NCBI GenBank assembly: GCA_029261855.1
Contig: JAJDAN010000039.1
Span: forward strand, 62,001-126,000
Reading direction: 5' to 3'
Source of the DNA: Deltaproteobacteria bacterium
GTDB lineage: Bacteria; Myxococcota_A; UBA9160; UBA4427
Length of the DNA stretch: 64,000 bases
The position numbers and the translations under genes were made by a program. This document shows, piece by piece, positions 1 to 64,000 of the stretch. Each line of letters starts with the position of its first letter. Position 1 is the stretch's first letter. The notes beneath the pieces were generated by a model. It made no database searches and was not told the DNA's origin. It saw nothing but the letters and a program-made list of their open reading frames with translations.

Positions 1-312
1 CGCGTCGGGGTGTCCCGCGCCAAGGAGCTGATGTTCACCAGCCGAACCGTGTCCGCGCCCGAAGCCCTGGCCATCGGCCTTCTGGACGGTTGCGTACCCG
101 ACGAGCTGCTGTCCGAGGAAATCGGCGGGCTCACGGCTGCCATCCTCGCGAACTCCAGCTTCAGCAACCGTGCGAACAAGCGCACGCTCGAAGACACCAG
201 CGGGATGAGCTTGCAGGCCGGTCTGCGACATGAGCGCGACGAGAACGCGGGAATGGCGCCCGATGCGCAGGAACGCATCGCGAGCTTCGCGAAGCGAAAG
301 AGGGCTGAGTAG
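1..312 (+). CDS. Enoyl-CoA hydratase/isomerase family protein, C-terminal part (5' truncated)
   Basis: The reading frame is open from base 1, so the gene begins left of the window; the GTG at base 10 is internal. The visible 103 codons match the C-terminal third of crotonases: the SRAKELMFTSR stretch, then the A-x-EALAIGLLDG helix that ends the fold, then the C-terminal helical part. The catalytic oxyanion-hole region lies outside the window, so the substrate cannot be judged. An acyl-CoA role in beta-oxidation-type degradation is inferred from the family. About 310 bases without a gene separate it from pckG, so it is probably the last gene of its own transcript. Confidence 0.8.
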   Translation, partial: RVGVSRAKELMFTSRTVSAPEALAIGLLDGCVPDELLSEEIGGLTAAILANSSFSNRANKRTLEDTSGMSLQAGLRHERDENAGMAPDAQERIASFAKRKRAE

Positions 313-621
313 AAATGGGGGATCCGGACCCGAGTCCTGACCCGGGTTCGCCCCAGTGCTTCACCCGATTCCGTGACCCTCGGGGCATCAAACGGCGTCC
401 CTGGAGTGCCGAATCGCCAAGAATGGTTGCACCCCCTACCCAAGACGCTCCGTCCCGGCTGTAATTGTCCGCCTTCGCGCTCACCCCGTATTCGTGGCCG
501 ATGGAAAGGTCACCGCGCGGGCTCTGAGGGACACTCACCGGGGGGAGGTCGACGCGCAGCGTTCGATCTCCCGTGGCTTTTTCTCTTCCATCTCGACCTT
601 TCATCTGGACATAGGGAATTC
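313..621. other. Gap without a gene upstream of pckG
   Basis: Apart from the weak stem-loop at 325-350 I see no coding pattern here. An open frame runs from 373 into pckG, but its first 83 codons have low-complexity, shadow-like composition and do not resemble the PEPCK N-terminus. The pckG promoter should lie here, but I found no convincing -35/-10 pair. Confidence 0.5.
325..350 (+). terminator. Possible weak stem-loop after the crotonase gene
   Basis: CGGACCCG (325-332) pairs with CGGGTTCG (343-350), with one G-T wobble, across a 10-base loop, 13 bases after the stop codon. There is no T-run, so intrinsic termination is doubtful. Confidence 0.2.
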
Positions 622-2424
622 ATGAGCATCGACGCCCCTACCCGCAACGCCCGACTCCTCGCCTGGGTCGACGAAGTCGCCGCCCTCGCCCAGCCCGACC
701 AGGTCCACTGGTGTGACGGCTCCCAGGCCGAGTACGACGAGATGTTCGAGAACATGCTGGCGACCGGAACGGCCCAGCGACTCGACGAGAGCAAGCGACC
801 GAATTCGTACCTGGTTCTGAGCGACCCGGCGGATGTGGCCCGGGTGGAGGACCGCACCTTCATCTGCTGCGAGAAGAAGGACGACGCCGGACCGACGAAC
901 AACTGGAAGGACCCCGCCGAGATGAAGGAGACCCTGCGCGGTCTCTTCCAGGGCTGCATGCGCGGCCGCACCCTGTACGTCGTCCCGTTCAGCATGGGGC
1001 CCCTCGGATCGCACATCGCCCACATCGGCGTCCAGCTTTCGGACTCGCCGTACGTGGTCGCCAACATGCGGACGATGACGCGCATGGGGACGAAGGTCCT
1101 CGACGTCCTCGGTGACGGCGACTTCGTCCCCTGCCTGCATTCGGTCGGCGCCCCGCTCGAGCCGGGGCAGCAAGATGTCGCCTGGCCCTGCAACAGCGAC
1201 AACAAGTACATCGTGCACTTTCCGGAGACCCGCGAGATCTGGAGCTATGGCTCGGGCTACGGCGGCAACGCCCTGCTCGGCAAGAAGTGCTTCGCGCTCC
1301 GCATCGCATCGACCATGGCCCGCGACGAGGGCTGGCTCGCCGAGCACATGCTGATCCTCAAGCTCACCTCCCCCGAGAGCGAGGTGCGCTACGTCGCCGC
1401 CGCTTTCCCGAGCGCCTGCGGCAAGACGAATCTCGCCATGCTGAACCCGACAGTGCCGGGCTGGAAGGTCGAGACCGTCGGCGACGACATCGCCTGGATG
1501 AAGTTCGGCGACGACGGCCAGCTGTACGCCATCAACCCCGAGGCAGGCTTCTTCGGCGTCGCGCCGGGGACCAGCATGCGGTCGAACCCCAACGCCATGC
1601 TGGGCCTCGAGCGCAACTGCATCTTCACCAATGTCGCCATGACGGACGACGGCGACATCTGGTGGGAGGACATGACCGACGAGCCGCCCGCCCACCTCGT
1701 CGATTGGCGTGGAGAGGACTGGACGCCGAAGAGCGAGAGGAAGGCCGCCCATCCAAACGCCCGCTTCACCTCGCCCGCCAGCCAGTGCCCCGTGATCGCA
1801 CCGGAATGGGAAGACCCCAACGGTGTTCCCATCAGCGCGATCCTGTTCGGCGGGCGCCGCGCCACCGTCGTGCCGCTGGTGCACGAAGCGCGCGACTGGC
1901 AGCACGGCACCTTCCTGGGCTCGATCATCTCGAGCGAGAAGACCGCCGCCGCCGCCGGCACGGTTGGCGAGCTGCGCCGCGACCCGATGGCCATGCTGCC
2001 CTTCTGCGGATACAACATGGCCGACTACTGGGCCCACTGGCTGCGCATCGGCGAACGCGAAGGCGCCAAGCTGCCGCGCATCTACTACGTCAACTGGTTC
2101 CGGAAGAGCAGCGGCGGCGACTTCCTGTGGCCCGGCTTCGGCGACAACGGCCGGGTGCTGAAGTGGGTGTTCGAACGCTGCTCCGGCAAGATGTCGGGCC
2201 ACGAGACCCCCATCGGTATCGTGCCCGCGCCGGGCGAGCTCGACGTGTCGAACCTCGCCATGGATGAAGATGACGTGCTGGAGCTGCTCGCCGTCGACAC
2301 CGCGGGCTGGCTCGCCGAGATCCCCTTGATTCGCGAGTACTACGACCGCTTCGGCGTGCGGCTCCCGGCCGCACTTTCCGATCAACTCGACGCCCTCGAG
2401 GCGCGTCTCAAAGCTGCGGGCTGA
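622..2424 (+). CDS. pckG: Phosphoenolpyruvate carboxykinase (GTP)
   Basis: It interconverts oxaloacetate plus GTP with PEP plus CO2, the gateway of gluconeogenesis, and acts in the cytoplasm. At 600 residues it has the length of the GTP-dependent family, not the roughly 540-residue ATP type. Residues 262-270 read FPSACGKTN, the modified P-loop with the active-site Cys (266); 287-293 read GDDIAWM, the metal-binding kinase-2 motif; FGGRR and NWFRK follow further on. The ATG at 622 was chosen because MSIDAPT begins the expected N-terminus and GGGA lies just upstream. A GTP-type enzyme suits a cell living on acetyl-CoA and propionyl-CoA from lipids. Five bases separate it from the next gene. Confidence 0.97.
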
Positions 2425-2428
2425 GCCG

Positions 2429-3202
2429 GTGCCCGTCGAGTTCGTCGACTTCGAAGAAGCGCGCGACCAATCGGGTCTGCGCATGGTAGTCGTGCAAGGC
2501 GTCCCGAGTCCCTGGGGCGAAGCCGCCAAAGGCATCCTGCACGTCAAGCAGATCCCGTGGGCCGCAGTACGACTCGACCCGGGCAATGACGCCATGGCGG
2601 CCTGGACGGGTGAACGCAGCGGCCCCGTCGCCGTGTACGACGACGAGCCGCCGCGTGGGGGCTGGGCGCAGATCCTGTTGCTGGCCGAGCGGATCGCACC
2701 CAAGCCCGCCCTGCTCCCGGCAGACGCCGGGCAGCGCGCACTCGCCATGGGGCTGGCACACGAACTCTGCGGTGAAATGGGTCTCGGCTGGTGCCGGCGC
2801 AATGTCGGTGTCCACGCGGGCCTCACCGGAGGCAAGGGCTTCCCGGCGGGCGCCGCGAAGTACCTCGCGGACAAGTACCAGTACCGGGCGTCCGAGGCCG
2901 AGCTGTACACCCAGCACAGCATCGACATCGTGAAGGCGCTCGCCAAGCGTCTCCGCGCCCAGCGCGACGCCGGCAGCCGCTTCTATCTCGGAGACGGCCT
3001 CACCGCCGTCGACATCTACAGCGCGACCTTCATGGCGCTCCTGCGGCCCCTGCCGCCCGAGCAGTGCCCGATGCCCGACGTCATGCGGGAGGCGTTCGGC
3101 GCCCTCGACGACGCGACCGAGAAGGCGCTCGACCCGATCCTGCTCGAGCACCGGGACTTCGTCTACGAGCAGTATCTCGAGCTTCCGCTCACTCTGGCCT
3201 GA
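2429..3202 (+). CDS. Glutathione S-transferase-fold protein
   Basis: A 257-residue protein with a GST-like layout: an N-terminal thioredoxin-like part (the substrate-loop region GVPSPWGEAAKG at about 22-33) and a C-terminal all-helical domain containing FYLGDGLTAVDIYSATF, the family's N-capping box region. Substrate and catalytic residue cannot be read. The GTG start lies four bases after the pckG stop, so the two are probably cotranscribed; its 3' end faces the carboxylase gene four bases away. Family assignment is reasonable; no function is assigned. Confidence 0.65.
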   Translation: MPVEFVDFEEARDQSGLRMVVVQGVPSPWGEAAKGILHVKQIPWAAVRLDPGNDAMAAWTGERSGPVAVYDDEPPRGGWAQILLLAERIAPKPALLPADAGQRALAMGLAHELCGEMGLGWCRRNVGVHAGLTGGKGFPAGAAKYLADKYQYRASEAELYTQHSIDIVKALAKRLRAQRDAGSRFYLGDGLTAVDIYSATFMALLRPLPPEQCPMPDVMREAFGALDDATEKALDPILLEHRDFVYEQYLELPLTLA

Positions 3203-3206
3203 GGTC

Positions 3207-6200
3207 CTACCAGGTGTCGATGTTCGGACGCTTCTTGCCACTGCGCGGGGGCGCCGGAGGGGCCGCGTCGAGGCCCGCCAGGATCCAGCGGCGCGAGTCC
3301 ATCGGGTCGATCACCTCGTCGATCTCGAAGTGGGACGCCATGTTGATCGCCTTGCCGTGGGCGTACATGCGGTCGACCATTTCCTGGAACAGCGCGCGGC
3401 GCTGCTCTGGATCTTCGACCGCCTCGAGTTCCTTGCGGTAGCCGAGCTTGACGGCGCCCTCGAGGCCCATGCCCCCGAATTCCCCGGTCGGCCAGGCCAC
3501 CGTGAACAGCGGCGCGTGGAAGCTGCCACCGGCCATGGCCTGGGCTCCAAGCCCGTAGCCCTTGCGCAGCACGATGGTGAAGAACGGCACGCTGAGGTTC
3601 GCACCGGTCACGAACAGCCGGGAGCAGTGGCGCACCAATGCCGTCTTCTCGACCTCGGGTCCCACCATCATGCCCGGCGTGTCACACAGGAAGAGGATCG
3701 GGACGTCGAAGGCGTCGCACAGCTGCATGAAGCGGGCCGCCTTGTCGGCGCCGTCGCTGTCGATCGCGCCGGCCAGATGCGTCGGGTTGTTGGCCACGAC
3801 GCCCAGCGGCCGCCCTTCGACCCGCACCAGGGCCGTCACCATCCCCAGCCCGAAGCCGCGACGTAGCTCGAGCACCGAGTCCGTGTCGGCGAGACCTTCG
3901 ATCACCTTGCGTACGTCGTAGATCCGCAGCCGGTTCTCGGGGATCACGTGGCGGAGCGCGCGCTGATCGCCGGCGCTCCAGTCGGCCACGGGCCCCTGGA
4001 AGTACGAGAGATAGCGGCGTGCGACGTCCACCGCCTCAGCCTCGTCGGCCACCGCCACGTCGACGACGCCATTTGGAACCTGCACGTCCATCGGACCGAC
4101 CTCGTCGGGACGGAAGACACCGAGGCCGCCGCCTTCGATCATCGCCGGCCCCCCCATGCCGATGTTCGAGTCGTTCGTGGCGATCACGACGTCACAGCAA
4201 CCCAGCAGGGCGGCGTTGCCCGCAAAGCAACGCCCGGAATTGATGCCCACCAGCGGGACCAGCCCGCTCAGACGGCCGAAGTAGTTGAACGCCAGGCAGT
4301 CGAGCCCGGCGACCCCGGACCCGTCCGTATCGCCGGGCCGGCCCCCGCCCCCTTCGGTGAAGAAGATCACGGGCAAGCGCTGGTTCTCGGCGATCTCGAA
4401 GAGCCGGTCCTTCTTGCGGTGATTCTGCAGGCCCTGGGTGCCCGCGAGCACCGTGTAGTCGTAGGACATGACGGCACAGCGCGACGCCTGCGGGCCGAAG
4501 AGCGACGCGTTCACCGTCCCGATCCCGGCCACCATCCCATCCGCCGGCGTGCGATCGATCAGGTCTTCGAGCGCCCGCCGTCGGCGCTGAGCGGCAATCA
4601 CCAACGACCCGTACTCGATCAGGCTGCCCGGATCGCACAGGTCCTCGACGTTCTCCCGAGCGGTCCGCTGACCCGTCTTGCGCCGCCGCGCCACGGCGTC
4701 CGGACGCGCCGCGTCGCCGGTCTTCGCAAGCCGCGCCTCGAGTTCTGCGAGGTCCGGGCGCACGTAGTCGAGATCGACCGCGGCCTCGCTCGCCGTCTCC
4801 GGGCCTTCGACCTCGGCTTCCTCGATGACGATCAACAGGCCTCCCTCGTAGATCGTGTCTCCCGCCGCAACTTCGACGGCACGCACGATGCCGCTTCCGG
4901 GAGACGCGATGACGTGCTCCATCTTCATCGCCTCGAGCACCAGCAGCGGCGCCCCCCGAGTGACCGATTGACCGACACGAACGTCGAGGCTGACGACGGT
5001 GCCCTGGATCGGGGCCCGCACCGCCGCACCGAGCTGCGGCTCCGCGGCGTTGCCGCTTCGCGCTTCCGTCGCTCGTGCGCCCTCCCCCGGACTGCCCTGC
5101 TTGCCCTGCTTGCCATGGGAGAGCACGGCCAGCGGGTCGCTGCCGTCCACACGTGCGCCGGCCCGGGCGCCGTCTCCCGCCGCTTCGGCACTCGCAGGAG
5201 AGGCTTCCGGGGCCTCGAGGGCGTCCGCGGCCTCGACGAGGTCGCGCGCGTGCGCCTCGACGAAGCGCGTGTGAATGCGGTCGGCGAGCACGTCCGGATG
5301 ACGCACGAGGCTTCGCAGGAACGCGGCGTTCGTATCGACACCCTCGACACGCAGCTCCGACAGCACGCGGTCGGCACGCCGCAGCAAGTCCGCGTGTCCT
5401 CCCGAAGGCACATGCACGACGATCTTCGCGAGCAGCGTGTCGTAGGCGGTGCTCGGCTTGTAGCCGCCATACGCCGCCGCATCCACGCGAACACCGGGCC
5501 CGGTCGGCGCTTCGAATACGTCGATCCGACCCGGCCGCGGTCGCACCGAGCCGTCCGCTTTCATCGTTTCCATGTTCAGACGCAGCTGGATGGCGCGGCC
5601 TCGCGTTTCCGGGGGCCTCGCCGGGTCGAGCCCGAGGTCCGCGAGTGTCGCGCCCTCGGCGATCTGGAGCTGCAGCTTGACGAGATCGACCCCCGTGACC
5701 TCTTCCGTGACCGTGTGCTCGACCTGCAAGCGCGGATTGGCCTCGATGAACGCGAACGATCCGTCCTCCCCGTCGACGAGGAACTCGAAGGTCCCGAGGC
5801 TGCGGTAGCCCTCGTGCGCCGCCATCGCGACGGCGGCGGAAGTCAGCTGGTCGCGAAGCTCGTCCGACAGCCCCGGGCTCGGCGCGACCTCCACGAGCTT
5901 CTGGTGGCGCCGCTGCAGCGTGCACTCCCGCTCGCCGAGATGCATGACGCCCCCCGCGCCGTCTCCGAGCACCTGCACCTCGATGTGGCGCGCATTGCGA
6001 ACGAGCTGCTCGCAGTACAGATCGGCTACGCCGAAGGCCGCCTCGGCCTCGGAGGCGCAGCGCTCGAAGGCCGCGTCGAGATCCGAAGCCGCTTCGACGA
6101 CGCGCATGCCGCGGCCACCGCCCCCGGCGACCGCCTTGAGGACCATCGCTCGACCCGCGGGCAGCGCGTCGAAGAACGCACGCGCGCTTTCGGGCGTCGC

Positions 6201-6605
6201 GCGTCCGGCTGTGCCCTCGACGACGGGTACCCCGAGATCGCGCGCGAGCTCGCGAGCCGCGAGCTTGTCGCCAAAGCGCTCGAGCTGCGCCGCCGTCGGC
6301 CCGACGAAGACGATCCCCTCGCTCTCGCAGCGGCGCGCAAAGGCAGCGCTCTCGCTGAGAAACCCGTAGCCCGGATGCACGGCGTCGCAGCCGTGATCGC
6401 GGGCGACCGCCACGATCTGCTCGATGTCGAGATAGGCGCGCGCCCCGCGTCCCGTCAGCAGCTGCGCTACATCGGCGCGGCGCACATGGAGACTCTCGGC
6501 GTCGTCCTCCGGGTAGACGGTGACGGTGTGCAGTCCGTGTTCTGCCGCGGCGCGCAGGACCCGGACCGCGATCTCTCCGCGATTCGCAATCAGCAGGCTC
6601 TTCAT
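3207..6605 (-). CDS. Single-chain acyl-CoA carboxylase (biotin carboxylase, biotinyl carrier and carboxyltransferase in one chain)
   Basis: A 1132-residue biotin enzyme. The biotin carboxylase domain fills about 1-450: SLLIANRGEIA at the start, ATP-grasp loop GGGGRGM at 161-167, and the EANPRLQVEHTVTE motif. A poorly conserved Ala/Glu-rich linker follows, then the biotinyl domain with EAMKMEH at 558-564 (biotinyl Lys561). The rest is a carboxyltransferase resembling fused propionyl/acyl-CoA carboxylase beta chains, with paired crotonase folds. The order BC-BCCP-CT at about 1100 residues recalls single-chain long-chain acyl-CoA carboxylases. It makes malonyl- or alkylmalonyl-CoA; the substrate cannot be fixed from sequence. 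It is divergent from a TetR gene, which likely regulates it. Confidence 0.93.
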   Translation of the reverse strand: MKSLLIANRGEIAVRVLRAAAEHGLHTVTVYPEDDAESLHVRRADVAQLLTGRGARAYLDIEQIVAVARDHGCDAVHPGYGFLSESAAFARRCESEGIVFVGPTAAQLERFGDKLAARELARDLGVPVVEGTAGRATPESARAFFDALPAGRAMVLKAVAGGGGRGMRVVEAASDLDAAFERCASEAEAAFGVADLYCEQLVRNARHIEVQVLGDGAGGVMHLGERECTLQRRHQKLVEVAPSPGLSDELRDQLTSAAVAMAAHEGYRSLGTFEFLVDGEDGSFAFIEANPRLQVEHTVTEEVTGVDLVKLQLQIAEGATLADLGLDPARPPETRGRAIQLRLNMETMKADGSVRPRPGRIDVFEAPTGPGVRVDAAAYGGYKPSTAYDTLLAKIVVHVPSGGHADLLRRADRVLSELRVEGVDTNAAFLRSLVRHPDVLADRIHTRFVEAHARDLVEAADALEAPEASPASAEAAGDGARAGARVDGSDPLAVLSHGKQGKQGSPGEGARATEARSGNAAEPQLGAAVRAPIQGTVVSLDVRVGQSVTRGAPLLVLEAMKMEHVIASPGSGIVRAVEVAAGDTIYEGGLLIVIEEAEVEGPETASEAAVDLDYVRPDLAELEARLAKTGDAARPDAVARRRKTGQRTARENVEDLCDPGSLIEYGSLVIAAQRRRRALEDLIDRTPADGMVAGIGTVNASLFGPQASRCAVMSYDYTVLAGTQGLQNHRKKDRLFEIAENQRLPVIFFTEGGGGRPGDTDGSGVAGLDCLAFNYFGRLSGLVPLVGINSGRCFAGNAALLGCCDVVIATNDSNIGMGGPAMIEGGGLGVFRPDEVGPMDVQVPNGVVDVAVADEAEAVDVARRYLSYFQGPVADWSAGDQRALRHVIPENRLRIYDVRKVIEGLADTDSVLELRRGFGLGMVTALVRVEGRPLGVVANNPTHLAGAIDSDGADKAARFMQLCDAFDVPILFLCDTPGMMVGPEVEKTALVRHCSRLFVTGANLSVPFFTIVLRKGYGLGAQAMAGGSFHAPLFTVAWPTGEFGGMGLEGAVKLGYRKELEAVEDPEQRRALFQEMVDRMYAHGKAINMASHFEIDEVIDPMDSRRWILAGLDAAPPAPPRSGKKRPNIDTW

Positions 6606-6723
6606 GGGGCGGTCATCATGGCAGGCCTTCTCCAGACGGTCGACGGAGGCAGCGATCGGGGAATGTCCGATAATGTTTCACTCGGTCGCAATCCGTAATT
6701 CACCCGTTACACTTTAACATCGT
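6606..6723. promoter_or_regulatory. Divergent promoter/operator region between acyl-CoA carboxylase and tetR
   Basis: This 118-bp spacer is strikingly A/T-rich over its right half (about 6667-6722) compared with its surroundings, as expected for a divergent promoter. GTTACACTTTAAC at 6706-6718 is a small inverted repeat (GTTA, five bases, TAAC) ending five bases before the tetR start codon, where an autorepressor could bind. I could not choose -10/-35 boxes with confidence. Confidence 0.4.
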
Positions 6724-7314
6724 ATGTCATCTCCCGCGGAACCCTGGCTCGGCCGTTCGCCGGCTCGCAATGCGCTGCGGGATGCCGCGCGCGAGCGGAT
6801 CCTGGCAGCCGCGAGAACCTGCGCTGCGCGGGACGGTCTTCCTGCCATCGGGATCGCGGGCGTGGCCGCGGAGGCGGGCATCAGCCGCCCGACCGTCTAT
6901 CGCTACTTCGACGACCGATCTGATCTCGTCGAGCAGACGGTGCTGCGCGCCGCGGCCGACTTCGCCGACGGGATCCGCGAGGCGATCGCGCGGCACGAAG
7001 ACGCCGGCGCACAGGCGGTCGAGGCGTTGATCCATTGCGTGCGCGCATTGCCGGTAGATCCGATCCTCGGACCGGCCCTTTCGGAGCCGGGCTGGCTCGC
7101 TGGGCTCCCGCTGGCCCGGGCGCTGCCCTTCGTTCGTCATGCGCTCGAACCCGTCGCGCTCGCAGCGGACTGGAACGACGCGGACGCGCAGGAAGCCAGC
7201 GAGGTGTGGTTCCGCTTCGCTCTTTCGCTGCTGACCGCAACGGGCCCGGCGCGAAACGACGCGGCGCTGCGCGGCTTCTGCCGACGGCGGCTGATCCCGG
7301 CCCTGGCCTTATGA
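6724..7314 (+). CDS. TetR/AcrR family transcriptional regulator
   Basis: A 196-residue regulator. The N-terminal region (about 18-65) has the TetR pattern: a first helix starting ARERILAAARTC, then the helix-turn-helix with VAAEAGISRPTVYRYFDDR. The C-terminal ligand domain is not diagnostic. Its start lies 118 bases from the divergent acyl-CoA carboxylase start, so control of that gene, probably in response to an acyl-CoA, is the natural inference. Confidence 0.9.
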   Translation: MSSPAEPWLGRSPARNALRDAARERILAAARTCAARDGLPAIGIAGVAAEAGISRPTVYRYFDDRSDLVEQTVLRAAADFADGIREAIARHEDAGAQAVEALIHCVRALPVDPILGPALSEPGWLAGLPLARALPFVRHALEPVALAADWNDADAQEASEVWFRFALSLLTATGPARNDAALRGFCRRRLIPALAL

Positions 7315-7424
7315 GAAGAGGGCTTGTGAAAAGAGCGCCCGTGAACACGCGCCGCTGACGCGGGAAGCCCCGGAAAGGTCCACGTCCGTCGAAACCGCAC
7401 TATCGTCCGGGCCCTGGAGGGAAG

Positions 7425-8411
7425 GTGTCCGACGGACTGTTGTTGGTGCTGGGGCTGATCCTGCTGCTCGGCGGTGGCGAGGCGGTGGTGCGAGGCGCCG
7501 CATCGCTCGCGCGGAGCATGGGGATTTCGGATCTCGCGATCGGCCTGCTGGTCGTCGCATTCGGCACGAGCGCGCCCGAGCTGGCCGTCAACATCACCGC
7601 CGCCGTCACCGGCCAGACCGATCTGTCCTTCGGCAACATCGTCGGGTCGAACATGGCCAACATCGGGCTGGTGGTCGGCGTCTGCGGCCTGATCCGCGCC
7701 ATGCGGATCGACAGCGTGGTGGTTTCGCGCGAGATCCCGATGATGCTGCTCGCCACCATCGCAACCATCGTGATGGCCGCCGATCACGCGATCGACGGAG
7801 AGCCTGCGCGCTTCGATCGCGGCGACTCGATCATCATGATCCTCTTCTTCTGCGTCTTCCTGTACTACACGGTCGGCGAGCTGCTGAGGCAGCGCACCCA
7901 GCACCCGACCCTCGAAGAGCTGGTCGCCAGCGAGCTGCCCGGAGTCGGCCCGAAGGTGACCGTGGCTCGGGACGTCCTGGTCACCCTGGCGGGTTTCGGC
8001 GCGTTGCTGTCCGGCGCGAGTTTCACCGTCGACGCCGCCGTTTCCCTGGCGCGGATCTACGGCGTCCCGGAGGTGGTGATCGGCATCAGCGTCGTCGCCA
8101 TCGGAACCAGCCTGCCGGAACTCGCCACGGGCATCATGGCGACCCTGCGCGGCCACATGGAGATCGCGATCGGGAACGTCATCGGGTCGAACATCTTCAA
8201 TCTGCTGTTCGTCATGGGCATCACGGTCTTCATCCGACCGCTCGAGATCCCGAAGTGGGGAATGCTCGATCTGGGCGTCACCGCGCTGCTCTCCGTGGCA
8301 CTGTTGGTCGTGTCGATTTCCGCAGGACGGCGGATCCTGCGCGCCGAAGCACTCGTGCTCGTGATCATGTACCTCAGCTACGCGACCTGGCGGGCCGGCT
8401 TCGCGGGCTGA
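7425..8411 (+). CDS. Calcium/sodium antiporter family (CaCA) membrane protein
   Basis: A 328-residue inner-membrane exchanger with about ten hydrophobic segments. It carries the two inverted alpha repeats of the CaCA superfamily: repeat 1 at about 47-81 (GTSAPELAVN, then GNIVGSNMANIG) and repeat 2 from about 226 (GTSLPELATG, then GNVIGSNIFN). The Glu in each PEL and the Asn in each GSN are the cation-site residues. Length and motifs match YrbG-type proteins. The GTG start is preceded by GGAGGGAA. It is probably a Ca2+/cation:Na+ or H+ exchanger; the ion is not proven. Confidence 0.92.
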   Translation: MSDGLLLVLGLILLLGGGEAVVRGAASLARSMGISDLAIGLLVVAFGTSAPELAVNITAAVTGQTDLSFGNIVGSNMANIGLVVGVCGLIRAMRIDSVVVSREIPMMLLATIATIVMAADHAIDGEPARFDRGDSIIMILFFCVFLYYTVGELLRQRTQHPTLEELVASELPGVGPKVTVARDVLVTLAGFGALLSGASFTVDAAVSLARIYGVPEVVIGISVVAIGTSLPELATGIMATLRGHMEIAIGNVIGSNIFNLLFVMGITVFIRPLEIPKWGMLDLGVTALLSVALLVVSISAGRRILRAEALVLVIMYLSYATWRAGFAG

Positions 8412-8460
8412 ACCAGGACATCGACCTGGAGAGCCCGGCGACGCAGCAGAGATCGGCCTC

Positions 8461-8817
8461 CTAGCCGTCCAGACCGAGCCAGGTCATGGCCGCGTCGCGG
8501 CGCCGGAAGACCTCGACCTCGGTCGGCGTATCGCTGGTGAGCGTCTGGTACATGCGCGCCAGTCCGAAGCCGACATCCTGCTCGGCCAGGATCGCCATGC
8601 GCGCGACCCGGTTCGGGCGCGCCTTGTCGACCTCGGCGATCCGCCGAATCTCTGCGTTCGAGATGCGTGCGTCCGTCGCTTCGCTGAGGTCGAGTAGCTC
8701 GAGCGTGCCGGGCGGCAGGTCCGGGAACTTGTCGTCCTGGAAGTCCTCGTCGGTCACCGTCCCGCTGACGGTGACGACGAGCAGCTTCCGATGGGATTCG
8801 AACCGGTACTCGACCAC
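8461..8817 (-). CDS. SpoIIAA/STAS-like small protein
   Basis: A 118-residue protein with SpoIIAA-like secondary structure: an opening strand (FESHRKLLVVTVSGTVTDEDF), a central LELLDLSEATDARI strand and loop, and a C-terminal VEVFRRRDAAMTWLGL, resembling the f-x-x-x-x-A-x-x-WL ending of this group. Such proteins may bind phospho-ligands or lipids; none has a settled enzymatic role. It is transcribed toward the antiporter gene and is not clearly in an operon. Confidence 0.6.
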   Translation of the reverse strand: MVEYRFESHRKLLVVTVSGTVTDEDFQDDKFPDLPPGTLELLDLSEATDARISNAEIRRIAEVDKARPNRVARMAILAEQDVGFGLARMYQTLTSDTPTEVEVFRRRDAAMTWLGLDG

Positions 8818-8926
8818 ACCAGGCCTCTCGTTGCTCTACTCGTGGGGCGCCGCGCACATGCGACACATTCCGGAGTCAACGACGATTCGACTCTGCCGTC
8901 AAGCCCTTCGAGACCGCATCGGCTGC

Positions 8927-9838
8927 TTACAGCCGGCTCTGCAACCAGTCCAGGGTGCGCGCGTCGGCGCCGTCTTCGACGGGCACGATGGCTGCGTTGA
9001 AATCGGTCACCCCGACGTCTCGCAGTCGGTCGAGCTCGGCGTCCAGCTCCTTTTCGTTCCCGACGAGCGCGATCTCTGCCGGACCCGCGGCGCCCTCGCG
9101 GTCCAGCATGGCCCGGTAGGACGGCAACGTGCCGTAGATCGTCAGGGATTTTCCGATGCTCTCCCGAGCGGCGTCGGGATCGTCCGTCGCCACGATCGGG
9201 AAGCCCGCAACGATGCGCGGTGCCGGACGGCCCGCCTCTTCGGCCGCCGAACGCACACCCGGACCGATGTGGCCCTCGATGGTCTTGGGGCCGGTCATCC
9301 AGAGGATCGTCCCGTCCGTCAGGCTCCCGGCGAGACGCAGCATGCGCTCACCCAGTGCGGCGATCAGGAGCGGGACCGGGGTCGCACCCGGGACTTCGAG
9401 CGTGGCGTTCACCCGGTACTCGTCGCCCTGGAAGCTCGCCGGCTCCCCGCGCAGAAGCGGTGCCAGAACAGACAGGTACTCGCGCATGTGCCGCGCCGGC
9501 TTGGCGTAGGAGAGCCCCAGCATGGTCTCGATGACGATCTGGTGGGACAGTCCGATGCCGAGGGTGAAACGCCCGCCAGAAGCTGCCTGGGTGGTCAGCG
9601 CCTGCTGGGCGATGGCCACCGGATGCCGGGGATAGGTGGGAACCACCGCCGTACCCAGCTCGATGCGCTCGGTTTCGCGGCCCACGATGGCGAGCGCCGT
9701 AATGGCGTCGAGCCCGAAGATGTTCGCCATCCACACGCTCGCGAAGCCGCGGGCCTCGAGATCCTGACAGCGCGCGACCAGTCCATCGATGGCGCCCTCG
9801 GCGCCACCCGTTGCGCCAGACATCACTCCAATCTTCAC
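8927..9838 (-). CDS. LLM-class flavin-dependent (probably F420) oxidoreductase, MSMEG_4879-like
   Basis: A 303-residue TIM-barrel protein of the luciferase-like monooxygenase superfamily. VWMANIFGLDAITALA, ELGTAVVPTYPRHP and the Gly-rich GGRFTLGIGLSHQ are hallmarks of the F420-dependent branch. The GTG start at 9838 overlaps the stop of the upstream paralogue as GTGA, and AGAGGAG lies just before it, so the pair is translationally coupled. The substrate is unknown; in mycobacteria such proteins often lie near lipid and steroid genes. F420 use is by family; no F420 biosynthesis gene is present here. Confidence 0.85.
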   Translation of the reverse strand: MKIGVMSGATGGAEGAIDGLVARCQDLEARGFASVWMANIFGLDAITALAIVGRETERIELGTAVVPTYPRHPVAIAQQALTTQAASGGRFTLGIGLSHQIVIETMLGLSYAKPARHMREYLSVLAPLLRGEPASFQGDEYRVNATLEVPGATPVPLLIAALGERMLRLAGSLTDGTILWMTGPKTIEGHIGPGVRSAAEEAGRPAPRIVAGFPIVATDDPDAARESIGKSLTIYGTLPSYRAMLDREGAAGPAEIALVGNEKELDAELDRLRDVGVTDFNAAIVPVEDGADARTLDWLQSRL

Positions 9839-10878
9839 AGCATCTCCTCTGCCACCAGCTCGAGTGCTTCGACCTGCGGGCTTCCAATGTTCATGGTGTG
9901 CACCCAGTTCTTCTTGCCGGCTTCCTTCCAGGCCTGAAGCCGGTCGCGGATGCGGTCCTTCGGTCCTACCAGGTGGCACGCGTCCACCAGCTCGTCGGGG
10001 ACGGCGGCCGCGGCCTCCATCTTCTTGCCGTCGAGGAACAGGTCCTGGATCTTCTTCGCGGCCTCTTCGTAGCCGAGCCGCTTGGCGAGGTCGTTGTAGA
10101 AGTTCTTGTCCCGGGCGCCCATGCCTCCGATGTAGAGCGACATGTGCCCCTTGACGGGCATGCGCGCCTTCTCGACGTCGTCGGAGATGATCACGGTCAC
10201 GCCCGGCACGACGGCGAAATTCGAGAGGCTCTTGCCGCCCCCCGCCTTTGCGAAGCCCTCTTCGAGGAAGGGCAGGTACGCGGTGTCGAAGTTGCCCGGG
10301 TCCATCATCATCGGGAAGACGCCATCCGCCACCTCCGCGGCACAGCGCAGCCCGTTCGGACTGATCGACGCCGTGTAGATGGGGATGTTCGGGTTGCCGT
10401 GCAGGATGCTCTTGAGGGGCTTGCCCAGCCCGGTGGTGCCGGGGCCGGAGATCGGAATCGTGTAGTGCTCGCCCTTGAACTCGAGCGGCGCCTCCCGGGC
10501 CCAGATCTGCCGGATGATCTGGATGTACTCGCGGGTGCGGGTGAGCGGCTTGCCATAGGGGACGCCGTACCAGCCCTCGACGACCTGCGGGCCCGACGGC
10601 CCGAGTCCCAGGATGAAGCGTCCGCCGGACAGGTGATCGAGGGTCATGGCCGTCATCGCTGCCATCGCGGGCTGACGCGCGGGCATCTGCATGATCGAGG
10701 TGCCGACCTTCATCTTCGTCGTATGTGCGAGCACCCACGTGGCGGTCGTCACCGCGTCGTTGCCGTAGGCCTCGGCGGTCCAGGCCGAATCGAAGCCGAG
10801 CGCTTCGGCGCGTCGCATCAAGTCGAGGTTGATCTGGGCTTTGGGACCGAATCCGATGGCGCCGACGCCGAGCTTCAT
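9835..10878 (-). CDS. LLM-class flavin-dependent (probably F420) oxidoreductase, Rv3520c-like
   Basis: A 347-residue luciferase-like monooxygenase barrel. It starts MKLGVGAIGFGPKAQIN, a strand followed by the cofactor loop, and has VGTSIMQMPARQP and GGRFILGLGPSGPQVVEGWYG, typical of the Rv3520c group. The ATG at 10878 was chosen because GGGAG lies upstream and it begins the first barrel strand; the frame's 35 upstream codons are unconserved in style. It is the first gene of a two-gene operon with the next LLM gene. It likely reduces or oxidises a hydrophobic alcohol, ketone or enoyl substrate. Confidence 0.86.
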   Translation of the reverse strand: MKLGVGAIGFGPKAQINLDLMRRAEALGFDSAWTAEAYGNDAVTTATWVLAHTTKMKVGTSIMQMPARQPAMAAMTAMTLDHLSGGRFILGLGPSGPQVVEGWYGVPYGKPLTRTREYIQIIRQIWAREAPLEFKGEHYTIPISGPGTTGLGKPLKSILHGNPNIPIYTASISPNGLRCAAEVADGVFPMMMDPGNFDTAYLPFLEEGFAKAGGGKSLSNFAVVPGVTVIISDDVEKARMPVKGHMSLYIGGMGARDKNFYNDLAKRLGYEEAAKKIQDLFLDGKKMEAAAAVPDELVDACHLVGPKDRIRDRLQAWKEAGKKNWVHTMNIGSPQVEALELVAEEML

Positions 10879-10947
10879 GGGGTTCTCCCGGTGGCAAGAG
10901 GGTTTGAGATCGAGGCGTGAGGGCCGCAGGCTGGAAGGCACTCGCGA

Positions 10948-10966
10948 ACGATCCAGATTCGATCGT
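10948..10966. promoter_or_regulatory. Inverted repeat in the LLM operon / thpR divergent spacer
   Basis: ACGATC (10948-10953) and GATCGT (10961-10966) form perfect 6-bp arms around a 7-base centre. It lies 70 bases upstream of the LLM operon and 35 upstream of thpR, a plausible repressor site. No regulator is encoded next to it. Confidence 0.3.
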
Positions 10967-11000
10967 GGCAGCCCCGGTGTCAATAGCGCAGGCTGCGGGC

Positions 11001-11564
11001 GTGGACCCGGTTCGCTGTTTCATCGCGCTGGCCTTGCCCGCCGACGTCGAGGCGGTGCTCGCGCGTGCGCGGGAAACCCTCATGAGCGAGCCCTGGGCCG
11101 ACCTCGTCCGCTGGGTGCCGGACGAGAATCTCCACGTGACCTTGCACTTCCTGGGAGAGCTTCCGGTCGAACGGCTGGCGGGGGTCGCGCCATTGCTGCG
11201 AGAAACCGCGCAGGACCTGTCGCCGCCCGCGTGTTCGCTCGACCGCGTGACCGCCTTTCCGTCCCCGACACGCGCGCGCGTCGTCGTGACCGAGCTGCGC
11301 GAGACGGACCCAGCCCACCCGCTGCAACACGGGGTCGCGCGCCTCGGCGACGCACTGGCGGCTCTCGGGATCCCCGGCGAACGACGCCGCTTCCGGCCAC
11401 ACGTGACCCTCGGCCGGGTGCGGCGCCCCCCCCTGCGCGGCGCCCGCGTGGAGCTGGCGCTCACGGAGACGCGTTTCACGTTTCGCGAGCTCGTCTTGCT
11501 TCGCAGCGAGCTGCGGCCGGACGGTGCGCGCTACACCGCCCTCGAAACGGTGCGGCTTGACTGA
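11001..11564 (+). CDS. thpR: RNA 2',3'-cyclic phosphodiesterase (2H phosphoesterase, LigT/ThpR)
   Basis: A 187-residue 2H phosphoesterase that opens 2',3'-cyclic phosphates at RNA ends. Both HxTx motifs are intact: HVTL at 45-48 (HVTLHFLG) and HVTL at 134-137 (HVTLGRV). The start MDPVRCFIALALP is the family's first strand, so the GTG at 11001 is preferred over an in-frame codon 28 residues earlier. Its length matches the family. It is divergent from the LLM operon with no functional link evident. Confidence 0.9.
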   Translation: MDPVRCFIALALPADVEAVLARARETLMSEPWADLVRWVPDENLHVTLHFLGELPVERLAGVAPLLRETAQDLSPPACSLDRVTAFPSPTRARVVVTELRETDPAHPLQHGVARLGDALAALGIPGERRRFRPHVTLGRVRRPPLRGARVELALTETRFTFRELVLLRSELRPDGARYTALETVRLD

Positions 11565-11633
11565 TCTGCGTTCACGCCGAAAGCTGGGTGCTCCCCAGCC
11601 GAACGCCTCTTGGAAGCGAAGGATGACTGAACG

Positions 11634-12767
11634 ATGCCCCTCCAGACCGAATCGCGAAAGGCGCTGCACGAGCTGATCGACCTGCTCGGCGAGGTCGACG
11701 AACGCTGGGCAAGCGCCGAGTGGAACCTGCAGAGTGAGGCGGACATCGCCCTCGCCCATCGCGCGGCCCTGCACATCCTCGAAGGCGGGCTCGCGAGCAT
11801 GTTCGAATGCGACCCGGCGCATCCGCAGTTCCGTCGCATCGTCAGCCCGTGGCGCAAGTTCACGGGCGACAACCCCGATGCCATCTACTGGGACGCACCG
11901 ATCTCGCACGAGCACGCGTACGTGGTGCGCGGAAGCGTGGACGACGCGGTCTACGTCTCGTTCACCATCGAGATGGGCACCGCCGACGGCTCGATGGCGC
12001 GAGCGACCGGCGGCGTGATCAACGACGTCGACTTCGACGTCGATGACACGGGTCGCTTCGAGATCCACTTTGGAGGCGAACGCCGCGAGCGCAACTGGCT
12101 GCCCCTCGAGCCGGGCGCCTCGCGCATCACGACCCGCCACTACTACGAGGGCGGCATCTACGCAGACGGGGGCGCCGCGGCCGCCGACCCCGGTCGCAAT
12201 CCGGCGCTCCAGATCGCGAGAGTCGGCGCAGCCGACCCGGCGCCCACCGCCACGGACGCGTCCGTTGCCGCCGGCATCCGGCGGGTCATCGGGTTCATGC
12301 GCAGTCGCACCCTCGACCAGCCGCCCATGGCGAGCAACCCGGACTTGCCGCCCTTCGTCAGTCTGGTGCCAAACCAGTTCCCGAAGCCTGTCACACCCGG
12401 TGACTTCGGCCTTGCCGCCTTCGACGCCGCCTACTCGATGGCGCCCTTCGTGATCGGTCCGGACCAGGCGCTGGTGGTGCGTGGCCGCTGGCCCGAATGC
12501 CGCTGCGCGAATGTCGTGCTGTGGAACCGCCACCAGCAGACCTACGACTACACGACACGTCAGGTGTCGCTGAACCGCGCCCAGACGAAGCTCGAAACCG
12601 ACGGCAGCTTCCGCATCGTGCTCGCACCGCGCGATCCGGGCGTTCCCAACTGGATCGACACCGAGGGCTGGCCCTTCGGCATCGTCTTCTGGCGCTTCAT
12701 GCTGCCCGACGGCGAGGTCGAAACGCCGGTCGCGACCCTCGTCGGACTGGACGAGGTCAGCGGCTGA
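11634..12767 (+). CDS. DUF1214-like protein
   Basis: A 377-residue soluble protein without a signal peptide. Residues about 130-180 (VDDTGRFEIHFGG, then RNWLPLEPGASRITTRHYYEGG) and a similar C-terminal stretch (DGSFRIVLAPRDPGVPNW, then FGIVFWRFMLP) recall the DUF1214 pattern of a D-G strand, an N-W turn and an R-Y strand. The two copies suggest an internal duplication. No catalytic residues can be named. ATG at 11634 is 69 bases after thpR. I recall DUF1214 proteins in lipid- and steroid-degrading actinobacteria, but the role is unknown. Confidence 0.5.
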   Translation: MPLQTESRKALHELIDLLGEVDERWASAEWNLQSEADIALAHRAALHILEGGLASMFECDPAHPQFRRIVSPWRKFTGDNPDAIYWDAPISHEHAYVVRGSVDDAVYVSFTIEMGTADGSMARATGGVINDVDFDVDDTGRFEIHFGGERRERNWLPLEPGASRITTRHYYEGGIYADGGAAAADPGRNPALQIARVGAADPAPTATDASVAAGIRRVIGFMRSRTLDQPPMASNPDLPPFVSLVPNQFPKPVTPGDFGLAAFDAAYSMAPFVIGPDQALVVRGRWPECRCANVVLWNRHQQTYDYTTRQVSLNRAQTKLETDGSFRIVLAPRDPGVPNWIDTEGWPFGIVFWRFMLPDGEVETPVATLVGLDEVSG

Positions 12768-12788
12768 CGCGGGCTCGAACGCGGGCCC

Positions 12789-14156
12789 TCAAAAGTCGAG
12801 ACCGAAGCCCACGAGCAGACGGAAGTCGTCCCGCTTCGCCTGTTTGCCGTCATCGTCCTCGGCCGGGTCCTGGATCCGGTCCCAGACGAAGGTCACGTCG
12901 AGGTCCAGCGGCCCCCAGATGTCGAGGGACAGCAACGACTCGGCGTGATGGCTGGTGGACCCGTAGTCCGTCGCGACCAGCTGCAGCCGGTACGAGTTGT
13001 CGAAGTCGGTACCCCCCGGCAGCTCGGTATCGAGGCTCGCCGTGTACACCACAGCGAAGTCGTGACGGGTGCGATTCTCTTCGACGCTCCGCTCGAAGTG
13101 CGTGAACTGGTAGGCGCCGCCCAGGGACATTTCGAGGTCGACCCACTCGGTGCGCACGAACTCGTAGCCCAGCGCCGAACCGGGGGTCACGCGCGCATCG
13201 ATGCGCTGGAACTCGTCCGAGTAGTAGTCGACGAACGGGATCTTCCAGAAGAGCCGCCGCGTGAGGAACACATCGAAGGCCGAGGTGACCCGGTGGTTGT
13301 TGACCGTGCGCTTCCTGTTGACGTTCGCATAGGCGCCGCGATACGACGTCACGAAGCGGGTGATGGCCGTCTCCCGCCGCAACTCGCCTGTGCCTTCGAT
13401 CTCCGTCTGACGCGTGTTGCCCCTTCGGAAGGTCATTCCGGCACCCAGCTTCCCGCTCCACCAGTCGAGCTCGCTTCCGCTTCCCTGGGCGACGCTCTCG
13501 AGCTCGCTGCGCTTGAACTCGAGCACCTGGTCACCGGTGCGGATCCGAAGGACGTCGCCGCGAAGCTCTGCGGTGCCGAAGATCACTCGTCCCTGCACCC
13601 GGAACGAGTGTGGCCTGGGCAGGTAGAACGACACGACCTTCTTCCATTCGAGGTCGATCTCGTCGAACTCGTCGCTGTCGAACGCGACGCGGTAGTCGCG
13701 CAGGGTCTGGAACTCGCCCTTCAGCCACTCACCGGATCGGACCTGCATCCAGTCGAATTCCTTGGCGCTCGGCAGCGGGGGCACCCACTGCCCCGGCTCG
13801 GCGGCTTCCGGCGTGGGACTCGAAGCGGCCTCCTCGTGGGCCGGATCCGCTTCGGCAACCGCCGCCTCTTCGACCACGGGCTGCTCGACGAGGGGCTGCA
13901 GCTGAGGGGGGACGGGGACCTCGGCGTCGACGATGTCCTCGACGGCCTCTTCGTCCGTGTCGTCCGCCGCGTCGTCTGCGCTCTCGTCCGCCTCGTCGAC
14001 GACTTCCGCGACTTCTACGACATCGGCGACTTCGGCGGTGCCCGACTCGTCCGCCGCGTCGGCGACACCCGACGCGAGTGCCAGCACGACGATCGCCAGC
14101 AAGGAAACCGACACCCCGCCCCCAGGCACAGCGGTGCTACTTCTCCGAACCCTCAC
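12789..14156 (-). CDS. DUF481 outer-membrane protein with acidic N-terminal linker
   Basis: A 455-residue secreted protein. A basic start and the hydrophobic run SLLAIVVLALASG, cleaved near VADA/AD, form a signal peptide. Residues about 35-105 are Glu/Asp/Ala/Val-rich low complexity. Next comes a small domain (WMQVRSGEWLKGEF, then VLEFKRSEL) typical of DUF481 N-termini. The last 200 residues alternate strands (MTFRRGNTRQTEIEG, VDLEMSLGGAYQF) and end in GFGLDF with a terminal Phe, as in BamA-inserted barrels. The GTG start was chosen because GAGAGGGGG lies upstream. Function unknown. Confidence 0.82.
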   Translation of the reverse strand: MRVRRSSTAVPGGGVSVSLLAIVVLALASGVADAADESGTAEVADVVEVAEVVDEADESADDAADDTDEEAVEDIVDAEVPVPPQLQPLVEQPVVEEAAVAEADPAHEEAASSPTPEAAEPGQWVPPLPSAKEFDWMQVRSGEWLKGEFQTLRDYRVAFDSDEFDEIDLEWKKVVSFYLPRPHSFRVQGRVIFGTAELRGDVLRIRTGDQVLEFKRSELESVAQGSGSELDWWSGKLGAGMTFRRGNTRQTEIEGTGELRRETAITRFVTSYRGAYANVNRKRTVNNHRVTSAFDVFLTRRLFWKIPFVDYYSDEFQRIDARVTPGSALGYEFVRTEWVDLEMSLGGAYQFTHFERSVEENRTRHDFAVVYTASLDTELPGGTDFDNSYRLQLVATDYGSTSHHAESLLSLDIWGPLDLDVTFVWDRIQDPAEDDDGKQAKRDDFRLLVGFGLDF

Positions 14157-14215
14157 CCACCCCCCTCTCGCGGCCCGAGTCTATCGGCAACGAGCGGAAC
14201 GGGCACTCGCAGGGT

Positions 14216-16033
14216 TCAACGAGTGCGGCGACGGATCCACGCGACGGTCAGCATCGCGGCGACGGTCAGCCCGAAGGCGCCAGGCTCCGGCACGAACACA
14301 GCTCCAGACAGGACGATCACGTTGCCGACGTCGATGGTGTCGGGCAGCACGACGCCGTCCCCCACCATCTCATTGCTGATCAGATCCAATCGGTCGTCAC
14401 CGTCGATGTAGCCCGTGGCGGCGCTGTAACCCAGGGTGTCCCCGGTGTTGCCCGAGACGGTCCCCTTGACGCCCCACACCTCGCTGACCTTGACCATCTC
14501 CGGCGGCGGCGGCGCCAGCAGATCGACGTACGCGGGCCACACCCCCACCTGGCCGTGCAGCACGTGGTAGCCACCGGCGCTGCTCCGGACGGGATCCGCC
14601 TGGGGATCGAAGTGCGGCGACGCGATCGCGAGATCGTCGATGCCATCGCCGTCGAAGTCCCCCGCTGCGGCGGTATCCGCCGCCAGGTCGCCACTGCGCG
14701 CGCCCTGGATCAGCGAAACGACCAGACCCTGGGGCGGGTTCCCCATGTCGAAGTCGAGGCCGGCGAGTCCCGCCGCGTCGTAGAACACGTAGCCGTAGCC
14801 CGAGAACGAGCGGTTGTGGATCGGGCTCTGGTCACCCACGATGTCGCCCACGAACAGATCGGGATCGCCGTCGGCATCGAAGTCGAAGCCCGCCAGGATC
14901 TCCTCGCCGAAATTGGCTGCGCTGGCATTGCCGTCGATACGAGTCGTAGTGCCAGGCGCGTCGTCGATGCGGAACGCGTAGCCGTCCGCCCAGGGATCCC
15001 CCGTGAAGTTGTCGTCCCACACGATGTACAGCGTGCCGTCCGACGTCTCGCCGCCGCTGCCGTGCACCGGCGAGCATCCGCCACCGGCCGGAGCGAGACT
15101 CGCGCCGGCGCGATTCAGGGTCGCCGCCACCAACACCTCGGCGGCGCCGTCGCCGTCGAGATCGCCTATCTGCACGGTGGCGCCAAAGTGCGACTCGTCT
15201 CCGGCGGCCATTCGGGGACGGATGCGCGCGAGGTCGCCCGCCAGGGTCGTCGTCCCGAAGTTCGCGAGGTCGACGGTTCCGGCCGTGAGCAGGTGTGCGC
15301 CGCCGCGCACCACGTAGGCGGCGCCGCGATGGGAGCTGCCTTCGGTATCGGCACCGACGACGATGTCGGCAACGTCGTCCCCGGTCACGTCCCCCGTCCG
15401 GACCCAGATCCCCAGGCGATCGCAATCCGCCGCGCCCACCAGGGTCACCAGCGTGATGCCCACGGGCGGCGCGCCGAGGTCGAGAGGCTCTCCCGTCGCC
15501 GCATGGTCCGCCAGCGCCGAGCCCCCGACCACGATCGTCAGGGCGCCGGCTCCGACCCGCGAGCCGGGGTCGAAGTTCTGCCTGGCGACGAGCAGGTCGC
15601 CGACCCCGTCTCCCGTGACGTCGTCCATCCAGATCTCGCTGCCCGCGTACTCGGTGATGCCGACGCCGGCGATCACCAGGATGCGCGCGTCCGACACAGC
15701 GGTGTCCAATACCCCCGTGGTCGTGCCATCGCCGAAGATCAGATAGACCTCGCCGGCATTCGTGCGGCCGAACGGGTCGGCGGTGAAGGCCGCGAACGCG
15801 AAGTCCGTGAAGCCGTCCTCGTCCATGTCGTGGCCACCCGCGACAGGGACGCCGAAGTCTCCGGTGCCCGTGGATCCGTAGGTGCGATGCAGGCTGCCGC
15901 CGGGGCCCGTCGGAAGCGCCGCGATGTCGATCACCTGACTGACCTGGCCCGAGGCCGAGCCCGCCACGACGAGCGAAACGGCCAGAGCAAGAGCGATCGA
16001 GTCGAGAGCAGAAATGAGCAGTCGGAGGCGCAT
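14216..16033 (-). CDS. FG-GAP repeat surface protein with PEP-CTERM sorting signal
   Basis: A 605-residue exported protein. Signal peptide at about 1-29 (MRLRLLISALDSIALAL, cleaved near SASG). The body has repeated FG-GAP/integrin-alpha-like calcium loops (DMDEDGFTDF, DVTGDGVGDL, DLDGDGAAEV, DFDADGDPDL, DFDGDGIDDL), a beta-propeller of about six or seven blades. The tail is a PEP-CTERM signal: VPEPGAFG, a hydrophobic helix, then IRRRTR. An exosortase-type enzyme encoded elsewhere should process it. It is probably an extracellular, Ca2+-binding surface or matrix protein. Confidence 0.9.
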   Translation of the reverse strand: MRLRLLISALDSIALALAVSLVVAGSASGQVSQVIDIAALPTGPGGSLHRTYGSTGTGDFGVPVAGGHDMDEDGFTDFAFAAFTADPFGRTNAGEVYLIFGDGTTTGVLDTAVSDARILVIAGVGITEYAGSEIWMDDVTGDGVGDLLVARQNFDPGSRVGAGALTIVVGGSALADHAATGEPLDLGAPPVGITLVTLVGAADCDRLGIWVRTGDVTGDDVADIVVGADTEGSSHRGAAYVVRGGAHLLTAGTVDLANFGTTTLAGDLARIRPRMAAGDESHFGATVQIGDLDGDGAAEVLVAATLNRAGASLAPAGGGCSPVHGSGGETSDGTLYIVWDDNFTGDPWADGYAFRIDDAPGTTTRIDGNASAANFGEEILAGFDFDADGDPDLFVGDIVGDQSPIHNRSFSGYGYVFYDAAGLAGLDFDMGNPPQGLVVSLIQGARSGDLAADTAAAGDFDGDGIDDLAIASPHFDPQADPVRSSAGGYHVLHGQVGVWPAYVDLLAPPPPEMVKVSEVWGVKGTVSGNTGDTLGYSAATGYIDGDDRLDLISNEMVGDGVVLPDTIDVGNVIVLSGAVFVPEPGAFGLTVAAMLTVAWIRRRTR

Positions 16034-16102
16034 ACCGTGGCCGAGGAGCGTAGCAGCAAGATCTCCGGCGACGGTCTCGGAGTCGAGTGACCGGGCAACC
16101 CA

Positions 16103-16121
16103 TCCTGGCGTAATGTCAGGA
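16103..16121. promoter_or_regulatory. Inverted repeat over a possible promoter upstream of the SDR gene
   Basis: TCCTG (16103-16107) and CAGGA (16117-16121) flank nine bases. The centre contains TAATGT (16111-16116), a possible -10, with GTGACC (16087-16092) 18 bases upstream as a weak -35. It lies 18 bases before the SDR start. Speculative. Confidence 0.25.
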
Positions 16122-16138
16122 CCCGCCCCGGAGGCCGC

Positions 16139-16837
16139 ATGCCCGAAGAAGTCTGCTTGATCACCGGCGTCGGTCCGGGAACGGGCGCCGCCCTGACTCG
16201 CCGCTTCGCCGCGGGTTACCGGGTCGCCATGCTGGCGCGCAACGAAGACCGACTTCGACAGCTCGATGACGAGATCGACAACGCCACCGCCTTCCCCTGC
16301 GACGTCAGTGATGCAGCGGCCTTGCGGTCGACATTCGCGAAGATCGAGCACGAGCTGGGCGCTCCCCGCGTGGTGCTGCACAACGCCGTGGGTGGCGCCT
16401 TCGGCGACGCACTCTCGATCGCGCCCGAGGTGCTCGTACGCAACTTCCACATCAACACCATGGCGTTGCTGCACCTCGCGCAGCTCGCCGCGCCGGCCAT
16501 GCTGGAAGCGGGCCGCGGCGCCATCCTGTGCACCGGGAACACCTCGGCCTACAGGGGCAAGGCCGCGTTCGCGGGCTTCGCACCCACCAAGGCCGCGCAG
16601 CGCATCCTGGCGGAGTCCATGGCGCGCAGCCTCGGTCCGAAGGGCATCCACGTCGCCTACGTGGCGGTCGACGCCGTCATCGACGTGCCCTGGACCCGCA
16701 AGGCGCAGCCCGACAAGCCGGACGCATACTTCTGCAAGCCCGACGACATTGCGGGCGAGTGCTGGCACATCGTCCACCAGCCCCGATCGGCCTGGACCTT
16801 CGACACGGTGATCCGACCCGACGCCGAGACGTGGTAG
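16139..16837 (+). CDS. Short-chain dehydrogenase-like protein lacking the catalytic Tyr
   Basis: A 232-residue Rossmann protein. The cofactor loop is TGVGPGTGAAL (TGxxxGxG), followed by LARNEDRL, a basic patch suiting NADP, and HNAVGG in place of NNAG. Ser136 is kept, but the YxxxK motif reads F147-APT-K151, so the proton-donating Tyr is Phe. It may belong to a subfamily with altered chemistry or a non-enzymatic role. ATG at 16139 with GGAGG upstream. A GST gene follows 44 bases later on the same strand, suggesting a joint role in detoxification or aromatic metabolism. Confidence 0.8.
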   Translation: MPEEVCLITGVGPGTGAALTRRFAAGYRVAMLARNEDRLRQLDDEIDNATAFPCDVSDAAALRSTFAKIEHELGAPRVVLHNAVGGAFGDALSIAPEVLVRNFHINTMALLHLAQLAAPAMLEAGRGAILCTGNTSAYRGKAAFAGFAPTKAAQRILAESMARSLGPKGIHVAYVAVDAVIDVPWTRKAQPDKPDAYFCKPDDIAGECWHIVHQPRSAWTFDTVIRPDAETW

Positions 16838-16881
16838 CGCCCGAGGACGAAGAACGGCGAACGGAAAACGGAGAACGACAC

Positions 16882-17616
16882 ATGATCGACCTGCACTACT
16901 GGCCGACCCCGAACGGCAAGAAAGTCACCATCCTGCTCGAGGAATGCGGACTGCCCTACCAGATCGTGCCGTGCAGCATCGGGCAGGGGGACCAGTTCAA
17001 GGACAGCTTCCTCGGCATCTCGCCCAACAACCGCATGCCGGCGATGGTCGACCACGAGCCGGCGGACGGCGGCGAGCCCATCGCACTGTTCGAGTCGGGC
17101 GCCATCATGATCTACATCGCCGAGAAGGCCGGGCAGTTCTACCCCCAGGACCTGCGCGCGCGCCACGAGATCAACCAGTGGCTGATCTGGCAGATGGCCA
17201 ACCAGGGACCGAAGACCGGCGAATGCGGGCACTTCCGCCGCCTCGGCGACAGCCAGGGCGACCAGTCCTACGCGGTCCGCCGCTTCACCGACGAGGTCAA
17301 CCGGCTATTCGGCGTCATGAACAACCGGCTCTACGATCGCCGCTATCTGGCCGGCGACGAGTACTCGATCGCCGACATGATCTCGTACCCGTGGACCCCG
17401 CGGTACGAGGCCTACGGACAGGACATCGAAGAGTTCCCGTACTTCAGGCGATGGTTCGACGAGCTTTCCGCGCGGCCGGCCGTGAAGCGCGGCATGGAAG
17501 TCGGCTCGGACATGACCGTCGACACGGCGAACATGACCCCGCAGGAGATCGAGCGCCTGCGGAGCATGCTCTACAACCAGCGCGCGCGACCCGCACCGGC
17601 GGGCGGCTTGCTCTAG
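16882..17616 (+). CDS. Glutathione S-transferase, nu-class-like (YfcG/YghU type)
   Basis: A 244-residue GST. The start MIDLHYWPTPNGKKVTILLEE is characteristic of the YfcG/YghU group, where the Thr/Pro-Asn segment contacts glutathione. SPNNRMPAMVD supplies the cis-Pro loop and ALFESGAIMIYIAEK the Glu-Ser glutathione site. The C-terminal helical domain includes YSIADMISYPW. Such proteins act as disulfide-bond reductases or peroxidases. It follows the SDR gene and overlaps the convergent LysR gene's stop by four bases. Confidence 0.9.
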   Translation: MIDLHYWPTPNGKKVTILLEECGLPYQIVPCSIGQGDQFKDSFLGISPNNRMPAMVDHEPADGGEPIALFESGAIMIYIAEKAGQFYPQDLRARHEINQWLIWQMANQGPKTGECGHFRRLGDSQGDQSYAVRRFTDEVNRLFGVMNNRLYDRRYLAGDEYSIADMISYPWTPRYEAYGQDIEEFPYFRRWFDELSARPAVKRGMEVGSDMTVDTANMTPQEIERLRSMLYNQRARPAPAGGLL

Positions 17617-18536
17617 CGCCGGAACGGCAGATCGCGGTCCCAGTCCGGTTCGGGGCCGAGGTCCTCCACCAGCCAATCGATCATGGCGCGAACCTTCGGC
17701 GACAGGTGGCGACTCGCGGGGTAGACCGCGTAGGCGTCGACCTGGGCGTCGAGATGGTCGACCAGCAGCGACACCAGGCGACCGGCCCGGATGTCGTCGC
17801 CCACCAGGAACGAAGGCAGATAGACGATGCCGAGACCCGCGAGTGCCGCCTGGCGCAGGGCATCGCCGTTGTCGGCATTCACCGGTCCCCGGGTCTTGAT
17901 GCGGACCCCGCCCACGAAGTCCCAGGTCTCCGGCGGCGCGGAGTAACCGAGACACGCGTGCGCCTCGAGATCTTGCGGCTGCAACGGCGTGCCCTGGGCG
18001 TCGAGATACGCCGGTGAGGCACAGACCTGCACCCGGATCGGGGCCAGACGCCGAACCACATAGCTCTGCTCGCTGGGCTGTCCGATGCGGACCGACAGAT
18101 CGAACTTTTCTCGCACCAGATCGATCCGGCGATCCGTCAGGTCGAGGTCGACGTGCACGTCGGGATAGCGCGCCACGAAGCGACCGATGCGCGGCGCGAT
18201 CTGCAGATGGCCGAACGACATGGGCACGGCCATCCGGATGGCGCCCCGGGGATCGGCCTGCAGCTGGCCGACCGAGCGCTCGGCGATCTCGGCCTCCTCC
18301 ACCACGCGGCGGCAGCCTTCGAGGAACAGCTCCCCCACTTCGGTGAGGCTCATCCGCCGGGTGGTACGCCGCAGCAGCTGCGATCCCAGCTGCTGCTCGA
18401 GGGCGGCGATCTCGCGGCTTACGGACGCCTTCGAGACGCCGAGCTTGCGCGCGGCCGCGCTGAAGCCGCCCGCCTCGACGACCTCCGCAAAGACCAGCAT
18501 CCCGGACACGTTCTTGAGTCGATCAGTGTTCCCCAT
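17613..18536 (-). CDS. LysR-type transcriptional regulator
   Basis: A 307-residue LTTR. The winged helix-turn-helix lies in about 12-60 (FAEVVEAGGFSAAARKLGVSKASVSREIAALE, in two conserved halves), followed by the linker helix and a periplasmic-binding-like effector domain. RRTTRRMSLTEVG is typical of the CrgA/AaeR-like branch. It is divergent from a small lipoprotein gene with a candidate operator between them; its 3' end overlaps the nu-like GST gene by four bases. Target genes are not proven. Confidence 0.93.
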   Translation of the reverse strand: MGNTDRLKNVSGMLVFAEVVEAGGFSAAARKLGVSKASVSREIAALEQQLGSQLLRRTTRRMSLTEVGELFLEGCRRVVEEAEIAERSVGQLQADPRGAIRMAVPMSFGHLQIAPRIGRFVARYPDVHVDLDLTDRRIDLVREKFDLSVRIGQPSEQSYVVRRLAPIRVQVCASPAYLDAQGTPLQPQDLEAHACLGYSAPPETWDFVGGVRIKTRGPVNADNGDALRQAALAGLGIVYLPSFLVGDDIRAGRLVSLLVDHLDAQVDAYAVYPASRHLSPKVRAMIDWLVEDLGPEPDWDRDLPFRR

Positions 18537-18550
18537 GCGAAACGATGATT

Positions 18551-18569
18551 AACAGAATCCAGAACTGTT
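18551..18569. promoter_or_regulatory. Candidate LysR-type operator
   Basis: AACAG (18551-18555) and CTGTT (18565-18569) form perfect 5-bp arms around nine bases, the dyad shape of LTTR sites. It sits 14 bases upstream of the LysR start codon and 57 upstream of the divergent lipoprotein gene, in an A/T-rich patch. Confidence 0.35.
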
Positions 18570-18626
18570 TCCACTCATCCAAGACGGGAATCTCAGGAAA
18601 TCACGCGCCCCGCCCAGGAGACACCC

Positions 18627-19058
18627 ATGATCGCCTTCCGCACTGTCACCCTGCTCGCTTTCGTCGCCCTCGTCGCTCTCGTCGCTTGCGGGGGCCTTCT
18701 CGCCGGTCCGGCCGCGCTCGCCGACGTTGCTGCGGCCGCTGCCGCCCAACCCGCGACGCGGATCGAGGTCGACGACACCACCCGGCCATCGGCCACGGTG
18801 GCCGACGGCGGCCAGGTGGTGTTCCACAACGGAGCCGACTCCAGCACGCGCATCGTATTCGCCTCACGGGACGCGGTCGCGTTCGACTGCGCGGTCGACG
18901 GCGATGCGGTCGTCCGGTCGCGGCGCTCGCAGTACCTGCTGCGCGCTGGCGCCGAGCTTCGATGCCAGGTGCGACCCGGCCGCTACCGCTACACCACCTT
19001 GACCCACCAACGCAGCGGGGTCCAGCGAACGAAGTCGACCCTACAGGTCCGGAACTGA
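18627..19058 (+). CDS. Small secreted protein or lipoprotein with a beta-rich domain
   Basis: A 143-residue exported protein. The N-terminal hydrophobic run reaches LVAC at 18-21, an acceptable lipobox, so it may be a lipoprotein; alternatively cleavage occurs near PAALA. The mature part (about 45-143) looks like a small beta-sandwich: VADGGQVVFHNGAD, an FDCAVDG strand, and RAGAELRCQVRPGRYRYTT. The shape recalls cupredoxin or plastocyanin-like folds, but I see no full Cys-His-Met copper site. AGGAG precedes the ATG. It is divergent from LysR. Its last 18 bases overlap the convergent SnoaL-like gene. Confidence 0.6.
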   Translation: MIAFRTVTLLAFVALVALVACGGLLAGPAALADVAAAAAAQPATRIEVDDTTRPSATVADGGQVVFHNGADSSTRIVFASRDAVAFDCAVDGDAVVRSRRSQYLLRAGAELRCQVRPGRYRYTTLTHQRSGVQRTKSTLQVRN

Positions 19059-19574
19059 ACCGGCGTTGGCCGATGGCCCCTGGATCGCCCCCGCGCAGAG
19101 CTTGCGCATCACCGGCAGCTGCTTGTCCCGCATCACCGGGAGGAGCAGCTCGTCGGGCATCTCGTCCATCAACTGCACCAGGCGTCCCATGTCGAACAGA
19201 TCCATCTGCTCACAGAAGCGTCCGTCGGGGCCGAAGCGCAGATGCGACATGCCCGGCACCTGCCACGGGCTGCCGTCCCGTCGCTGGCCCGGCCCGCGAT
19301 TCCACCAACGGGTGAAGGCCTGGTCGCCGTTCACCGCGAAGCCCTCGAAGGGGAAGGTCCAGTTGAACCAGCCGAGCTGGTCGCGCACCAGCACCAGGCG
19401 ACAGATCTCGTCCGGGCCCTGGGCGCGCGTCTCGACGGCGCCGGTCTGATACCAGTAGATGGCGTCGTCGGTGTAGAACTCCCCGAGAACGGTCCAGTCC
19501 CGCCGACGTTCCGCTTCACGATTCGCCTCGATGAAGCGGGCGACCGTCGCCATCCGATCTTCGTGAACGCCCAT
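19041..19574 (-). CDS. SnoaL/NTF2-like protein
   Basis: A 177-residue protein with the NTF2-like cone pattern: an N-terminal helix (TVARFIEANREAERRRDW), then FYTDDAIYWYQTGAVETRAQGPDEI, the strand-turn typical of SnoaL-like polyketide cyclases and ketosteroid-isomerase relatives, then a four-strand sheet with WNRGPGQRRDG. The ATG at 19574 overlaps the upstream P450 stop as ATGA, so the two are translationally coupled. In sterol degraders such proteins can be isomerases or dehydratases; here that is only suggested by the P450. Confidence 0.8.
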   Translation of the reverse strand: MGVHEDRMATVARFIEANREAERRRDWTVLGEFYTDDAIYWYQTGAVETRAQGPDEICRLVLVRDQLGWFNWTFPFEGFAVNGDQAFTRWWNRGPGQRRDGSPWQVPGMSHLRFGPDGRFCEQMDLFDMGRLVQLMDEMPDELLLPVMRDKQLPVMRKLCAGAIQGPSANAGSVPDL

Positions 19575-20845
19575 CAGGCCGCCGCGATCCGGTAGCGGAT
19601 GGGTAGACGCTTGAGACCGACCACGAAGCTCGCCCGGATCCACTCGGGCTTACCCGCCAGCTCGAGTGTCTCTACGCGTCGCGCCAGCTCCCGGAAGAAC
19701 GCCTGCTGGGAACGCCGTGCCAGGTGCGACCCCAGGCAGAAGTGCTCGCCGATCCCGAAGCCGAGGTGGGGGTTCGGGTCGCGGTCGATGCGGAAGCGGA
19801 ACGGGTCTTCGAAGACGTCCTCGTCGCGATTGGCGGAGCCGTAGAACAGCGCCAGGCTGTCGCCCTTTCGCAGCTTCTGGCCTCGCAGCAGCGTGTCTTC
19901 CTGCACCGTACGCTTCATGTAGTTCACGGGCGTCGCCCAGCGGATGATCTCTTCGACGGCACTCCGGGCCAGCCCGGGGTCGCGCCGAAGCTTCGCGAGC
20001 TCGTCCGGAAAGCTCGCCAGCGCGTGGAGCCCGCCCGCCAGGGAATTCTTGGTGGTGTCGTGTCCCGCGGTGAAGGTGATCAGGTAGTAGCCGAAGGTCT
20101 CGAGGGGTCCCATCGGCTCGCCGTCTACGGTTCCGGTCGCGAGCAGGCTGGCGAGATCGTCGCCAGGATTCGCCCGGCGCTCCTCGATGATCTTCGAGAA
20201 GAACTGGTACATCTCGAGTCCGAGTTCCTGGATCGCGGCGCGCCGATCGCTCCCCGCACGCTGCAGGTCGGGGTCGTCCGCCCCGAAGAGCTGGTTCGTC
20301 ATCTCGAGCACCCGGCCCTCTTCTTCGCGCGGGATCCCGAGGATGTGGCAGAGGATCCGAAGCGGATGCGCGGTGGCGACCCGAGTGGCGAAGTCGCACT
20401 CCCCTTCCGGACCCAGACTGTCCACCAGCTCGCGCGCGCTCGTCTCGACCAGCTCTTCGATGCGACTCATGGCGCGCGGTGTGAACCAGGGGCTAGCGAC
20501 CTTGCGGAACTTGCGATGCTCGGGCGGGTCCATCTCGATGATCGTGCGCATCGCTCCGAGACCGCTCTCGTCCTGACGCAGGCTCAGCTGCTCGTCGGTC
20601 ATCACCACGATCCCGCCCGCGGCGTTCGAGAACCGCTTCGGCTGCTTCGAGATCTCGCAGATGTCCGCGTGCTTCGTGATCGCCCAGAACGGCTCGTACC
20701 CGGGCACCTCACAGCGATGGACCGGCGACTCGCGTCGCAGTGCCGTCCACACGTCGTGGGGCTGCCCACTCTCCGCGTACGGGGTCGGATCGATGAGCTC
20801 GAAGCCGTCGGTCAGGGTCTCCGCATCTACCTTGCGAATCGTCAT
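19574..20845 (-). CDS. Cytochrome P450, CYP125/CYP142-like
   Basis: A 423-residue soluble bacterial P450. The I-helix has AGHDTT, the K-helix ExxR reads EEIIR, and the heme loop FGIGEHFCLGSHLAR gives the thiolate ligand Cys370. DPPEHRKFRKVASPWFTPRAM and the NYMKRTVQED region resemble mycobacterial CYP125/124/142, which oxidise the terminal carbon of sterol or branched side chains. No reductase or ferredoxin is adjacent. The ATG at 20845 was chosen as the start of MTIRKVDAE; the upstream 57 codons look like shadow sequence. The substrate is inference, made more likely by the steroid cluster at 52.7-64 kb. Confidence 0.92.
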   Translation of the reverse strand: MTIRKVDAETLTDGFELIDPTPYAESGQPHDVWTALRRESPVHRCEVPGYEPFWAITKHADICEISKQPKRFSNAAGGIVVMTDEQLSLRQDESGLGAMRTIIEMDPPEHRKFRKVASPWFTPRAMSRIEELVETSARELVDSLGPEGECDFATRVATAHPLRILCHILGIPREEEGRVLEMTNQLFGADDPDLQRAGSDRRAAIQELGLEMYQFFSKIIEERRANPGDDLASLLATGTVDGEPMGPLETFGYYLITFTAGHDTTKNSLAGGLHALASFPDELAKLRRDPGLARSAVEEIIRWATPVNYMKRTVQEDTLLRGQKLRKGDSLALFYGSANRDEDVFEDPFRFRIDRDPNPHLGFGIGEHFCLGSHLARRSQQAFFRELARRVETLELAGKPEWIRASFVVGLKRLPIRYRIAAA

Positions 20846-20969
20846 GCGCACTCCAGAAACTCCAGTCGGGAAGCTCCACTCCGGAAACCCGGGCTGAACC
20901 AACCGGTGGGGCGAACAATCTAGCGTTCTGGCCCTGTGGTACGTTGAACGCCGATCAGCGGGGGGTCTA

Positions 20970-21368
20970 GTGTTCGCGCCGGAACGTGTGCTCGTGGTGG
21001 ATGACGACGAGGCCATCCTGGAGCTGGCGGGAGAGTTCCTGAGGCGCGCAGGCTACGACTGCCAGAGCGCGGCAGGCGGCCTCGAGGCCATCGATCTCTT
21101 CGCCAAGGCGCCCGCCGACGTCGACGTGGTCGTCCTCGACCTCACGATGCCCGATCTCGACGGCCGCGAGGTGCTGCGAAAGCTGCGGCTCCTGCGAGCC
21201 GACATTCCCGTGGTTCTCACCACGGGGTACAGCCGCGGCACCATCGAGGACAGCTTTCCCGGCGAGTCTCGAGTCAGTCTCCTCCTCAAGCCGTACGAGC
21301 CCGAGCAGCTGATCGACGCAATCCGACAGGCGTGCCGGGGCTCCCACCCTCACGTCGAGAACGCCTGA
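20970..21368 (+). CDS. Stand-alone response-regulator receiver domain
   Basis: A 132-residue CheY-type receiver without an output domain. The acidic cluster VDDDE is near residue 10, the phospho-acceptor Asp lies in VVVLDLTMPDLDG, switch Thr in VVLTTGYS, and the conserved Lys in LLLKPYEPEQL. GTG start with a G-rich stretch upstream. No histidine kinase is in the window. It ends three bases before the ceramidase-like gene, so cotranscription is likely. Confidence 0.92.
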   Translation: MFAPERVLVVDDDEAILELAGEFLRRAGYDCQSAAGGLEAIDLFAKAPADVDVVVLDLTMPDLDGREVLRKLRLLRADIPVVLTTGYSRGTIEDSFPGESRVSLLLKPYEPEQLIDAIRQACRGSHPHVENA

Positions 21369-21371
21369 CGA

Positions 21372-22091
21372 ATGCCGCGATTCACCGCCGAACCCCTGGC
21401 TCCGGGTTGCCCCTGGAGCGGTTGGACGCCACCGAACGTCGACTGGTGCGAGGCGGAGCGCTGTGCCTGGGTGGTCAATCCTTCGGACACCTGGTCGAAT
21501 CTCGCGTACATCGCCTTCGGCATCCTCATGATCGCGATGGCAAGGCGCGAAGCGAAGGGCCAGGCGTCGCCGGTGCTGTCCCTGTTCGGCCCGGCCAGTA
21601 TCGTCGTCGGCGTCTTCTCGCTCGTCTACCACGCGTCCTACACCTACTTCTTCCAGTTCTTCGACTTCGTCGGGATGTTCGTGTTCTGCTTTGCGGTGAT
21701 CACGGCGAACGCTCTGCGCCTCGGGTGGATCGGCCCCTCCAGGCGCTGGCTCTTCTACGCCCTCGGCGTGATCGCTTTCAGCGCACTCGTTCCCGTTCTC
21801 TCCGAGACGGTGATCCCGATTCAGGCACTGGTGGCTGTTCTGATCGGGGCCATCGTTGCCCAGGAAGCCGCCATCGCGACGCGAAGGACGCCGGCGGAAC
21901 CGCGCCCGCCCTACGCGCTCTTCGGCCTGGCGCTCGCGCTGATCGCAGCCGCCGCCGGTTTCTCGTTGGCGGACGTCACCCGTACCTGGTGCGATCCCGA
22001 GCATTGGCTGCAGGGCCATGCGCTCTGGCATCTGCTTTCGGCCGCATCGCTGCTGGCCCTGTTCCGCTTCTACCAGCGCATGTCCGCGTGA
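21372..22091 (+). CDS. Ceramidase-like (CREST family) integral membrane hydrolase
   Basis: A 239-residue protein with about seven membrane helices. Family marks: DWCEAERCAWVVNPSDTWSNLAY near the start (the E...P-S-x-T-x-SN pattern), SLVYHASYTYFFQFFDFVGM (the S, H and D of the metal site) and HALWHLLSAAS (H-x-x-x-H) near the C-terminus. These match alkaline ceramidase/CREST metal-dependent membrane hydrolases, which cleave lipid amides or related bonds. The bacterial substrate is unknown. It follows the receiver gene by three bases. Confidence 0.85.
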   Translation: MPRFTAEPLAPGCPWSGWTPPNVDWCEAERCAWVVNPSDTWSNLAYIAFGILMIAMARREAKGQASPVLSLFGPASIVVGVFSLVYHASYTYFFQFFDFVGMFVFCFAVITANALRLGWIGPSRRWLFYALGVIAFSALVPVLSETVIPIQALVAVLIGAIVAQEAAIATRRTPAEPRPPYALFGLALALIAAAAGFSLADVTRTWCDPEHWLQGHALWHLLSAASLLALFRFYQRMSA

Positions 22092-22154
22092 TAGAATCGC
22101 CGGGTCCGCATCGCTGGTAGCGACGCCACGAATACAGCAGAGGAACGACTCACG

Positions 22155-23630
22155 ATGGCCCTCGAGCCCCTGGCCCCCGAAACCCGCAACTACATCGATG
22201 GCAAGCTCGTCGATGCCAGCAACGGCGGACACTTCGAGAACGTCAACCCCGCCACCGAAGAGGTGATCGGGGTCTGTGCCGACGGAACCAAGGACGACAT
22301 GCTTTCTGCCGTCGCGGCCGCCAGGCGGGCCTTCGACGAGAGCGACTGGGCCAACGACCACGCGCTGCGCGCCCGCTGCCTGCGGCAGCTGTACGAAGGC
22401 ATGCTCGAAGAGAAGGAGCAGCTGCGATCGATCGTCGTGGCGGAAGCCGGCGCGTGCGCATCCCTCACCGGGTTCATGCACATCGACGATCCGATCGAGA
22501 TGATGAGCTACTGGGCAGACCTGGCGAATCACTACACGTACGAGCAGCGGATGACCGACGTCCCCTTCATGGGCCAGCCCCAAGGACGGATCCTGCGGCG
22601 CGAGCCGACGGGCGTCGTCGGCGCGATCACCCCCTGGAACGTTCCGGTCTATCTCAACATCGCGAAGATCGGCCCGGCACTCGCTTCGGGCTGCACCCTC
22701 GTCCTCAAACCCGCGCCCGACACGCCCTGGTCCGCCACGCATCTCGGCAAGATCGCCGCCGAGAAGACGGACCTCCCGCCGGGCGTCCTCAACATCGTCG
22801 CCTCGTCCGACCACCTCACCGGCGAGATCCTGTCGACGGACCCCCGGGTCGACGTGGTCACCTTCACCGGCTCGACCGCGACGGGCCGCCGCATCATGGA
22901 ATGCGCTGCGGGAACCGTGAAGAAGATCTTCCTCGAGCTGGGGGGCAAGTCCGCCAACGTCGTGCTCGACGACGCGGACCTGGCGGGCCCCCTCGGCATG
23001 GGCGCCATGTGCTGCGTTCACGGCGGCCAGGGCTGCGCGATCACCACCCGTCTCTTGCTCCCGCGCTCGCGCTACGAAGAGGGCGTTGCGATCCTCGAGA
23101 ACGCATTCAAGACCTGGAGCTACGGCGATCCCACCGATCCCGCGAACCTGCAGGGCCCCCAGATCAGCAAACGACAGCAGGAACGGGTGCTGTCCTACAT
23201 CGAGAAGGGGAAGCAGGAGGGAGCACGGCTGCTCGTCGGGGGTGGCGTGCCGAAGCACCTCCCGAAGGGCTACTTCGTCGAGCCGACACTCTTCGTCGAC
23301 GTCGACCCGGATTCCACCATCGCCCAGGAAGAGATCTTCGGGCCCGTGCTCTGCGTCATCCCCTTCGATGACGACGACGACGCGGTCCGCATCGCGAACA
23401 ACTCGATCTACGGGCTGTCGGGTGCCATCCACAGCGGGTCCGAGGAGCGCGCATTGGCGGTGGCCCGACGGATTCGAAGCGGAACCCTGTCGGTCAACGG
23501 CGCCATGTGGTTCCACGTCGACACCCCGTTCGGTGGCTACAAGCAGAGCGGGCTCGGCCGCGAGAACGGCGAGATGGGCTTCGAGGAGTATCTCGAAACC
23601 AAGGTGATCGGCGTCAAGTCGACCGCCTGA
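22155..23630 (+). CDS. NAD(P)-dependent aldehyde dehydrogenase
   Basis: A 491-residue ALDH superfamily enzyme oxidising an aldehyde to its acid. GAITPWNVP is the cofactor/substrate motif, FTGSTATGRRI the NAD-loop strand, LELGGK carries the general-base Glu261, and GQGC the nucleophile Cys294. EEIFGPVLCVIPF and the closing FGGYKQSGLGRENG are canonical. Start: ATG after AGAGGAACGACTC. It resembles aldehyde dehydrogenases of monoterpene or aromatic degradation clusters, but the substrate is not determinable. Confidence 0.95.
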   Translation: MALEPLAPETRNYIDGKLVDASNGGHFENVNPATEEVIGVCADGTKDDMLSAVAAARRAFDESDWANDHALRARCLRQLYEGMLEEKEQLRSIVVAEAGACASLTGFMHIDDPIEMMSYWADLANHYTYEQRMTDVPFMGQPQGRILRREPTGVVGAITPWNVPVYLNIAKIGPALASGCTLVLKPAPDTPWSATHLGKIAAEKTDLPPGVLNIVASSDHLTGEILSTDPRVDVVTFTGSTATGRRIMECAAGTVKKIFLELGGKSANVVLDDADLAGPLGMGAMCCVHGGQGCAITTRLLLPRSRYEEGVAILENAFKTWSYGDPTDPANLQGPQISKRQQERVLSYIEKGKQEGARLLVGGGVPKHLPKGYFVEPTLFVDVDPDSTIAQEEIFGPVLCVIPFDDDDDAVRIANNSIYGLSGAIHSGSEERALAVARRIRSGTLSVNGAMWFHVDTPFGGYKQSGLGRENGEMGFEEYLETKVIGVKSTA

Positions 23631-23653
23631 GGCGCCCCTTCCCTGCTCGTCGC

Positions 23654-24481
23654 CTACTCGACGCGCACGGAGTAGCGTTCCCGCAGCGCCTGGCGGAAGG
23701 CGTCCAGGCTTTGCTCGCGCTGTGCGGCCTTCCATTCGGTCCGGACGCGAGCGCGGATCTCGTCGAGGGGCGGATCTCGAGCCGGTTCCCGCTGCTCGAC
23801 GTAGACGAGGTGCAGCCCGAAGCCGGACGTCACGGGCCCCTCCCAGCGACCCACCGGCAGCGACTCCAGGGTCTCGGCGAAGTCTCCGCCGAAGAGCTGG
23901 GACACGCGGTCGCTGGAGACGCCCGCCTGATGCCGGGGCAGCAGGAGCCGGTCTCCTGCCTCCGACGCGTCGGCGCCTCGCCGCAACTCGACCAGGAGCG
24001 CACGCGCGTCGGCGTCCGTGCCGTCGCCACGCAGGTCGGGACTGACGTACACCTGGTCGAAGCTGACTCGGCTCGCGACCCGGAAGCGCTCCCGGTTCTG
24101 CGCCAGGTAGGCCGAGAGCGTCTCGTCGTCGGGCTCGGAAGTGCCGCCCGAGCCTGCACCCGAATCGGCACCGAGGAAGTCCATCTTCTGGGCAAGGCGG
24201 CGGCGGATGATCGTATCGTCGCGATCGAGGCCCAGGGCCAACGCCTCCCGGTACAGGATCTCTTCCTGCACCCAGGCGTCGATCAAGCTGCTCAGCTCTG
24301 CGTCCGTCGGCTCGCGGCTCCACTGGGCGGCCCAGCTCGCGCGCATGCGATCGACTTCGGCCCGGGCAACGACGATCTCGTTCTCGGGTCCGGCGCCTCG
24401 GGTGACCGCCTCGTACAGGACGAGCGCGCCGAGGCCCAGGATGACGAAGTGGGTGAGCGGATCGCGGAGCAGACGTCGCAT
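23654..24481 (-). CDS. Parvulin-type peptidylprolyl isomerase, membrane-anchored
   Basis: A 275-residue PpiC/SurA-like protein. One N-terminal anchor (THFVILGLGALVLYEAV) is followed by a SurA-N-like helical part (ELSSLIDAWVQEEILYREALALGLD) and a parvulin domain (FDQVYVSPDLRGD, then LFGGDFAETLESLPVGRWEGPVTSGFGLHLVYV). The GFGLHLVYV strand is diagnostic. It is likely tethered to the inner membrane facing the periplasm and helps fold exported proteins. It converges with the ALDH gene. Confidence 0.9.
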   Translation of the reverse strand: MRRLLRDPLTHFVILGLGALVLYEAVTRGAGPENEIVVARAEVDRMRASWAAQWSREPTDAELSSLIDAWVQEEILYREALALGLDRDDTIIRRRLAQKMDFLGADSGAGSGGTSEPDDETLSAYLAQNRERFRVASRVSFDQVYVSPDLRGDGTDADARALLVELRRGADASEAGDRLLLPRHQAGVSSDRVSQLFGGDFAETLESLPVGRWEGPVTSGFGLHLVYVEQREPARDPPLDEIRARVRTEWKAAQREQSLDAFRQALRERYSVRVE

Positions 24482-24551
24482 ACCGGTTCGTCGTATAGCT
24501 CAGGTCCTCCGTCCAGCAGCTGGGCGGCCTGGGATACCATCGCGGCCGCTG

Positions 24552-25361
24552 ATGCCCCACGCGCCCCGTGACAATCCCGGACTCCAGCCCGGACTCCAGC
24601 CCGGCCCCGAAGCCTGGCCCGAAGCAACTCCGTTCCCGCGGCTGGGGCACGCCGAGGTCCACGTCTGGACGAGTCCGCTGATGCCCGACCCGGACCGCCA
24701 CCTGCGTCTCGCCCCGCTGCTCTCTGCATCCGAGACCGCGCGCGCGGCGCGCTTCCGTTTCGCCGCGGATGCGCATCGCTACGGGATCGCGCGGGGCGTC
24801 CTGAGGCAGCTGCTCGCCGGCTACCGCGGGATTCCGGCCGAGAACATCGCACTCTCCGAAAGCGACCACGGACGCCCCCTGCTGGCCGACGCCGGTGCCC
24901 ACCGCGGCCTGGAAGGACCGGACTTCGAGGGCTTCGATTTCAATCTGTCCCACGCCCGGGACCGCGTCGTCTACGCGTTCTGCGCCAGCGCCCGGGTCGG
25001 CATCGACGTCGAAGGGATCGCCCCTCTCGACGAGATGGACGACCTCGTCGCCCTCAACTTCTCTTCCCGGGAGCAGGCCACCTGGAAGGCGCTTCCCGCG
25101 GAGCAGCGGGAGCGCGGCTTCTACGACTGCTGGACCCGCAAGGAGGCCTTCGTCAAGGCGATCGGCGAAGGCTTGTCCCATCCCCTCGACAGCTTCGACG
25201 TACGCTTCGCTCCCGGTGACGCGCCCACGATCGAACGCCTGGAGGGCGGCGACCCGTCGCGCTGGTCGTTACACGCTCTCGCCCCCGAGGCGGGATACGC
25301 GGCGGCCCTGGCCGTCGAAGCCCGGGCGGTCACGATCCGCTGCTGGTCGTTCCCGGACTGA
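24552..25361 (+). CDS. 4'-phosphopantetheinyl transferase, Sfp type
   Basis: A 269-residue Sfp/AcpT-like enzyme that moves phosphopantetheine from CoA to carrier proteins. Diagnostic motifs are FNLSHARDRVVYAF, GIDVEGI (Mg-binding Asp) and FYDCWTRKEAFVKAIGEGL. The ATG at 24552 precedes a short Pro-rich leader built on a tandem repeat; the fold starts at about residue 33 (HAEVHVWTS). The size points to broad-specificity Sfp rather than AcpS. Its 3' end overlaps the convergent MscS-like gene by 32 bases. Confidence 0.92.
   Translation: MPHAPRDNPGLQPGLQPGPEAWPEATPFPRLGHAEVHVWTSPLMPDPDRHLRLAPLLSASETARAARFRFAADAHRYGIARGVLRQLLAGYRGIPAENIALSESDHGRPLLADAGAHRGLEGPDFEGFDFNLSHARDRVVYAFCASARVGIDVEGIAPLDEMDDLVALNFSSREQATWKALPAEQRERGFYDCWTRKEAFVKAIGEGLSHPLDSFDVRFAPGDAPTIERLEGGDPSRWSLHALAPEAGYAAALAVEARAVTIRCWSFPD
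24579..24602. repeat. 12-bp tandem repeat inside the Sfp-type gene
   Basis: GGACTCCAGCCC occurs twice in tandem (24579-24590, 24591-24602) near the 5' end, giving LQPGLQPG in the leader. It is an in-frame slippage tract that could vary in copy number without breaking the gene. Confidence 0.7.
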
Positions 25362-27093
25362 CCGCTTCCGGGTCCGTCGTCGAGGTGGCCATGTGCAAGG
25401 TCACCTGCTGGAACGGAATCACCCAGCCGTTCGCGTTGCAGGCGTCCACGGCAATGCGATTGACCAGACGCGTGATCTCGTCGTAGTCCGTCGCAGCCTC
25501 GCCCTCGAAGTCCACCATCAACGCCAGGTCGAGGGACGACGCGCCCGCCGACTGGAACTCGACGACTTGCTTCGAGACCCGGTCGCGGTGGCGGGACGCG
25601 CCCAGACCGTCGGACAAGAAGCGTCGCATGCGCTCGACGACCTCGTCCGTGACGATCGCCTGGTGCTGGTAGTCGACGCCGAAGGTCACGCTCACGCGAA
25701 AGCCGTCCGACAGCACCACGGCGCCCTGGCCGGGGAAGTCGGCCGTCGGGAAGGTCTGGAGGGCGCCGCCCTTGTACATGACCCGAACGCCATCGAGCCC
25801 CTGATGGATCACCCGCGCGAGCACACCGCCGAGCAGCACCCAGTCTCCCTCGTCCGTGGGAAACCAGCGTTCGCTCGCCCCATAGGGGCGGGACCGCAGA
25901 TCCGTGAGGTCGTTGAGGGGCAGTCGCATCTGGCCGTCGCTGAGCGCCGGATTCAGCAGCTGGGTATAGAAGCCCAGGGATTCGATCTGGAACGGGATGC
26001 CGCCGTATTCGAGGCGTTCCCCCTCGCGCACGACACCCATGTCGAGGAGCAGCGTCGCCTGGGTCCAGAAGGCGGGCAGCGCCTGCTTGGACGCCCACAC
26101 GAACCCCATGATCAACATGACCACCAGGATCAACAGCACCCAATCGCCGAAGACGTACAGCACGATCAGGAAGACGAGCAGCCCGCCCAACACGGTGAAG
26201 ACCGCGTACAGCAGGTTGAAGAGCCGCGATCGGAAGCTCGGGCTCGCGCGACCGAGGGGGCCGCGTTTCTGCAACTCGACGTGGAAACGCCGCAGCACCA
26301 CCAGGAAGCTCACCGTGATCAGCAAGGCCAGCAGCAGATTCCGCCCCCGGCTCTTGAAGAAGAGCCGGAACACCCCCTGCATCGTGTCGGTGATCGAACT
26401 GCTCTCGTTCTCCTTGCGGTCGAGCTTCTGCCGGGCCACGGCCAGCTCGGTACGGGCCGTCTCCTGACGCACCTCCCATTCGGCCTGCTCGACCAGCAGC
26501 GCTTCGCGAATCGCCGGGTCCTCGATCTGTTCCAGCAGTCGCGCGACGTTGAAGAGCGCCCGCTCGATCATGCTCAGATGCTCGACGGACTCGGAGATGC
26601 TGCTGCGCAGACGGTCGAGGGCTCGCGGACGGCTCGTCATGCGCCGCAGCTCGTAGATCAGCGGCCCCAGCAGCTCGCGGATCTCGCTCGAGAAGTCGAC
26701 GTCCTCGTTCTGCTCCTCTTCGAAGATGCGCGGATCGAAGCCGGCGGAGATCTCCGCGAAGTTGCGGTCCAGGTCGTCGAGACGACCGTCGACTTCCTGG
26801 ATCTTCACGATCAGCTCGGCTTCGCGGCCTCGGCCTCCGGCGCCCGCCAGCTCGCGCTGCAGGGTCCGCAGCTGCTCGGTGGCGCGCTTCTCGGCATCGA
26901 TGACCCCGAGCAGGCTGTTGCGCTTCTGCCGGATCTCGAGGGAGGCGCGCACGCGTGCGGCTGCTTCGTCGTCGACGTCGTCCTGGGACTGGACCGGACC
27001 CGCTGCGAACAGGAACAGCAGGCAGCACGCGATCACGCGCTGCCTTCGTCGACTCCAGCGATCCTCTCGAGACACGGGCGCTCCTCGTCTCAA
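25330..27093 (-). CDS. MscS-family mechanosensitive channel with periplasmic coiled coil
   Basis: A 587-residue membrane protein. Signal peptide at about 20-36 (VIACCLLFLFAAGPVQS). Residues about 45-240 are helical coiled coil (EKRATEQLRTLQRELAG, KIQEVDGRLDDLDRNF). Two or three membrane helices lie at about 255-345. The C-terminal half fits a divergent MscS beta and alpha/beta domain: MGVVREGERLEYGGIPFQIESLGF, a loop where the IPN motif is usually found, and a closing GWVIPFQQVTLHM typical of MscS ends. It probably relieves turgor. Overlaps the Sfp-type gene convergently. Confidence 0.8.
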   Translation of the reverse strand: MRRGAPVSREDRWSRRRQRVIACCLLFLFAAGPVQSQDDVDDEAAARVRASLEIRQKRNSLLGVIDAEKRATEQLRTLQRELAGAGGRGREAELIVKIQEVDGRLDDLDRNFAEISAGFDPRIFEEEQNEDVDFSSEIRELLGPLIYELRRMTSRPRALDRLRSSISESVEHLSMIERALFNVARLLEQIEDPAIREALLVEQAEWEVRQETARTELAVARQKLDRKENESSSITDTMQGVFRLFFKSRGRNLLLALLITVSFLVVLRRFHVELQKRGPLGRASPSFRSRLFNLLYAVFTVLGGLLVFLIVLYVFGDWVLLILVVMLIMGFVWASKQALPAFWTQATLLLDMGVVREGERLEYGGIPFQIESLGFYTQLLNPALSDGQMRLPLNDLTDLRSRPYGASERWFPTDEGDWVLLGGVLARVIHQGLDGVRVMYKGGALQTFPTADFPGQGAVVLSDGFRVSVTFGVDYQHQAIVTDEVVERMRRFLSDGLGASRHRDRVSKQVVEFQSAGASSLDLALMVDFEGEAATDYDEITRLVNRIAVDACNANGWVIPFQQVTLHMATSTTDPEAVSPGTTSSGS

Positions 27094-27098
27094 CCGAT

Positions 27099-27887
27099 CT
27101 ACGCGACCGCGCAGTCGGCGGCTCCGCCGTCCACGCGCAGGTTCGCACCGTTGATGGCGCCGGAACGCTCGCCTGCAAGGTACGCGACGAGACTCGCCAC
27201 CTCTTCGATCTCCGCCATGCGACCGATGGGATTGTCGAGCAGACCCCGCGCCCAGTCGGCGGAATCGCCTCCGGCAGCCTCGCTGCGTCGTGCCATCTGC
27301 GCCTTGACCTCGGCGGTGGCGATGAGACCGGGGCTCACCAGGTTGACCGTCACGCCGGTCCGCGCGAGTTCCTTCGCCAGACTGACGCAGAGCGTGGGCA
27401 AGGCTGCCTTGGACGCGTAGTAGTGCGGCATCTTCGAGTTCGGTCGCACCGTCCCCACCGTGCCCAGCCAGATGATCCGCCCCCAGCCTCGCTCTTTCAT
27501 CCCCGGGGCGAAGGCCCGCACGAGGCGCACGCCCGAGAGCACGTTCTTCTGGTAGATCGAGAGCCAGTCGTCGGTGGACGCGTCGAACCAGCGTCCTCGC
27601 TCGGCCACCCCGTAGTTGTTGACGAGCACGTCGACGTGCCCGGCGGCCGTCGCGATTTCCTGGGCCATGGCGTTCGCGGCATCGTCATCGAGCAGGTCTC
27701 CGACGATCCCGTGCGCGTCACCTCCGGCTTCGCGAAGCCTCTCCACGACGACATCGGGCTGCCCGCCCTCGAAGCCGTGGACGAAGACTGTGGCGCCTTC
27801 CCGGGCGAGCACCTCGGCGATCCCGGCGCCGGTTCCCCGGTAGCTGCCCGTCACCACCGCGACCTTCCCCTGCAACCCCAGGTCCAA
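27099..27887 (-). CDS. SDR family NAD(P)-dependent oxidoreductase
   Basis: A 262-residue classical SDR. TGSYRGTGAGIA is the cofactor loop, VNNYG the NNAG equivalent, and HYYASKAAL supplies the YxxxK pair. The C-terminal INGANLRVDGGAADCAVA is the usual end. No ATG fits; the TTG at 27887 gives MDLGLQGKVAVVTGS, the standard SDR start, and has GGGAGG four bases upstream. It ends five bases from the MscS-like gene start on the same strand. Substrate unknown. Confidence 0.88.
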   Translation of the reverse strand: MDLGLQGKVAVVTGSYRGTGAGIAEVLAREGATVFVHGFEGGQPDVVVERLREAGGDAHGIVGDLLDDDAANAMAQEIATAAGHVDVLVNNYGVAERGRWFDASTDDWLSIYQKNVLSGVRLVRAFAPGMKERGWGRIIWLGTVGTVRPNSKMPHYYASKAALPTLCVSLAKELARTGVTVNLVSPGLIATAEVKAQMARRSEAAGGDSADWARGLLDNPIGRMAEIEEVASLVAYLAGERSGAINGANLRVDGGAADCAVA

Positions 27888-27998
27888 TGCGCCTCCCAAC
27901 CAGGACCTTTCGATCCGGACGCCGATGGTAGCCGCCCCGTGCCGCTTGACCGCACCGGCCGACGCGCGTCCGGCGGCGGTCCGGACTACGCTCGGTGC

Positions 27999-28619
27999 AT
28001 GTCGCGCGCTCTCGAGTTCTTCTTCGACTACGGCAGTCCCTACAGCTACCTGGCCAACAGCCGGCTCGATGGGATCGCCGCCCGCTTCGGCATCGACATC
28101 CGCTACCGACCGATGTTGCTCGGCGGCGTCTTCAAGGCGACAGGCAACCAATCGCCGATGATGGAGCCCATCGAGGCCAAGCGAAGCTACGGCGGACTGG
28201 CCCTGCGCCGATCCGCCGCGAGCTACGGCGTCACCTTCGCGGCCAATCCCCACTTCCCGATCAACACCCTCGTCCTGATGCGCACCGCCGTGGCCGCCCA
28301 GCAAGACGACGTCTTCGACGCCTTTCACCGGGTCGTGTACCCGGCGTTCTGGGTCCAGGGACTGGATCTGGGAGACCCCGCGGTGCTGACCCAGCTGCTC
28401 GACGAGAACGACCTCGACGGGGACCGCCTGCTACGGCTCGGGGCCGCGGACCCGGCCAAGAGCGCGCTGCGCGCCAACACCGACGAGGCAGTGGCCCGCG
28501 GCGCCTTCGGCGCCCCCACCGTCTTCTTCGAAGACGAGATGTACTTCGGAGCGGATCACCTGTTCTTCCTCGAAGCCGCGCTCCGGAAAGGCGCCTCGGT
28601 CGATGACTCGGGGGATTGA
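27999..28619 (+). CDS. DsbA-fold 2-hydroxychromene-2-carboxylate isomerase-like protein
   Basis: A 206-residue kappa-GST/HCCA-isomerase protein. The start LEFFFDYGSPYSYLANSRL carries the Ser-Pro-Tyr active-site turn where DsbA has Cys-Pro; the GTFGAPT-like loop appears as GAFGAPTVFFEDEMYFGADHL near the C-terminus. Family members use glutathione to isomerise ring-cleavage products of aromatics. ATG at 27999. Followed 46 bases later by a 2OG-oxygenase gene. The actual substrate is inference from family only. Confidence 0.87.
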   Translation: MSRALEFFFDYGSPYSYLANSRLDGIAARFGIDIRYRPMLLGGVFKATGNQSPMMEPIEAKRSYGGLALRRSAASYGVTFAANPHFPINTLVLMRTAVAAQQDDVFDAFHRVVYPAFWVQGLDLGDPAVLTQLLDENDLDGDRLLRLGAADPAKSALRANTDEAVARGAFGAPTVFFEDEMYFGADHLFFLEAALRKGASVDDSGD

Positions 28620-28665
28620 CCCCCGGGGAAGCCCGACCTCGCTGCGATCGCTACGGTCTGCCGCC

Positions 28666-29361
28666 GTGCCCTACCTCGATCTCGAAAAGCTCGCCGCGCT
28701 CGATCCCGTCGCGTACCAGACGCGCGATCCGTATCCGTACGCCAACCCGGAGGGCGTGCTCTACGAGGAAGCACACCGGAAGCTGATCGAGAACCTGCCG
28801 CCCCTCGAGCTCTTCCATGCCATCGAGGGCAAGAAGCGCGCACACGGCCAGAAGCCCCACGACCGGCTGACCCTCGAGTACGAGGACGGTCTTCCCCTGC
28901 CGAGTCCCTGGCAGGAATTCGTCGACGAGCTGCGCGAAGGCCCGTATGTCGAGGCCATGTGCCGGCTCGTGGGCGTCCCCCGGATCGATCTCCGCTTCCA
29001 CTGGCACTGGGCCGCCCGGGGCAACTCGGTGTCGCCTCACTGCGATGCGCTTCGCAAGTACGGCTCCCACATCTTCTACCTGAACAACGACAGCGACTGG
29101 GATCCGGCGTGGGGCGGCGAGACCATCGTGCTCGACGACAGCGGCCGCTTCTCGCGCAACTCCGCTCCCGACTTCGACGAGTTCGACCGCGAGATCCATG
29201 CGGATGCTGGCCACAACCGGAGCTTCATCTTCACGCGCCGAGGAGACTCGTGGCACGGCGTGCGGGAGATCACCTGCCCGGAAGGCCACTACCGCAAGGT
29301 CTTCATCGTCGTACTCAACAAGCCGAGCTGGCGGCAACGGCTACTGCACCCCTTCTCGTGA
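28666..29361 (+). CDS. 2-oxoglutarate/Fe(II)-dependent oxygenase, prolyl-4-hydroxylase-like
   Basis: A 231-residue double-stranded beta-helix dioxygenase. The Fe(II) facial triad is visible: H125-C-D127 (SPHCDA) and H197 (DSWHGV), with R210 as likely 2OG anchor. GSHIFYLNND and GGETIVLDD are strands conserved in the P4H/Tpa1 group. The GTG at 28666 starts MPYLDLEKL; the frame extends 21 codons upstream. It may hydroxylate a protein or small molecule. The target is unknown. Confidence 0.82.
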   Translation: MPYLDLEKLAALDPVAYQTRDPYPYANPEGVLYEEAHRKLIENLPPLELFHAIEGKKRAHGQKPHDRLTLEYEDGLPLPSPWQEFVDELREGPYVEAMCRLVGVPRIDLRFHWHWAARGNSVSPHCDALRKYGSHIFYLNNDSDWDPAWGGETIVLDDSGRFSRNSAPDFDEFDREIHADAGHNRSFIFTRRGDSWHGVREITCPEGHYRKVFIVVLNKPSWRQRLLHPFS

Positions 29362-29416
29362 GAGCCAGGAGCGGGAAACAGGCGACGACGCAAAGGTCGG
29401 CAGACCGGAACCGCAG

Positions 29417-31513
29417 CTAGCGGGAACGCAGGGACGCCAGCAGCGGGGACGGGCGTCCCACGGACGTCAGCCACAGCTGGTGGATCGCACGCGTCGCCCC
29501 GACGTGCAGCAGACGACGCGCGGCCGAGGTGTCGGGATAGCTCGCGTTGTCGGCGTCGAGCAGGATCACGTAGTCGAACTCGAGCCCCTTGGCCTGGGTG
29601 ACTTCCGTCACCTCGATGCCCGCGGCGAAGGTGAAATCCTGGTCGGCCACTCGGCGCAGACGCGGCAGGTCGCTGTGGGCGAGTCCCTCGAAGTAGGCGT
29701 CCCGCGCCTCGGGTGACGGCGCCAGCAGCGCCACCGAGGCCTGGCGCTCGTGCTCGCCCAGGTCCCGCAGCACGTCGGCCAGGAAGGCGACGCACGCGCC
29801 GCGGTCGGTGAACGCGAAGTGCTCGACCGGGGGGCCGCTGCGGGTCGTCGCCGGGACCGCGTCCTCCTCGGAAAGATCCCCCAGCACGTCGTGCGCGAAC
29901 TCGACGATCTCGCGCGACGAGCGGTAGCTGATCTTGAGGGTCTCGACCTCGGTGCCCTTGACGCCGAGGTGGTCGAAGAACTCCTGCCACGACGTGAAGC
30001 CGCTGTGCTGCATCACGTGTTGCTGGGTATCTCCCGCCATGGTGATCCCGCTGCCGCGTTCCATGCAGCCGAGAACCACCTGCATCTCGAGGGGCGAGAA
30101 GTCCTGCACCTCATCGACCACCACGTGCCGCAGTCGCAGGGGACTCTTGCCCCGGGCGCGCAACGGCCCGACCCGCAGCTGCCACGCCCGCAGCAGCAGA
30201 GCGTCGTCTTCGGGATCGAGCTCGAAGGACGCCGGATCGTCTCCGACCAGCCCGGCGTAGAGTTCGTCGACCCGGCGCCGGTTGTTCTCGAGGAAGCGAT
30301 CGAGGTCTTTGTCGGAGAAGACGCCTGCGGCATGCCGCTCGATGGCCGATGCCAGCAGCGGACGCTGGGTCAGGACGCTCGCCCAATCATCGAGGGCCTG
30401 CGCCGCGGTGGTCGGACCGGCGACGCGTGCCACCTGTTCCTCGAGGGCGACGCCCAGGAAGGGATGCAGCTTCATGCGCACGACGAGCCCGGGAGTGTCC
30501 TCGCGATGCGAGCTGGGCAGTCTCGGGAAGTGGCGATGCCGCAGCTCGGCGGCCCAATCCCGGTAGGTCAGGATGCGCACCGCATCGAGGCCCAGCGACG
30601 GCAACACGTGCGCGACGTAGTTCCGCAGGGCAGGCGAGAACACGATCACCAGCGTCGAGTCCCCGTCGATGGCGGCGTCGTCGTAGGCCAGATACGCGAT
30701 GCGATGCAGTGCGACCGTCGTCTTGCCCGACCCCGCCGTACCGCGCACGACGAGGATGCCGTCCGACGCTCGCGTGATCAGCTCGAACTGTTCCGGGTCG
30801 ATCAGGCCCGTGATCTCGGGAAGGCGCTTGTCGACCCGGTACGGCAGGCCGTGATGGTCGCTCCCCATGCGACGGGCGGCGCCCTCCCCGTCCGACCAGG
30901 CGCGCAGCGCGGCGGACTCACCGCCCGCGAGACGTGCCGGCGGGTGCTTCTCCCGCCGCCAACCTCCGGGCTCGCGCGCGTCGGCGTGGAAGTCGCCCTC
31001 GGGTGCCTGGATGCGGTCGAGCGCGCCGTTCTGGATGCGCAACATCCGGCGGACGACGACCTCGCCGATGCGCTCCCGGCCGGCGATCTCCTCGTCGAAC
31101 TCTTCGCCCTGGCGATAGCTGTAGAAGATCCGACTGATGGGCGCGTCCCGCCAGTCGACGATGCGGATGCCGCGTTCGATACACGTCGCCTTGCCGAGGC
31201 AGAGGTCGCGGTCCTTGCCGTCCTCGCGCAGCCGCAGGTGCGCGAAGTACGGCGAGAGCGGATCCACCTTCGCACTGCTCCCGGCGTCGCGCAGCTGCCG
31301 CAGGATGGAGCTCTGGTTGTGCCATTGCTCGGTGAGCGCCGGCAGGTCCTTGTGCTCATCGCCGGACAACATCACCGCGCGGATCCGCTCGAGCTCACGA
31401 ACGATCGGCTCTTCCGACGCCGTGCGAGGCTGGGGCAGCTGAACGAGCTGCGACGCGACCCGGGCGAGCAGTGCCAGCTCGTCGGCGACGATCGGATCGA
31501 CCCTGGTTTCCAC
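29417..31513 (-). CDS. HelD-like UvrD/Rep superfamily 1 helicase
   Basis: A 698-residue SF1 ATPase. A long N-terminal region with coiled-coil tendency (about 1-110) precedes the helicase core. Walker A is GTAGSGKTT (Lys264), Walker B and motif II VVVDEVQDFSP, motif III GDTQQHVM, motif IV KISYRSSREI, and motif VI HVGATRAIHQLWLT. The long non-helicase N-terminus and the insertion between motifs I and II match HelD, which releases stalled RNA polymerase in Gram-positives, better than UvrD or Rep. GTG start without a clear ribosome site, so the true start is uncertain. Confidence 0.85.
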   Translation of the reverse strand: METRVDPIVADELALLARVASQLVQLPQPRTASEEPIVRELERIRAVMLSGDEHKDLPALTEQWHNQSSILRQLRDAGSSAKVDPLSPYFAHLRLREDGKDRDLCLGKATCIERGIRIVDWRDAPISRIFYSYRQGEEFDEEIAGRERIGEVVVRRMLRIQNGALDRIQAPEGDFHADAREPGGWRREKHPPARLAGGESAALRAWSDGEGAARRMGSDHHGLPYRVDKRLPEITGLIDPEQFELITRASDGILVVRGTAGSGKTTVALHRIAYLAYDDAAIDGDSTLVIVFSPALRNYVAHVLPSLGLDAVRILTYRDWAAELRHRHFPRLPSSHREDTPGLVVRMKLHPFLGVALEEQVARVAGPTTAAQALDDWASVLTQRPLLASAIERHAAGVFSDKDLDRFLENNRRRVDELYAGLVGDDPASFELDPEDDALLLRAWQLRVGPLRARGKSPLRLRHVVVDEVQDFSPLEMQVVLGCMERGSGITMAGDTQQHVMQHSGFTSWQEFFDHLGVKGTEVETLKISYRSSREIVEFAHDVLGDLSEEDAVPATTRSGPPVEHFAFTDRGACVAFLADVLRDLGEHERQASVALLAPSPEARDAYFEGLAHSDLPRLRRVADQDFTFAAGIEVTEVTQAKGLEFDYVILLDADNASYPDTSAARRLLHVGATRAIHQLWLTSVGRPSPLLASLRSR

Positions 31514-31668
31514 TTCGGATCCCGAGACCTGATCGCTGATCGTCTTTCCTCCCCCACCCGCGCCAGGATCTGCGGGTTCGAGAGGTTACCACGACGGGCC
31601 AGGGGCGGAAGAACGCGCCGCAGGCTCTTGGCGGACGCCGATCCGGCGCAGCCGAGCTGGACCCGGGG

Positions 31669-31968
31669 TCAGCGACGGGCTTCGGGCAGGCGCCTTCGGG
31701 GCGCGCTCGGTTCCGGCGGCCGTACCCGGGCGATCCGTACGCGCTCGACTTCCTGGCTGAGGAACGGACGAGCGAGGCCGTTTTCGCCGTCGATGGCGAC
31801 GTAGTACCCGAGCGGTCCACCGGTGTCGTCAGCGGGCACCGGGTACGGTGCCTCGCAGACAGTGCCGCGGCAGCCCGCGTACGGGCTGCCCGTCGCCACG
31901 ATCCGGACGCGCTCTCCCACCTCGACCACGCTGTCGCCGACGCCTCCGGACATCTCCCCGCTCATCAC
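31669..31968 (-). CDS. Small hypothetical protein with SH3/KOW-like core
   Basis: A 99-residue protein. The core VEVGERVRIVATGSPYAGCRGTVCE and GYYVAIDGENGLARPFLSQEVERV looks like a small SH3-like or KOW-like barrel, and the C-terminus is Arg/Pro-rich. The start is GTGATG: the GTG overlaps the upstream stop as GTGA, or the ATG follows as TGATG, so it is coupled to the exported protein before it. No function assigned. Confidence 0.55.
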   Translation of the reverse strand: MMSGEMSGGVGDSVVEVGERVRIVATGSPYAGCRGTVCEAPYPVPADDTGGPLGYYVAIDGENGLARPFLSQEVERVRIARVRPPEPSAPRRRLPEARR

Positions 31969-32555
31969 CAGCCAGCCGCCACCGAAGTGTCATCCGGATC
32001 GCTGTCGCCCGGCCCCGCGTACACGGCCCAGGGCGACACCGGCGCGATGCGTGCGTCGATGGTGAACGCGGTGATCGGCAGCACATACGGAAGCCACGCG
32101 GGATTCTCCGCCAGGGGATTGCGCGCGTCGACCAGGGCGTCACCGCGCCGGAAGACATTGAAGCCCTCGGGAAGATCGGCGTCTGGGAACGGGAAGAGCA
32201 CGATGCCCGGCACGACTTCGAGGGCGCCCACCAGCACGCGCAGGACTCCCTGCGTCGCCTGCAGGAAGGTCAGCCCGAGCCAGCCGGGGAACACGTAGGC
32301 GCCCTGCACGAACGCGTTGTCCGACACGGCATCGAGATTGCGCGCGGTCGCGATCCCGCCGGTCACGGGAGACGCTGCGATGTCCACGCTGCCGAAGGTC
32401 ATGTCCTCGATGGCCAGTCGCAGGGTGTCGGGGGACGCGATCGCCGGCCCAGGGGCGAGGCCGGCCAGCAGCATCACGGCCGCAAGACCCCCGACGATTC
32501 GGTGGCGCCTCGTGCGGTCGGATCTCATCGGAGACTTGCGCGCGGATCGGGTCAC
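31965..32555 (-). CDS. Exported hypothetical protein
   Basis: About 196 residues. A basic start (RSARKSPMRSDRTRRHR) and the hydrophobic run IVGGLAAVMLLAGLAPGPAIA make a signal peptide. The mature part has a hydrophobic centre (LRVLVGALEVVPGIVLFPFPD) and faintly recalls TIGR04073-type exosortase-associated proteins; I would not rely on that. The GTG at 32555 has GAGG eight bases upstream; an ATG at 32528 is the alternative. Coupled to the next gene. Confidence 0.5.
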   Translation of the reverse strand: MTRSARKSPMRSDRTRRHRIVGGLAAVMLLAGLAPGPAIASPDTLRLAIEDMTFGSVDIAASPVTGGIATARNLDAVSDNAFVQGAYVFPGWLGLTFLQATQGVLRVLVGALEVVPGIVLFPFPDADLPEGFNVFRRGDALVDARNPLAENPAWLPYVLPITAFTIDARIAPVSPWAVYAGPGDSDPDDTSVAAGW

Positions 32556-32730
32556 GAGACGTCCTCGACGGTTGCCAGGGTGCGCCAGGGTAACGCAACC
32601 GCCCGCGGGGGTCATGGCGATCCCGGTGCGGCGAGACCGCCCGCGCCGAGTCGTTGGCCGGAGCCCGACTGCTACCGTGTCCGCCGATCCAGCGACCCCG
32701 TCCGACCCGAAGCGAACGGAGCCTTCGTCC

Positions 32731-33195
32731 ATGCCCAAGCGCCGCGAGCTCGTCTCGATGACCGACGAGGAGATGTGGGACTTCATCGAGAGCCGCAAGA
32801 GCATCCAGGTCGCGACGATCAACCGGGACGGCTCCCCGCATCTGACCACGCTGTGGTTCGCCGTCAACGACGGCAAGATCGTCCTCGAGACCTTCACGAA
32901 GTCCCAGAAGATCGTGAACCTGAAGCGGGATCCCCGCATCGCGCTGCTGCTCGAAACGGGCGAGTCCTACGACCAGCTGCGGGGCGTCTCGATCAATGCC
33001 ACCGCCGAGCTCGTGAGCGAGGTCGAAGCCGTTCACCGTCTGCACACGGCGGTGCTCGTGCGCAACCAGCCCGAGGTCCCGGCCGACGTCCTCGACAAGG
33101 TCTCCGCGGGGATGGCCCACAAGAAGACCGCGATCCTCGTCAAGCCAGAACGGGTCATGAGCTGGGACCACACCAAGCTCGACGGGATCTACTGA
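32731..33195 (+). CDS. Pyridoxamine-5'-phosphate-oxidase-fold flavin/F420-binding protein
   Basis: A 154-residue split beta-barrel. MTDEEMWDFIESRKSIQVATINRDGSPHLTTLWFAV is the standard PPOX opening and KIVLETFTKSQKIVNLKRDPRIALLLE the second conserved block with the Lys-Arg cofactor patch. Actinobacterial relatives use F420 or FMN to reduce small substrates, fitting the LLM pair at 8.9-10.9 kb. ATG at 32731. A hypothetical gene follows eight bases later. Confidence 0.85.
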   Translation: MPKRRELVSMTDEEMWDFIESRKSIQVATINRDGSPHLTTLWFAVNDGKIVLETFTKSQKIVNLKRDPRIALLLETGESYDQLRGVSINATAELVSEVEAVHRLHTAVLVRNQPEVPADVLDKVSAGMAHKKTAILVKPERVMSWDHTKLDGIY

Positions 33196-33203
33196 GCCGC
33201 CCC

Positions 33204-33593
33204 ATGCCCGGCGTAGACCAGCTGCTGGCCGAAATGGCGGACGCCGCTCGCCACAACGAGAAGTCCCGCTTCGACCAGCTCGAGCGCAAGCTGCTGGACC
33301 ACTTCGACGGCGGCTTCGACGCCATGCCCGAAGAGCTCTACCAGCGCTACCTGGACGTCGACCGACACTGGCCGATCGCCGTCGAGCCGTCGGGCGGCGA
33401 TCCCGGACGACGCACGCTGCAGATCCGGCTCGGCACGTCGGAAGAGACCTGGCTTCAGGACCTGGCGGCGGCCACGGACCGCAGCCTGTCCGCCGTCGTG
33501 GCCGAGTGCGTCGATGCCATCCGAAACGACGCCGAACGCAGTGAAGAGGTCCGCACCCGCCTCGAACGCGGGCGCCAGCTCCCCGAAGACTGA
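33204..33593 (+). CDS. Hypothetical protein
   Basis: 129 residues, acidic, no signal peptide. The N-terminal half is helical with an early Asp/Glu-rich part (FDQLERKLLDHFDGGFDAMPEELYQRYLDVD). Residues about 70-110 (LQIRLGTSEETWLQDLAAATDRSLSAVVAECVDAI) have a strand-helix-helix outline like ribbon-helix-helix proteins. I do not recognise it. Probably cotranscribed with the PPOX gene. Confidence 0.55.
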   Translation: MPGVDQLLAEMADAARHNEKSRFDQLERKLLDHFDGGFDAMPEELYQRYLDVDRHWPIAVEPSGGDPGRRTLQIRLGTSEETWLQDLAAATDRSLSAVVAECVDAIRNDAERSEEVRTRLERGRQLPED

Positions 33594-33610
33594 TCGGCCT
33601 GCAGGCGGAC

Positions 33611-33625
33611 GGGCCCTTCGGGCTC
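33611..33625. terminator. Possible weak stem-loop terminator
   Basis: GGGCCC (33611-33616) pairs with GGGCTC (33620-33625), one G-T wobble, across TTC, 17 bases after the hypothetical gene's stop. No T-run follows. Confidence 0.25.
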
Positions 33626-33703
33626 TGATTGCGGCGCGAGGCGACCCATCTGGGGTCGGCCTGCTAGCCTCCTTGCTTCGCGGCTCTTTCGGGGGGGAGA
33701 GGA

Positions 33704-34222
33704 ATGCGGGTTCTCGTCACGATTTCGTGCGTCACGGCCTGGACGTTCACCGTTGCTCTGCTGTTGGCGCTGCCGGCCGCGGCCCAGGTGAGCGAGGTCG
33801 AGTCGAACGACACCGTCGGCACCGCGAACGTCGTCGCGGGCGGCCAGAGTGTGAGTGGCGTTCGCGACGCCGAGCCGCCGGACTTCGACTACTTCCGGTT
33901 CACCGGGCTGGTGCCAGACGAGGACTACCTCGTCACGAGCGACAACAACTTTCTCGGACTCGGATTCTTCGATTCCGGCGGGACCCTGCTCGACAGTGCG
34001 GCCTTCGTGGTGCCTCTCGAGCTCGAGGTCACCGCCGATGAGAGCGGCGAGTTCATCATCGGGGTCTGCGGGCACGTCGCGCCGAGCGCGTCCGAGATCG
34101 ACTGCACGAACGCGGGCATCGGATTCGGGGAGTACCTGCTGGCGGTGCCCGAGCCCGGCTCGTTCGCCCTGGCCCTGGCGGCCCTTGGCGCGATCGTCTG
34201 GGTCGGCCGCCGACAGCCCTAG
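33704..34222 (+). CDS. PEP-CTERM-sorted exported protein with PPC-like domain
   Basis: 172 residues. Signal peptide at about 1-27 (TFTVALLLALPAAAQ). The mature start SEVESNDTVGTANVV, then DFDYFRFTGL and SGEFIIGVCGH, follows the E-x-N-x-T...A and D-x-D-x-F pattern of PPC (bacterial pre-peptidase C-terminal) or DVUA0089 domains. The tail VPEPGSFALALAALGAIVWV plus GRRQP is a clear PEP-CTERM signal. GGGGGGGAGAGG precedes the ATG. It is probably a small extracellular matrix protein processed by an exosortase encoded elsewhere. Confidence 0.85.
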   Translation: MRVLVTISCVTAWTFTVALLLALPAAAQVSEVESNDTVGTANVVAGGQSVSGVRDAEPPDFDYFRFTGLVPDEDYLVTSDNNFLGLGFFDSGGTLLDSAAFVVPLELEVTADESGEFIIGVCGHVAPSASEIDCTNAGIGFGEYLLAVPEPGSFALALAALGAIVWVGRRQP

Positions 34223-34310
34223 CGGGCGGAGCCCGGAGGCTCGGCGTGCGCGCGAACGCCGATTCATCGCGGGTCGGCTCGCCGGCGTCCGGCTGTGCGA
34301 TCCTTTCGTG

Positions 34311-34832
34311 ATGGGTCGTCTGCTGCTCCTCTTCATCGCGCTGCCCGCCATCGAGCTGGCACTGCTGATCCAGATCGGCCAACGCATCGGCACCGGCGAG
34401 ACCATCGGGCTGATCGTGCTGACGGGCATCGCGGGCGCCGCCATGGCGCGCAGTCAGGGGCTGCGGGTCTTGTCCGAAGTGCAGGAGCGGCTGGGGCGCG
34501 GCGAGGTTCCGGCGGACTCCCTGGTGGACGGGCTCATGATCCTGGTCGCGTCGGCGCTGCTCATCACGCCCGGAGTCCTGACGGACGTCATCGGCTTCCT
34601 GTGCCTGGTGCCCGGAGTTCGCCGGCTGGTGAAGCGCGATGTGATGCGGCGACTCGAGAAGGCCGTCCGCGAACAGAAGGTCCAGGTCCGCGTCCACCGG
34701 GCACCCGGCGCGCGGCCGAGCAGCGACCCCTTCGGGAGCGAACGACGCCCAGTCATCGACGTCACCCCGCCCTCCGGTCCGTCTCCCAGGCAGGGTCCGC
34801 CGAAACGGAATGGAGCCGGGAGCCAGACATGA
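34311..34832 (+). CDS. fxsA: FxsA family membrane protein
   Basis: 173 residues with about four hydrophobic segments in the first 105. MGRLLLLFIALPAIELALLIQIG and LTGIAGAAMARSQGLRVLSEVQERLGRGEVPADSL, then LITPGVLTDVIGFLCLVPGVRRL, are FxsA hallmarks. The cytoplasmic C-terminal tail is charged and Pro-rich. FxsA affects phage exclusion in E. coli; its wider role is unknown. Its stop overlaps the next gene's start as ATGA. Confidence 0.92.
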   Translation: MGRLLLLFIALPAIELALLIQIGQRIGTGETIGLIVLTGIAGAAMARSQGLRVLSEVQERLGRGEVPADSLVDGLMILVASALLITPGVLTDVIGFLCLVPGVRRLVKRDVMRRLEKAVREQKVQVRVHRAPGARPSSDPFGSERRPVIDVTPPSGPSPRQGPPKRNGAGSQT

Positions 34833-35791
34833 CCGCAGCGAACTTCCGCCACGGCCTCCAGGACATCGGGAACGGCCTGTTCGCCTGGCTGCAGCCCGAC
34901 GGATCCTGGGGCTTCAGCAACGCCGGGCTGGTCACCGACGGCGACCAGTCGCTGCTGGTGGACACGCTCTTCGACCTGCGACTCACCGCCGAGATGCTCG
35001 CGGCCATGCGCGACGCCGCACCGGCGGCGCGCGACATCGACACCCTGGTCAACACGCACGCGAACGGCGACCACTGCTACGGGAACCAGCTCGTCCGGGA
35101 CGCCACCATCATCACGTCCGAGGCCACCGCCGAGGAACTCTCGGAGGTGACGCCGGCCATGATGGCCGGGCTGCTCGAGAACGCCGATGCCCTCGGCGAG
35201 GCGGGCGCGTTCTTCCGCCAGGTCTTCGGACCCTTCGACTTCAAGGGGATCGAGCTGCCCCCGGTCTCGAGGACCTTCCGCGGCGAACTCTCCCTGCAGG
35301 TCGGCAGCAAGCGCGTCGAGCTGATCGAGGTCGGCCCCGCGCATACGCGGGGAGACGTGCTCGTGCATGTGCCGGACGAAGGCGTCGTCTTCACCGGCGA
35401 TATCCTCTTCATCGAGGGCACGCCCATCATGTGGGAGGGCCCGGTCGGTAACTGGATCGCGGCCTGCGATCGCATCGAAGCCCTGGGCGCCGACACCGTC
35501 GTTCCCGGGCACGGACCCATCACCGATCGGCACGGAGCCCGCGCGGTCCGGGACTACCTGGTGTACGTCCGGGACCAGGCTCGCGAACGCTACGACGCCG
35601 GCCTGTCAGTGGAGGACGCCGTCGCCGACATCGCTTCCAGTGAGTCGTTCGGCAACTATGCGACCTGGGGCGACGCCGAACGCATCGCCGTGAACGTCCA
35701 CACCCTCTATCGCGAGTTCAGCGGGTCCCGTGAGAGCGCGAACGCCCTCGAGCTCTTCGGCGCGATGGCGGCGATCGCCCGGCAGAGCTGA
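34829..35791 (+). CDS. Metallo-beta-lactamase-fold hydrolase
   Basis: A 320-residue MBL-fold protein. The metal motif reads THANGDHCYGN: His, Asp and His are kept, but the middle His of HxHxDH is Asn, as I recall for a SoxH-like subgroup. Further metal positions are GPAHTRGDVLVH, VFTGDILF and VVPGHGP. A C-terminal helical part (about 240-320) adds to the core. ATGA coupling with fxsA and nine bases to the next gene suggest a three-gene operon. Substrate unknown. Confidence 0.88.
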   Translation: MTAANFRHGLQDIGNGLFAWLQPDGSWGFSNAGLVTDGDQSLLVDTLFDLRLTAEMLAAMRDAAPAARDIDTLVNTHANGDHCYGNQLVRDATIITSEATAEELSEVTPAMMAGLLENADALGEAGAFFRQVFGPFDFKGIELPPVSRTFRGELSLQVGSKRVELIEVGPAHTRGDVLVHVPDEGVVFTGDILFIEGTPIMWEGPVGNWIAACDRIEALGADTVVPGHGPITDRHGARAVRDYLVYVRDQARERYDAGLSVEDAVADIASSESFGNYATWGDAERIAVNVHTLYREFSGSRESANALELFGAMAAIARQS

Positions 35792-35800
35792 CCGAAGCGG

Positions 35801-38800
35801 ATGTTCTGGCGCTTCTTTCCGGACGTACGCCTTCGCGAGCGCGAGCGTTTCCTGTTCTTTGGTGCGCTGTCGGCGCTGATCACCCTCGCCGAGACCGTCG
35901 GGCTGGCCGGGAGCGACGCGCTGTTCCTTGCCGAGATCGGCCCGCAGGCATTGCCGACGGGATTCATCCTGGCGTCCGGGGTCTCGGTCGCGGTCGCCCT
36001 CGCCTACGCGTTCGCCGTCGGGCGCATGCGGAACGACACCCTCTACCTGGTCCTGCTCGGCGGCTCGGCGGTCTTGCTCCTCATGGGCGTCGTCCTTGCC
36101 TTCCTGGGCGCGACCTGGGTGCTGGTGGCGTTCTTCGTCGCGGGCTACGTGACCCAGGGCGTCCTGCTCTATCTGCACTACTGGACCTTCGCGACCGACT
36201 ACTTCGACACCCTCTCGAGCAAGCGCATCTTCCCCTACCTGGTGATCAGCGGGAGCGTCGGCGGCATCGTCGGTGGCGGGCTCAGCGTGCTGCTCAGCCG
36301 AGTCGCGCCGACCGAGACGCTGATCATCACCTGGGCCGTCGCACTGCTCGCGGCGGCGGGACTGGTCGCCAGCGCACGGCGCGACCTGCGCCGCTGGTTC
36401 GCCATCGGCTACGAGGCCGACGAGAGCTCCGCCGAGGGGATGCGCGCTGCGCTGCGCTTCGTCGGGCGCTCTCCCCTGGCGCGCTGGCTCACCATTTCCG
36501 TGGTGGGCATGGTGTTCGCCCTGTTCCTGATGCAGTTCCTCGAGATGCAGATCTTCACCCAGGCCTTCGAGACGCCGGAGGCGCTGGCGTCCTTCTTCGG
36601 CATCTACCTGGCCATCACGAACGGTGTGGAGATCCTCGTCGCGCGGGTCGTCACGCCGGCGCTGCTGCGACGCTTTGGCATCGCGACCGCCAACCTCGTG
36701 CATCCCGTCACGACCCTGCTCACCTTTGGTCTACTGGCCGTCGATCCGCGCTTGTACATCGGCGTCCTGGCCCGCGCCAACCGGGAGCTGATGGACAACG
36801 CGCTCGCGAGCACCGTGCGCTCGCTTTCCTACAACGCGCTGCCATTCCGCTTTCGCGGCCGCATGCGTGCCTTCCTCGAAGGCATGGTGTTCTACGCCGC
36901 GATGTCGGCGGCGGGCATCGCGCTGCTGCTACTCGAAGATCGCCTCTCCCACCGCGCGTTGTGCGCCGTCGGGATGCTGGCCGCCTGCATCTACGCCTAC
37001 GCGAACCTGCGGGTCCGCCGTGAGTACCTGCGCAGCCTCGTCGGCGAGCTACGCAGCGGTCGGCTCGACCTCGACGCCGTCGGGGGCGACCTGGGCGAGC
37101 TCGAAGTCTCGAGCCTGGCCGACCAGTGGAACGCGTCCCTCGCTTCGGAAACGGACCCCCCGCGCGGCTGGCTCGACCTGCCGCCCCTGTTCGCGCGACA
37201 CGGCGTGAGTGAGCCCTTGAGACGCAACGTCTCACACCCCAACGCCGCCGTGCGGGTCGCCTGCATCGAGGCGCTCTCGGGCGTCGACGACCTGGGTTTG
37301 CCGGATCTGCTGGCCGTGGCGCTGGCTGACCCCGACCCCGCGGTGCGCCTGGCGGCAGCCCGCGCCGCAGGTCGTACCGGGGCGCAGACGGGCTCGCTGA
37401 CTGCCCGACTGCGAGAGCGGCTCGACGACCCGGACCCCCGGGTGCGGGCCGAGGCCGCCCTGCACCTGGCGGGAGAGGGGCTCCAGACCCTGCAGAAGAT
37501 GGCCGTGGAAGGAGACCACGCCGCCACCATCGAAGCACTGGACCGCATGCCGCTCGAGGGGATCGTCCAGGCGCGCGGCCGCCTCGACGACGCGGACGCG
37601 GGGATCCGAGCCCGGGCGCTGTCTGCCGCAAGACGTCTGTCCGACCACCCTTCCCTCACGCTCGAGCGCCTGGAGATCGACCTCGCCCACCCGGATCACC
37701 GCGTCCGCCGCGCCGCGGTGGACGCCCTCGGCGAGCTGCCCGAGGCGCGCGGCGCCGCGTTGCTCGCCGAGGCCCTCGACGACGTTCACCGGGACGTGCG
37801 CGCCTCCGCCTCCGCGGGCCTGTCTGCCCTGGGCGACGCCGGTGTGGCTGCGGCCGAGACCGCCGTGCGAAGCATCCGTCGGTGGACGGCGGACGCCGCA
37901 CTCGTTGCCGTGGCGCGGGCGCACGGCATGTCCTCGCGAGCCGTTCTCGAGCGCGCGTTTCGCGATCGCGTGCGCGAGGCCTGGGAGAACCTGGCAGCCC
38001 TGCAGCTCATTCCCCGCGATGGAGACGACGTCTCTGCGCGCTTCTTGCAGACCGCCCTCGAGGACGCGCGCAACCGCAGCACCTGGATCGCCTTCCGCGC
38101 CCTCGAGCTGCTCGAAGACCCAAAGGTCGTCCGCAGCGTCCGCAAGGCGCTCGATGTCGACTCGGCGCGGCGACGATCCGACGCTCTCGAGATCCTCAGC
38201 AATCTCGGCAATCGAGAGTGCGCACACCAGCTCGCCTTGATGCTGGAAGACGGCCCGGTCACCGACAAGCTCGGCGCCGTAACGGCGTCGCTCCACCTGC
38301 CGACCCGGTTCGACGACGTGATCGACCGCGCGCGGCAGTCTCCCGACCGCTGGCTACGACTGGCCGTCGCGAACGGAACCGGATCCACCCCGACCGCGGA
38401 TCCCTCGGAGGTACACACCATGGAAAGCCTGCTGGCCTTGCGCCGCGTACCGCTCTTCGCGCACCTGTCTCTCGAGCAACTCGAAGCCATCGGAAAGTTC
38501 ATGACCGAGGAGCAGTACATCGCCGGGGAGGTCGTCGTGCGGGAGGGCGACCCGGGCGAAGAGCTCTACGTGATGCTCGACGGCGAGGCGCGGGCCTTCA
38601 AGCACTACGGCACGTCCGACGAGACCCCGCTCACCACCATGAGTCCTTCGGGCGTGGGCTACTTCGGCGAGATCGCGATCTTCGACCGGGCGCCGCGCAG
38701 CGCGACCGTCGTGATCACCCGCGACGCGCGGCTGCTCACCCTGCAAGGCGGCCGCTTCATGGACCTGATCCTGCAGTCGCCGGGCATCTCCTTCGAGATC

Positions 38801-38893
38801 TTCAAGGTCCTGACCCAGCGGCTCCGGGGCGCCGAGGAACGGCTGCGAGCCCAGGAAGACGAAGAGAGGAGCTCCTCGAAGGAAGTCGCGTAA
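35801..38893 (+). CDS. NTT/MFS-like transporter fused to HEAT repeats and a cNMP-binding domain
   Basis: A 1030-residue three-part protein. About 1-410 has 11-12 membrane helices resembling ATP/ADP translocase (Npt)-like MFS carriers. About 460-860 is a solenoid of HEAT/PBS-lyase-like repeats (HPNAAVRVACIEALSGV, DPDPAVRLAAARAAG, DPDPRVRAEAALHLAGE, HPDHRVRRAAVDALGEL). About 870-1010 is a cyclic-nucleotide-binding domain (VPLFAHLSLEQLEAIGKF) whose phosphate-binding cassette is intact (F955-GE and R966-SA). It suggests a transporter or sensor gated by cAMP/cGMP through a protein-binding solenoid. Follows the MBL gene by nine bases. Confidence 0.85.
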   Translation: MFWRFFPDVRLRERERFLFFGALSALITLAETVGLAGSDALFLAEIGPQALPTGFILASGVSVAVALAYAFAVGRMRNDTLYLVLLGGSAVLLLMGVVLAFLGATWVLVAFFVAGYVTQGVLLYLHYWTFATDYFDTLSSKRIFPYLVISGSVGGIVGGGLSVLLSRVAPTETLIITWAVALLAAAGLVASARRDLRRWFAIGYEADESSAEGMRAALRFVGRSPLARWLTISVVGMVFALFLMQFLEMQIFTQAFETPEALASFFGIYLAITNGVEILVARVVTPALLRRFGIATANLVHPVTTLLTFGLLAVDPRLYIGVLARANRELMDNALASTVRSLSYNALPFRFRGRMRAFLEGMVFYAAMSAAGIALLLLEDRLSHRALCAVGMLAACIYAYANLRVRREYLRSLVGELRSGRLDLDAVGGDLGELEVSSLADQWNASLASETDPPRGWLDLPPLFARHGVSEPLRRNVSHPNAAVRVACIEALSGVDDLGLPDLLAVALADPDPAVRLAAARAAGRTGAQTGSLTARLRERLDDPDPRVRAEAALHLAGEGLQTLQKMAVEGDHAATIEALDRMPLEGIVQARGRLDDADAGIRARALSAARRLSDHPSLTLERLEIDLAHPDHRVRRAAVDALGELPEARGAALLAEALDDVHRDVRASASAGLSALGDAGVAAAETAVRSIRRWTADAALVAVARAHGMSSRAVLERAFRDRVREAWENLAALQLIPRDGDDVSARFLQTALEDARNRSTWIAFRALELLEDPKVVRSVRKALDVDSARRRSDALEILSNLGNRECAHQLALMLEDGPVTDKLGAVTASLHLPTRFDDVIDRARQSPDRWLRLAVANGTGSTPTADPSEVHTMESLLALRRVPLFAHLSLEQLEAIGKFMTEEQYIAGEVVVREGDPGEELYVMLDGEARAFKHYGTSDETPLTTMSPSGVGYFGEIAIFDRAPRSATVVITRDARLLTLQGGRFMDLILQSPGISFEIFKVLTQRLRGAEERLRAQEDEERSSSKEVA

Positions 38894-38912
38894 CCCCCCG
38901 TCGCAGAACGGC

Positions 38913-39785
38913 TCAGCGCTTCCGCATCAAGCCTTCCTGGGCAACGGAGGCCACCAGCCGCCCGGCGTGGTCGAAGATGTTGCCGCGCGCGAAGCCGCGT
39001 GAATTCGAAGAGGTCGGCGAATCCGAAACGTAGAGCAGCCATTCGTCGGCCCGGAAGCTGCGATGGAACCACATGGCATGGTCGAGGCTCGCGATCTGCA
39101 TGCCGTCGTCGAAGTAGCTGAGGCCGTTCGGCATGGTGGCGACGTCCAGCAGCGACATGTCCGACGCGTAGGCGAGCACGACCGCGTGCAGCTCGGGGTC
39201 GTCGGGCAGCCGGCCCGTGGTGCGCAGCCACACGCGCTGGGTTCCGTCCTGGCGTTCGGGTGCCCACCAGTTGATGGGGTCCGCGTAGCGCTGCTCGATG
39301 GGGCGATCACCGCCGAACCAGCCCTCTTCCTCCTGCCATCCCGACGGCGCCGTGTCGCGAAAGCGCGCGACCAGGTCGTCGTCGTCGGGCAGCTGCTCGG
39401 GCGGATCGACCCCGGGTGCGCTGATCTGGTGTTCGAGGCTCGGCTCCTCGATCTGGAACGAGGCCGACATGTTGAAGATCGCGTGTCCGTGCTGGATGGC
39501 GACGATCCGGCGCGTGGTGAAGCTGCGACCGTCGCGGATGCGGTCGACCTGGTAGATGATCGGGACCGCCGGGTCACCCGGTCGCAGGAAGTAGGCGTGG
39601 AAGGAATGCGCCGCGCGCTCCAGATCCACCGTGCGGCGTGCCGCCATCAATGCCTGGGCCAGCACCTGTCCGCCAAAGACGCGCTGGCGCTCTTCGTCCG
39701 GGCTGCGACCGCGGAAGAGGTTGACCTCGAGCGCTTCCAGATCGAGCAGGTCGAGGAGCTTGCGGAGACCGTTCGAGGACGTCAC
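38913..39785 (-). CDS. tesB: Acyl-CoA thioesterase II (TesB family)
   Basis: 290 residues, the usual TesB length, a double hot-dog fold. LDLLDLEALEVNLFRGRSPDEERQRVFGGQVLAQAL opens the first hot dog, with HSFHAYFLRPGDP and RSFTTRRIVAIQHG following. The second domain has YASDMSLL and SLDHAMWFHRSF, the latter close to the SLDHxIWFHR signature. It hydrolyses acyl-CoA to free acid and CoA. The GTG at 39785 was chosen for length. Converges with the fusion transporter gene. Confidence 0.95.
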   Translation of the reverse strand: MTSSNGLRKLLDLLDLEALEVNLFRGRSPDEERQRVFGGQVLAQALMAARRTVDLERAAHSFHAYFLRPGDPAVPIIYQVDRIRDGRSFTTRRIVAIQHGHAIFNMSASFQIEEPSLEHQISAPGVDPPEQLPDDDDLVARFRDTAPSGWQEEEGWFGGDRPIEQRYADPINWWAPERQDGTQRVWLRTTGRLPDDPELHAVVLAYASDMSLLDVATMPNGLSYFDDGMQIASLDHAMWFHRSFRADEWLLYVSDSPTSSNSRGFARGNIFDHAGRLVASVAQEGLMRKR

Positions 39786-39885
39786 GGGTGTGTTTCCGAC
39801 CGTCTTGCGAGTTGGGGGGCGCGCGCGAAGGGGGTAGCACGGCGGGGTGACACGAGCATATCCTCGGTCGAACCACCGGACCCCG

Positions 39886-41415
39886 ATGCTCTTCAACTCC
39901 ACGCCTTTCCTCTTCGCGTTCCTGCCGCTGGTGCTCGGCGGTTTCCTCGCGATGAAGCGACGGGGTCTTCCCGGCCTGGCGATCGGTTGGTTGCTCGCGG
40001 CATCCCTGTTGTTCTACGCCTGGGCGCAGCCGGGCTTCCTGGTCCTGCTCGTGACCTCGGTGCTGGCGAACTACGGGCTCGGACTCCGCATCCAGGACGC
40101 GTCCAGCGACACGGCGCGACGCAGGTGGCTCGTCGCCGGGGTCAGCGCAAACCTGCTGCTGCTGGGTGTCTTCAAGTACGCGGCGTTCGTCGTCGAGAGC
40201 TGGAATGGCGTCACCGGCAGTCAGTTCGAGACCGTTGCCTTCGGGCTCCCGCTGGCCATCTCGTTCTTCACCTTCCAGCAGATCGCCTACCTGTCCGACA
40301 CCGCGGCAGGTGAAGTGCGGGAGCGTCGGCTCGTCCCGTACGCCCTGTTCATCGCCTTCTTCCCCAAGCTGATCGCCGGGCCCATCGTCCACCACGCAGA
40401 GATGGTCGGCCAGGTGGATGCCCTCGCCGGGCGTCGGGAGACCTCTCGCGACCTTGCCGTCGGGCTGACCCTGTTCACGATGGGGCTGTTCAAGAAGGTC
40501 GTGCTGGCCGACGCCGTCGCGGGCCCGGCTGCCAGCTTCTTCGACGCCGCCGCCGGGGGCCTTGCGCTCACCTTTCTCGAGGCCTGGACGGCGGCGTTCG
40601 GCTTCACCATGCAGGTCTACTTCGACTTCTCGGGCTACTCCGACATGGCTCTCGGGCTCGCCCGCTGCTTCGGCATCGTGCTGCCGCTCAATTTCCACTC
40701 GCCCTACAAGGCAACGGACATCAACGAGTTCTGGCGACGCTGGCACATCACCCTGACACGCTGGCTGCGGCTGTTCTTGTTCGTTCCCATCAGCCGCAAG
40801 CTGATGCGTCGGGGAGAACGCTGGGACGTACCCGCGGTGGCGATCGCCCAGCTCGTCACCATGGGGCTCTGTGGGTTGTGGCACGGCGCCGGATGGACCT
40901 TCGTGTTGTGGGGCCTGCTGCACGGCGGCCTGCTGCTGGGGCACGACGGCTGGCTCGCTGTGAAGCGGCGACTCGGGCTCGCCGGGCGTCTGCCGCCAAG
41001 CCTGAGCCTGGCCCTGGGGCGGGCGTCGTTGCTTGCCGTCTTGATCGCGACCTTCGTGGTCTTCCGAGCCGCCGACCTCGGGGTCGCAGCCGAGATCCTC
41101 GGCGCGATGACGCGCATCGGCGACGTCCTCGACCCGACCGCGCAGGCCCGCTTCGCGGCGACCGTCGGGCTCGAGGGCGCCCTGGCCCTCACGGCGCTGC
41201 TCGTCATCGTCTGGGGAACGCCCAACAGCCAGCAGATCCTGGGGGACTACGAGCCCGCACTCGACGTCCAACGCTTTCGCGGCGCGCCCATCCACCCGCG
41301 TCTGCGCTGGCGCCCCAGCCTGCCCTGGGCACTCGTGACCGCCACCGTACTGCTCGCCTGCATCTACCAGGTCCTGGTCGAGGGATATGAAGAATTCATC
41401 TACCGATTCTTCTGA
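39886..41415 (+). CDS. MBOAT-family O-acyltransferase (AlgI-like)
   Basis: A 509-residue polytopic membrane protein. MLFNSTPFLFAFLPLV is the classic AlgI/MBOAT start, so ATG 39886 is preferred over codons upstream. The core has QIAYLSDTAAGEVRERRLVPYALFIAFFPKLIAGPI and YSDMALGLARCFGIVLPLNFHSPYKATDINEFWRRWHITLTRWLR, split by loops; the catalytic His lies in GLWHGAGWTFVLWGLLHG. It moves an acyl (often acetyl) group across the membrane onto a polysaccharide or other acceptor. Overlaps the SGNH partner gene by 29 bases. Confidence 0.95.
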   Translation: MLFNSTPFLFAFLPLVLGGFLAMKRRGLPGLAIGWLLAASLLFYAWAQPGFLVLLVTSVLANYGLGLRIQDASSDTARRRWLVAGVSANLLLLGVFKYAAFVVESWNGVTGSQFETVAFGLPLAISFFTFQQIAYLSDTAAGEVRERRLVPYALFIAFFPKLIAGPIVHHAEMVGQVDALAGRRETSRDLAVGLTLFTMGLFKKVVLADAVAGPAASFFDAAAGGLALTFLEAWTAAFGFTMQVYFDFSGYSDMALGLARCFGIVLPLNFHSPYKATDINEFWRRWHITLTRWLRLFLFVPISRKLMRRGERWDVPAVAIAQLVTMGLCGLWHGAGWTFVLWGLLHGGLLLGHDGWLAVKRRLGLAGRLPPSLSLALGRASLLAVLIATFVVFRAADLGVAAEILGAMTRIGDVLDPTAQARFAATVGLEGALALTALLVIVWGTPNSQQILGDYEPALDVQRFRGAPIHPRLRWRPSLPWALVTATVLLACIYQVLVEGYEEFIYRFF

Positions 41416-42340
41416 GGGGCGCGCCCTGCGGCGTTACAACTGGGTCCTGCTGGGCGGGACCATCGCGGTGTTGTGCCTTGCCGAGTGGATGCTGCGGGCC
41501 TTCGTCGTCCCGGTCATCGACTCGAGGGCCAACCGCGTGGACCAGGTCTACCGGGCCAGCAACCCGGACGCAGTCCTGGGCGACTCCCACCTCTACCGCG
41601 GCTTCCTGCGGTCCGAACGCTTCGAGAACCTCGCGCGGCCCGGCTCGTCTCCCGAAGCCCTCGAGATCGTGGCCCGGGAGTATTACCGCCGCCTCGCTCC
41701 GGGACGCGTGATCGTCCAGGCCAGCCCCCAGCTCTTCAACCCGGTGATGCTGCACGAAGGCACCCAGCTCCACGACGGCTGGTTCAGCCTGAACCTGGGC
41801 CTGCCCTTCGTCCCGTATCTCTTCGAGCCGGGGATCGGACGGGAACTGGCCGCGTTCAGGGACCCCGGCAATCTGCAACACAAGGCCCGGGTCGCCCTCG
41901 GGCGGCTGGTGGTCGACGGCGCCTTCGTCACGCGAATCGCGGCCTCACGTCGCAAGCTCAGCGACGAAGATCGACGCGAGCAGGCCGAGACGCGGGTGCG
42001 TCAGAACCGCCCGAGCCGGGACTTCGAGAGCACAGCGCCCTTCCAGTCGTACGCCCGCTTGGTCGACTTCCTGCTCGAGCGCGGCGCACGCGTGTGCCTC
42101 GCCGCCACGCCGGTGGACGACGCCTACCAGGAGGCAGCCCTCGAGGAACCTGGCCACCAGCAGGTCGATCGAGCGCTTCGCGCGCTCGCCGCCGAGCGAG
42201 GCGTTCCCTACGTGGACTTCCGCGACCTCGCGCTGTCCCTCGACGTCGCCGACTTCACCAACCCGGACCATCTGACCACCGGCGCCGGCATCCGGTACGC
42301 CGAGCGTCTCGAGGCCGCCTGCTTCTCGGACCGTCGCTGA
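41387..42340 (+). CDS. SGNH/AlgX-like partner of the MBOAT acyltransferase
   Basis: A 317-residue protein with one N-terminal membrane helix (VLLGGTIAVLCLAEWML) and a periplasmic SGNH-hydrolase-like domain. GDSHLYRGF is block I with the nucleophile Ser, and NPDHLTTGAGIRYAERL near the end contains the Asp-x-x-His-type catalytic pair. Together with the overlapping MBOAT gene it forms the usual two-component exopolysaccharide O-acetylation unit, this protein transferring the group to the acceptor. No polysaccharide synthase is nearby. Confidence 0.8.
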   Translation: MKNSSTDSSEGRALRRYNWVLLGGTIAVLCLAEWMLRAFVVPVIDSRANRVDQVYRASNPDAVLGDSHLYRGFLRSERFENLARPGSSPEALEIVAREYYRRLAPGRVIVQASPQLFNPVMLHEGTQLHDGWFSLNLGLPFVPYLFEPGIGRELAAFRDPGNLQHKARVALGRLVVDGAFVTRIAASRRKLSDEDRREQAETRVRQNRPSRDFESTAPFQSYARLVDFLLERGARVCLAATPVDDAYQEAALEEPGHQQVDRALRALAAERGVPYVDFRDLALSLDVADFTNPDHLTTGAGIRYAERLEAACFSDRR

Positions 42341-42361
42341 CGGCCGCTGCGGCTCGGCGAC

Positions 42362-43624
42362 CTATCCAGGCGGGAGCGAAACGTCGGCGTCCACGTGATA
42401 GGCCCAGAGCGCCGGGATCGACAGGTGCACGGCGCCCACGACGCCGATGCAGGCGAGGCCGCCGAAGACCACCGCGAACACCGCGCTCGTGACCGACGCC
42501 AGGAAGCCCGTCTGCGCGTCGCCCAGCTCGTTGGACGCGCCGATGAAGATCATGTTCACGGCGTTGACGCGCCCGCGCAGCGCGTCCGGCGTGGCGAGCT
42601 GGAGGATGATCGACCGCGCGACCATGCTGAGCTGGTCGGCGATGCCACCCGCCACCAGGGCCAGGACCGCCAGCGGAAATGCCCGCACCAGTCCAAAGGC
42701 GATCGAGCTGAGCCCGAAGATCGAGACGGCGATCAGCAGTGCGCGACCCGGCCGCTGGAAACGCGGAAAAGCCAGCAGCCCGAGGGCCATCAAGACTGTT
42801 CCGGTCTGGGTCGACGCGGCCAGCAGGCCGTAGCCTCGCTCGCCCACGCCGAGGATGTCCGTCGCAAAGACCGGCAGCATGGCGTTCACGCCGGCGAACA
42901 ACACGGCGAACATGTCGAGGGTCATCGAACCGAGAATGACCTTGCGATTCCAGACGAAGGACAATCCTTCGCGCACGGACGCCCAGTCCACGGGTCGCCC
43001 ACCGCCTTCGATCCCCGGAGACCGCACGAAGAACAGCAGCCCGATGGAGACCGACATCAGGCCGACGGTCGCCGCGTAGGCGGCGGGGATGCCCGCCGCA
43101 GCCGCGATCAACCCCATCAGTACAGGACCCGACACCCTCGCCAGGTTGCGAACGTTCGAGCTGAGGATGGTCGCGGCGGGAAACTGCTCCCGCGTGACCA
43201 GCCCCGGCAGCAACGCCGCACCTGCAGGGTTCGAGAAGCAGCCGGCGACCGCCAGCGCGAAGGCGGCACCCAGGATCAGGGCCAGCTCCCCCCCGCCGTG
43301 GTGGCTCCCGAAGGCCAGCGCCGCGCCGCACAGCAGGCTCACGCCTTGTGCTGCCATGACGATGCGCCGCCGATCCCGATTGTCGGCGATGGCGCCGGCG
43401 ACGAGCGACACGGGAATCACGGGCAGGAACTCGACCAGGCCCAACAGGCCCAGGTCGAAGAGCGAGTCCGTGGCCTTCCAGAGGTGCCAGTGCAGGGTCG
43501 CGTGCAGCAGCGCGCGGGCGAGGCTCGCGAAGAAGCTGGACGACACGAGGTTGCGCACGTCGCGCAACGCCAGAACCTCCCGGATGGGATGGCTCGGCGG
43601 AATGGGGTCGAGCGGCTCGGCCAC
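42362..43624 (-). CDS. MFS transporter (enterobactin exporter EntS-like)
   Basis: A 420-residue 12-helix MFS carrier. SSFFASLARALLHATLHWHLWKATDSLFDLGLLGLVEFLPVIPVSLVAGAIADNRDRRRIVM, spread over the first two to three helices, contains the motif-A-like G-x-(I/L)-A-D-x-x-x-R-R. Central loop and second half are typical. GTG at 43624 has GGGAG four bases upstream; an upstream in-frame GTG at 43714 gives an unconserved leader. It probably exports a small hydrophobic compound. It follows the spermidine synthase gene on the same strand by 102 bases. Confidence 0.88.
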   Translation of the reverse strand: MAEPLDPIPPSHPIREVLALRDVRNLVSSSFFASLARALLHATLHWHLWKATDSLFDLGLLGLVEFLPVIPVSLVAGAIADNRDRRRIVMAAQGVSLLCGAALAFGSHHGGGELALILGAAFALAVAGCFSNPAGAALLPGLVTREQFPAATILSSNVRNLARVSGPVLMGLIAAAAGIPAAYAATVGLMSVSIGLLFFVRSPGIEGGGRPVDWASVREGLSFVWNRKVILGSMTLDMFAVLFAGVNAMLPVFATDILGVGERGYGLLAASTQTGTVLMALGLLAFPRFQRPGRALLIAVSIFGLSSIAFGLVRAFPLAVLALVAGGIADQLSMVARSIILQLATPDALRGRVNAVNMIFIGASNELGDAQTGFLASVTSAVFAVVFGGLACIGVVGAVHLSIPALWAYHVDADVSLPPG

Positions 43625-43726
43625 GGGCTCCCGGTCGATGCTAGGGGGTGCGGTGGGGTCGGATGGGCTGCTGTCGCAGGCGCGGGATGGTACGCGGTCG
43701 AGGTCCCCACACAAGCGCTCGCCGGG

Positions 43727-45427
43727 TCAGTCGGACAGCCAGCTCTCGTGCAGGTACAGCCCGAGCAGCACCGGGCGCATCAACGTGTTCACCTCGTCCG
43801 TATCGGCTTCGAGCTCGCCCTTGCCGAAGACGAGCGCGCTGCGGAACACGTCTGGCGTCAGGTAGCGCGTCGCTTCCGGAAAGCCGTCGACCCTCGACGC
43901 GCGCGCGCGAAGCCCCTCCACGTCCTCGCGCCCGGTGGTTGCCAGCAGGAAGCCCCAGCGCCCGAATGACGGAACGTCGTCGTGATACGGCACGACCGCG
44001 TAGCCCGCCGATTCGAGGGTCCGCAGGATGCAAAGGAACGCCTCGCGGCTGTGGTAGGGCGAGGTCGCCTGCAGGGCCACGACCGCCCCGGGCGCGAGCA
44101 CCCGCCGAAGCTTGCGGTAGAACTCCCGGCTGTAGAGCTTCGCAAGCTCGACCGAGCTCGGGTCCGGCAGGTCGATCACCACCACGTCCCAGAGGCCGGG
44201 TACCCCGTCGAGGAAGCGATCCGCGTCGACGTTCACCACGTCGACGCGCGCGACCTCCTCGACGAGGGCCTCTCCCCCGGGCGCGAGCCGGTCCGTCTCG
44301 ACGAAGACCGGACGGCGCATGCCGCCGGTGACGCCGGACGCGATCCGTGCGTGCACACGCGCATCGCGCAGGGAGTCGTCGTTGAGGTCCCGCAGCACCG
44401 CGTGCTCGCGGGCCAGCTCGGTCATGCGCGGATCGAGATCCACCAGGACGACCGACTCGACGCCCGGATGGCGCAGCACTTCGCGCAGGGCCAGGCCATC
44501 GCCGCCGCCCAGCACCAACACGCGCGTCCTGCGCTCGGCCAGCGCCATGGCGGGGTGCACGAGCTGCTCGTGATAGATCGCCTCGTCGCGACTCGACAGC
44601 TGCAGGTTGCCGTTCAGGAAGAGCCGATAGTCGTCCGCCACCGGATCGTGGGTGAGGACGATGCGCTGGTAGCGGGTCGTCTCGGCGAACACGATCCGGT
44701 CCTCGTAGAGCCGCTGCTCGAGGTCCAGACTCCAGTCGCGATTGCGCGCGAAGCCGACCGCGAGACAGACGGCCACCGCGACGATGGCAACGGCGCCCAG
44801 GACCCGGGACCGGGCGCCCGCCGTCCCGCGCGAGTTCGTGAAGTAGACGAAGGTCGCCCCGGCGATCGCGAAGTTGGCTCCCGCGATCAGGAAGCTGATC
44901 TCCGTGAGGGGCAGTTCCCGAAGCAGGAAGCGCGTCCAGACGAGGGCGCCCACGAATCCGCCCACGTAGTCGAGCCCGAGAATGAGCGCCAGATTGCTCG
45001 GCAGCGCCCGCCCCAGCCCGGCGTTGATCCGCAAGACGAGTGGCAGCTCGAAGCCGATCAAGAAGCCGATGGCCGCGACGAAGAAGTAGAGGACGAGCAG
45101 GAAGTGGTCGTCCATCAGTCCATAGGCGGCGTAGATGGCGATCGGCGCGAAGCCGCCCAGCAACGCGAGCAGGATCTCCACACCCATGAACTGCTCGATC
45201 AGCCAGCGGTCGGGGAAGAAGCGCTGGAGTGCGCCAGCGACACCCATCATCGCCATCATCAACGCGATGATCACGCTGAACTGCTCGATCGAGTTGCCGA
45301 GGATGTAGCTCGAGACCGTGCTGAGCAGGAACTCACTGACGAGCCCACAGAAGCCTGTGGCAAAGATCGAGAGGCCGAGCAGAAGAGTGCCGAGGCGCGG
45401 CGGAGCTTCGTCAGACACGCGGGACAT
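43727..45427 (-). CDS. Membrane-fused spermidine synthase-like aminopropyltransferase
   Basis: 566 residues. The first 220 hold about seven membrane helices (GLSIFATGFCGLVSEFLLSTVSSYILGN and others). The C-terminal half is a spermidine-synthase-type Rossmann domain: YEDRIVFAETTRYQRIVLT, YRLFLNGNLQLSSRDEAIYHEQLVHPAM, the dcSAM loop LGGGDGLALREVL at about 302-314, VVLVDLDPRMTEL, and VVVIDLPDPSSVELAKLYSREFY. Catalytic-site motifs are present, so it may add aminopropyl groups to an amine at the membrane. No SAM decarboxylase is in the window. Last gene of a seven- or eight-gene operon, 14 bases after DUF350. Confidence 0.9.
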   Translation of the reverse strand: MSRVSDEAPPRLGTLLLGLSIFATGFCGLVSEFLLSTVSSYILGNSIEQFSVIIALMMAMMGVAGALQRFFPDRWLIEQFMGVEILLALLGGFAPIAIYAAYGLMDDHFLLVLYFFVAAIGFLIGFELPLVLRINAGLGRALPSNLALILGLDYVGGFVGALVWTRFLLRELPLTEISFLIAGANFAIAGATFVYFTNSRGTAGARSRVLGAVAIVAVAVCLAVGFARNRDWSLDLEQRLYEDRIVFAETTRYQRIVLTHDPVADDYRLFLNGNLQLSSRDEAIYHEQLVHPAMALAERRTRVLVLGGGDGLALREVLRHPGVESVVLVDLDPRMTELAREHAVLRDLNDDSLRDARVHARIASGVTGGMRRPVFVETDRLAPGGEALVEEVARVDVVNVDADRFLDGVPGLWDVVVIDLPDPSSVELAKLYSREFYRKLRRVLAPGAVVALQATSPYHSREAFLCILRTLESAGYAVVPYHDDVPSFGRWGFLLATTGREDVEGLRARASRVDGFPEATRYLTPDVFRSALVFGKGELEADTDEVNTLMRPVLLGLYLHESWLSD

Positions 45428-45441
45428 GGGGGCGGCAGCAG

Positions 45442-46287
45442 CTAGAGCAGCACCGCGCCGATCACCAGCGCGAGCGCGATCTTGACTGCCACGGCCACCG
45501 CCACGGCCGCCGGGTTCGGCTCTGTCTCGATTTCCTGCCGCAGGGTCGTGCTGGGCAGGAAGAGCCGATCGACGGGCCACTGGAACAGCAGCAGCAGTGC
45601 GATCCCCATGCCCGCGCTGGCCACGAAACCGACGATGTCCTGTAGCCAGCCCCGGAAGGGCCCGAGCAGGGCGGCGTTGAGGATGAAGCCGAAGGCCAGC
45701 AGCATGCCACCCAACATCAGACCGGCGGCAACGTTGCCGTTTCGCACACCGTCGACCACCTGGTAGGGCGTGACTCTCTCGTAGGTCACGGCCATCGCGA
45801 GCAGCGCGAGCTGCCCCAGCAAGAAGAACACGATGGCACTGCCGACGCCGCCGCCGGCGCCCGCGAACGATCCGAACGCGATCAGCCCGGTCGCGACCGC
45901 AACGCCCAGCTCGACGAGCCCGACCGCCACGTTTCCGTCCCGAAGTGCCTCGTCGTTCCGGATCCCGTGCACGACCACCACGTCGCTCACGATCAGCGCG
46001 CCGTACAGGAACGCGACCATCACCGCGCCCTCGATGGCCATTTCGATGGCGTCTGCCGCGAAGCCTCCGCCCCCGCCGGACAGGGCCCCGAGCATCCCGA
46101 CGGCGACACCGAGATAGAGACCGGCGCTGCGGAGCGCGACCGCGAGATTGCGGCCGCCGACGATGAGCGCGTCCCCGTCGTAGACCTTGCGCATGCGCGC
46201 GTCGTTGAGCTGCTTGGCGATCCACATCCACAGGAAGGCGATCGCCGCGAACGCAACGGCCTCGAGGGCGTCGATCAGGAACTCCAT
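45442..46287 (-). CDS. DUF350 integral membrane protein
   Basis: 281 residues, about eight membrane helices arranged as two similar halves, each with a DUF350 unit: ALRSAGLYLGVAVGMLGAL in the first and NVAAGLMLGGMLLAFGFILNAAL in the second. GGAGGAAGCC lies upstream of the ATG. DUF350 (YjfL-type) proteins recur beside spermidine-synthase-like and DUF4178 genes, as here. The activity is unknown; a pore or a lipid-linked role is possible. It lies between the lipoprotein and the spermidine synthase, 25 and 14 bases away. Confidence 0.88.
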   Translation of the reverse strand: MEFLIDALEAVAFAAIAFLWMWIAKQLNDARMRKVYDGDALIVGGRNLAVALRSAGLYLGVAVGMLGALSGGGGGFAADAIEMAIEGAVMVAFLYGALIVSDVVVVHGIRNDEALRDGNVAVGLVELGVAVATGLIAFGSFAGAGGGVGSAIVFFLLGQLALLAMAVTYERVTPYQVVDGVRNGNVAAGLMLGGMLLAFGFILNAALLGPFRGWLQDIVGFVASAGMGIALLLLFQWPVDRLFLPSTTLRQEIETEPNPAAVAVAVAVKIALALVIGAVLL

Positions 46288-46312
46288 CGGGGCTTCCTCC
46301 GTTCGTCCGGGT

Positions 46313-47917
46313 TCACTTGCCGCCGCCTCCGGGACCGCCGCCGCGGCCACCGGGCCCCGCACCACGAATCGAGCGGTCCGCGCGGCCGAAGCCGCCCGAC
46401 CTTCCGAAGCCACTTCCCGCATAGCGCGGGCTGTTCCGAGTGCGGCTGCCGTAGGTGCCGTAGGAATCGTTGGCGCCGTACCAGGCGCTGCGCCCGCGGT
46501 AGTCGCGGTTCCAACGTCCCCAGTCGTTGTAGTAGTAATGGTGGCGGGGCCCGCCGAAGAGCAGGTAGTAGAACAGGAAGTTCTGGCCCCAGGCCCACTG
46601 TCTCCGGCCCTGGGCGTCTTCTTCCCACTGGCCGTAGCGAGAGTCGCCGACGTAGGCCATGCCCGGAGGCGCCGCTTCGCGCAGAGCCTCGTCTTCGTAC
46701 AGGCCGTAGGGCTTGGCGAGGATGTCCATTCCGAGGTCGTCGTAGTTGTCCTCGAAGACCTCCTCACTCACCTCCTGCCAGTCCGTCTCCTGGGACGTCT
46801 CGCCTTCGACGACCGCATAGCGGTGGTAGTAGCGAGCACGCGAGTCGCCGACCCAAAACTCCGCCGAGTCGTCTCCCCGGGGCAGCCCGGCGACAGCGTC
46901 CACGCGGAGCGCGTCCCACAAGCGCTGGTCGATCTCGATGGTCAGGCTCTTTCTCCCGAAGAAGCTCGAGAGCTTGGCGATCGGGCGGTCGCCAACGGCT
47001 TCGAGGGTCTCGAGGTCCTCCGGCGAGACGTCGACCCAGCTGCGCGTCTCGGTCTCGCGCGGAAAATCGTAGGCGTCGTTCCAGCTGGTGCGACCGATTT
47101 CCACCGCGCCTTCCTGCTTCATGTCGACCAGGGTCTTCGAGTAGCTGCGGTACAGCTCCGCGACGCGGCCGCGGAGCGCCGCCTCGGCGACCCCCAGAGC
47201 GGCAGCTCCCGCCGCCGCCGCGGCGGTCGCGTCGCCCAGGCGCGCGAGGTTGGCGTCTCCTCGCGCGAGCCCCGGTAGCTCGTCCTCTGCCACTTCGAGC
47301 TGCGCGTTCGTCTCGTCGCGGTTGCGACGCACGGCCGCGATGCGCCCGGCCAGGTCTTCGGCCTTCGCCGGGTACTCGACGGCGGCCCGCGCGACCTCGC
47401 CTTCGAGGTCGTCTGCGGCAGCCGTCGCGGCAGCCACCGCCGCGCGCGCTTCAGAGAGCTGGTCCCCGCCGTGCAGGCGCACGTCCTCGAGGAAGGCGGC
47501 TCGGCTCGCCGGCTCGCGGACGAGCTCGGCAGCGCGGTCGAGGCTCGCGGTCAGGCGCGTCAGCTGGCCTCGCAGCGAGGTCTCGTCTTCGGCCCGGTCG
47601 GACTCCAGCAGCGGCGCGACTTCGGTCTCGAAGAGCGAGCGTCCGTGATCGATCTCGCCCCGCGCTTCGTCGAAGTGCGCCGACCAGTCTTCACCCTCGG
47701 CGTAACGCCGCAGATGGGCGTGTTGCTCTTCGGCGAGGAAGCGCGACAACGCCTGGCTGCGGGAATCCACAGCTTCGGACTCGCGGTCGATCCGTTCGGC
47801 GAGGGACTCGGCCCGCGTCCGCAGGTCTTCGGGAAGACCACACGCGACGAGCCCAGACGCCAGGGACGCCAGCAGCGCGAAGCGCGCGAGTCGCGCCAGC
47901 CCCTGGAACGACATCAC
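46313..47917 (-). CDS. Coiled-coil lipoprotein with Gly/Tyr/Arg-rich tail
   Basis: 534 residues. The signal sequence ends in the lipobox LVAC (Cys26), so it is a membrane-anchored lipoprotein. About 30-290 is Ala/Glu/Arg-rich coiled coil (RTRAESLAERIDRESEAVDSR, in pieces). About 300-460 is a mixed domain with FFGRKSLTIEIDQRLWDALR and several Trp/Tyr-rich stretches. The last 70 residues are low complexity (YYYNDWGRWNRDYRGRSAWY, then GPGGRGGGPGGGGK). I do not recognise the family. Its GTG start overlaps the DUF2617 stop as GTGA, so it belongs to the TelA/DUF350/spermidine synthase operon. Confidence 0.8.
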   Translation of the reverse strand: MMSFQGLARLARFALLASLASGLVACGLPEDLRTRAESLAERIDRESEAVDSRSQALSRFLAEEQHAHLRRYAEGEDWSAHFDEARGEIDHGRSLFETEVAPLLESDRAEDETSLRGQLTRLTASLDRAAELVREPASRAAFLEDVRLHGGDQLSEARAAVAAATAAADDLEGEVARAAVEYPAKAEDLAGRIAAVRRNRDETNAQLEVAEDELPGLARGDANLARLGDATAAAAAGAAALGVAEAALRGRVAELYRSYSKTLVDMKQEGAVEIGRTSWNDAYDFPRETETRSWVDVSPEDLETLEAVGDRPIAKLSSFFGRKSLTIEIDQRLWDALRVDAVAGLPRGDDSAEFWVGDSRARYYHRYAVVEGETSQETDWQEVSEEVFEDNYDDLGMDILAKPYGLYEDEALREAAPPGMAYVGDSRYGQWEEDAQGRRQWAWGQNFLFYYLLFGGPRHHYYYNDWGRWNRDYRGRSAWYGANDSYGTYGSRTRNSPRYAGSGFGRSGGFGRADRSIRGAGPGGRGGGPGGGGK

Positions 47918-48510
47918 CGTCGCGCCTTCGGGTGAACGACGATCCGCGTCTGCGAGAAGACGATCGTCTGCTCGTTCGGATAGCAGTGCGCCGTCTCCAC
48001 CTGGATGTCATCTCGACCCGGGTCGAGCCGCGCCCAGACGATCGTGCGGGGCGCGACGTCCGGATCGAAGCTTCCACCTCCGCCACTGCCGCGGACCGCG
48101 GGGGTCCGCGGGAGACTGGGCTCGCGACTGGGAAAGGTGTACGCGAGACCGATCTCGCCCCGGCCCGCCTCGACGGCGGCGACCCGTCCTTCGAGCTCGC
48201 GAAGTCCCTCCCGGCCCGAGACCGTATCCGCCAGCTGCGACGAGAAGCTGTATTCGAAGCCCCGCGAAGCCTCGCACGCGAAGCCGCCCGGCAACTCGCG
48301 CAGGCTTCCCGAATAGAGCTGGCGAGCGGGATCGGCGGGCGGCGCGACGTCGCAGCAGGCGAACACCTCGTGCAGCGGTGCGCCGCGTGCGGGAAGCACC
48401 TCGAGCACGTGGCTGGCACCGATGATCCCCGCCCGCAGCCGGACCGTGGAGCGCGCGACGTCCGCCGCAGCGAGCAAGGTGAACTGGCTGAGGTCGAGGG
48501 GGCCGTCCAC
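47914..48510 (-). CDS. DUF2617 family protein
   Basis: About 198 residues from the first GTG. GIIGASHVLEVL, the strand YSFSSQLADTV, GEIGLAYTFPSREP and the C-terminal TAHCYPNEQTIVFSQTRIVV match the DUF2617 outline (a G-x-SH loop early and an H-x-(F/Y)-P-E/N...Q-(S/T) ending). The frame stays open, with protein-like sequence, back to the DUF4178 stop at 48574, without ATG or GTG before 48510, so the N-terminus may be longer from a rare codon. Function unknown; this family recurs with DUF350, DUF4178 and spermidine synthase genes. Stop overlaps the lipoprotein start. Confidence 0.7.
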   Translation of the reverse strand: MDGPLDLSQFTLLAAADVARSTVRLRAGIIGASHVLEVLPARGAPLHEVFACCDVAPPADPARQLYSGSLRELPGGFACEASRGFEYSFSSQLADTVSGREGLRELEGRVAAVEAGRGEIGLAYTFPSREPSLPRTPAVRGSGGGGSFDPDVAPRTIVWARLDPGRDDIQVETAHCYPNEQTIVFSQTRIVVHPKARR

Positions 48511-48573
48511 GACGTTCAGCCGCAGCTGTCCTGCCGACTGGTCGATGTAGCCCTGGTGGGTCGAAGCCAGCGG

Positions 48574-49206
48574 TCAGCTCCCGGTGGGCACGGCGACGAC
48601 CTCAACGGCGTCGGGGCCGACGTACTCGCTCTCGAAAACGACGTATTCGTAGCCGTCGCTGGCGCTCCCCCATTCCTCGACCGTGAGACAGTGGCGCTCG
48701 TTCCGGGTCTCGAAGTCGTAGAAGTAGACCGCCTCGCCGGTGGCCCCGGCATTGGCCCCATTCCGGAAATAGGTCGCGCCGTAGTCGTCGTCGTAGCGGT
48801 AGCTGCGCCCGCCGAACGGAATCGTGCCTTCCTCTGACTCGGACATGGCCTCGACCTGGTCGGCGGTCACACCGACGTCGCGCAGGGACAGCTCGGGACC
48901 GTTCACGCTGATCTCGATCTCGTCGTCCTTTTCCCATTCGACGTACACGGTCAGGCCCGATTCGAGCCCGAGCAGCTCGAGCTCGTGCCAACCCGAGCCC
49001 TTTTCCCGGTACTCGCTGACGGACTCCACCCGGTAGAGCTCGTCGCCGCCGGAGATCGATGCGTCCACCCGGATGTAGGCGCCGGCCGCGACGCCTTCGA
49101 TGCCGTGGCGGTAGCGGTCCCGGGACGGGATCGGCGCAGGCATCGCCCGGATGGCGTCGAACTGCTTGTCCAGGCGACGCAGAGCCGCCCGCTCCTCGCC
49201 GGTCAC
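48574..49206 (-). CDS. DUF4178 domain protein
   Basis: 210 residues, soluble, acidic. The core (about 30-190) fits DUF4178: GVAAGAYIRVDASISGGDELYRVESVSEY, then WHELELLGLESGLTVYVEWEKDDEIEIS, a beta-rich fold with a G-x-x-Y-x-V strand and a conserved W-x-E. GTG start overlaps the TelA stop as GTGA. Function unknown; the domain is known mainly from neighbourhoods with DUF350 and spermidine synthase. Confidence 0.75.
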   Translation of the reverse strand: MTGEERAALRRLDKQFDAIRAMPAPIPSRDRYRHGIEGVAAGAYIRVDASISGGDELYRVESVSEYREKGSGWHELELLGLESGLTVYVEWEKDDEIEISVNGPELSLRDVGVTADQVEAMSESEEGTIPFGGRSYRYDDDYGATYFRNGANAGATGEAVYFYDFETRNERHCLTVEEWGSASDGYEYVVFESEYVGPDAVEVVAVPTGS

Positions 49207-50414
49207 CGGGTGCCCCCGTTTCCCGTACCGGCGCCCGGGTCGTCCCCCGCCTCGGAGGGCAGCTCGAACTCACGCGAAGCCCGCAGGGCTTCCGCGCGGG
49301 GCGCCAGCCCGGCGCTCATCTGGTCCAGCTCGGCGATGCCCGAGCGCGCGGACTCGGTGCCGGCGCGGCGAATCTCGTCCATCTGGTCCATGGCGCCCAT
49401 CAGGTCGTCATAGGCCGCCTTGACCTTGTCGAGCGCCAGCACCGGGTTCTTGTACATGTCGCCGATCTCGGAGGTCTGCTGGCGAATCGACGCGGCGTTC
49501 GCGGCGAGCATGTCCGCCGTGTACTCCTGGGTCTCCTTCACCGCTTCCATGATCTTCTTCTGGTTCGCGAGCGCGGCCTGGATCGCGAGCCCGACGGTGA
49601 GCAGCGACCTCGTCACCGTGACGGTTCGCGTGATGGCGTCACTCAGGTGGTCGTTGTTCTGGATCGTCAGGTCGATGCTGATGAAGAACTGCGTGTTGAC
49701 CTGCTCCATGGTGCGCAGGTCCTGCACGCGCATGGCAACGCGGTGGACGAGCGTCTCGAGCCGCTGCCGTTCGCCGGCCTCCGGGGCGTCGTCGCCCGTA
49801 CCGGCGAGCTGGGCCTCCAGGCCCTGCCAGAGCAGCTCACCGAGGTACGAGGCTTTCTGCACTTCAAGCTGCGCGGCCTGCACCTGCCGGTAGAGACGGT
49901 CGAGTTCGAGACTGTCCTGCAGCAGCTGGTCCTTGCCGGCGCGCAGCCCGTCGACGATCGAATCGATCTGGGTCTGCACGGATTCGTACTTGACAGCGAT
50001 GTCGGCCAGCACGTCGCCGATCAGGGGCGTACGTCGCAACAAGCGACTCAGCAGCCCCCTCGGCTTGCTCGCCAGGACGTGTGGATTCACGTCGTCCATG
50101 GTCTTGCGCAGCTTCACCAGGCCCTGGGGGATACGGGACCCCGGCCCGTCGAGATCGCTGAGCAGTGCGCCGACCTTCGTCTTGAGCAGATCGATTTCGT
50201 GACCGGCCCGCTGCTGGGCGTCGCTGCCGAGCGCGCCGAGACTGCGCGCGAGTTGGCGGTCTTCGGGCTCGCTCTCGAGACGTTCGAGCAACCCTTTCGC
50301 GCGCTGCTGCAACTCGCTTGCGTCGGCCTCGGCCACCTGGGCCGGGAGCTTCGGTTCGGGGCTCTTCGGCGGTGCGCTCGCAGGCGTCGGAACCACGCTG
50401 CCGTCTTCGCTCAT
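49203..50414 (-). CDS. telA: TelA/KlaA-type toxic anion resistance protein
   Basis: 403 residues, helical, cytoplasmic. After a Pro-rich start come IDLLKTKVGALLSDLDGPGSRIPQGLVKLRKTMDDVNPH, then LIGDVLADIAVKYESVQTQID and MEQVNTQFFISIDLTIQNNDHLSDAITRTVTVTRSLLTVGLAIQAALANQKKIMEAV in successive blocks; these are TelA hallmarks. The family was named from tellurite resistance plasmids but is widespread in envelope stress. ATG after GGAGGTGGC. An XpaC-like gene lies 35 bases upstream, the same pairing as xpaC-yaaN in Bacillus. Confidence 0.93.
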   Translation of the reverse strand: MSEDGSVVPTPASAPPKSPEPKLPAQVAEADASELQQRAKGLLERLESEPEDRQLARSLGALGSDAQQRAGHEIDLLKTKVGALLSDLDGPGSRIPQGLVKLRKTMDDVNPHVLASKPRGLLSRLLRRTPLIGDVLADIAVKYESVQTQIDSIVDGLRAGKDQLLQDSLELDRLYRQVQAAQLEVQKASYLGELLWQGLEAQLAGTGDDAPEAGERQRLETLVHRVAMRVQDLRTMEQVNTQFFISIDLTIQNNDHLSDAITRTVTVTRSLLTVGLAIQAALANQKKIMEAVKETQEYTADMLAANAASIRQQTSEIGDMYKNPVLALDKVKAAYDDLMGAMDQMDEIRRAGTESARSGIAELDQMSAGLAPRAEALRASREFELPSEAGDDPGAGTGNGGTR

Positions 50415-50449
50415 GCCACCTCCTTCTATTCCTGGCGTGTTCGGGGCCG

Positions 50450-51040
50450 TCAGCCGAGATTCGGGTCGAGGAACCGTGCGCGCAGGAAGGCCGCCTTCGT
50501 CTTGAACTCGCCGACCCGGGCGCTCTTCAAGAGCTCGACGATGTTCGCGAGCTCAGCGTCGAGACCCTCGAGGCTGAGGAGCAGCTCTGCCCGGTGCTCG
50601 TCCCGGGCGGCCGCTCCTAGCGCCGCGAAGGGCTTCACGATGCGGGCGAGGTAGTCGCTCGCCATTCGATTCACCGTCCACGTCAGCTCGCTGCCCGCGT
50701 GGTCCTGGTTCAGCTCCGGAATCAATCGCCGCAGTACGTCGATGCTCTGCTCGAGTCGGGCGACGACCGTCGCATCGAGCGCCTGTTCGCGGATCAGCAG
50801 GTTCACGCCGGCGAGCTTCTGGAGATGATCGATCCACTCCGCGCGGGCGGGCGCCGAGTCCTCGCTCGTCGGCGCGGAGCCAGGCGCTGCCCCCAGGCTG
50901 CGGTGCACGAGAATCGCGACGACGGCTGCGACCGCGGCGCTGACCACGGTCACCGCCAGCTGCTGTACGGAGAGTGCGACGAAGACCACGGCCGCGACCA
51001 GGGCGAGTGACACGAGCCATCGTTTGCTGCTCCCGGTCAA
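50450..51040 (-). CDS. XpaC-like membrane protein
   Basis: 196 residues. A double membrane hairpin at about 8-48 (WLVSLALVAAVVFVALSVQQLAVTVVSAAVAAVVAIL, one or two helices) is followed by a helical cytoplasmic part (IDHLQKLAGVNLLIREQ, LEQSIDVLRRLIPELN, LLLSLEGLDAELANIVELLKSA). Layout and position next to telA match XpaC. TTG start: GGGAGGG lies five bases upstream and the TTG overlaps the glycosyltransferase stop as TTGA, so the start is well supported. Confidence 0.7.
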   Translation of the reverse strand: MTGSSKRWLVSLALVAAVVFVALSVQQLAVTVVSAAVAAVVAILVHRSLGAAPGSAPTSEDSAPARAEWIDHLQKLAGVNLLIREQALDATVVARLEQSIDVLRRLIPELNQDHAGSELTWTVNRMASDYLARIVKPFAALGAAARDEHRAELLLSLEGLDAELANIVELLKSARVGEFKTKAAFLRARFLDPNLG

Positions 51041-52416
51041 CTCGTCCCTCCCCTCTCGCCCCTCGTCGGGGCGTCCTCACTTGCTTTGCAGGTGGTAGGA
51101 CGGCGCGAAGCATAGCGAGTCCGCATCGCGCCGAAGGCTGCGAATATCGCGATCGCAAAGTCGACCGGCGAACGCTTGCGCGATTCGCCCTGAGTGAGCA
51201 CCCGCAGACCCGTCCAGACCACGGGTAGCGACAACAGCAACAGCACCAGCAGTCGCTCGCTACCCCGAGTCCGCCGCAGCATGTCTGCTGCACCTCGCGC
51301 TGCGAGCCAGAGCACCGCGAGCCACAGCAGCACCGTCAGCGCGAGCCAGCTGGCGAGACCCGGCATCTCTTCGAAGACGCGCCGTGCGGTGCCGACGACG
51401 CCATACTCGTGGACCCAGTCGGAACGCTTCCCGGTGTACGCGTAGGCGCCGAGATAGCGGAAGAGATCCAGGTTGTCCGGCAAGACGAGCAATTTGCCCA
51501 CCTGCAACGCCCACTCGCGGGTGAACGCGCCCGGCCGCTCGAGCGCCGCACGCACGAACGCCGCGGCTGGCTTCGCCTCGATGACCGCGACCTCATCGGC
51601 GTCCGCCGGCGCGAGCACGCGCTGGGCGCGATTCGCGAGCTCCCACTCCAGGCTCAACGAGGCGCGTTCGAGCCGTACCGGCTCGGAGGTGGCAAGACCC
51701 AGATAGAGGCCGATCGGTACGAAGGTCAGCAGCGCGAGCGTCGCGAGGTGCAGCGCCGCCTGCGCCCGGACTCGCGTCCGGACCCGGCTCCACACGAGCG
51801 GCACGGCGATGCCGAACATCACCAGCAGCCACGGCAGCCCCTCGGGTCGCGTCACCGCGGCGAGCCCGAAGCAGAGCCCGGCACCGGCAATCGACCCGAG
51901 TCCCGCACGGCCTGCGCCGTAGCGAACCAGGGCCGCCACCCCGAAGACCAGCAGCGGATTGAAGAACGCCTCGGATGCCAGGAAGTGCGGGATCGCGAAG
52001 TCGATCGGGATCGCTGCATAGAGGACCGCCGCGAGCCACGCGATCTCACTGGCTGCGCGAAGCCCCAGACCCGCAGCCAGGGTCCCGGCGATGCGATGGA
52101 CGGCGAAGATCGACAACCCGGCGAGCAGCAACTGGACGATCTGGAGTGCCGCCAGGGACTCGCCCGTCGGACCCAGCACGACCGCCTGCCAGGCGTAGTC
52201 ACCCGGGGCGCCCCGAGTCCGCAGGACCTCGGCCACCTCGGCGGGACCGGCCGCCCCGACGAGCATCCGGGCCGATGCGATCCGGCGTCCGGTGCGGTCG
52301 AAGCGCAGGGAGGCCTCGGGGTCGAAGATCCCCCACGCCAACAGGCCCACGTGCGCCGCCAGCAACGCGACGAGCACCCATCGGAGCCGCCGGGACCGGT
52401 CCCCCGCTTCGGTCAT
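51037..52416 (-). CDS. GT39-like polytopic membrane glycosyltransferase
   Basis: 459 residues with about ten membrane helices. The first long loop (FDRTGRRIASARMLVGAAGP) and helices such as WLAAVLYAAIPIDFAIPHFLASEAFFNPLLVFG resemble the GT-C fold of ArnT/PMT (GT39) enzymes, which move a sugar from a polyprenyl phosphate to an acceptor in the periplasm. No typical N-terminal DE motif is obvious, so the assignment is tentative. It opens the TelA/spermidine synthase operon (TTGA overlap) and is transcribed away from ipdA across a 261-bp spacer. Confidence 0.7.
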   Translation of the reverse strand: MTEAGDRSRRLRWVLVALLAAHVGLLAWGIFDPEASLRFDRTGRRIASARMLVGAAGPAEVAEVLRTRGAPGDYAWQAVVLGPTGESLAALQIVQLLLAGLSIFAVHRIAGTLAAGLGLRAASEIAWLAAVLYAAIPIDFAIPHFLASEAFFNPLLVFGVAALVRYGAGRAGLGSIAGAGLCFGLAAVTRPEGLPWLLVMFGIAVPLVWSRVRTRVRAQAALHLATLALLTFVPIGLYLGLATSEPVRLERASLSLEWELANRAQRVLAPADADEVAVIEAKPAAAFVRAALERPGAFTREWALQVGKLLVLPDNLDLFRYLGAYAYTGKRSDWVHEYGVVGTARRVFEEMPGLASWLALTVLLWLAVLWLAARGAADMLRRTRGSERLLVLLLLSLPVVWTGLRVLTQGESRKRSPVDFAIAIFAAFGAMRTRYASRRPTTCKASEDAPTRGERGGTS

Positions 52417-52501
52417 GGGCGGGGTATATCGCCGTTGGCTGTCTCTGGCTCTCCCTGCCCCCCTGGACCGCCCGCCCACCCGGGCCCGGGCCCCGATCGC
52501 G

Positions 52502-52530
52502 TTTACAGAAACGATACGTACCGTTACGAT
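52502..52530 (+). promoter_or_regulatory. Sigma-70-type promoter with a 16-bp palindromic operator in its spacer, upstream of ipdA
   Basis: TTTACA (52502-52507) and TACGAT (52525-52530) are separated by exactly 17 bases. Between them AACGATACGTACCGTT (52510-52525) is a palindrome with only one mismatched pair, abutting the -10 box. This is the arrangement of TetR-type repression by steric block. The promoter faces ipdA (start 52678), giving an untranslated leader of about 140 bases; the same site lies 94 bases from the divergent glycosyltransferase start. The sequence does not match the mycobacterial KstR2 box as I recall it, so a different regulator is likely. Confidence 0.6.
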
Positions 52531-52677
52531 ATAGGGCCCCGGCGGGGCATCCCGGGACCTCGAAAACAGCCGCCGAGCCGATCGGGTCCGAACGCTTCAT
52601 CTTCTCATGGGCGGCGGGAGCCACGAGAGAGCCGTCGCAGCGGCGGGCCCGCACGGGCGACTTCATCAGGAGAACCG

Positions 52678-53526
52678 GTGGACAAGCGCACCACGGAGAA
52701 GGAAGCCGTCGCCGAACTCGCGGATGGCATGACGATCGGGATCGGCGGTTGGGGGTCTCGCCGCAAGCCCATGTCCATCGTGCGCGAGATCCTGCGCACG
52801 GACCTTCGCGACCTCACGGTCGTCACCTACGGTGGCCCGGACGCCGGGATCCTGTGCGCCACCGGCCGGGTCAAGCGATTGATCTACGGCTTCGTGTCTC
52901 TCGACTCGATCCCCCTGGAGCCCCACTTCCGCAAGGCCCGACAGGCCGGGAGCTTCCGGGCGTCGGAGCTGGACGAGGGAATGCTGCAGTGGGGCCTGTA
53001 TGCCGCCGCCCAGCGCATCCCCTTCCTGCCGACCCGCGCCGGGCTCGGGTCCGACGTGCTCACCATCAACCCCGAGCTCAAGCTCGTGAAGTCGCCCTAC
53101 GCGGATGGTGAAGAGCTGGTCGCGATGCCCGCCCTCGAACTCGATGCGGCCTTCATCCACATGAATCGCGCGGACGTCCACGGCAACGGTCAGTTCCTGG
53201 GACCGGACCCGTACTTCGACGATCTGTACTGCATGGCGGCCAAGCGACGCTTCATGACCTGCGAGAAGATCGTCGACACCCCCGACCTGCTGAAGGGCGG
53301 AACGCTCCATACCCTGAAGATCCACCGGGCCATGGTCGACGGCGTGATCGAGGCCCCGGGCGGCGCCCACTTCACCGAGTGCCCCCCGGACTACGGACGC
53401 GACGAGGCCTTCCAGAAGGAGTACGCCGCCACGGCGCGGGACCCCGACGCCTGGGACGCCTTCCGACAGAAGTACCTCGAGCGGGGCAGCGAGGCGGAAT
53501 ACCAGGAGGCGGTGCGAAAGCGATGA
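52678..53526 (+). CDS. ipdA: Steroid ring-cleaving CoA-transferase-family hydrolase, subunit A (IpdA-like)
   Basis: 282 residues, class I CoA-transferase alpha fold. ADGMTIGIGGWGSRRKPM, VVTYGGPDAGILCATGRVKR, YGFVSLDSIPLEPHF, LDEGMLQWGL and VIEAPGGAHFTECPPDYGRDE follow mycobacterial IpdA almost block by block. IpdAB opens the last steroid ring (COCHEA-CoA hydrolysis), using the transferase fold as a hydrolase. GTG start with CAGGAGA upstream. Stop overlaps ipdB as ATGA, so the two subunits are coupled. First gene after the palindromic promoter. Confidence 0.9.
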   Translation: MDKRTTEKEAVAELADGMTIGIGGWGSRRKPMSIVREILRTDLRDLTVVTYGGPDAGILCATGRVKRLIYGFVSLDSIPLEPHFRKARQAGSFRASELDEGMLQWGLYAAAQRIPFLPTRAGLGSDVLTINPELKLVKSPYADGEELVAMPALELDAAFIHMNRADVHGNGQFLGPDPYFDDLYCMAAKRRFMTCEKIVDTPDLLKGGTLHTLKIHRAMVDGVIEAPGGAHFTECPPDYGRDEAFQKEYAATARDPDAWDAFRQKYLERGSEAEYQEAVRKR

Positions 53527-54284
53527 GCGACTTCACGAGAGCCGAGGTGTGCGCGGTCGCGGTCGCCGAGGCCTTCCGCGGCGACGGGGAGATCCTGGCG
53601 AGCTGCTTCGGCACGACCCCCGCGGTGGGCGCGCGGCTGGCGAAGCTCAGCTTCGAGCCGGACCTGATCATGACCGATGGCATCGCGTCGGCGATCCGCA
53701 ACGTACCGCCGGTGAGCGGGCCGAAGACCGAGGAAGACATCGTCGAGGCCTGGCTGCCCTTCCGAACCATCTTCGACCTGCTCTGGAACGGCCGACGACA
53801 CGTCATGATGGTGGCCAGCCAGATCGATCGTTACGGCAACCAGAACTTCGCCTGCATCGGTCCCCACGAAAAGCCGAAGGCGCAGCTGCTCGGCATGCGC
53901 GGCGCGCCGGGCAACACCATCAGCCACCGCACCAGCTACTGGGTGCCGAACCACAATCCCCGGGTCTTCGTCGAGAAGGTCGATGTGGTTTCCGGAGTGG
54001 GTTACGACCGCGCCCGCGCCCTGGGCGAGGCGTCGGCAAAGCACCACTGCATCCACCGGGTGATCTCGAACCTCGGCGTCTTCGACTTCGACACGCCGGA
54101 CAACGCCATGCGGCTCGCCTCGGTCCACCCGGGTGTGAGCGTCGACGACGTAGTCGAGGCGACCGCATTCGAACTGGTCGTCCCGAACGACGTACCCGAG
54201 ACCCGGGCGCCCACGGACGAAGAGCTTCGGATCATCCGCGAGGTGCTCGACCCCGAAGGCTACGCCAACAAGGAAGTCGCCTGA
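53523..54284 (+). CDS. ipdB: Steroid ring-cleaving CoA-transferase-family hydrolase, subunit B (IpdB-like)
   Basis: 253 residues, class I CoA-transferase beta fold. EAFRGDGEILASCFGTTPAVGARLAKL, the DLIMTDGIA strand, WNGRRHVMMVASQIDRYGNQNFACIG and SYWVPNHNPRVFVEKVDVVSGVGYDR match IpdB. The block after GNQN is typical of this hydrolase branch rather than acetoacetate CoA-transferases. ATGA overlap with ipdA; ipdC starts 31 bases later. Confidence 0.9.
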   Translation: MSDFTRAEVCAVAVAEAFRGDGEILASCFGTTPAVGARLAKLSFEPDLIMTDGIASAIRNVPPVSGPKTEEDIVEAWLPFRTIFDLLWNGRRHVMMVASQIDRYGNQNFACIGPHEKPKAQLLGMRGAPGNTISHRTSYWVPNHNPRVFVEKVDVVSGVGYDRARALGEASAKHHCIHRVISNLGVFDFDTPDNAMRLASVHPGVSVDDVVEATAFELVVPNDVPETRAPTDEELRIIREVLDPEGYANKEVA

Positions 54285-54315
54285 GGTGGTCGACAGTGGG
54301 TCCCAGGGAGTCCCC

Positions 54316-55368
54316 GTGTCTGCGCTCCGCACAGAGATCTGCGATCGGCTCGGTGTCCGCTACCCGATCATCCAGACGGGCATGGGCTGGGTGGCGACTC
54401 CCGAGCTGGTGGCGGCCGTGAGTAACGCCGGCGCCATCGGTTTTCTCGCTGCGGCGACCCTGCGTCCGCAGGACGTCGCGGCCGAGATCGACAAGGTAAA
54501 GGCACTCACCGACCAGCCCTTCGGCGTGAACTTCCTGATGGACGCCCCCGGCGCAGACATCATCAGCGACGCGATCATCGCCGCGGGCGTCAAGGCGGCG
54601 GGCTACAACCGCGCTCCCAGCGCGGAGCTGATCGGCAAGCTGAAGGACGCCGGGGTGGTCTGCGTACCGACCTGCGGCGCACCGAAGCACGCCGTCAAGG
54701 CGCAACAACTCGGCGCCGACATCATCATCGTCCAGGGCGGTGAAGGCGGGGGGCACACGGGCTCGATCCCCACGTCCCTGCTGGTCTCCGAATGCGCCGA
54801 CGCGGTGGATGTTCCCGTGGTCGCCGCCGGTGGCTTCCGGGACGGTCGCGGCCTGGTCGCCGCACTGGCCTTCGGCGCCCGGGGCATCGCCATGGGCACT
54901 CGCTTCCTGCTCACCCGAGAGAGCCCCGTGCCTCCCCAGACCGCCGAGCGCTACCTCGCAGCCGCCATGACCGACGTCATCGTCACGACCGAGATCGACG
55001 GCATGCCCCAGCGCGTGGTCCTCAACGAGCTGGTGCGGGGACTCGAGAGCGGAAGCGGGCTCGGCAAGCTCTGGAACGCGCTTCGCAGCGCCCTCGCGTT
55101 CCGCAAGCTCAGCGGCGCGAGCATTCCAGACCTGATCCGAAGCGCGATCTCCATGCAGCGGAACGAGAGACTCAGCCGGTCCCAGGTACTGATGGCCGCA
55201 AACGCCCCCATGCTCGCGCGGCGCGCCATGACCGAAGGCGACCCGGTCCACGGCTATCTCCCGAGCGGCACCGTGGCGGGCGTGATCGACGACCGCCCCT
55301 CCTGCGCCGAGCTGATCGAACGCATCATGAACGAAGCCGAAGCCACGCTGAAGAGCATGGCCCCGTGA
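54316..55368 (+). CDS. ipdC: Nitronate monooxygenase-like flavoprotein (IpdC-like)
   Basis: 350 residues, FMN-binding TIM barrel of the 2-nitropropane dioxygenase family. RYPIIQTGMGWVATPELVAAVSNAGAIGF opens the barrel in two parts; GGEGGGHTG at about 140-148 is the phosphate/FMN loop and VVAAGGFRDGRGLVAALAFGARGIAMGTRFLLTRES the next two. In mycobacteria the paralogue next to ipdAB, IpdC, acts as a reductase in steroid C/D-ring breakdown. The GTG at 54316 is preferred over 54286 because GGGAG lies five bases upstream. Confidence 0.88.
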   Translation: MSALRTEICDRLGVRYPIIQTGMGWVATPELVAAVSNAGAIGFLAAATLRPQDVAAEIDKVKALTDQPFGVNFLMDAPGADIISDAIIAAGVKAAGYNRAPSAELIGKLKDAGVVCVPTCGAPKHAVKAQQLGADIIIVQGGEGGGHTGSIPTSLLVSECADAVDVPVVAAGGFRDGRGLVAALAFGARGIAMGTRFLLTRESPVPPQTAERYLAAAMTDVIVTTEIDGMPQRVVLNELVRGLESGSGLGKLWNALRSALAFRKLSGASIPDLIRSAISMQRNERLSRSQVLMAANAPMLARRAMTEGDPVHGYLPSGTVAGVIDDRPSCAELIERIMNEAEATLKSMAP

Positions 55369-55390
55369 CGGCTCGCCGAGAGGAGCAGGG

Positions 55391-56167
55391 ATGGCATTCC
55401 GCGAGGAAGTAAGCGACGGCGTCGCCGAGCTGGTGCTCGACAACCCGCCCGTCAACGCCCTGGGCTCTGCGGGCTGGCGCGAGTACGCCGACCGCGTGAC
55501 CGCGCTCGGTCAGCGCAAGGACGTGAACTGCCTGGTGATCCGCGCCGAGGGCAAGGGCTTCCAGGCCGGCGTCGACATCAAGGAACTGGCCGAAGACGGC
55601 AGCAAGATCGTCGACGTGAATCGCGGCTGCTACGACACCTTCGCCGCCATCTACGATTGCCCGATCCCCGTGATCTCGGCGGTGCACGGCTACTGCATCG
55701 GTGGAGGCATCGGCATCTCGGGCGCATCCGACATCGTGATCTGCTCGGACGACGCCACCTTCGCGCTGCCCGAGATCGATCGCGGCGCTCTCGGTGCGGC
55801 GACCCACCTGATGCGGCTCTTCGGCATGCAGAAGACCCGACGGATGCTCTACACCGGCGAACCCATCGACGCCCAGGAAGCCCTGCGGCTGGGGGGCGTC
55901 GAGTCCGTCGTGCCGCGGGAGCGCCTACGCGACGAAGCCCTGGCCCTGGCGCGCACCATCGCCTCGAAGAGCCCGAAGGCCCTGCGTCTGGGCAAGTGGT
56001 CGCTGAACGGCATCGAGACCCTCGACGTCAAGCAGAGCTATCGCTTCGAGCAGGGCTTCACCCTCGAGCTGTACATGTCACCCGATTCCCAGGAAGCGCG
56101 AGACGCGTTCGTCGAGAAGCGGGACGCCGACTTCGAGGGCGGCCCCAAACCGGGCAAGAAGGGCTGA
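55391..56167 (+). CDS. echA20: EchA20-like crotonase (steroid D-ring opening)
   Basis: 258 residues. Crotonase fold with RAEGKGFQAGVDIKEL and HGYCIGGGIGISGASDIVI forming the oxyanion hole. Its blocks (NPPVNALGSAGW, DVNRGCYDTFAAIYDCPIPVISAVHGYC, FALPEIDRGALGAATHLMRLF, SYRFEQGFTLEL) track mycobacterial EchA20, which hydrolyses the D-ring beta-diketone of HIEC-CoA in the step before IpdAB. GAGAGGAGCAGGG precedes the ATG. It lies directly after ipdC, and all four genes of this step set are together. Confidence 0.9.
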   Translation: MAFREEVSDGVAELVLDNPPVNALGSAGWREYADRVTALGQRKDVNCLVIRAEGKGFQAGVDIKELAEDGSKIVDVNRGCYDTFAAIYDCPIPVISAVHGYCIGGGIGISGASDIVICSDDATFALPEIDRGALGAATHLMRLFGMQKTRRMLYTGEPIDAQEALRLGGVESVVPRERLRDEALALARTIASKSPKALRLGKWSLNGIETLDVKQSYRFEQGFTLELYMSPDSQEARDAFVEKRDADFEGGPKPGKKG

Positions 56168-56183
56168 GGCGAGTAGAGTCGAA

Positions 56184-57353
56184 ATGGATCTCACCTACAC
56201 ACCGGAACAAGACGCCTTCCGCAAGGAGGCCCGGGCCTGGCTCGAGGCCAACGTCCCCGCTGCCCCCCTTCCGTCCTTCGACATCGCCGAGGGCTTCGAG
56301 GCACATCGCGCCTGGGAGAAGAAGCTGCACGCAGGCGGCTACGCGATGGTGCCCTGGCCCGTCGAGTATGGAGGCCGCGGTAGCGACCTGCTCGAGTGGC
56401 TCGTCTTCGAAGAAGAGTACTACCGCGCGGGCGCCCCGGGCCGCGTCAACCAGAACGGCATCTTCCTGCTCGGCCCCACGATCATGGAAGTCGGCACGCC
56501 GGAGCAGAAGGCCCGCTTCCTTCCCAAGATGGCATCGAGCGAAGAGGTCTGGGCGCAGGGCTGGTCCGAGCCGAACGCCGGCAGCGACATGGCGGCCATC
56601 CAGAGCACGGCCATTCGCGACGGCGATCACTACGTGATCAATGGCCAGAAGACCTGGGCGTCTCGCGGCGCCTACGCACACTGGCTCTTCGGGCTCTTCC
56701 GCACCGACCCGGACTCTACCCGCCACAAGGGACTGTCGTTCATCCTGAGCCCCCTCGATCTTCCCGGGATCACCGTGCGGCCCATCCAGAAGATCAACGG
56801 CAAGGCCGCCTTCGCGGAGGTCTTCTTCGACGACGTTCGCGTACCCGCCGAGAACCTGCTCGGTGAAGAAGGCGCAGGTTGGAACGTCGCCATGGCGACC
56901 GCCGGATTCGAACGCGGCCTGATGCTCCGCAGTCCCGCGCGCTTCCAGAGCACGGCCGCGCGCCTGGTGGACCTCTACCACGCGACCGTGGAACGGGGTG
57001 ATCCCGTCGCCCCGGGCATGCGCGACCGGGTCGCGCGCTGCTGGATGGACGCCGAGGCCTACACGCTCAACACCTACCAGACGGTGACTCGCCTGCTTTC
57101 GGGCGGGAAGATCGGCGCCGAGGCGAGCCTCAACAAGATCTTCTGGAGCGAGCTCGACATCGAGATCCATGAGGCAGCCCTCGAGCTGCTCGGGCCCCGG
57201 GCCGAGCTCGACCCCAGGTCTCCTGCAGCTGGCGACGCGGGGAGCTGGCTCGACGGCTACATCTTCGCGCTATCGGGACCCATCTACGCGGGCACCAACC
57301 AGATCCAGCGCAACATCATCGCCGAGCGTCTGCTCGGCCTTCCCCGCAAGTAG
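56184..57353 (+). CDS. Acyl-CoA dehydrogenase, steroid-pathway FadE-like (alpha-type subunit)
   Basis: 389 residues, full-length ACAD with FAD. QGWSEPNAGSDMAAIQSTA and YVINGQKTWASRGAYA are the substrate/FAD loops; the C-terminus has YAGTNQIQRNIIAERLLGLPRK. The MCAD-type catalytic Glu position (usual Y-E-G-T) is Ala here, so the base is either elsewhere or supplied by a partner. It is followed by a second ACAD 27 bases later, the pairing seen for alpha2-beta2 FadE heterotetramers of steroid catabolism. Sixteen bases after echA20. Confidence 0.87.
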   Translation: MDLTYTPEQDAFRKEARAWLEANVPAAPLPSFDIAEGFEAHRAWEKKLHAGGYAMVPWPVEYGGRGSDLLEWLVFEEEYYRAGAPGRVNQNGIFLLGPTIMEVGTPEQKARFLPKMASSEEVWAQGWSEPNAGSDMAAIQSTAIRDGDHYVINGQKTWASRGAYAHWLFGLFRTDPDSTRHKGLSFILSPLDLPGITVRPIQKINGKAAFAEVFFDDVRVPAENLLGEEGAGWNVAMATAGFERGLMLRSPARFQSTAARLVDLYHATVERGDPVAPGMRDRVARCWMDAEAYTLNTYQTVTRLLSGGKIGAEASLNKIFWSELDIEIHEAALELLGPRAELDPRSPAAGDAGSWLDGYIFALSGPIYAGTNQIQRNIIAERLLGLPRK

Positions 57354-57380
57354 CGGAAGCAATCGGCACCGGGACACGAG

Positions 57381-58466
57381 ATGGAATTCGGATTCAGCGA
57401 AGATCAGCTGCTCTTGCAGCAGACCGTTCGGGACTTCCTCGCCGGCGAGTGCACGCCGGAATGGGTGCGTGGGCAGTGGCAGACCGAGACCGGCCGCTCG
57501 CCGGAATTCTGGTCCCAGCTGAGCGAGCTCGGGTTGCCGGGACTGCTGGTCTCCGAGACCCAGGGCGGACTCGGCATGGACGAGACCGACCTCGTGCTGC
57601 TGATGGAAGAGATCGGACGCGTGGGCCTGGCGGAGCCGCTCACGGCGACCGCCGTGGGTGTCGGTCTCCTCCGCAGCCTGGGCGACGCATCTCTCGCAGA
57701 CGCCTGGCTGCCGAAGGTCGCCGCGGGGGATGCCATCCTGGCAGTCGCCCATCCCGCGAGTCCCTTCGTCGCGGACGCCCACGTCGCCGACCTGCTGATC
57801 GCATCGGACGGGGACTCGCTGCACGCGCTGCCCCGGGCGGCCCTTCGGCTCGAGGCGCAGACCTCGAATGACGGCTCCCAGCGGCTCTTCCGGGTCGACT
57901 TCGACGCGCGCGACGAGACGCGCATCGCGACGGGCCGCGAGGCGCGCGCCCTCGAGGCGGCAGCGCTCGACCGCGGCGCCCTCTGCTCGGCCGCACAGGC
58001 CCTGGGGGCCTGCGACCAACTCATCGCGCTGGCTGCAGACTACGCCGGCCAGCGCGAACAGTTCGGCGTTGCCATCGGCAGCTTCCAGGCGGTGAAGCAC
58101 ATGTTGGCCGACGTGCGCGTCAAGCTCGAGTACGCGCGCTCCCACGTCTACCGCGCCGCGAACTCCGTGGCGAACGACGCAACCGGGCGCTCGGTCGACG
58201 TCTCCATGGCCAAGATCGCAGCCTGCGAGGCCGCTCTCCTGGCGGGCCGCGTCTCCCTGCAGGTGCACGGCGCCATCGGCTACACCTACGAGCAGGACGT
58301 GCACGTCTGGATGAAGCGCGCCTGGTCCCTCGACCTGGCATTCGGGGACGCCGTCTTCCACCGGGCCCGACTGGCCGCGGGTGTCATCGATCGAAGCCTT
58401 CCCGCCGAGAGCTTCGGCTACAGCCATCCGCAGCGGGTCCCGACTCCCACTGCGGGCCTGGGTTAG
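57381..58466 (+). CDS. Acyl-CoA dehydrogenase, steroid-pathway FadE-like (partner subunit)
   Basis: 361 residues. The N-terminal helices (FGFSEDQLLLQQTVRDFLAGE) and C-terminal helical domain (REQFGVAIGSFQAVKHMLADVRVKLEYARS, then QVHGAIGYTYEQDVHVWMKRA) are clear, but the middle beta domain lacks the strong FAD/substrate loops of the neighbour (no T-E-P-x-AGSD). This is the usual character of the second subunit in heteromeric FadE enzymes. It most likely pairs with the preceding gene product. Confidence 0.85.
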   Translation: MEFGFSEDQLLLQQTVRDFLAGECTPEWVRGQWQTETGRSPEFWSQLSELGLPGLLVSETQGGLGMDETDLVLLMEEIGRVGLAEPLTATAVGVGLLRSLGDASLADAWLPKVAAGDAILAVAHPASPFVADAHVADLLIASDGDSLHALPRAALRLEAQTSNDGSQRLFRVDFDARDETRIATGREARALEAAALDRGALCSAAQALGACDQLIALAADYAGQREQFGVAIGSFQAVKHMLADVRVKLEYARSHVYRAANSVANDATGRSVDVSMAKIAACEAALLAGRVSLQVHGAIGYTYEQDVHVWMKRAWSLDLAFGDAVFHRARLAAGVIDRSLPAESFGYSHPQRVPTPTAGLG

Positions 58467-58509
58467 ATTCGTCAATCCTCGTCCCTCGTTTCGGACCGGA
58501 GATTCCAAC

Positions 58510-58947
58510 ATGAGCAAGAAGCGCGTACCCGCCCTCGAAGGCTGGTTCACCCTGGACGACGAGCCGCGCCTGCTCGGTCGTCGCGACCCGAAGAGCGGGA
58601 GCTACTTCTTCCCGAAGGACGTGTCCGTCAGCAGCGCCCCCGGCTTCGACCAGTCCGAACTCGAAGACGTCGCGCTTTCGCGCACCGGCAAGCTGTGGTC
58701 GTACACGACGAACCACTACGAGCCGCCGGAGCCCTACGTCAAGCCGGACCCCTTCGAGCCCTATACCGTCGCAGCCGTCGAGCTCACCGAAGAAAGAATG
58801 GTCGTGCTGGGACAGCTCGCACCGGGCATCGACCCCGCCGACCTGGAGGTCGGCATGGAGATGGAGCTCGTCCTCGGAACCCTCTACGAAGACGACGAGA
58901 ACGAGTACGTCGTCTGGAAGTGGCAACCCGCTTCCGCTGCAGCCTAA
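58510..58947 (+). CDS. DUF35 OB-fold protein, partner of thiolase-like protein
   Basis: 145 residues, with a short N-terminal zinc-ribbon-position segment and an OB fold (TGKLWSYTTNHYEPPEPYV, YTVAAVELTEERMVVLGQL, VGMEMELVLGTLYEDDENEYVVWKW). The Cys residues of the usual DUF35 rubredoxin-like ribbon are missing, so it binds no zinc there. DUF35 proteins hold thiolase-like partners; ten bases downstream starts one. The pair resembles the Ltp2/DUF35 retro-aldolase complex of steroid side-chain degradation. Confidence 0.85.
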   Translation: MSKKRVPALEGWFTLDDEPRLLGRRDPKSGSYFFPKDVSVSSAPGFDQSELEDVALSRTGKLWSYTTNHYEPPEPYVKPDPFEPYTVAAVELTEERMVVLGQLAPGIDPADLEVGMEMELVLGTLYEDDENEYVVWKWQPASAAA

Positions 58948-58957
58948 GGAGTCCAAC

Positions 58958-60154
58958 ATGTCCAAGAACGACGTCGCGATTCTCGGAGTGGGGATGCATC
59001 CCTGGGGTAAGTGGGGGCGCAACTTCGTCGAGTACGGAGTCCACGCCATCCAGGCCGCCCTCGCCGACGCGAAGCTCGACTGGAAGCAGGTCGAGTTCGT
59101 GGCCGGCGGTGACACCGTCCGCAACGGTTATCCGGGCTATGTGGCCGGGGCGACCTTCGCCAAGGCCATGGGTTGGACCGGGATCCCGGTGAGCAGCAAC
59201 TACGCGGCCTGTGCCACCGGGTCCCAGGCACTCGAAGCCGCCCGCACGCGCATCCTCGCGGGTATGTGCGATGTGGCCGTGGTCGTCGGCGCCGACACGA
59301 CGCCGAAGGGCTTCCTCGCACCGAGCAAGGGTGAGCGCACCCTCGATCCGGACTGGCTGCGCTTCCGGCTGCTCGGCGCCACCAACCCCACCTATTTCGG
59401 CCTGTACGCGCGCCGCCGCATGGACCTGTACGGCGCAACCGAGCAGGACTTCGCGCACGTCAAGGCGAAGAACAGCCGCCACGGCGTGAGCAACCCCTAC
59501 GCCCGCTACAAGAAGATCTTCACGGAAGAAGAGGTGCTGGCGTCGCCCATGGTGGCGGACCCCCTGCGCCTGTTCGAGATCTGCGCCACCAGCGACGGCG
59601 GCGCCGCCATCGTCATCTCGTCCCTCGACTTCGCGAAGAAGCACGGTGCGGGCAAGGCGCCGCGGGTCGCAGCGGTGTCGACGGTGACGCCCACCTTCCC
59701 CGACACCTACATCGACATGCCGAACTTCACGACCGATTCGGCGGCCGGTCTGCCCATCCCGGACCGCGGCTTCAAGGACTCGATCGCCCACGCTGCCTAC
59801 GAGGAGGCGGGCATCGGGCCCGAGGATCTGTCCCTCGCCGAGGTGTACGACCTTTCATCGGCACTCGAGCTGGACTGGTACGAGAACATCGGGCTGTGCA
59901 AGCCCGGGGAAGCCGAGCGACTGCTGCGTGACGGCGACACCGCCATCGGCGGCCGGATCCCGGTGAATGCCAGTGGCGGGCTCGGTTGCTTCGGCGAGGC
60001 GGTCCCCGCCCAGGCGCTCCAGCAGATCTGTGAACTGACCTGGCAGATCCGCGGCGAAGCGGGAGAGCGCCAGGTCCAAGGCGCGAAGATCGGCATCACC
60101 GCGAACCAGGGACTCTTCGGCCACGGATCGTCCGTGATCGTGAAGGCCGGGTGA
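58958..60154 (+). CDS. Lipid-transfer-protein/thiolase-like enzyme (probable retro-aldolase or thiolase)
   Basis: 398 residues, thiolase fold of the SCP-x/Ltp branch. Cys85 (YAACATGSQAL) is at the nucleophile position; SLAEVYDLSSALELDWYENIGL stands where NEAFA normally is, and the usual GHPxGxTG His motif reads PVNASGGLGCFGEAVPAQA. The His is replaced, as in Ltp aldolases, so C-C cleavage by retro-aldol is more likely than CoA thiolysis. RBS AAGGAG lies before the ATG, ten bases after the DUF35 gene. Confidence 0.87.
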   Translation: MSKNDVAILGVGMHPWGKWGRNFVEYGVHAIQAALADAKLDWKQVEFVAGGDTVRNGYPGYVAGATFAKAMGWTGIPVSSNYAACATGSQALEAARTRILAGMCDVAVVVGADTTPKGFLAPSKGERTLDPDWLRFRLLGATNPTYFGLYARRRMDLYGATEQDFAHVKAKNSRHGVSNPYARYKKIFTEEEVLASPMVADPLRLFEICATSDGGAAIVISSLDFAKKHGAGKAPRVAAVSTVTPTFPDTYIDMPNFTTDSAAGLPIPDRGFKDSIAHAAYEEAGIGPEDLSLAEVYDLSSALELDWYENIGLCKPGEAERLLRDGDTAIGGRIPVNASGGLGCFGEAVPAQALQQICELTWQIRGEAGERQVQGAKIGITANQGLFGHGSSVIVKAG

Positions 60155-60155
60155 C

Positions 60156-60220
60156 GAATCCTTCGGCGAAGCCGAAGGATTCGCAAACTCGCCGGCGAAT
60201 CCTTCGGATTCGCAAACTCG
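60156..60220. repeat. Tandem extragenic palindromic repeat, possible RNA hairpins
   Basis: GAATCCTTCGGC (60156-60167) and GCCGAAGGATTC (60171-60182) are perfect 12-bp arms around GAA. A second, shorter palindrome GCGAATCC/GGATTCGC spans 60195-60213. GGATTCGCAAACTCG follows each (60177-60191, 60206-60220), so the unit is repeated with an internal deletion. It fills the gap between the thiolase-like gene and fadA6 and has REP-like character. A transcript would fold into two strong hairpins; no T-run. Confidence 0.75.
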
Positions 60221-60291
60221 CGCACTCGAAGATGCTGAGTTGCTAGGTAGGGAACGTAGATCGCAACGCTAGGGAGTAGAGGAGCTACGAC

Positions 60292-61443
60292 ATGCCTGAG
60301 GCCTATATCGTCGACGCCGTGCGGACTCCGGTCGGCCGCAAGAAGGGCAGCCTGGCTGCCGTCCACCCCGCGGACATCGGCGCCCATGTCCTCAAAGCCC
60401 TCGTCGAGCGCAACGACATCGATCCTCTCGCCGTCGAGGACGTGGTATTCGGCTGCGTCGACACCATCGGGCCCCAGGCGGGCGACATCGCCCGCACCTG
60501 TTGGCTCGCCGCGGGGCTGCCCGACGAGGTGCCCGGCACCACCGTCGACCGGCAGTGCGGCTCGGCCCAGCAGGCCGTGCACTTCGCCGCCCAGGCGGTC
60601 ATGAGCGGCACCAGCGACGTGGTGATCGCCGGCGGCGTCCAGAACATGAACCTGATCCCGATCTCGTCGGCCATGACCTGCGCCGAGCCCCTGGGCTTCC
60701 AGGACCCCTTCTCCACCTCGAAGGGCTGGGTCCAGCGCTACGGCGACGTCGAGGTGTCACAGTTCAACTCGGCGGAGATGATCGCGGAAAAGTGGAACAT
60801 CTCGCGCGAGGACATGGAACGCTTCGCCCTCGAGAGCAACGAGAGGGCCTGCCGCGCCATCGACGAGGGCCGCTTCAAGCGCGAGATCGTCCCCTTCGGC
60901 GACTTCGCCGAGGACGAGACTCCGCGCCGGGGCAGCACACTCGAAAAGATGGGCACCCTGAACACCCTCGTCCCGGGCGGACGGCTCACGGCCGCCGTTT
61001 CCAGCCAGATCGCGGACGCGTCTGCGGCCCTGCTCGTCGTGTCCGAGGCGGCGCTGAAGGAGCACGGGCTCACGCCCCGGGCGCGCATCCACCACCTGAG
61101 CGTGCGCGGCGCAGACCCCATCTGGATGTTGACCGCGCCGATCCCCGCGACCGACTACGCGATGAAGAAGACCGGGATGAAGCTCTCGGACATCGACCTC
61201 GTGGAGATCAACGAAGCCTTCGCGTCGGTCGTATTGGCCTGGGAACGCGAGACCGGCGCCGACCTCGCCAAGGTCAACGTGAACGGCGGCGCCATCGCCC
61301 TGGGCCATCCCCTCGGCGCCACCGGCGCGCGCTTGATGACGACCCTGCTGCACGAGCTCGAGCGCACGGGCGGGCGCTACGGGCTCCAGACCATGTGCGA
61401 AGGCGGGGGACAGGCAAACGTGACGATCCTGGAGCGACTCTAG
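60292..61443 (+). CDS. fadA6: FadA6-like acetyl-CoA acetyltransferase (thiolase)
   Basis: 383 residues. Nucleophile Cys89 lies in [32 protein letters not shown] and [11 protein letters not shown] (Cys369) complete the thiolase site. [37 protein letters not shown] and [22 protein letters not shown] closely follow mycobacterial FadA6, which acts late in steroid C/D-ring breakdown. ATG with AGGAG upstream. It follows the palindromic repeat, so it may have its own transcript or lie behind an attenuating structure. Confidence 0.92.
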
Positions 61444-61445
61444 AC

Positions 61446-62348
61446 ATGGGTATCTGTAACGGACGCGTCGTCATCGTGACCGGCGCCGGGCGCGGGATCG
61501 GGCGCGCCCATGCCCTCGAGTTCGCACGACAGGGCGCCAAGGTGGTCGTGAACGATCTCGGAGCCGAGATCGACGGACGCGGCGGCAGTACCGGACCAGC
61601 GGGTGAAGTGGTGGATGAGATCCGCGCCGCCGGCGGCGAGGCCATCGCCAACGGCGCCGACGTCGCGGACTTCGCGGCCACGGGCGAGCTCGTCACGCAG
61701 ACCCTCGATCACTTCGGACGCCTCGACGTGGTGGTGAACAACGCGGGCTTCCTGCGCGACCGCATGTTCGTGGGCACCAGCGAAGAAGAGTGGGACGCCG
61801 TCGTCCGCGTCCACCTGAAGGGCCACTTCTGTCTCTCGCGACACGCCGCCGAGCACTGGCGCAACCAGAGCAAGGCGGGCGAGGCCGTGGACGCGCGCAT
61901 CATCAACACCAGCTCGGGCGCGGGCCTGCAGGGCAGCGTCGGACAGTCCAACTACTCGGCGGCGAAGGGTGGCATCGCGACACTCACCCTGATCCAGGCC
62001 GCCGAACTCGGACGCTACGGCATCACCTCGAACGCCATCGCCCCGGCCGCGCGCACCCGCATGACCGAGGCCATCTTCACGGACATGGCGGCGCCGCCCG
62101 AGGGCCAGTTCGACGAGAACGCCCCCGAGAACATCTCGCCGCTGGTCGTCTGGCTGGGGAGCAGTGAGTCCCGAGAAGTCAGCGGTCGCGTCTTCGAGGT
62201 GAAGGGCGGCATGATCGGCGTGTCCGACGGCTGGCGAGACGGTCCGACCGTGGATAAGGGCGCTCGCTGGGAGCCCGACGAAGTCGGCGCAGCCGTGGCC
62301 GACGTACTCGCCAAGGCGCCCGCACCCCAGAAGGTCTACGGGACCTAG
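61446..62348 (+). CDS. SDR family dehydrogenase, IpdF/MFE-type
   Basis: 300 residues. TGAGRGIGRAHALEFARQGAKVVVNDLG is the cofactor region with an acidic end, NNAGFLRDRMF and HLKGHFCLSRHAAEHWRNQSK are typical of peroxisomal MFE-like SDRs, and NYSAAKGGI supplies YxxxK. The longer C-terminus (about 250-300) matches that group. In steroid clusters such SDRs oxidise hydroxyacyl-CoA or reduce the C5 keto group (IpdF). It starts two bases after fadA6. Confidence 0.87.
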   Translation: MGICNGRVVIVTGAGRGIGRAHALEFARQGAKVVVNDLGAEIDGRGGSTGPAGEVVDEIRAAGGEAIANGADVADFAATGELVTQTLDHFGRLDVVVNNAGFLRDRMFVGTSEEEWDAVVRVHLKGHFCLSRHAAEHWRNQSKAGEAVDARIINTSSGAGLQGSVGQSNYSAAKGGIATLTLIQAAELGRYGITSNAIAPAARTRMTEAIFTDMAAPPEGQFDENAPENISPLVVWLGSSESREVSGRVFEVKGGMIGVSDGWRDGPTVDKGARWEPDEVGAAVADVLAKAPAPQKVYGT

Positions 62349-62366
62349 GTCGGGCGGGAGCGGCGA

Positions 62367-63485
62367 ATGGACTTCACCTTCAATGAAGAGCAGGAAGAGC
62401 TGCGCGCCATGGCGCGCGCCTTTCTACTCGATCATTCCGGGCCGGAGCAGGTGCGCTCCGCAATGGAGACGGAACTGGGCTACGACCCTGGCGTCTGGAA
62501 GCAGATCGCCCAGGAGCTCGGCTGGGCGGCGGTGAGCATTCCCGAAGCCTACGACGGGCTCGGACTGGGAGCCGTCGAGCTGACGGCCCTGATGGAGTGC
62601 ATGGGCGAAACCCTGCTGTGCGCGCCCTTCTTCTCGACCGTCTGCCTGGGCGCGAACGCGCTCATCGTCGCCGGGACCGAGGCGCAGAAGCAGGAGTACC
62701 TGCCGCGCATTGCCGCCGGCGAGACGACCGCCACCCTGGCCGCACCGCCGGACCCGGAAGCGATCGCGGTCACGTGGCGCCGAGACGGCGACGGCTTCCG
62801 CCTCGAAGGCCACATCGATCCGGTCGTCGACGGCCACAGCGCCGATCTTCTCCTGGTGGCGGCCCGGGACGACGCCGGCCGAGTGGCGCTCTTCTGTGTG
62901 CCGGGCGACGGAGCCGGCGTGACCCGCAACGGCCACGCCACGATGGACCAGACCCGGCGACTCGCACGCGTCGAGCTTTCGGGGGTGCGGCTCGGCGCCG
63001 ACTCGTGCCTGTCCGAAGATGCGGACGACGCGCTGCGGGAGATCCTCGACCGGTCCGCCATCGCGCTCGCCGCCGAGCAGGTAGGCGGCGCGCAGCGCTG
63101 TCTCGACCTGGCCGTCGCCTATGCGAAGGAACGCGTGCAGTTCGGGCGACCGATCGGCTCGTTCCAGTCGATCAAGCACAAGGCGGCGAACATGATGATC
63201 GAGCTCGAATCCGCTCGCTCCGCCGCCTACTACGCGGCCTGCGTCGCAGCCGAAGAAGACCCCGGGGCGAGCGCTGAGCTCGGCGCCGTCGCTTCCCTCG
63301 CGAAGGCCTACTGCTCGGACACGTACTTCCAGTGCGCGTCTGACTGTCTGCAGATCCACGGCGGCGTCGGCTTCACGTGGGAGTACGACGTGCATCTCTA
63401 CTTCAAGCGCGCCCGTGCCAGCGAGCAGCTGCTCGGCGACCCCGCCTGGCACCGGGAACGCGTGGCGCGCGAGATCGGGCTCTAG
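62367..63485 (+). CDS. Acyl-CoA dehydrogenase, steroid-pathway FadE-like
   Basis: 372 residues. MDFTFNEEQEELRAMARAFL opens the helical N-terminal domain; the C-terminal helices have AYAKERVQFGRPIGSFQSIKHKAANM and HGGVGFTWEYDVHLYFKRA. As in the partner gene at 57381, the central loops are divergent (TLAAPPDPEAIAV). It is the third ACAD of the cluster, fitting the fadE31/32/33 trio of mycobacteria, though I cannot assign which. Eighteen bases after the SDR. Confidence 0.87.
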   Translation: MDFTFNEEQEELRAMARAFLLDHSGPEQVRSAMETELGYDPGVWKQIAQELGWAAVSIPEAYDGLGLGAVELTALMECMGETLLCAPFFSTVCLGANALIVAGTEAQKQEYLPRIAAGETTATLAAPPDPEAIAVTWRRDGDGFRLEGHIDPVVDGHSADLLLVAARDDAGRVALFCVPGDGAGVTRNGHATMDQTRRLARVELSGVRLGADSCLSEDADDALREILDRSAIALAAEQVGGAQRCLDLAVAYAKERVQFGRPIGSFQSIKHKAANMMIELESARSAAYYAACVAAEEDPGASAELGAVASLAKAYCSDTYFQCASDCLQIHGGVGFTWEYDVHLYFKRARASEQLLGDPAWHRERVAREIGL

Positions 63486-63492
63486 CGTTCGC

Positions 63493-64000
63493 ATGAACGA
63501 TCCGCTCGACATGTCCGGCAAGGTCGTGATCGTCACCGGCGGGCCGCGGGGCGTCGGGCGCGGAATCTGCCTGCGCTTCCTCGAACGCGGCGCCGAGGTG
63601 GTGATGTGCGCCCGTCGGGATGCCGACGCGCCCGTCGCGGTCGGTGACCGAAAGGCCTTGTTCGTCGAGGCGGACCTCAAGCAGCTCGACGCCATCCAGC
63701 ACGTGGTGGACGTCACCACCGAACGCTTCGGGCGCCTCGACGTGCTCGTCAACAACGCCGGCGGGGCGCCTGCCGCCGACGCCGCAAGCGTCTCGCCGCG
63801 CTTCTCCGAGTCGATCATCCAACTGAACCTGGTCTCGGCGCTGCACTTCTCACAGTTGTCGAACGCCGTCATGCAGAAACAGGACGAAGGCGGCGCGATC
63901 ATCAGCATCGCCAGCGTCAGCGCCATTCGCCCGTCGCCGGGGACCGCCGCCTATGGCGCAGCCAAGGCTGGGCTCATCAGTCTCACCCAGACCCTGGCCG
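63493..64000 (+). CDS. SDR family dehydrogenase (3' truncated by the window edge)
   Basis: The first 169 codons of a classical SDR. MSGKVVIVTGGPRGVGRGIC is the cofactor loop, VNNAGGAP the NNAG motif, SIASVSAIRPSPGTAAYGAAKAG the Ser and YxxxK catalytic part. It follows the last ACAD by seven bases, so it belongs to the same operon. It may be the Rv3549c-like SDR of the steroid cluster, which I cannot confirm. Confidence 0.88.
   Translation, partial: MNDPLDMSGKVVIVTGGPRGVGRGICLRFLERGAEVVMCARRDADAPVAVGDRKALFVEADLKQLDAIQHVVDVTTERFGRLDVLVNNAGGAPAADAASVSPRFSESIIQLNLVSALHFSQLSNAVMQKQDEGGAIISIASVSAIRPSPGTAAYGAAKAGLISLTQTLA

Follow-up and report, generated by a model that had tools for sequence, protein, structure and literature searches.

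The window, a 64,000-nucleotide stretch of DNA from a Deltaproteobacteria bacterium, carries eight tightly packed minus-strand genes at positions 43727-52416 (Table 1). All eight lie where originally predicted, with the predicted junctions, and an MFS transporter gene is a ninth member. The glycosyltransferase gene overlaps that of the small membrane protein by 4 bases (TTGA), TelA overlaps DUF4178 by 4 bases (GTGA), and DUF2617 overlaps the lipoprotein gene, whose start is GTG or ATG. The other spacings are 35 bases (small membrane protein to TelA), 63 (DUF4178 to DUF2617), 25 (lipoprotein to DUF350) and 14 (DUF350 to the spermidine synthase-like gene, SpdS). An MFS gene also lies 3' of SpdS in the sole congener (L005). 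No RNA elements or tRNAs were found in a scan of the stretch, and a promoter scan gave one sigma-70-like match, on the opposite strand.

Table 1. Genes and protein features of the operon, in positions of the window
Feature	Position	Strand	Basis
MFS transporter (MFS_3), ninth gene, genus-level	42362..43714	-	Pfam PF05977; 12 bases downstream of SpdS stop
7TM-fused aminopropyltransferase (SpdS-like), 566 aa	43727..45427	-	PRK03612 above cut-off; AlphaFold; structural matches
SpdS seven transmembrane helices (predicted), residues 12-240	44708..45394	-	AlphaFold helices; loop charge alternation
SpdS aminopropyltransferase domain, residues 244-566	43730..44698	-	33-sequence alignment; T. thermophilus alignment
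DUF350 duplicated membrane protein (YjfL family, 8TM type)	45442..46287	-	Pfam PF03994, two stretches
Lipoprotein	46313..47914	-	Sequence; AlphaFold; homologues
Lipoprotein disordered C-terminal tail, residues 512-533, ending GGGGK	46316..46381	-	Terminal GK in homologues; pLDDT <50
Terminal Gly-Lys codons	46316-46321; stop 46313-46315	-	
DUF2617	47914..48510	-	Pfam PF10936, 53.9 bits
DUF4178	48574..49206	-	Pfam PF13785, 52.4 bits
TelA	49203..50414	-	Pfam PF05816, 181 bits
Small membrane protein beside TelA ('XpaC' by position only)	50450..51040	-	Conserved in five loci; remote Alteromonas homologue
Multi-TM GT-C/PMT-like glycosyltransferase, genus-specific first gene	51037..52416	-	Congener 64% identity

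TelA, which has been linked chiefly to tellurite and antibiotic tolerance, matches its Pfam family well above the cut-off of 30 bits (E = 4e-53), and its subfamily is common to Gemmatimonadales and Desulfatibacillum, the closest relatives. Of the XpaC-TelA pair proposed for this locus, only the TelA half is supported. The small membrane protein has no match to PF10112 (XpaC) in Pfam, its Gemmatimonadales homologue reaches 15.9 bits against a PF10112 cut-off of 29.8, and hhalign profile comparison, based on small alignments, gives 0.3% probability against canonical XpaC. We rejected XpaC membership on the Pfam and hhalign results. The DUF4178 and DUF2617 proteins are recognized with E values of 8e-14 and 3e-14, and the DUF350 protein matches PF03994 twice (132 bits, E = 1.5e-38). 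No Pfam match was obtained for the presumed GT39 protein of the window, and the congener glycosyltransferase scores 20.2 bits against a PMT cut-off of 22.7.

Seven of these genes form a core (small membrane protein, TelA, DUF4178, DUF2617, lipoprotein, DUF350 and 7TM-spermidine synthase) that occurs in identical order in one Gemmatimonadales genome. Gene order and content persist in another phylum, where the proteins are 26-53% identical, so the operon is not a chance assembly. Six of the seven core genes lie together in two Desulfobacterota, and a relative with speD is carried on Alteromonas plasmid(s). The operon is horizontally spread among bacteria. The prediction of a single system, which would have failed if related genomes had split these genes, survives the comparison of these neighbourhoods. 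It does not extend to the membrane glycosyltransferase, which had been counted as a part: no copy of this gene lies upstream in the Gemmatimonadales or Desulfobacterota loci, and the congener is the only one of 41 relatives in which it was found. Since it was found only in the genus of the window, we do not regard it as core.

The locus could also be read as a loose stress island, in which separate TelA-type and polyamine-type modules are co-regulated and share no joint reaction. Desulfatibacillum encodes TelA elsewhere, away from the operon, the Hydrogenedentota genome yielded no TelA, and the GT39 and MFS genes, found solely in the genus of the window, are genus-level additions, all of which would suit such an island. 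We nevertheless consider it improbable, given the identical seven-gene order in Myxococcota and Gemmatimonadales and the co-occurrence of TelA, the small protein, DUF4178, the lipoprotein and DUF350 in Alteromonas as well. Furthermore, TelA is an uncommon protein in Myxococcota (10 of 360 above the cut-off), yet both genomes of this genus encode it.

The enzyme at the end of the core matches NCBIfam PRK03612 over its full length (596 bits, cut-off 472) and the Pfam spermidine synthase family (E = 1.7e-29). Its AlphaFold model (pLDDT 86.5) has exactly seven long N-terminal helices, and its catalytic half matches solved aminopropyltransferases (Foldseek, 1uir, E 8.6e-17). Residues D310, D401, D419, D422, Y285, H286 and Q254 are invariant in a 33-sequence alignment, with the catalytic Asp pair D419/D422 kept in 33/33; the protein has DxPDP versus DxTDP in T. 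thermophilus SpeE. Lys plus Arg per loop alternates as 2.6/0.15/2.4/0.24/3.0/0.9/2.7 and is followed by a net negative charge after helix 7. This alternation predicts an N terminus inside, so that the catalytic domain is probably outside the cytoplasm.

No SAM decarboxylase had been seen in the window, and a search of the whole genome, which is 98.6% complete, also returned no prokaryotic-type enzyme (PF02675). PF02675 is likewise absent from the Gemmatimonadales and Parcubacteria genomes, and the class 2 family PF01536 gave no match in seven genomes, nor in the control. The congener genome does have a PF02675 SAM decarboxylase, and speD adjoins 11 of 48 well-flanked membrane-SpdS loci as well as the TelA-type Alteromonas operon. 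An extracytoplasmic donor pool of decarboxylated SAM is not known to have a precedent. The absence of an ATP-grasp gene, also noted originally, holds for all nine operon genes.

The lipoprotein (533 aa) has the lipobox LVAC, an alpha-helical coiled-coil stalk (residues 29-254), a beta domain (residues 258-442) and a disordered tail rich in Arg, Gly and Ser, with Gly-Lys directly before the stop. Its AlphaFold model has a pLDDT of 85.6 (<50 at residues 512-533), and the fold has no PDB match below E 0.001. Homologues occur in clades A and B; none was matched in phages, and a phage origin was discarded on that account. Every intact homologue seen, across distant phyla, ends in Gly-Lys-stop while the rest of the tail varies. 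The congener frame runs on beyond that lysine, which may be a MAG error or real.

The same ending recurs on other proteins. In PspA-type operons a different, secreted protein of 284 aa also ends in GGK, and its profile aligns with that of the 533-aa lipoprotein over 38 columns only, ending at the lysine; we rejected homology of the whole proteins, as nothing beyond the tail aligns. Single-TM proteins of 60-90 aa from further operon types also end in GK. At the level of sequence, otherwise unalignable proteins have the GK tail in common. We scored anchored, Gly-tailed neighbouring ORFs ending in G-X at 102 loci chosen by membrane SpdS. X is lysine in 65 of the 102 loci and in 27 of 46 sequence clusters, and the next-best residue is glycine (9). 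Control stretches (opposite-strand and distal; 51 stretches, 194 kb) gave 0 GK, and only 36 of the 772 long ORFs in the surveyed loci have lysine as their last residue. The GK filter is not passed by 37 loci: some were lost to the filter itself or to a contig end, HK or VK closes the protein in a few, and others show no such protein. The GK ending is associated with membrane SpdS, which makes this final lysine a strong candidate target of the enzyme. The original prediction placed a polyamine-like modification at the envelope, sensed or held by TelA/XpaC and the lipoprotein. Its direction was right, but it missed the Gly-Lys end; because this end is conserved, the lipoprotein is more likely a substrate than a sensor.

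Two other readings of the enzyme and the tail were weighed. At the membrane, the 7TM-SpdS could make spermidine or aminopropylcadaverine as a free polyamine, with the lipoprotein only binding or sensing it and GK serving as a binding or sorting feature. The full-length PRK03612 match, the intact aminopropyltransferase site and the co-occurrence of speD are in keeping with this, but it leaves unexplained why unrelated anchored neighbours have a terminal lysine in common. In addition, membrane SpdS fusions studied by Li et al. in 2019 reportedly cannot stand in for E. coli speE, and their hosts are said to lack spermidine. We give free-polyamine synthesis little credence. Alternatively, the terminal Gly-Lys may be a tag for another reaction, such as cross-linking after oxidation by the exported amine oxidases or the addition of some larger group; SpdS would then modify another acceptor, for example a lipid or peptidoglycan. 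Amine oxidase neighbours are found in 35 of the 102 loci, and the operon amine oxidases carry Tat and lipobox signals. However, there is no oxidase among the operon genes of the window, and SpdS is common to all GK loci (which were selected by SpdS) and is for that reason the simplest reader of the tag. A different reaction at the lysine is in our view rather unlikely.

Aminopropylation of the lysine can be set beside several known systems. Li et al. in 2019 reportedly treated membrane-fused spermidine synthases that are linked to AdoMetDC and DUF350, proposing an acceptor other than putrescine and naming none. These fusions have the same enzyme architecture and DUF350 linkage; unlike there, a lysine-ended neighbour is proposed here as the acceptor. 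The closest published operon is in the second CesT-PspA group of Ravi et al. 2024 (PMC11237479), which comprises PspA-CesT, 7TM-spermidine synthase, DUF350, DUF4178 and a lipoprotein. The 7TM-fused SpdS, 8TM DUF350, lipoprotein and DUF4178 are all present here, whereas TelA and the small membrane protein stand in place of PspA-CesT, and DUF2617 is added. TelA, XpaC and a C-terminal lysine are not mentioned in the main text of that paper. The M. tuberculosis DUF2617/DUF4247 variant with AdoMetDC (CCP45394/CCP45395; PMC11237479) likewise combines DUF2617 with DUF350 and polyamine enzymes; in contrast, DUF4247 was not recognized here, and the genome of the window lacks AdoMetDC in the PF02675 search. 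In the Firmicutes XpaC-TelA pair, e.g. lmo1966-lmo1967 (PMC12791056), a small membrane protein is also encoded directly upstream of TelA, but the small protein here is not recognizable as XpaC, and the canonical pair examined has no adjoining polyamine-type genes.

The E. coli peptide-spermidine ligases YgiC/YjfC with their DUF1190 partners YgiB/YjfM, the system of Pederick et al. 2023, also have DUF350 and PspA neighbours and a partner with an Arg/Gly/Ser tail. They differ in using an ATP-grasp ligase rather than an aminopropyltransferase, and their partner usually ends in GG (6 of 8 cases beside such ligases) rather than in GGGGK. Profile comparison of GK tails with those of DUF1190/GG proteins gave no significant homology, and the likeness is compositional.

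We estimate at roughly even chances that the locus encodes an envelope-protein tagging device, in which the 7TM-SpdS aminopropylates the C-terminal lysine of the lipoprotein outside the cytoplasm and TelA and its partner act as a scaffold. The enzyme would transfer the aminopropyl group of decarboxylated SAM to the side-chain amine of this lysine, the catalytic domain and the lipoprotein tail both probably being outside the cytoplasm. The product would be an N6-(3-aminopropyl)lysine end on a flexible Arg/Gly/Ser-rich tail, similar in chemistry to the Gly-Gly-spermidine end that ATP-grasp peptide-spermidine ligases are expected to leave on GG proteins. DUF350 and/or the 7TM domain may carry the donor across the membrane. 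TelA and its small partner could be an exchangeable inner-membrane scaffold or stress-sensing module, in a slot that is filled by PspA-CesT or an SPFH protein in sister operons.

More tentatively, and at somewhat less than even chances, this may be a previously undescribed modification, in which the C-terminal lysine of exported tails is aminopropylated by an outward-facing membrane enzyme that draws on exported decarboxylated SAM. Such a reaction would match, on the aminopropyltransferase side, the Gly-Gly-spermidine ligation of the ATP-grasp enzymes, with TelA as an alternative to PspA as scaffold. In many bacteria, membrane-fused spermidine synthases have a linked SAM decarboxylase and no known acceptor, and the surrounding operons are connected with envelope stress (PspA, TelA, SPFH). 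The Gly-Lys rule points to a specific candidate residue on a specific protein and sets TelA in the slot that PspA fills in sister operons. It would link two enzyme classes, the ATP-grasp ligases (GG) and the aminopropyltransferases (GK), each providing a route to envelope proteins that end in a polyamine.

All eight minus-strand genes of the original prediction are present at their positions and as tightly packed as described. Pfam and NCBIfam matches bear out TelA, DUF4178, DUF2617, a duplicated DUF350 and the spermidine-synthase-like enzyme (SpdS, 566 aa). The small membrane protein called XpaC matches no family model and finds no support in profile comparison with canonical XpaC, and the predicted GT39 glycosyltransferase is present but is PMT-like at best. 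Since an MFS transporter gene begins 12 bases downstream of SpdS, we count the directon as nine genes, the last of which is a possible ninth member of the operon. Just past it, on the plus strand, a gene for an MBOAT-family-like O-acyltransferase is followed by a possible partner gene.

Among 41 related genomes, SpdS and the glycosyltransferase occur only in the congener (the one same-genus relative, a MAG), to which TelA is likewise confined within the window's family; the congener operon is divided between two contigs. SpdS relatives at 53-58% identity belong to Gemmatimonadales, Hydrogenedentota, a Parcubacteria bin and Desulfobacterota, and high-scoring SpdS was found in 1 of 298 genomes of the phylum of the Gemmatimonadales locus and 1 of 68 of that of the Hydrogenedentota locus. 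This patchy occurrence points to spread of the operon by horizontal transfer.

The idea that these genes form a single system survives the comparison with other genomes. The order small protein-TelA-DUF4178-DUF2617-lipoprotein-DUF350-SpdS recurs in the Gemmatimonadales locus (L036), but without the glycosyltransferase. Two Desulfobacterota loci (L042, L071) share this set but for the intervening TelA, and one of these genomes keeps a related TelA elsewhere. In the Hydrogenedentota locus (L038) the upstream gene is instead ligand-gated-channel-like. A distant Myxococcota family retains DUF4178-lipoprotein-DUF350-SpdS, and plasmids of Alteromonas mediterranea carry SpdS-speD-small protein-TelA-DUF4178-lipoprotein-DUF350. 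Other SpdS loci encode PspA, CesT and a potassium channel, or an SPFH protein together with an amine oxidase and speD. Across these loci the core is thus SpdS, DUF350 and an anchored protein, with exchangeable membrane-scaffold modules around it. The PspA form of the 7TM-SpdS/DUF350 operon has been published (PMC11237479); the window operon is the TelA variant of that system, for which no description turned up in the literature searched. Nitronate-monooxygenase-like and enoyl-CoA-hydratase-like genes lie near both the window operon and that of Desulfatibacillum (L042), reflecting either a shared neighbourhood or coincidence.

Features of the window and of compared loci (L-numbers)
Feature	Position or locus	Remark
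MFS_3 transporter	42362-43714	also after SpdS in congener
MBOAT-family-like O-acyltransferase and possible partner	39847-42340	+ strand
Nitronate-monooxygenase-like and enoyl-CoA-hydratase-like genes	52479-56167; L042:3-1815	
Fused SBP_bac_3/ion-channel gene	L038:5281-6510	ligand-gated channel architecture; occupies TelA/PspA slot of Hydrogenedentota operon
Congener lipoprotein frame	L005:2000-2120	
Tat + lipobox amine oxidases	L024, L031, L083, L157, L158, others	examples downstream of membrane-SpdS
Gly-Gly-ended ligase partners	L176, L177, L178, L183, L130, L135	

The lipoprotein, predicted as an unrecognised coiled-coil protein, indeed has a lipobox and a coiled-coil stalk (533 aa; sequence, AlphaFold), and continues through a beta domain into a disordered tail ending in GGGGK. 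Intact homologues place Gly-Lys immediately before the stop in all lineages seen. In the congener no stop follows GGGGK and the frame continues into the DUF350 region, which is either an assembly error or real. PspA-type operons encode a separate 284-aa protein ending in SGGRFGGK; alignment between it and the lipoprotein family is confined to 38 tail columns, up to the lysine (hhalign probability 94%, E 2e-7). Still other operon types have, alongside SpdS, a GK-ended single-TM protein of 60-90 aa with a Gly-rich tail.

In 102 membrane-SpdS loci, which fall into 46 clusters at 60% identity, we counted co-directional ORFs with a hydrophobic segment, a Gly-rich tail and a final G-X. X is Lys in 65 loci (27/46 clusters); the other endings were G (9), S (3), L (2) and Q (1). 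No opposite-strand or distal control ORF had X=K, and just 36 of 772 long ORFs in the loci end in Lys. Of the remaining 37 loci, by inspection about six qualify as GK-ended under looser length, tail or hydrophobicity filters, and HK or VK ends occur in a few; in others no GK-type protein was seen or the locus is cut by a contig end. The Gly-Lys rule is the main find; C-terminal residues might already be mentioned in Li et al. 2019 or Pederick et al. 2023.

The catalytic half of SpdS has an aminopropyltransferase fold (E 8.6e-17 against Thermus SpeE), and across 33 sequences its key acidic residues, the Asp pair D419/D422 among them, are invariant. It carries DxPDP where Thermus SpeE has DxTDP, which may reflect a different acceptor. 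Decarboxylated SAM fits as the donor, since speD adjoins SpdS in 11 of 48 well-flanked loci. A whole-genome search of the window genome (98.6% complete) found no PF02675 SAM decarboxylase; the one that the congener encodes is not near any SpdS-like gene. AlphaFold places exactly seven long helices ahead of the catalytic domain, and because loop charges alternate very clearly, the positive-inside rule predicts this domain to be outside. The small single-TM GK proteins look N-in/C-out. Amine oxidases (PF01593) in many sister operons bear twin-arginine and lipobox signals, which suggests extracytoplasmic oxidation of an aminopropyl product.

Given these predicted orientations and the export of lipoprotein and oxidases, a consistent reading is that SpdS would aminopropylate the terminal lysine of the exported lipoprotein tail. 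DUF350 and the 7TM domain might, at a guess, export the donor. TelA could act as the membrane scaffold, as it fills the PspA slot and has been linked in Listeria to nisin and tellurite tolerance.

Amide linkage of spermidine requires a Gly-Gly end. Where the neighbouring enzyme is an ATP-grasp peptide-spermidine ligase (YgiC, YjfC or a relative), the partner (DUF1190 or equivalent) ends in Gly-Gly in 6 of 8 operons examined, whereas Gly-tailed SpdS neighbours mostly end in Gly-Lys; both ends would yield chemically similar polyamine-like tips. The original observation stands, its interpretation only in part, and the Gly-Lys rule makes the question of what membrane-SpdS enzymes modify directly testable.
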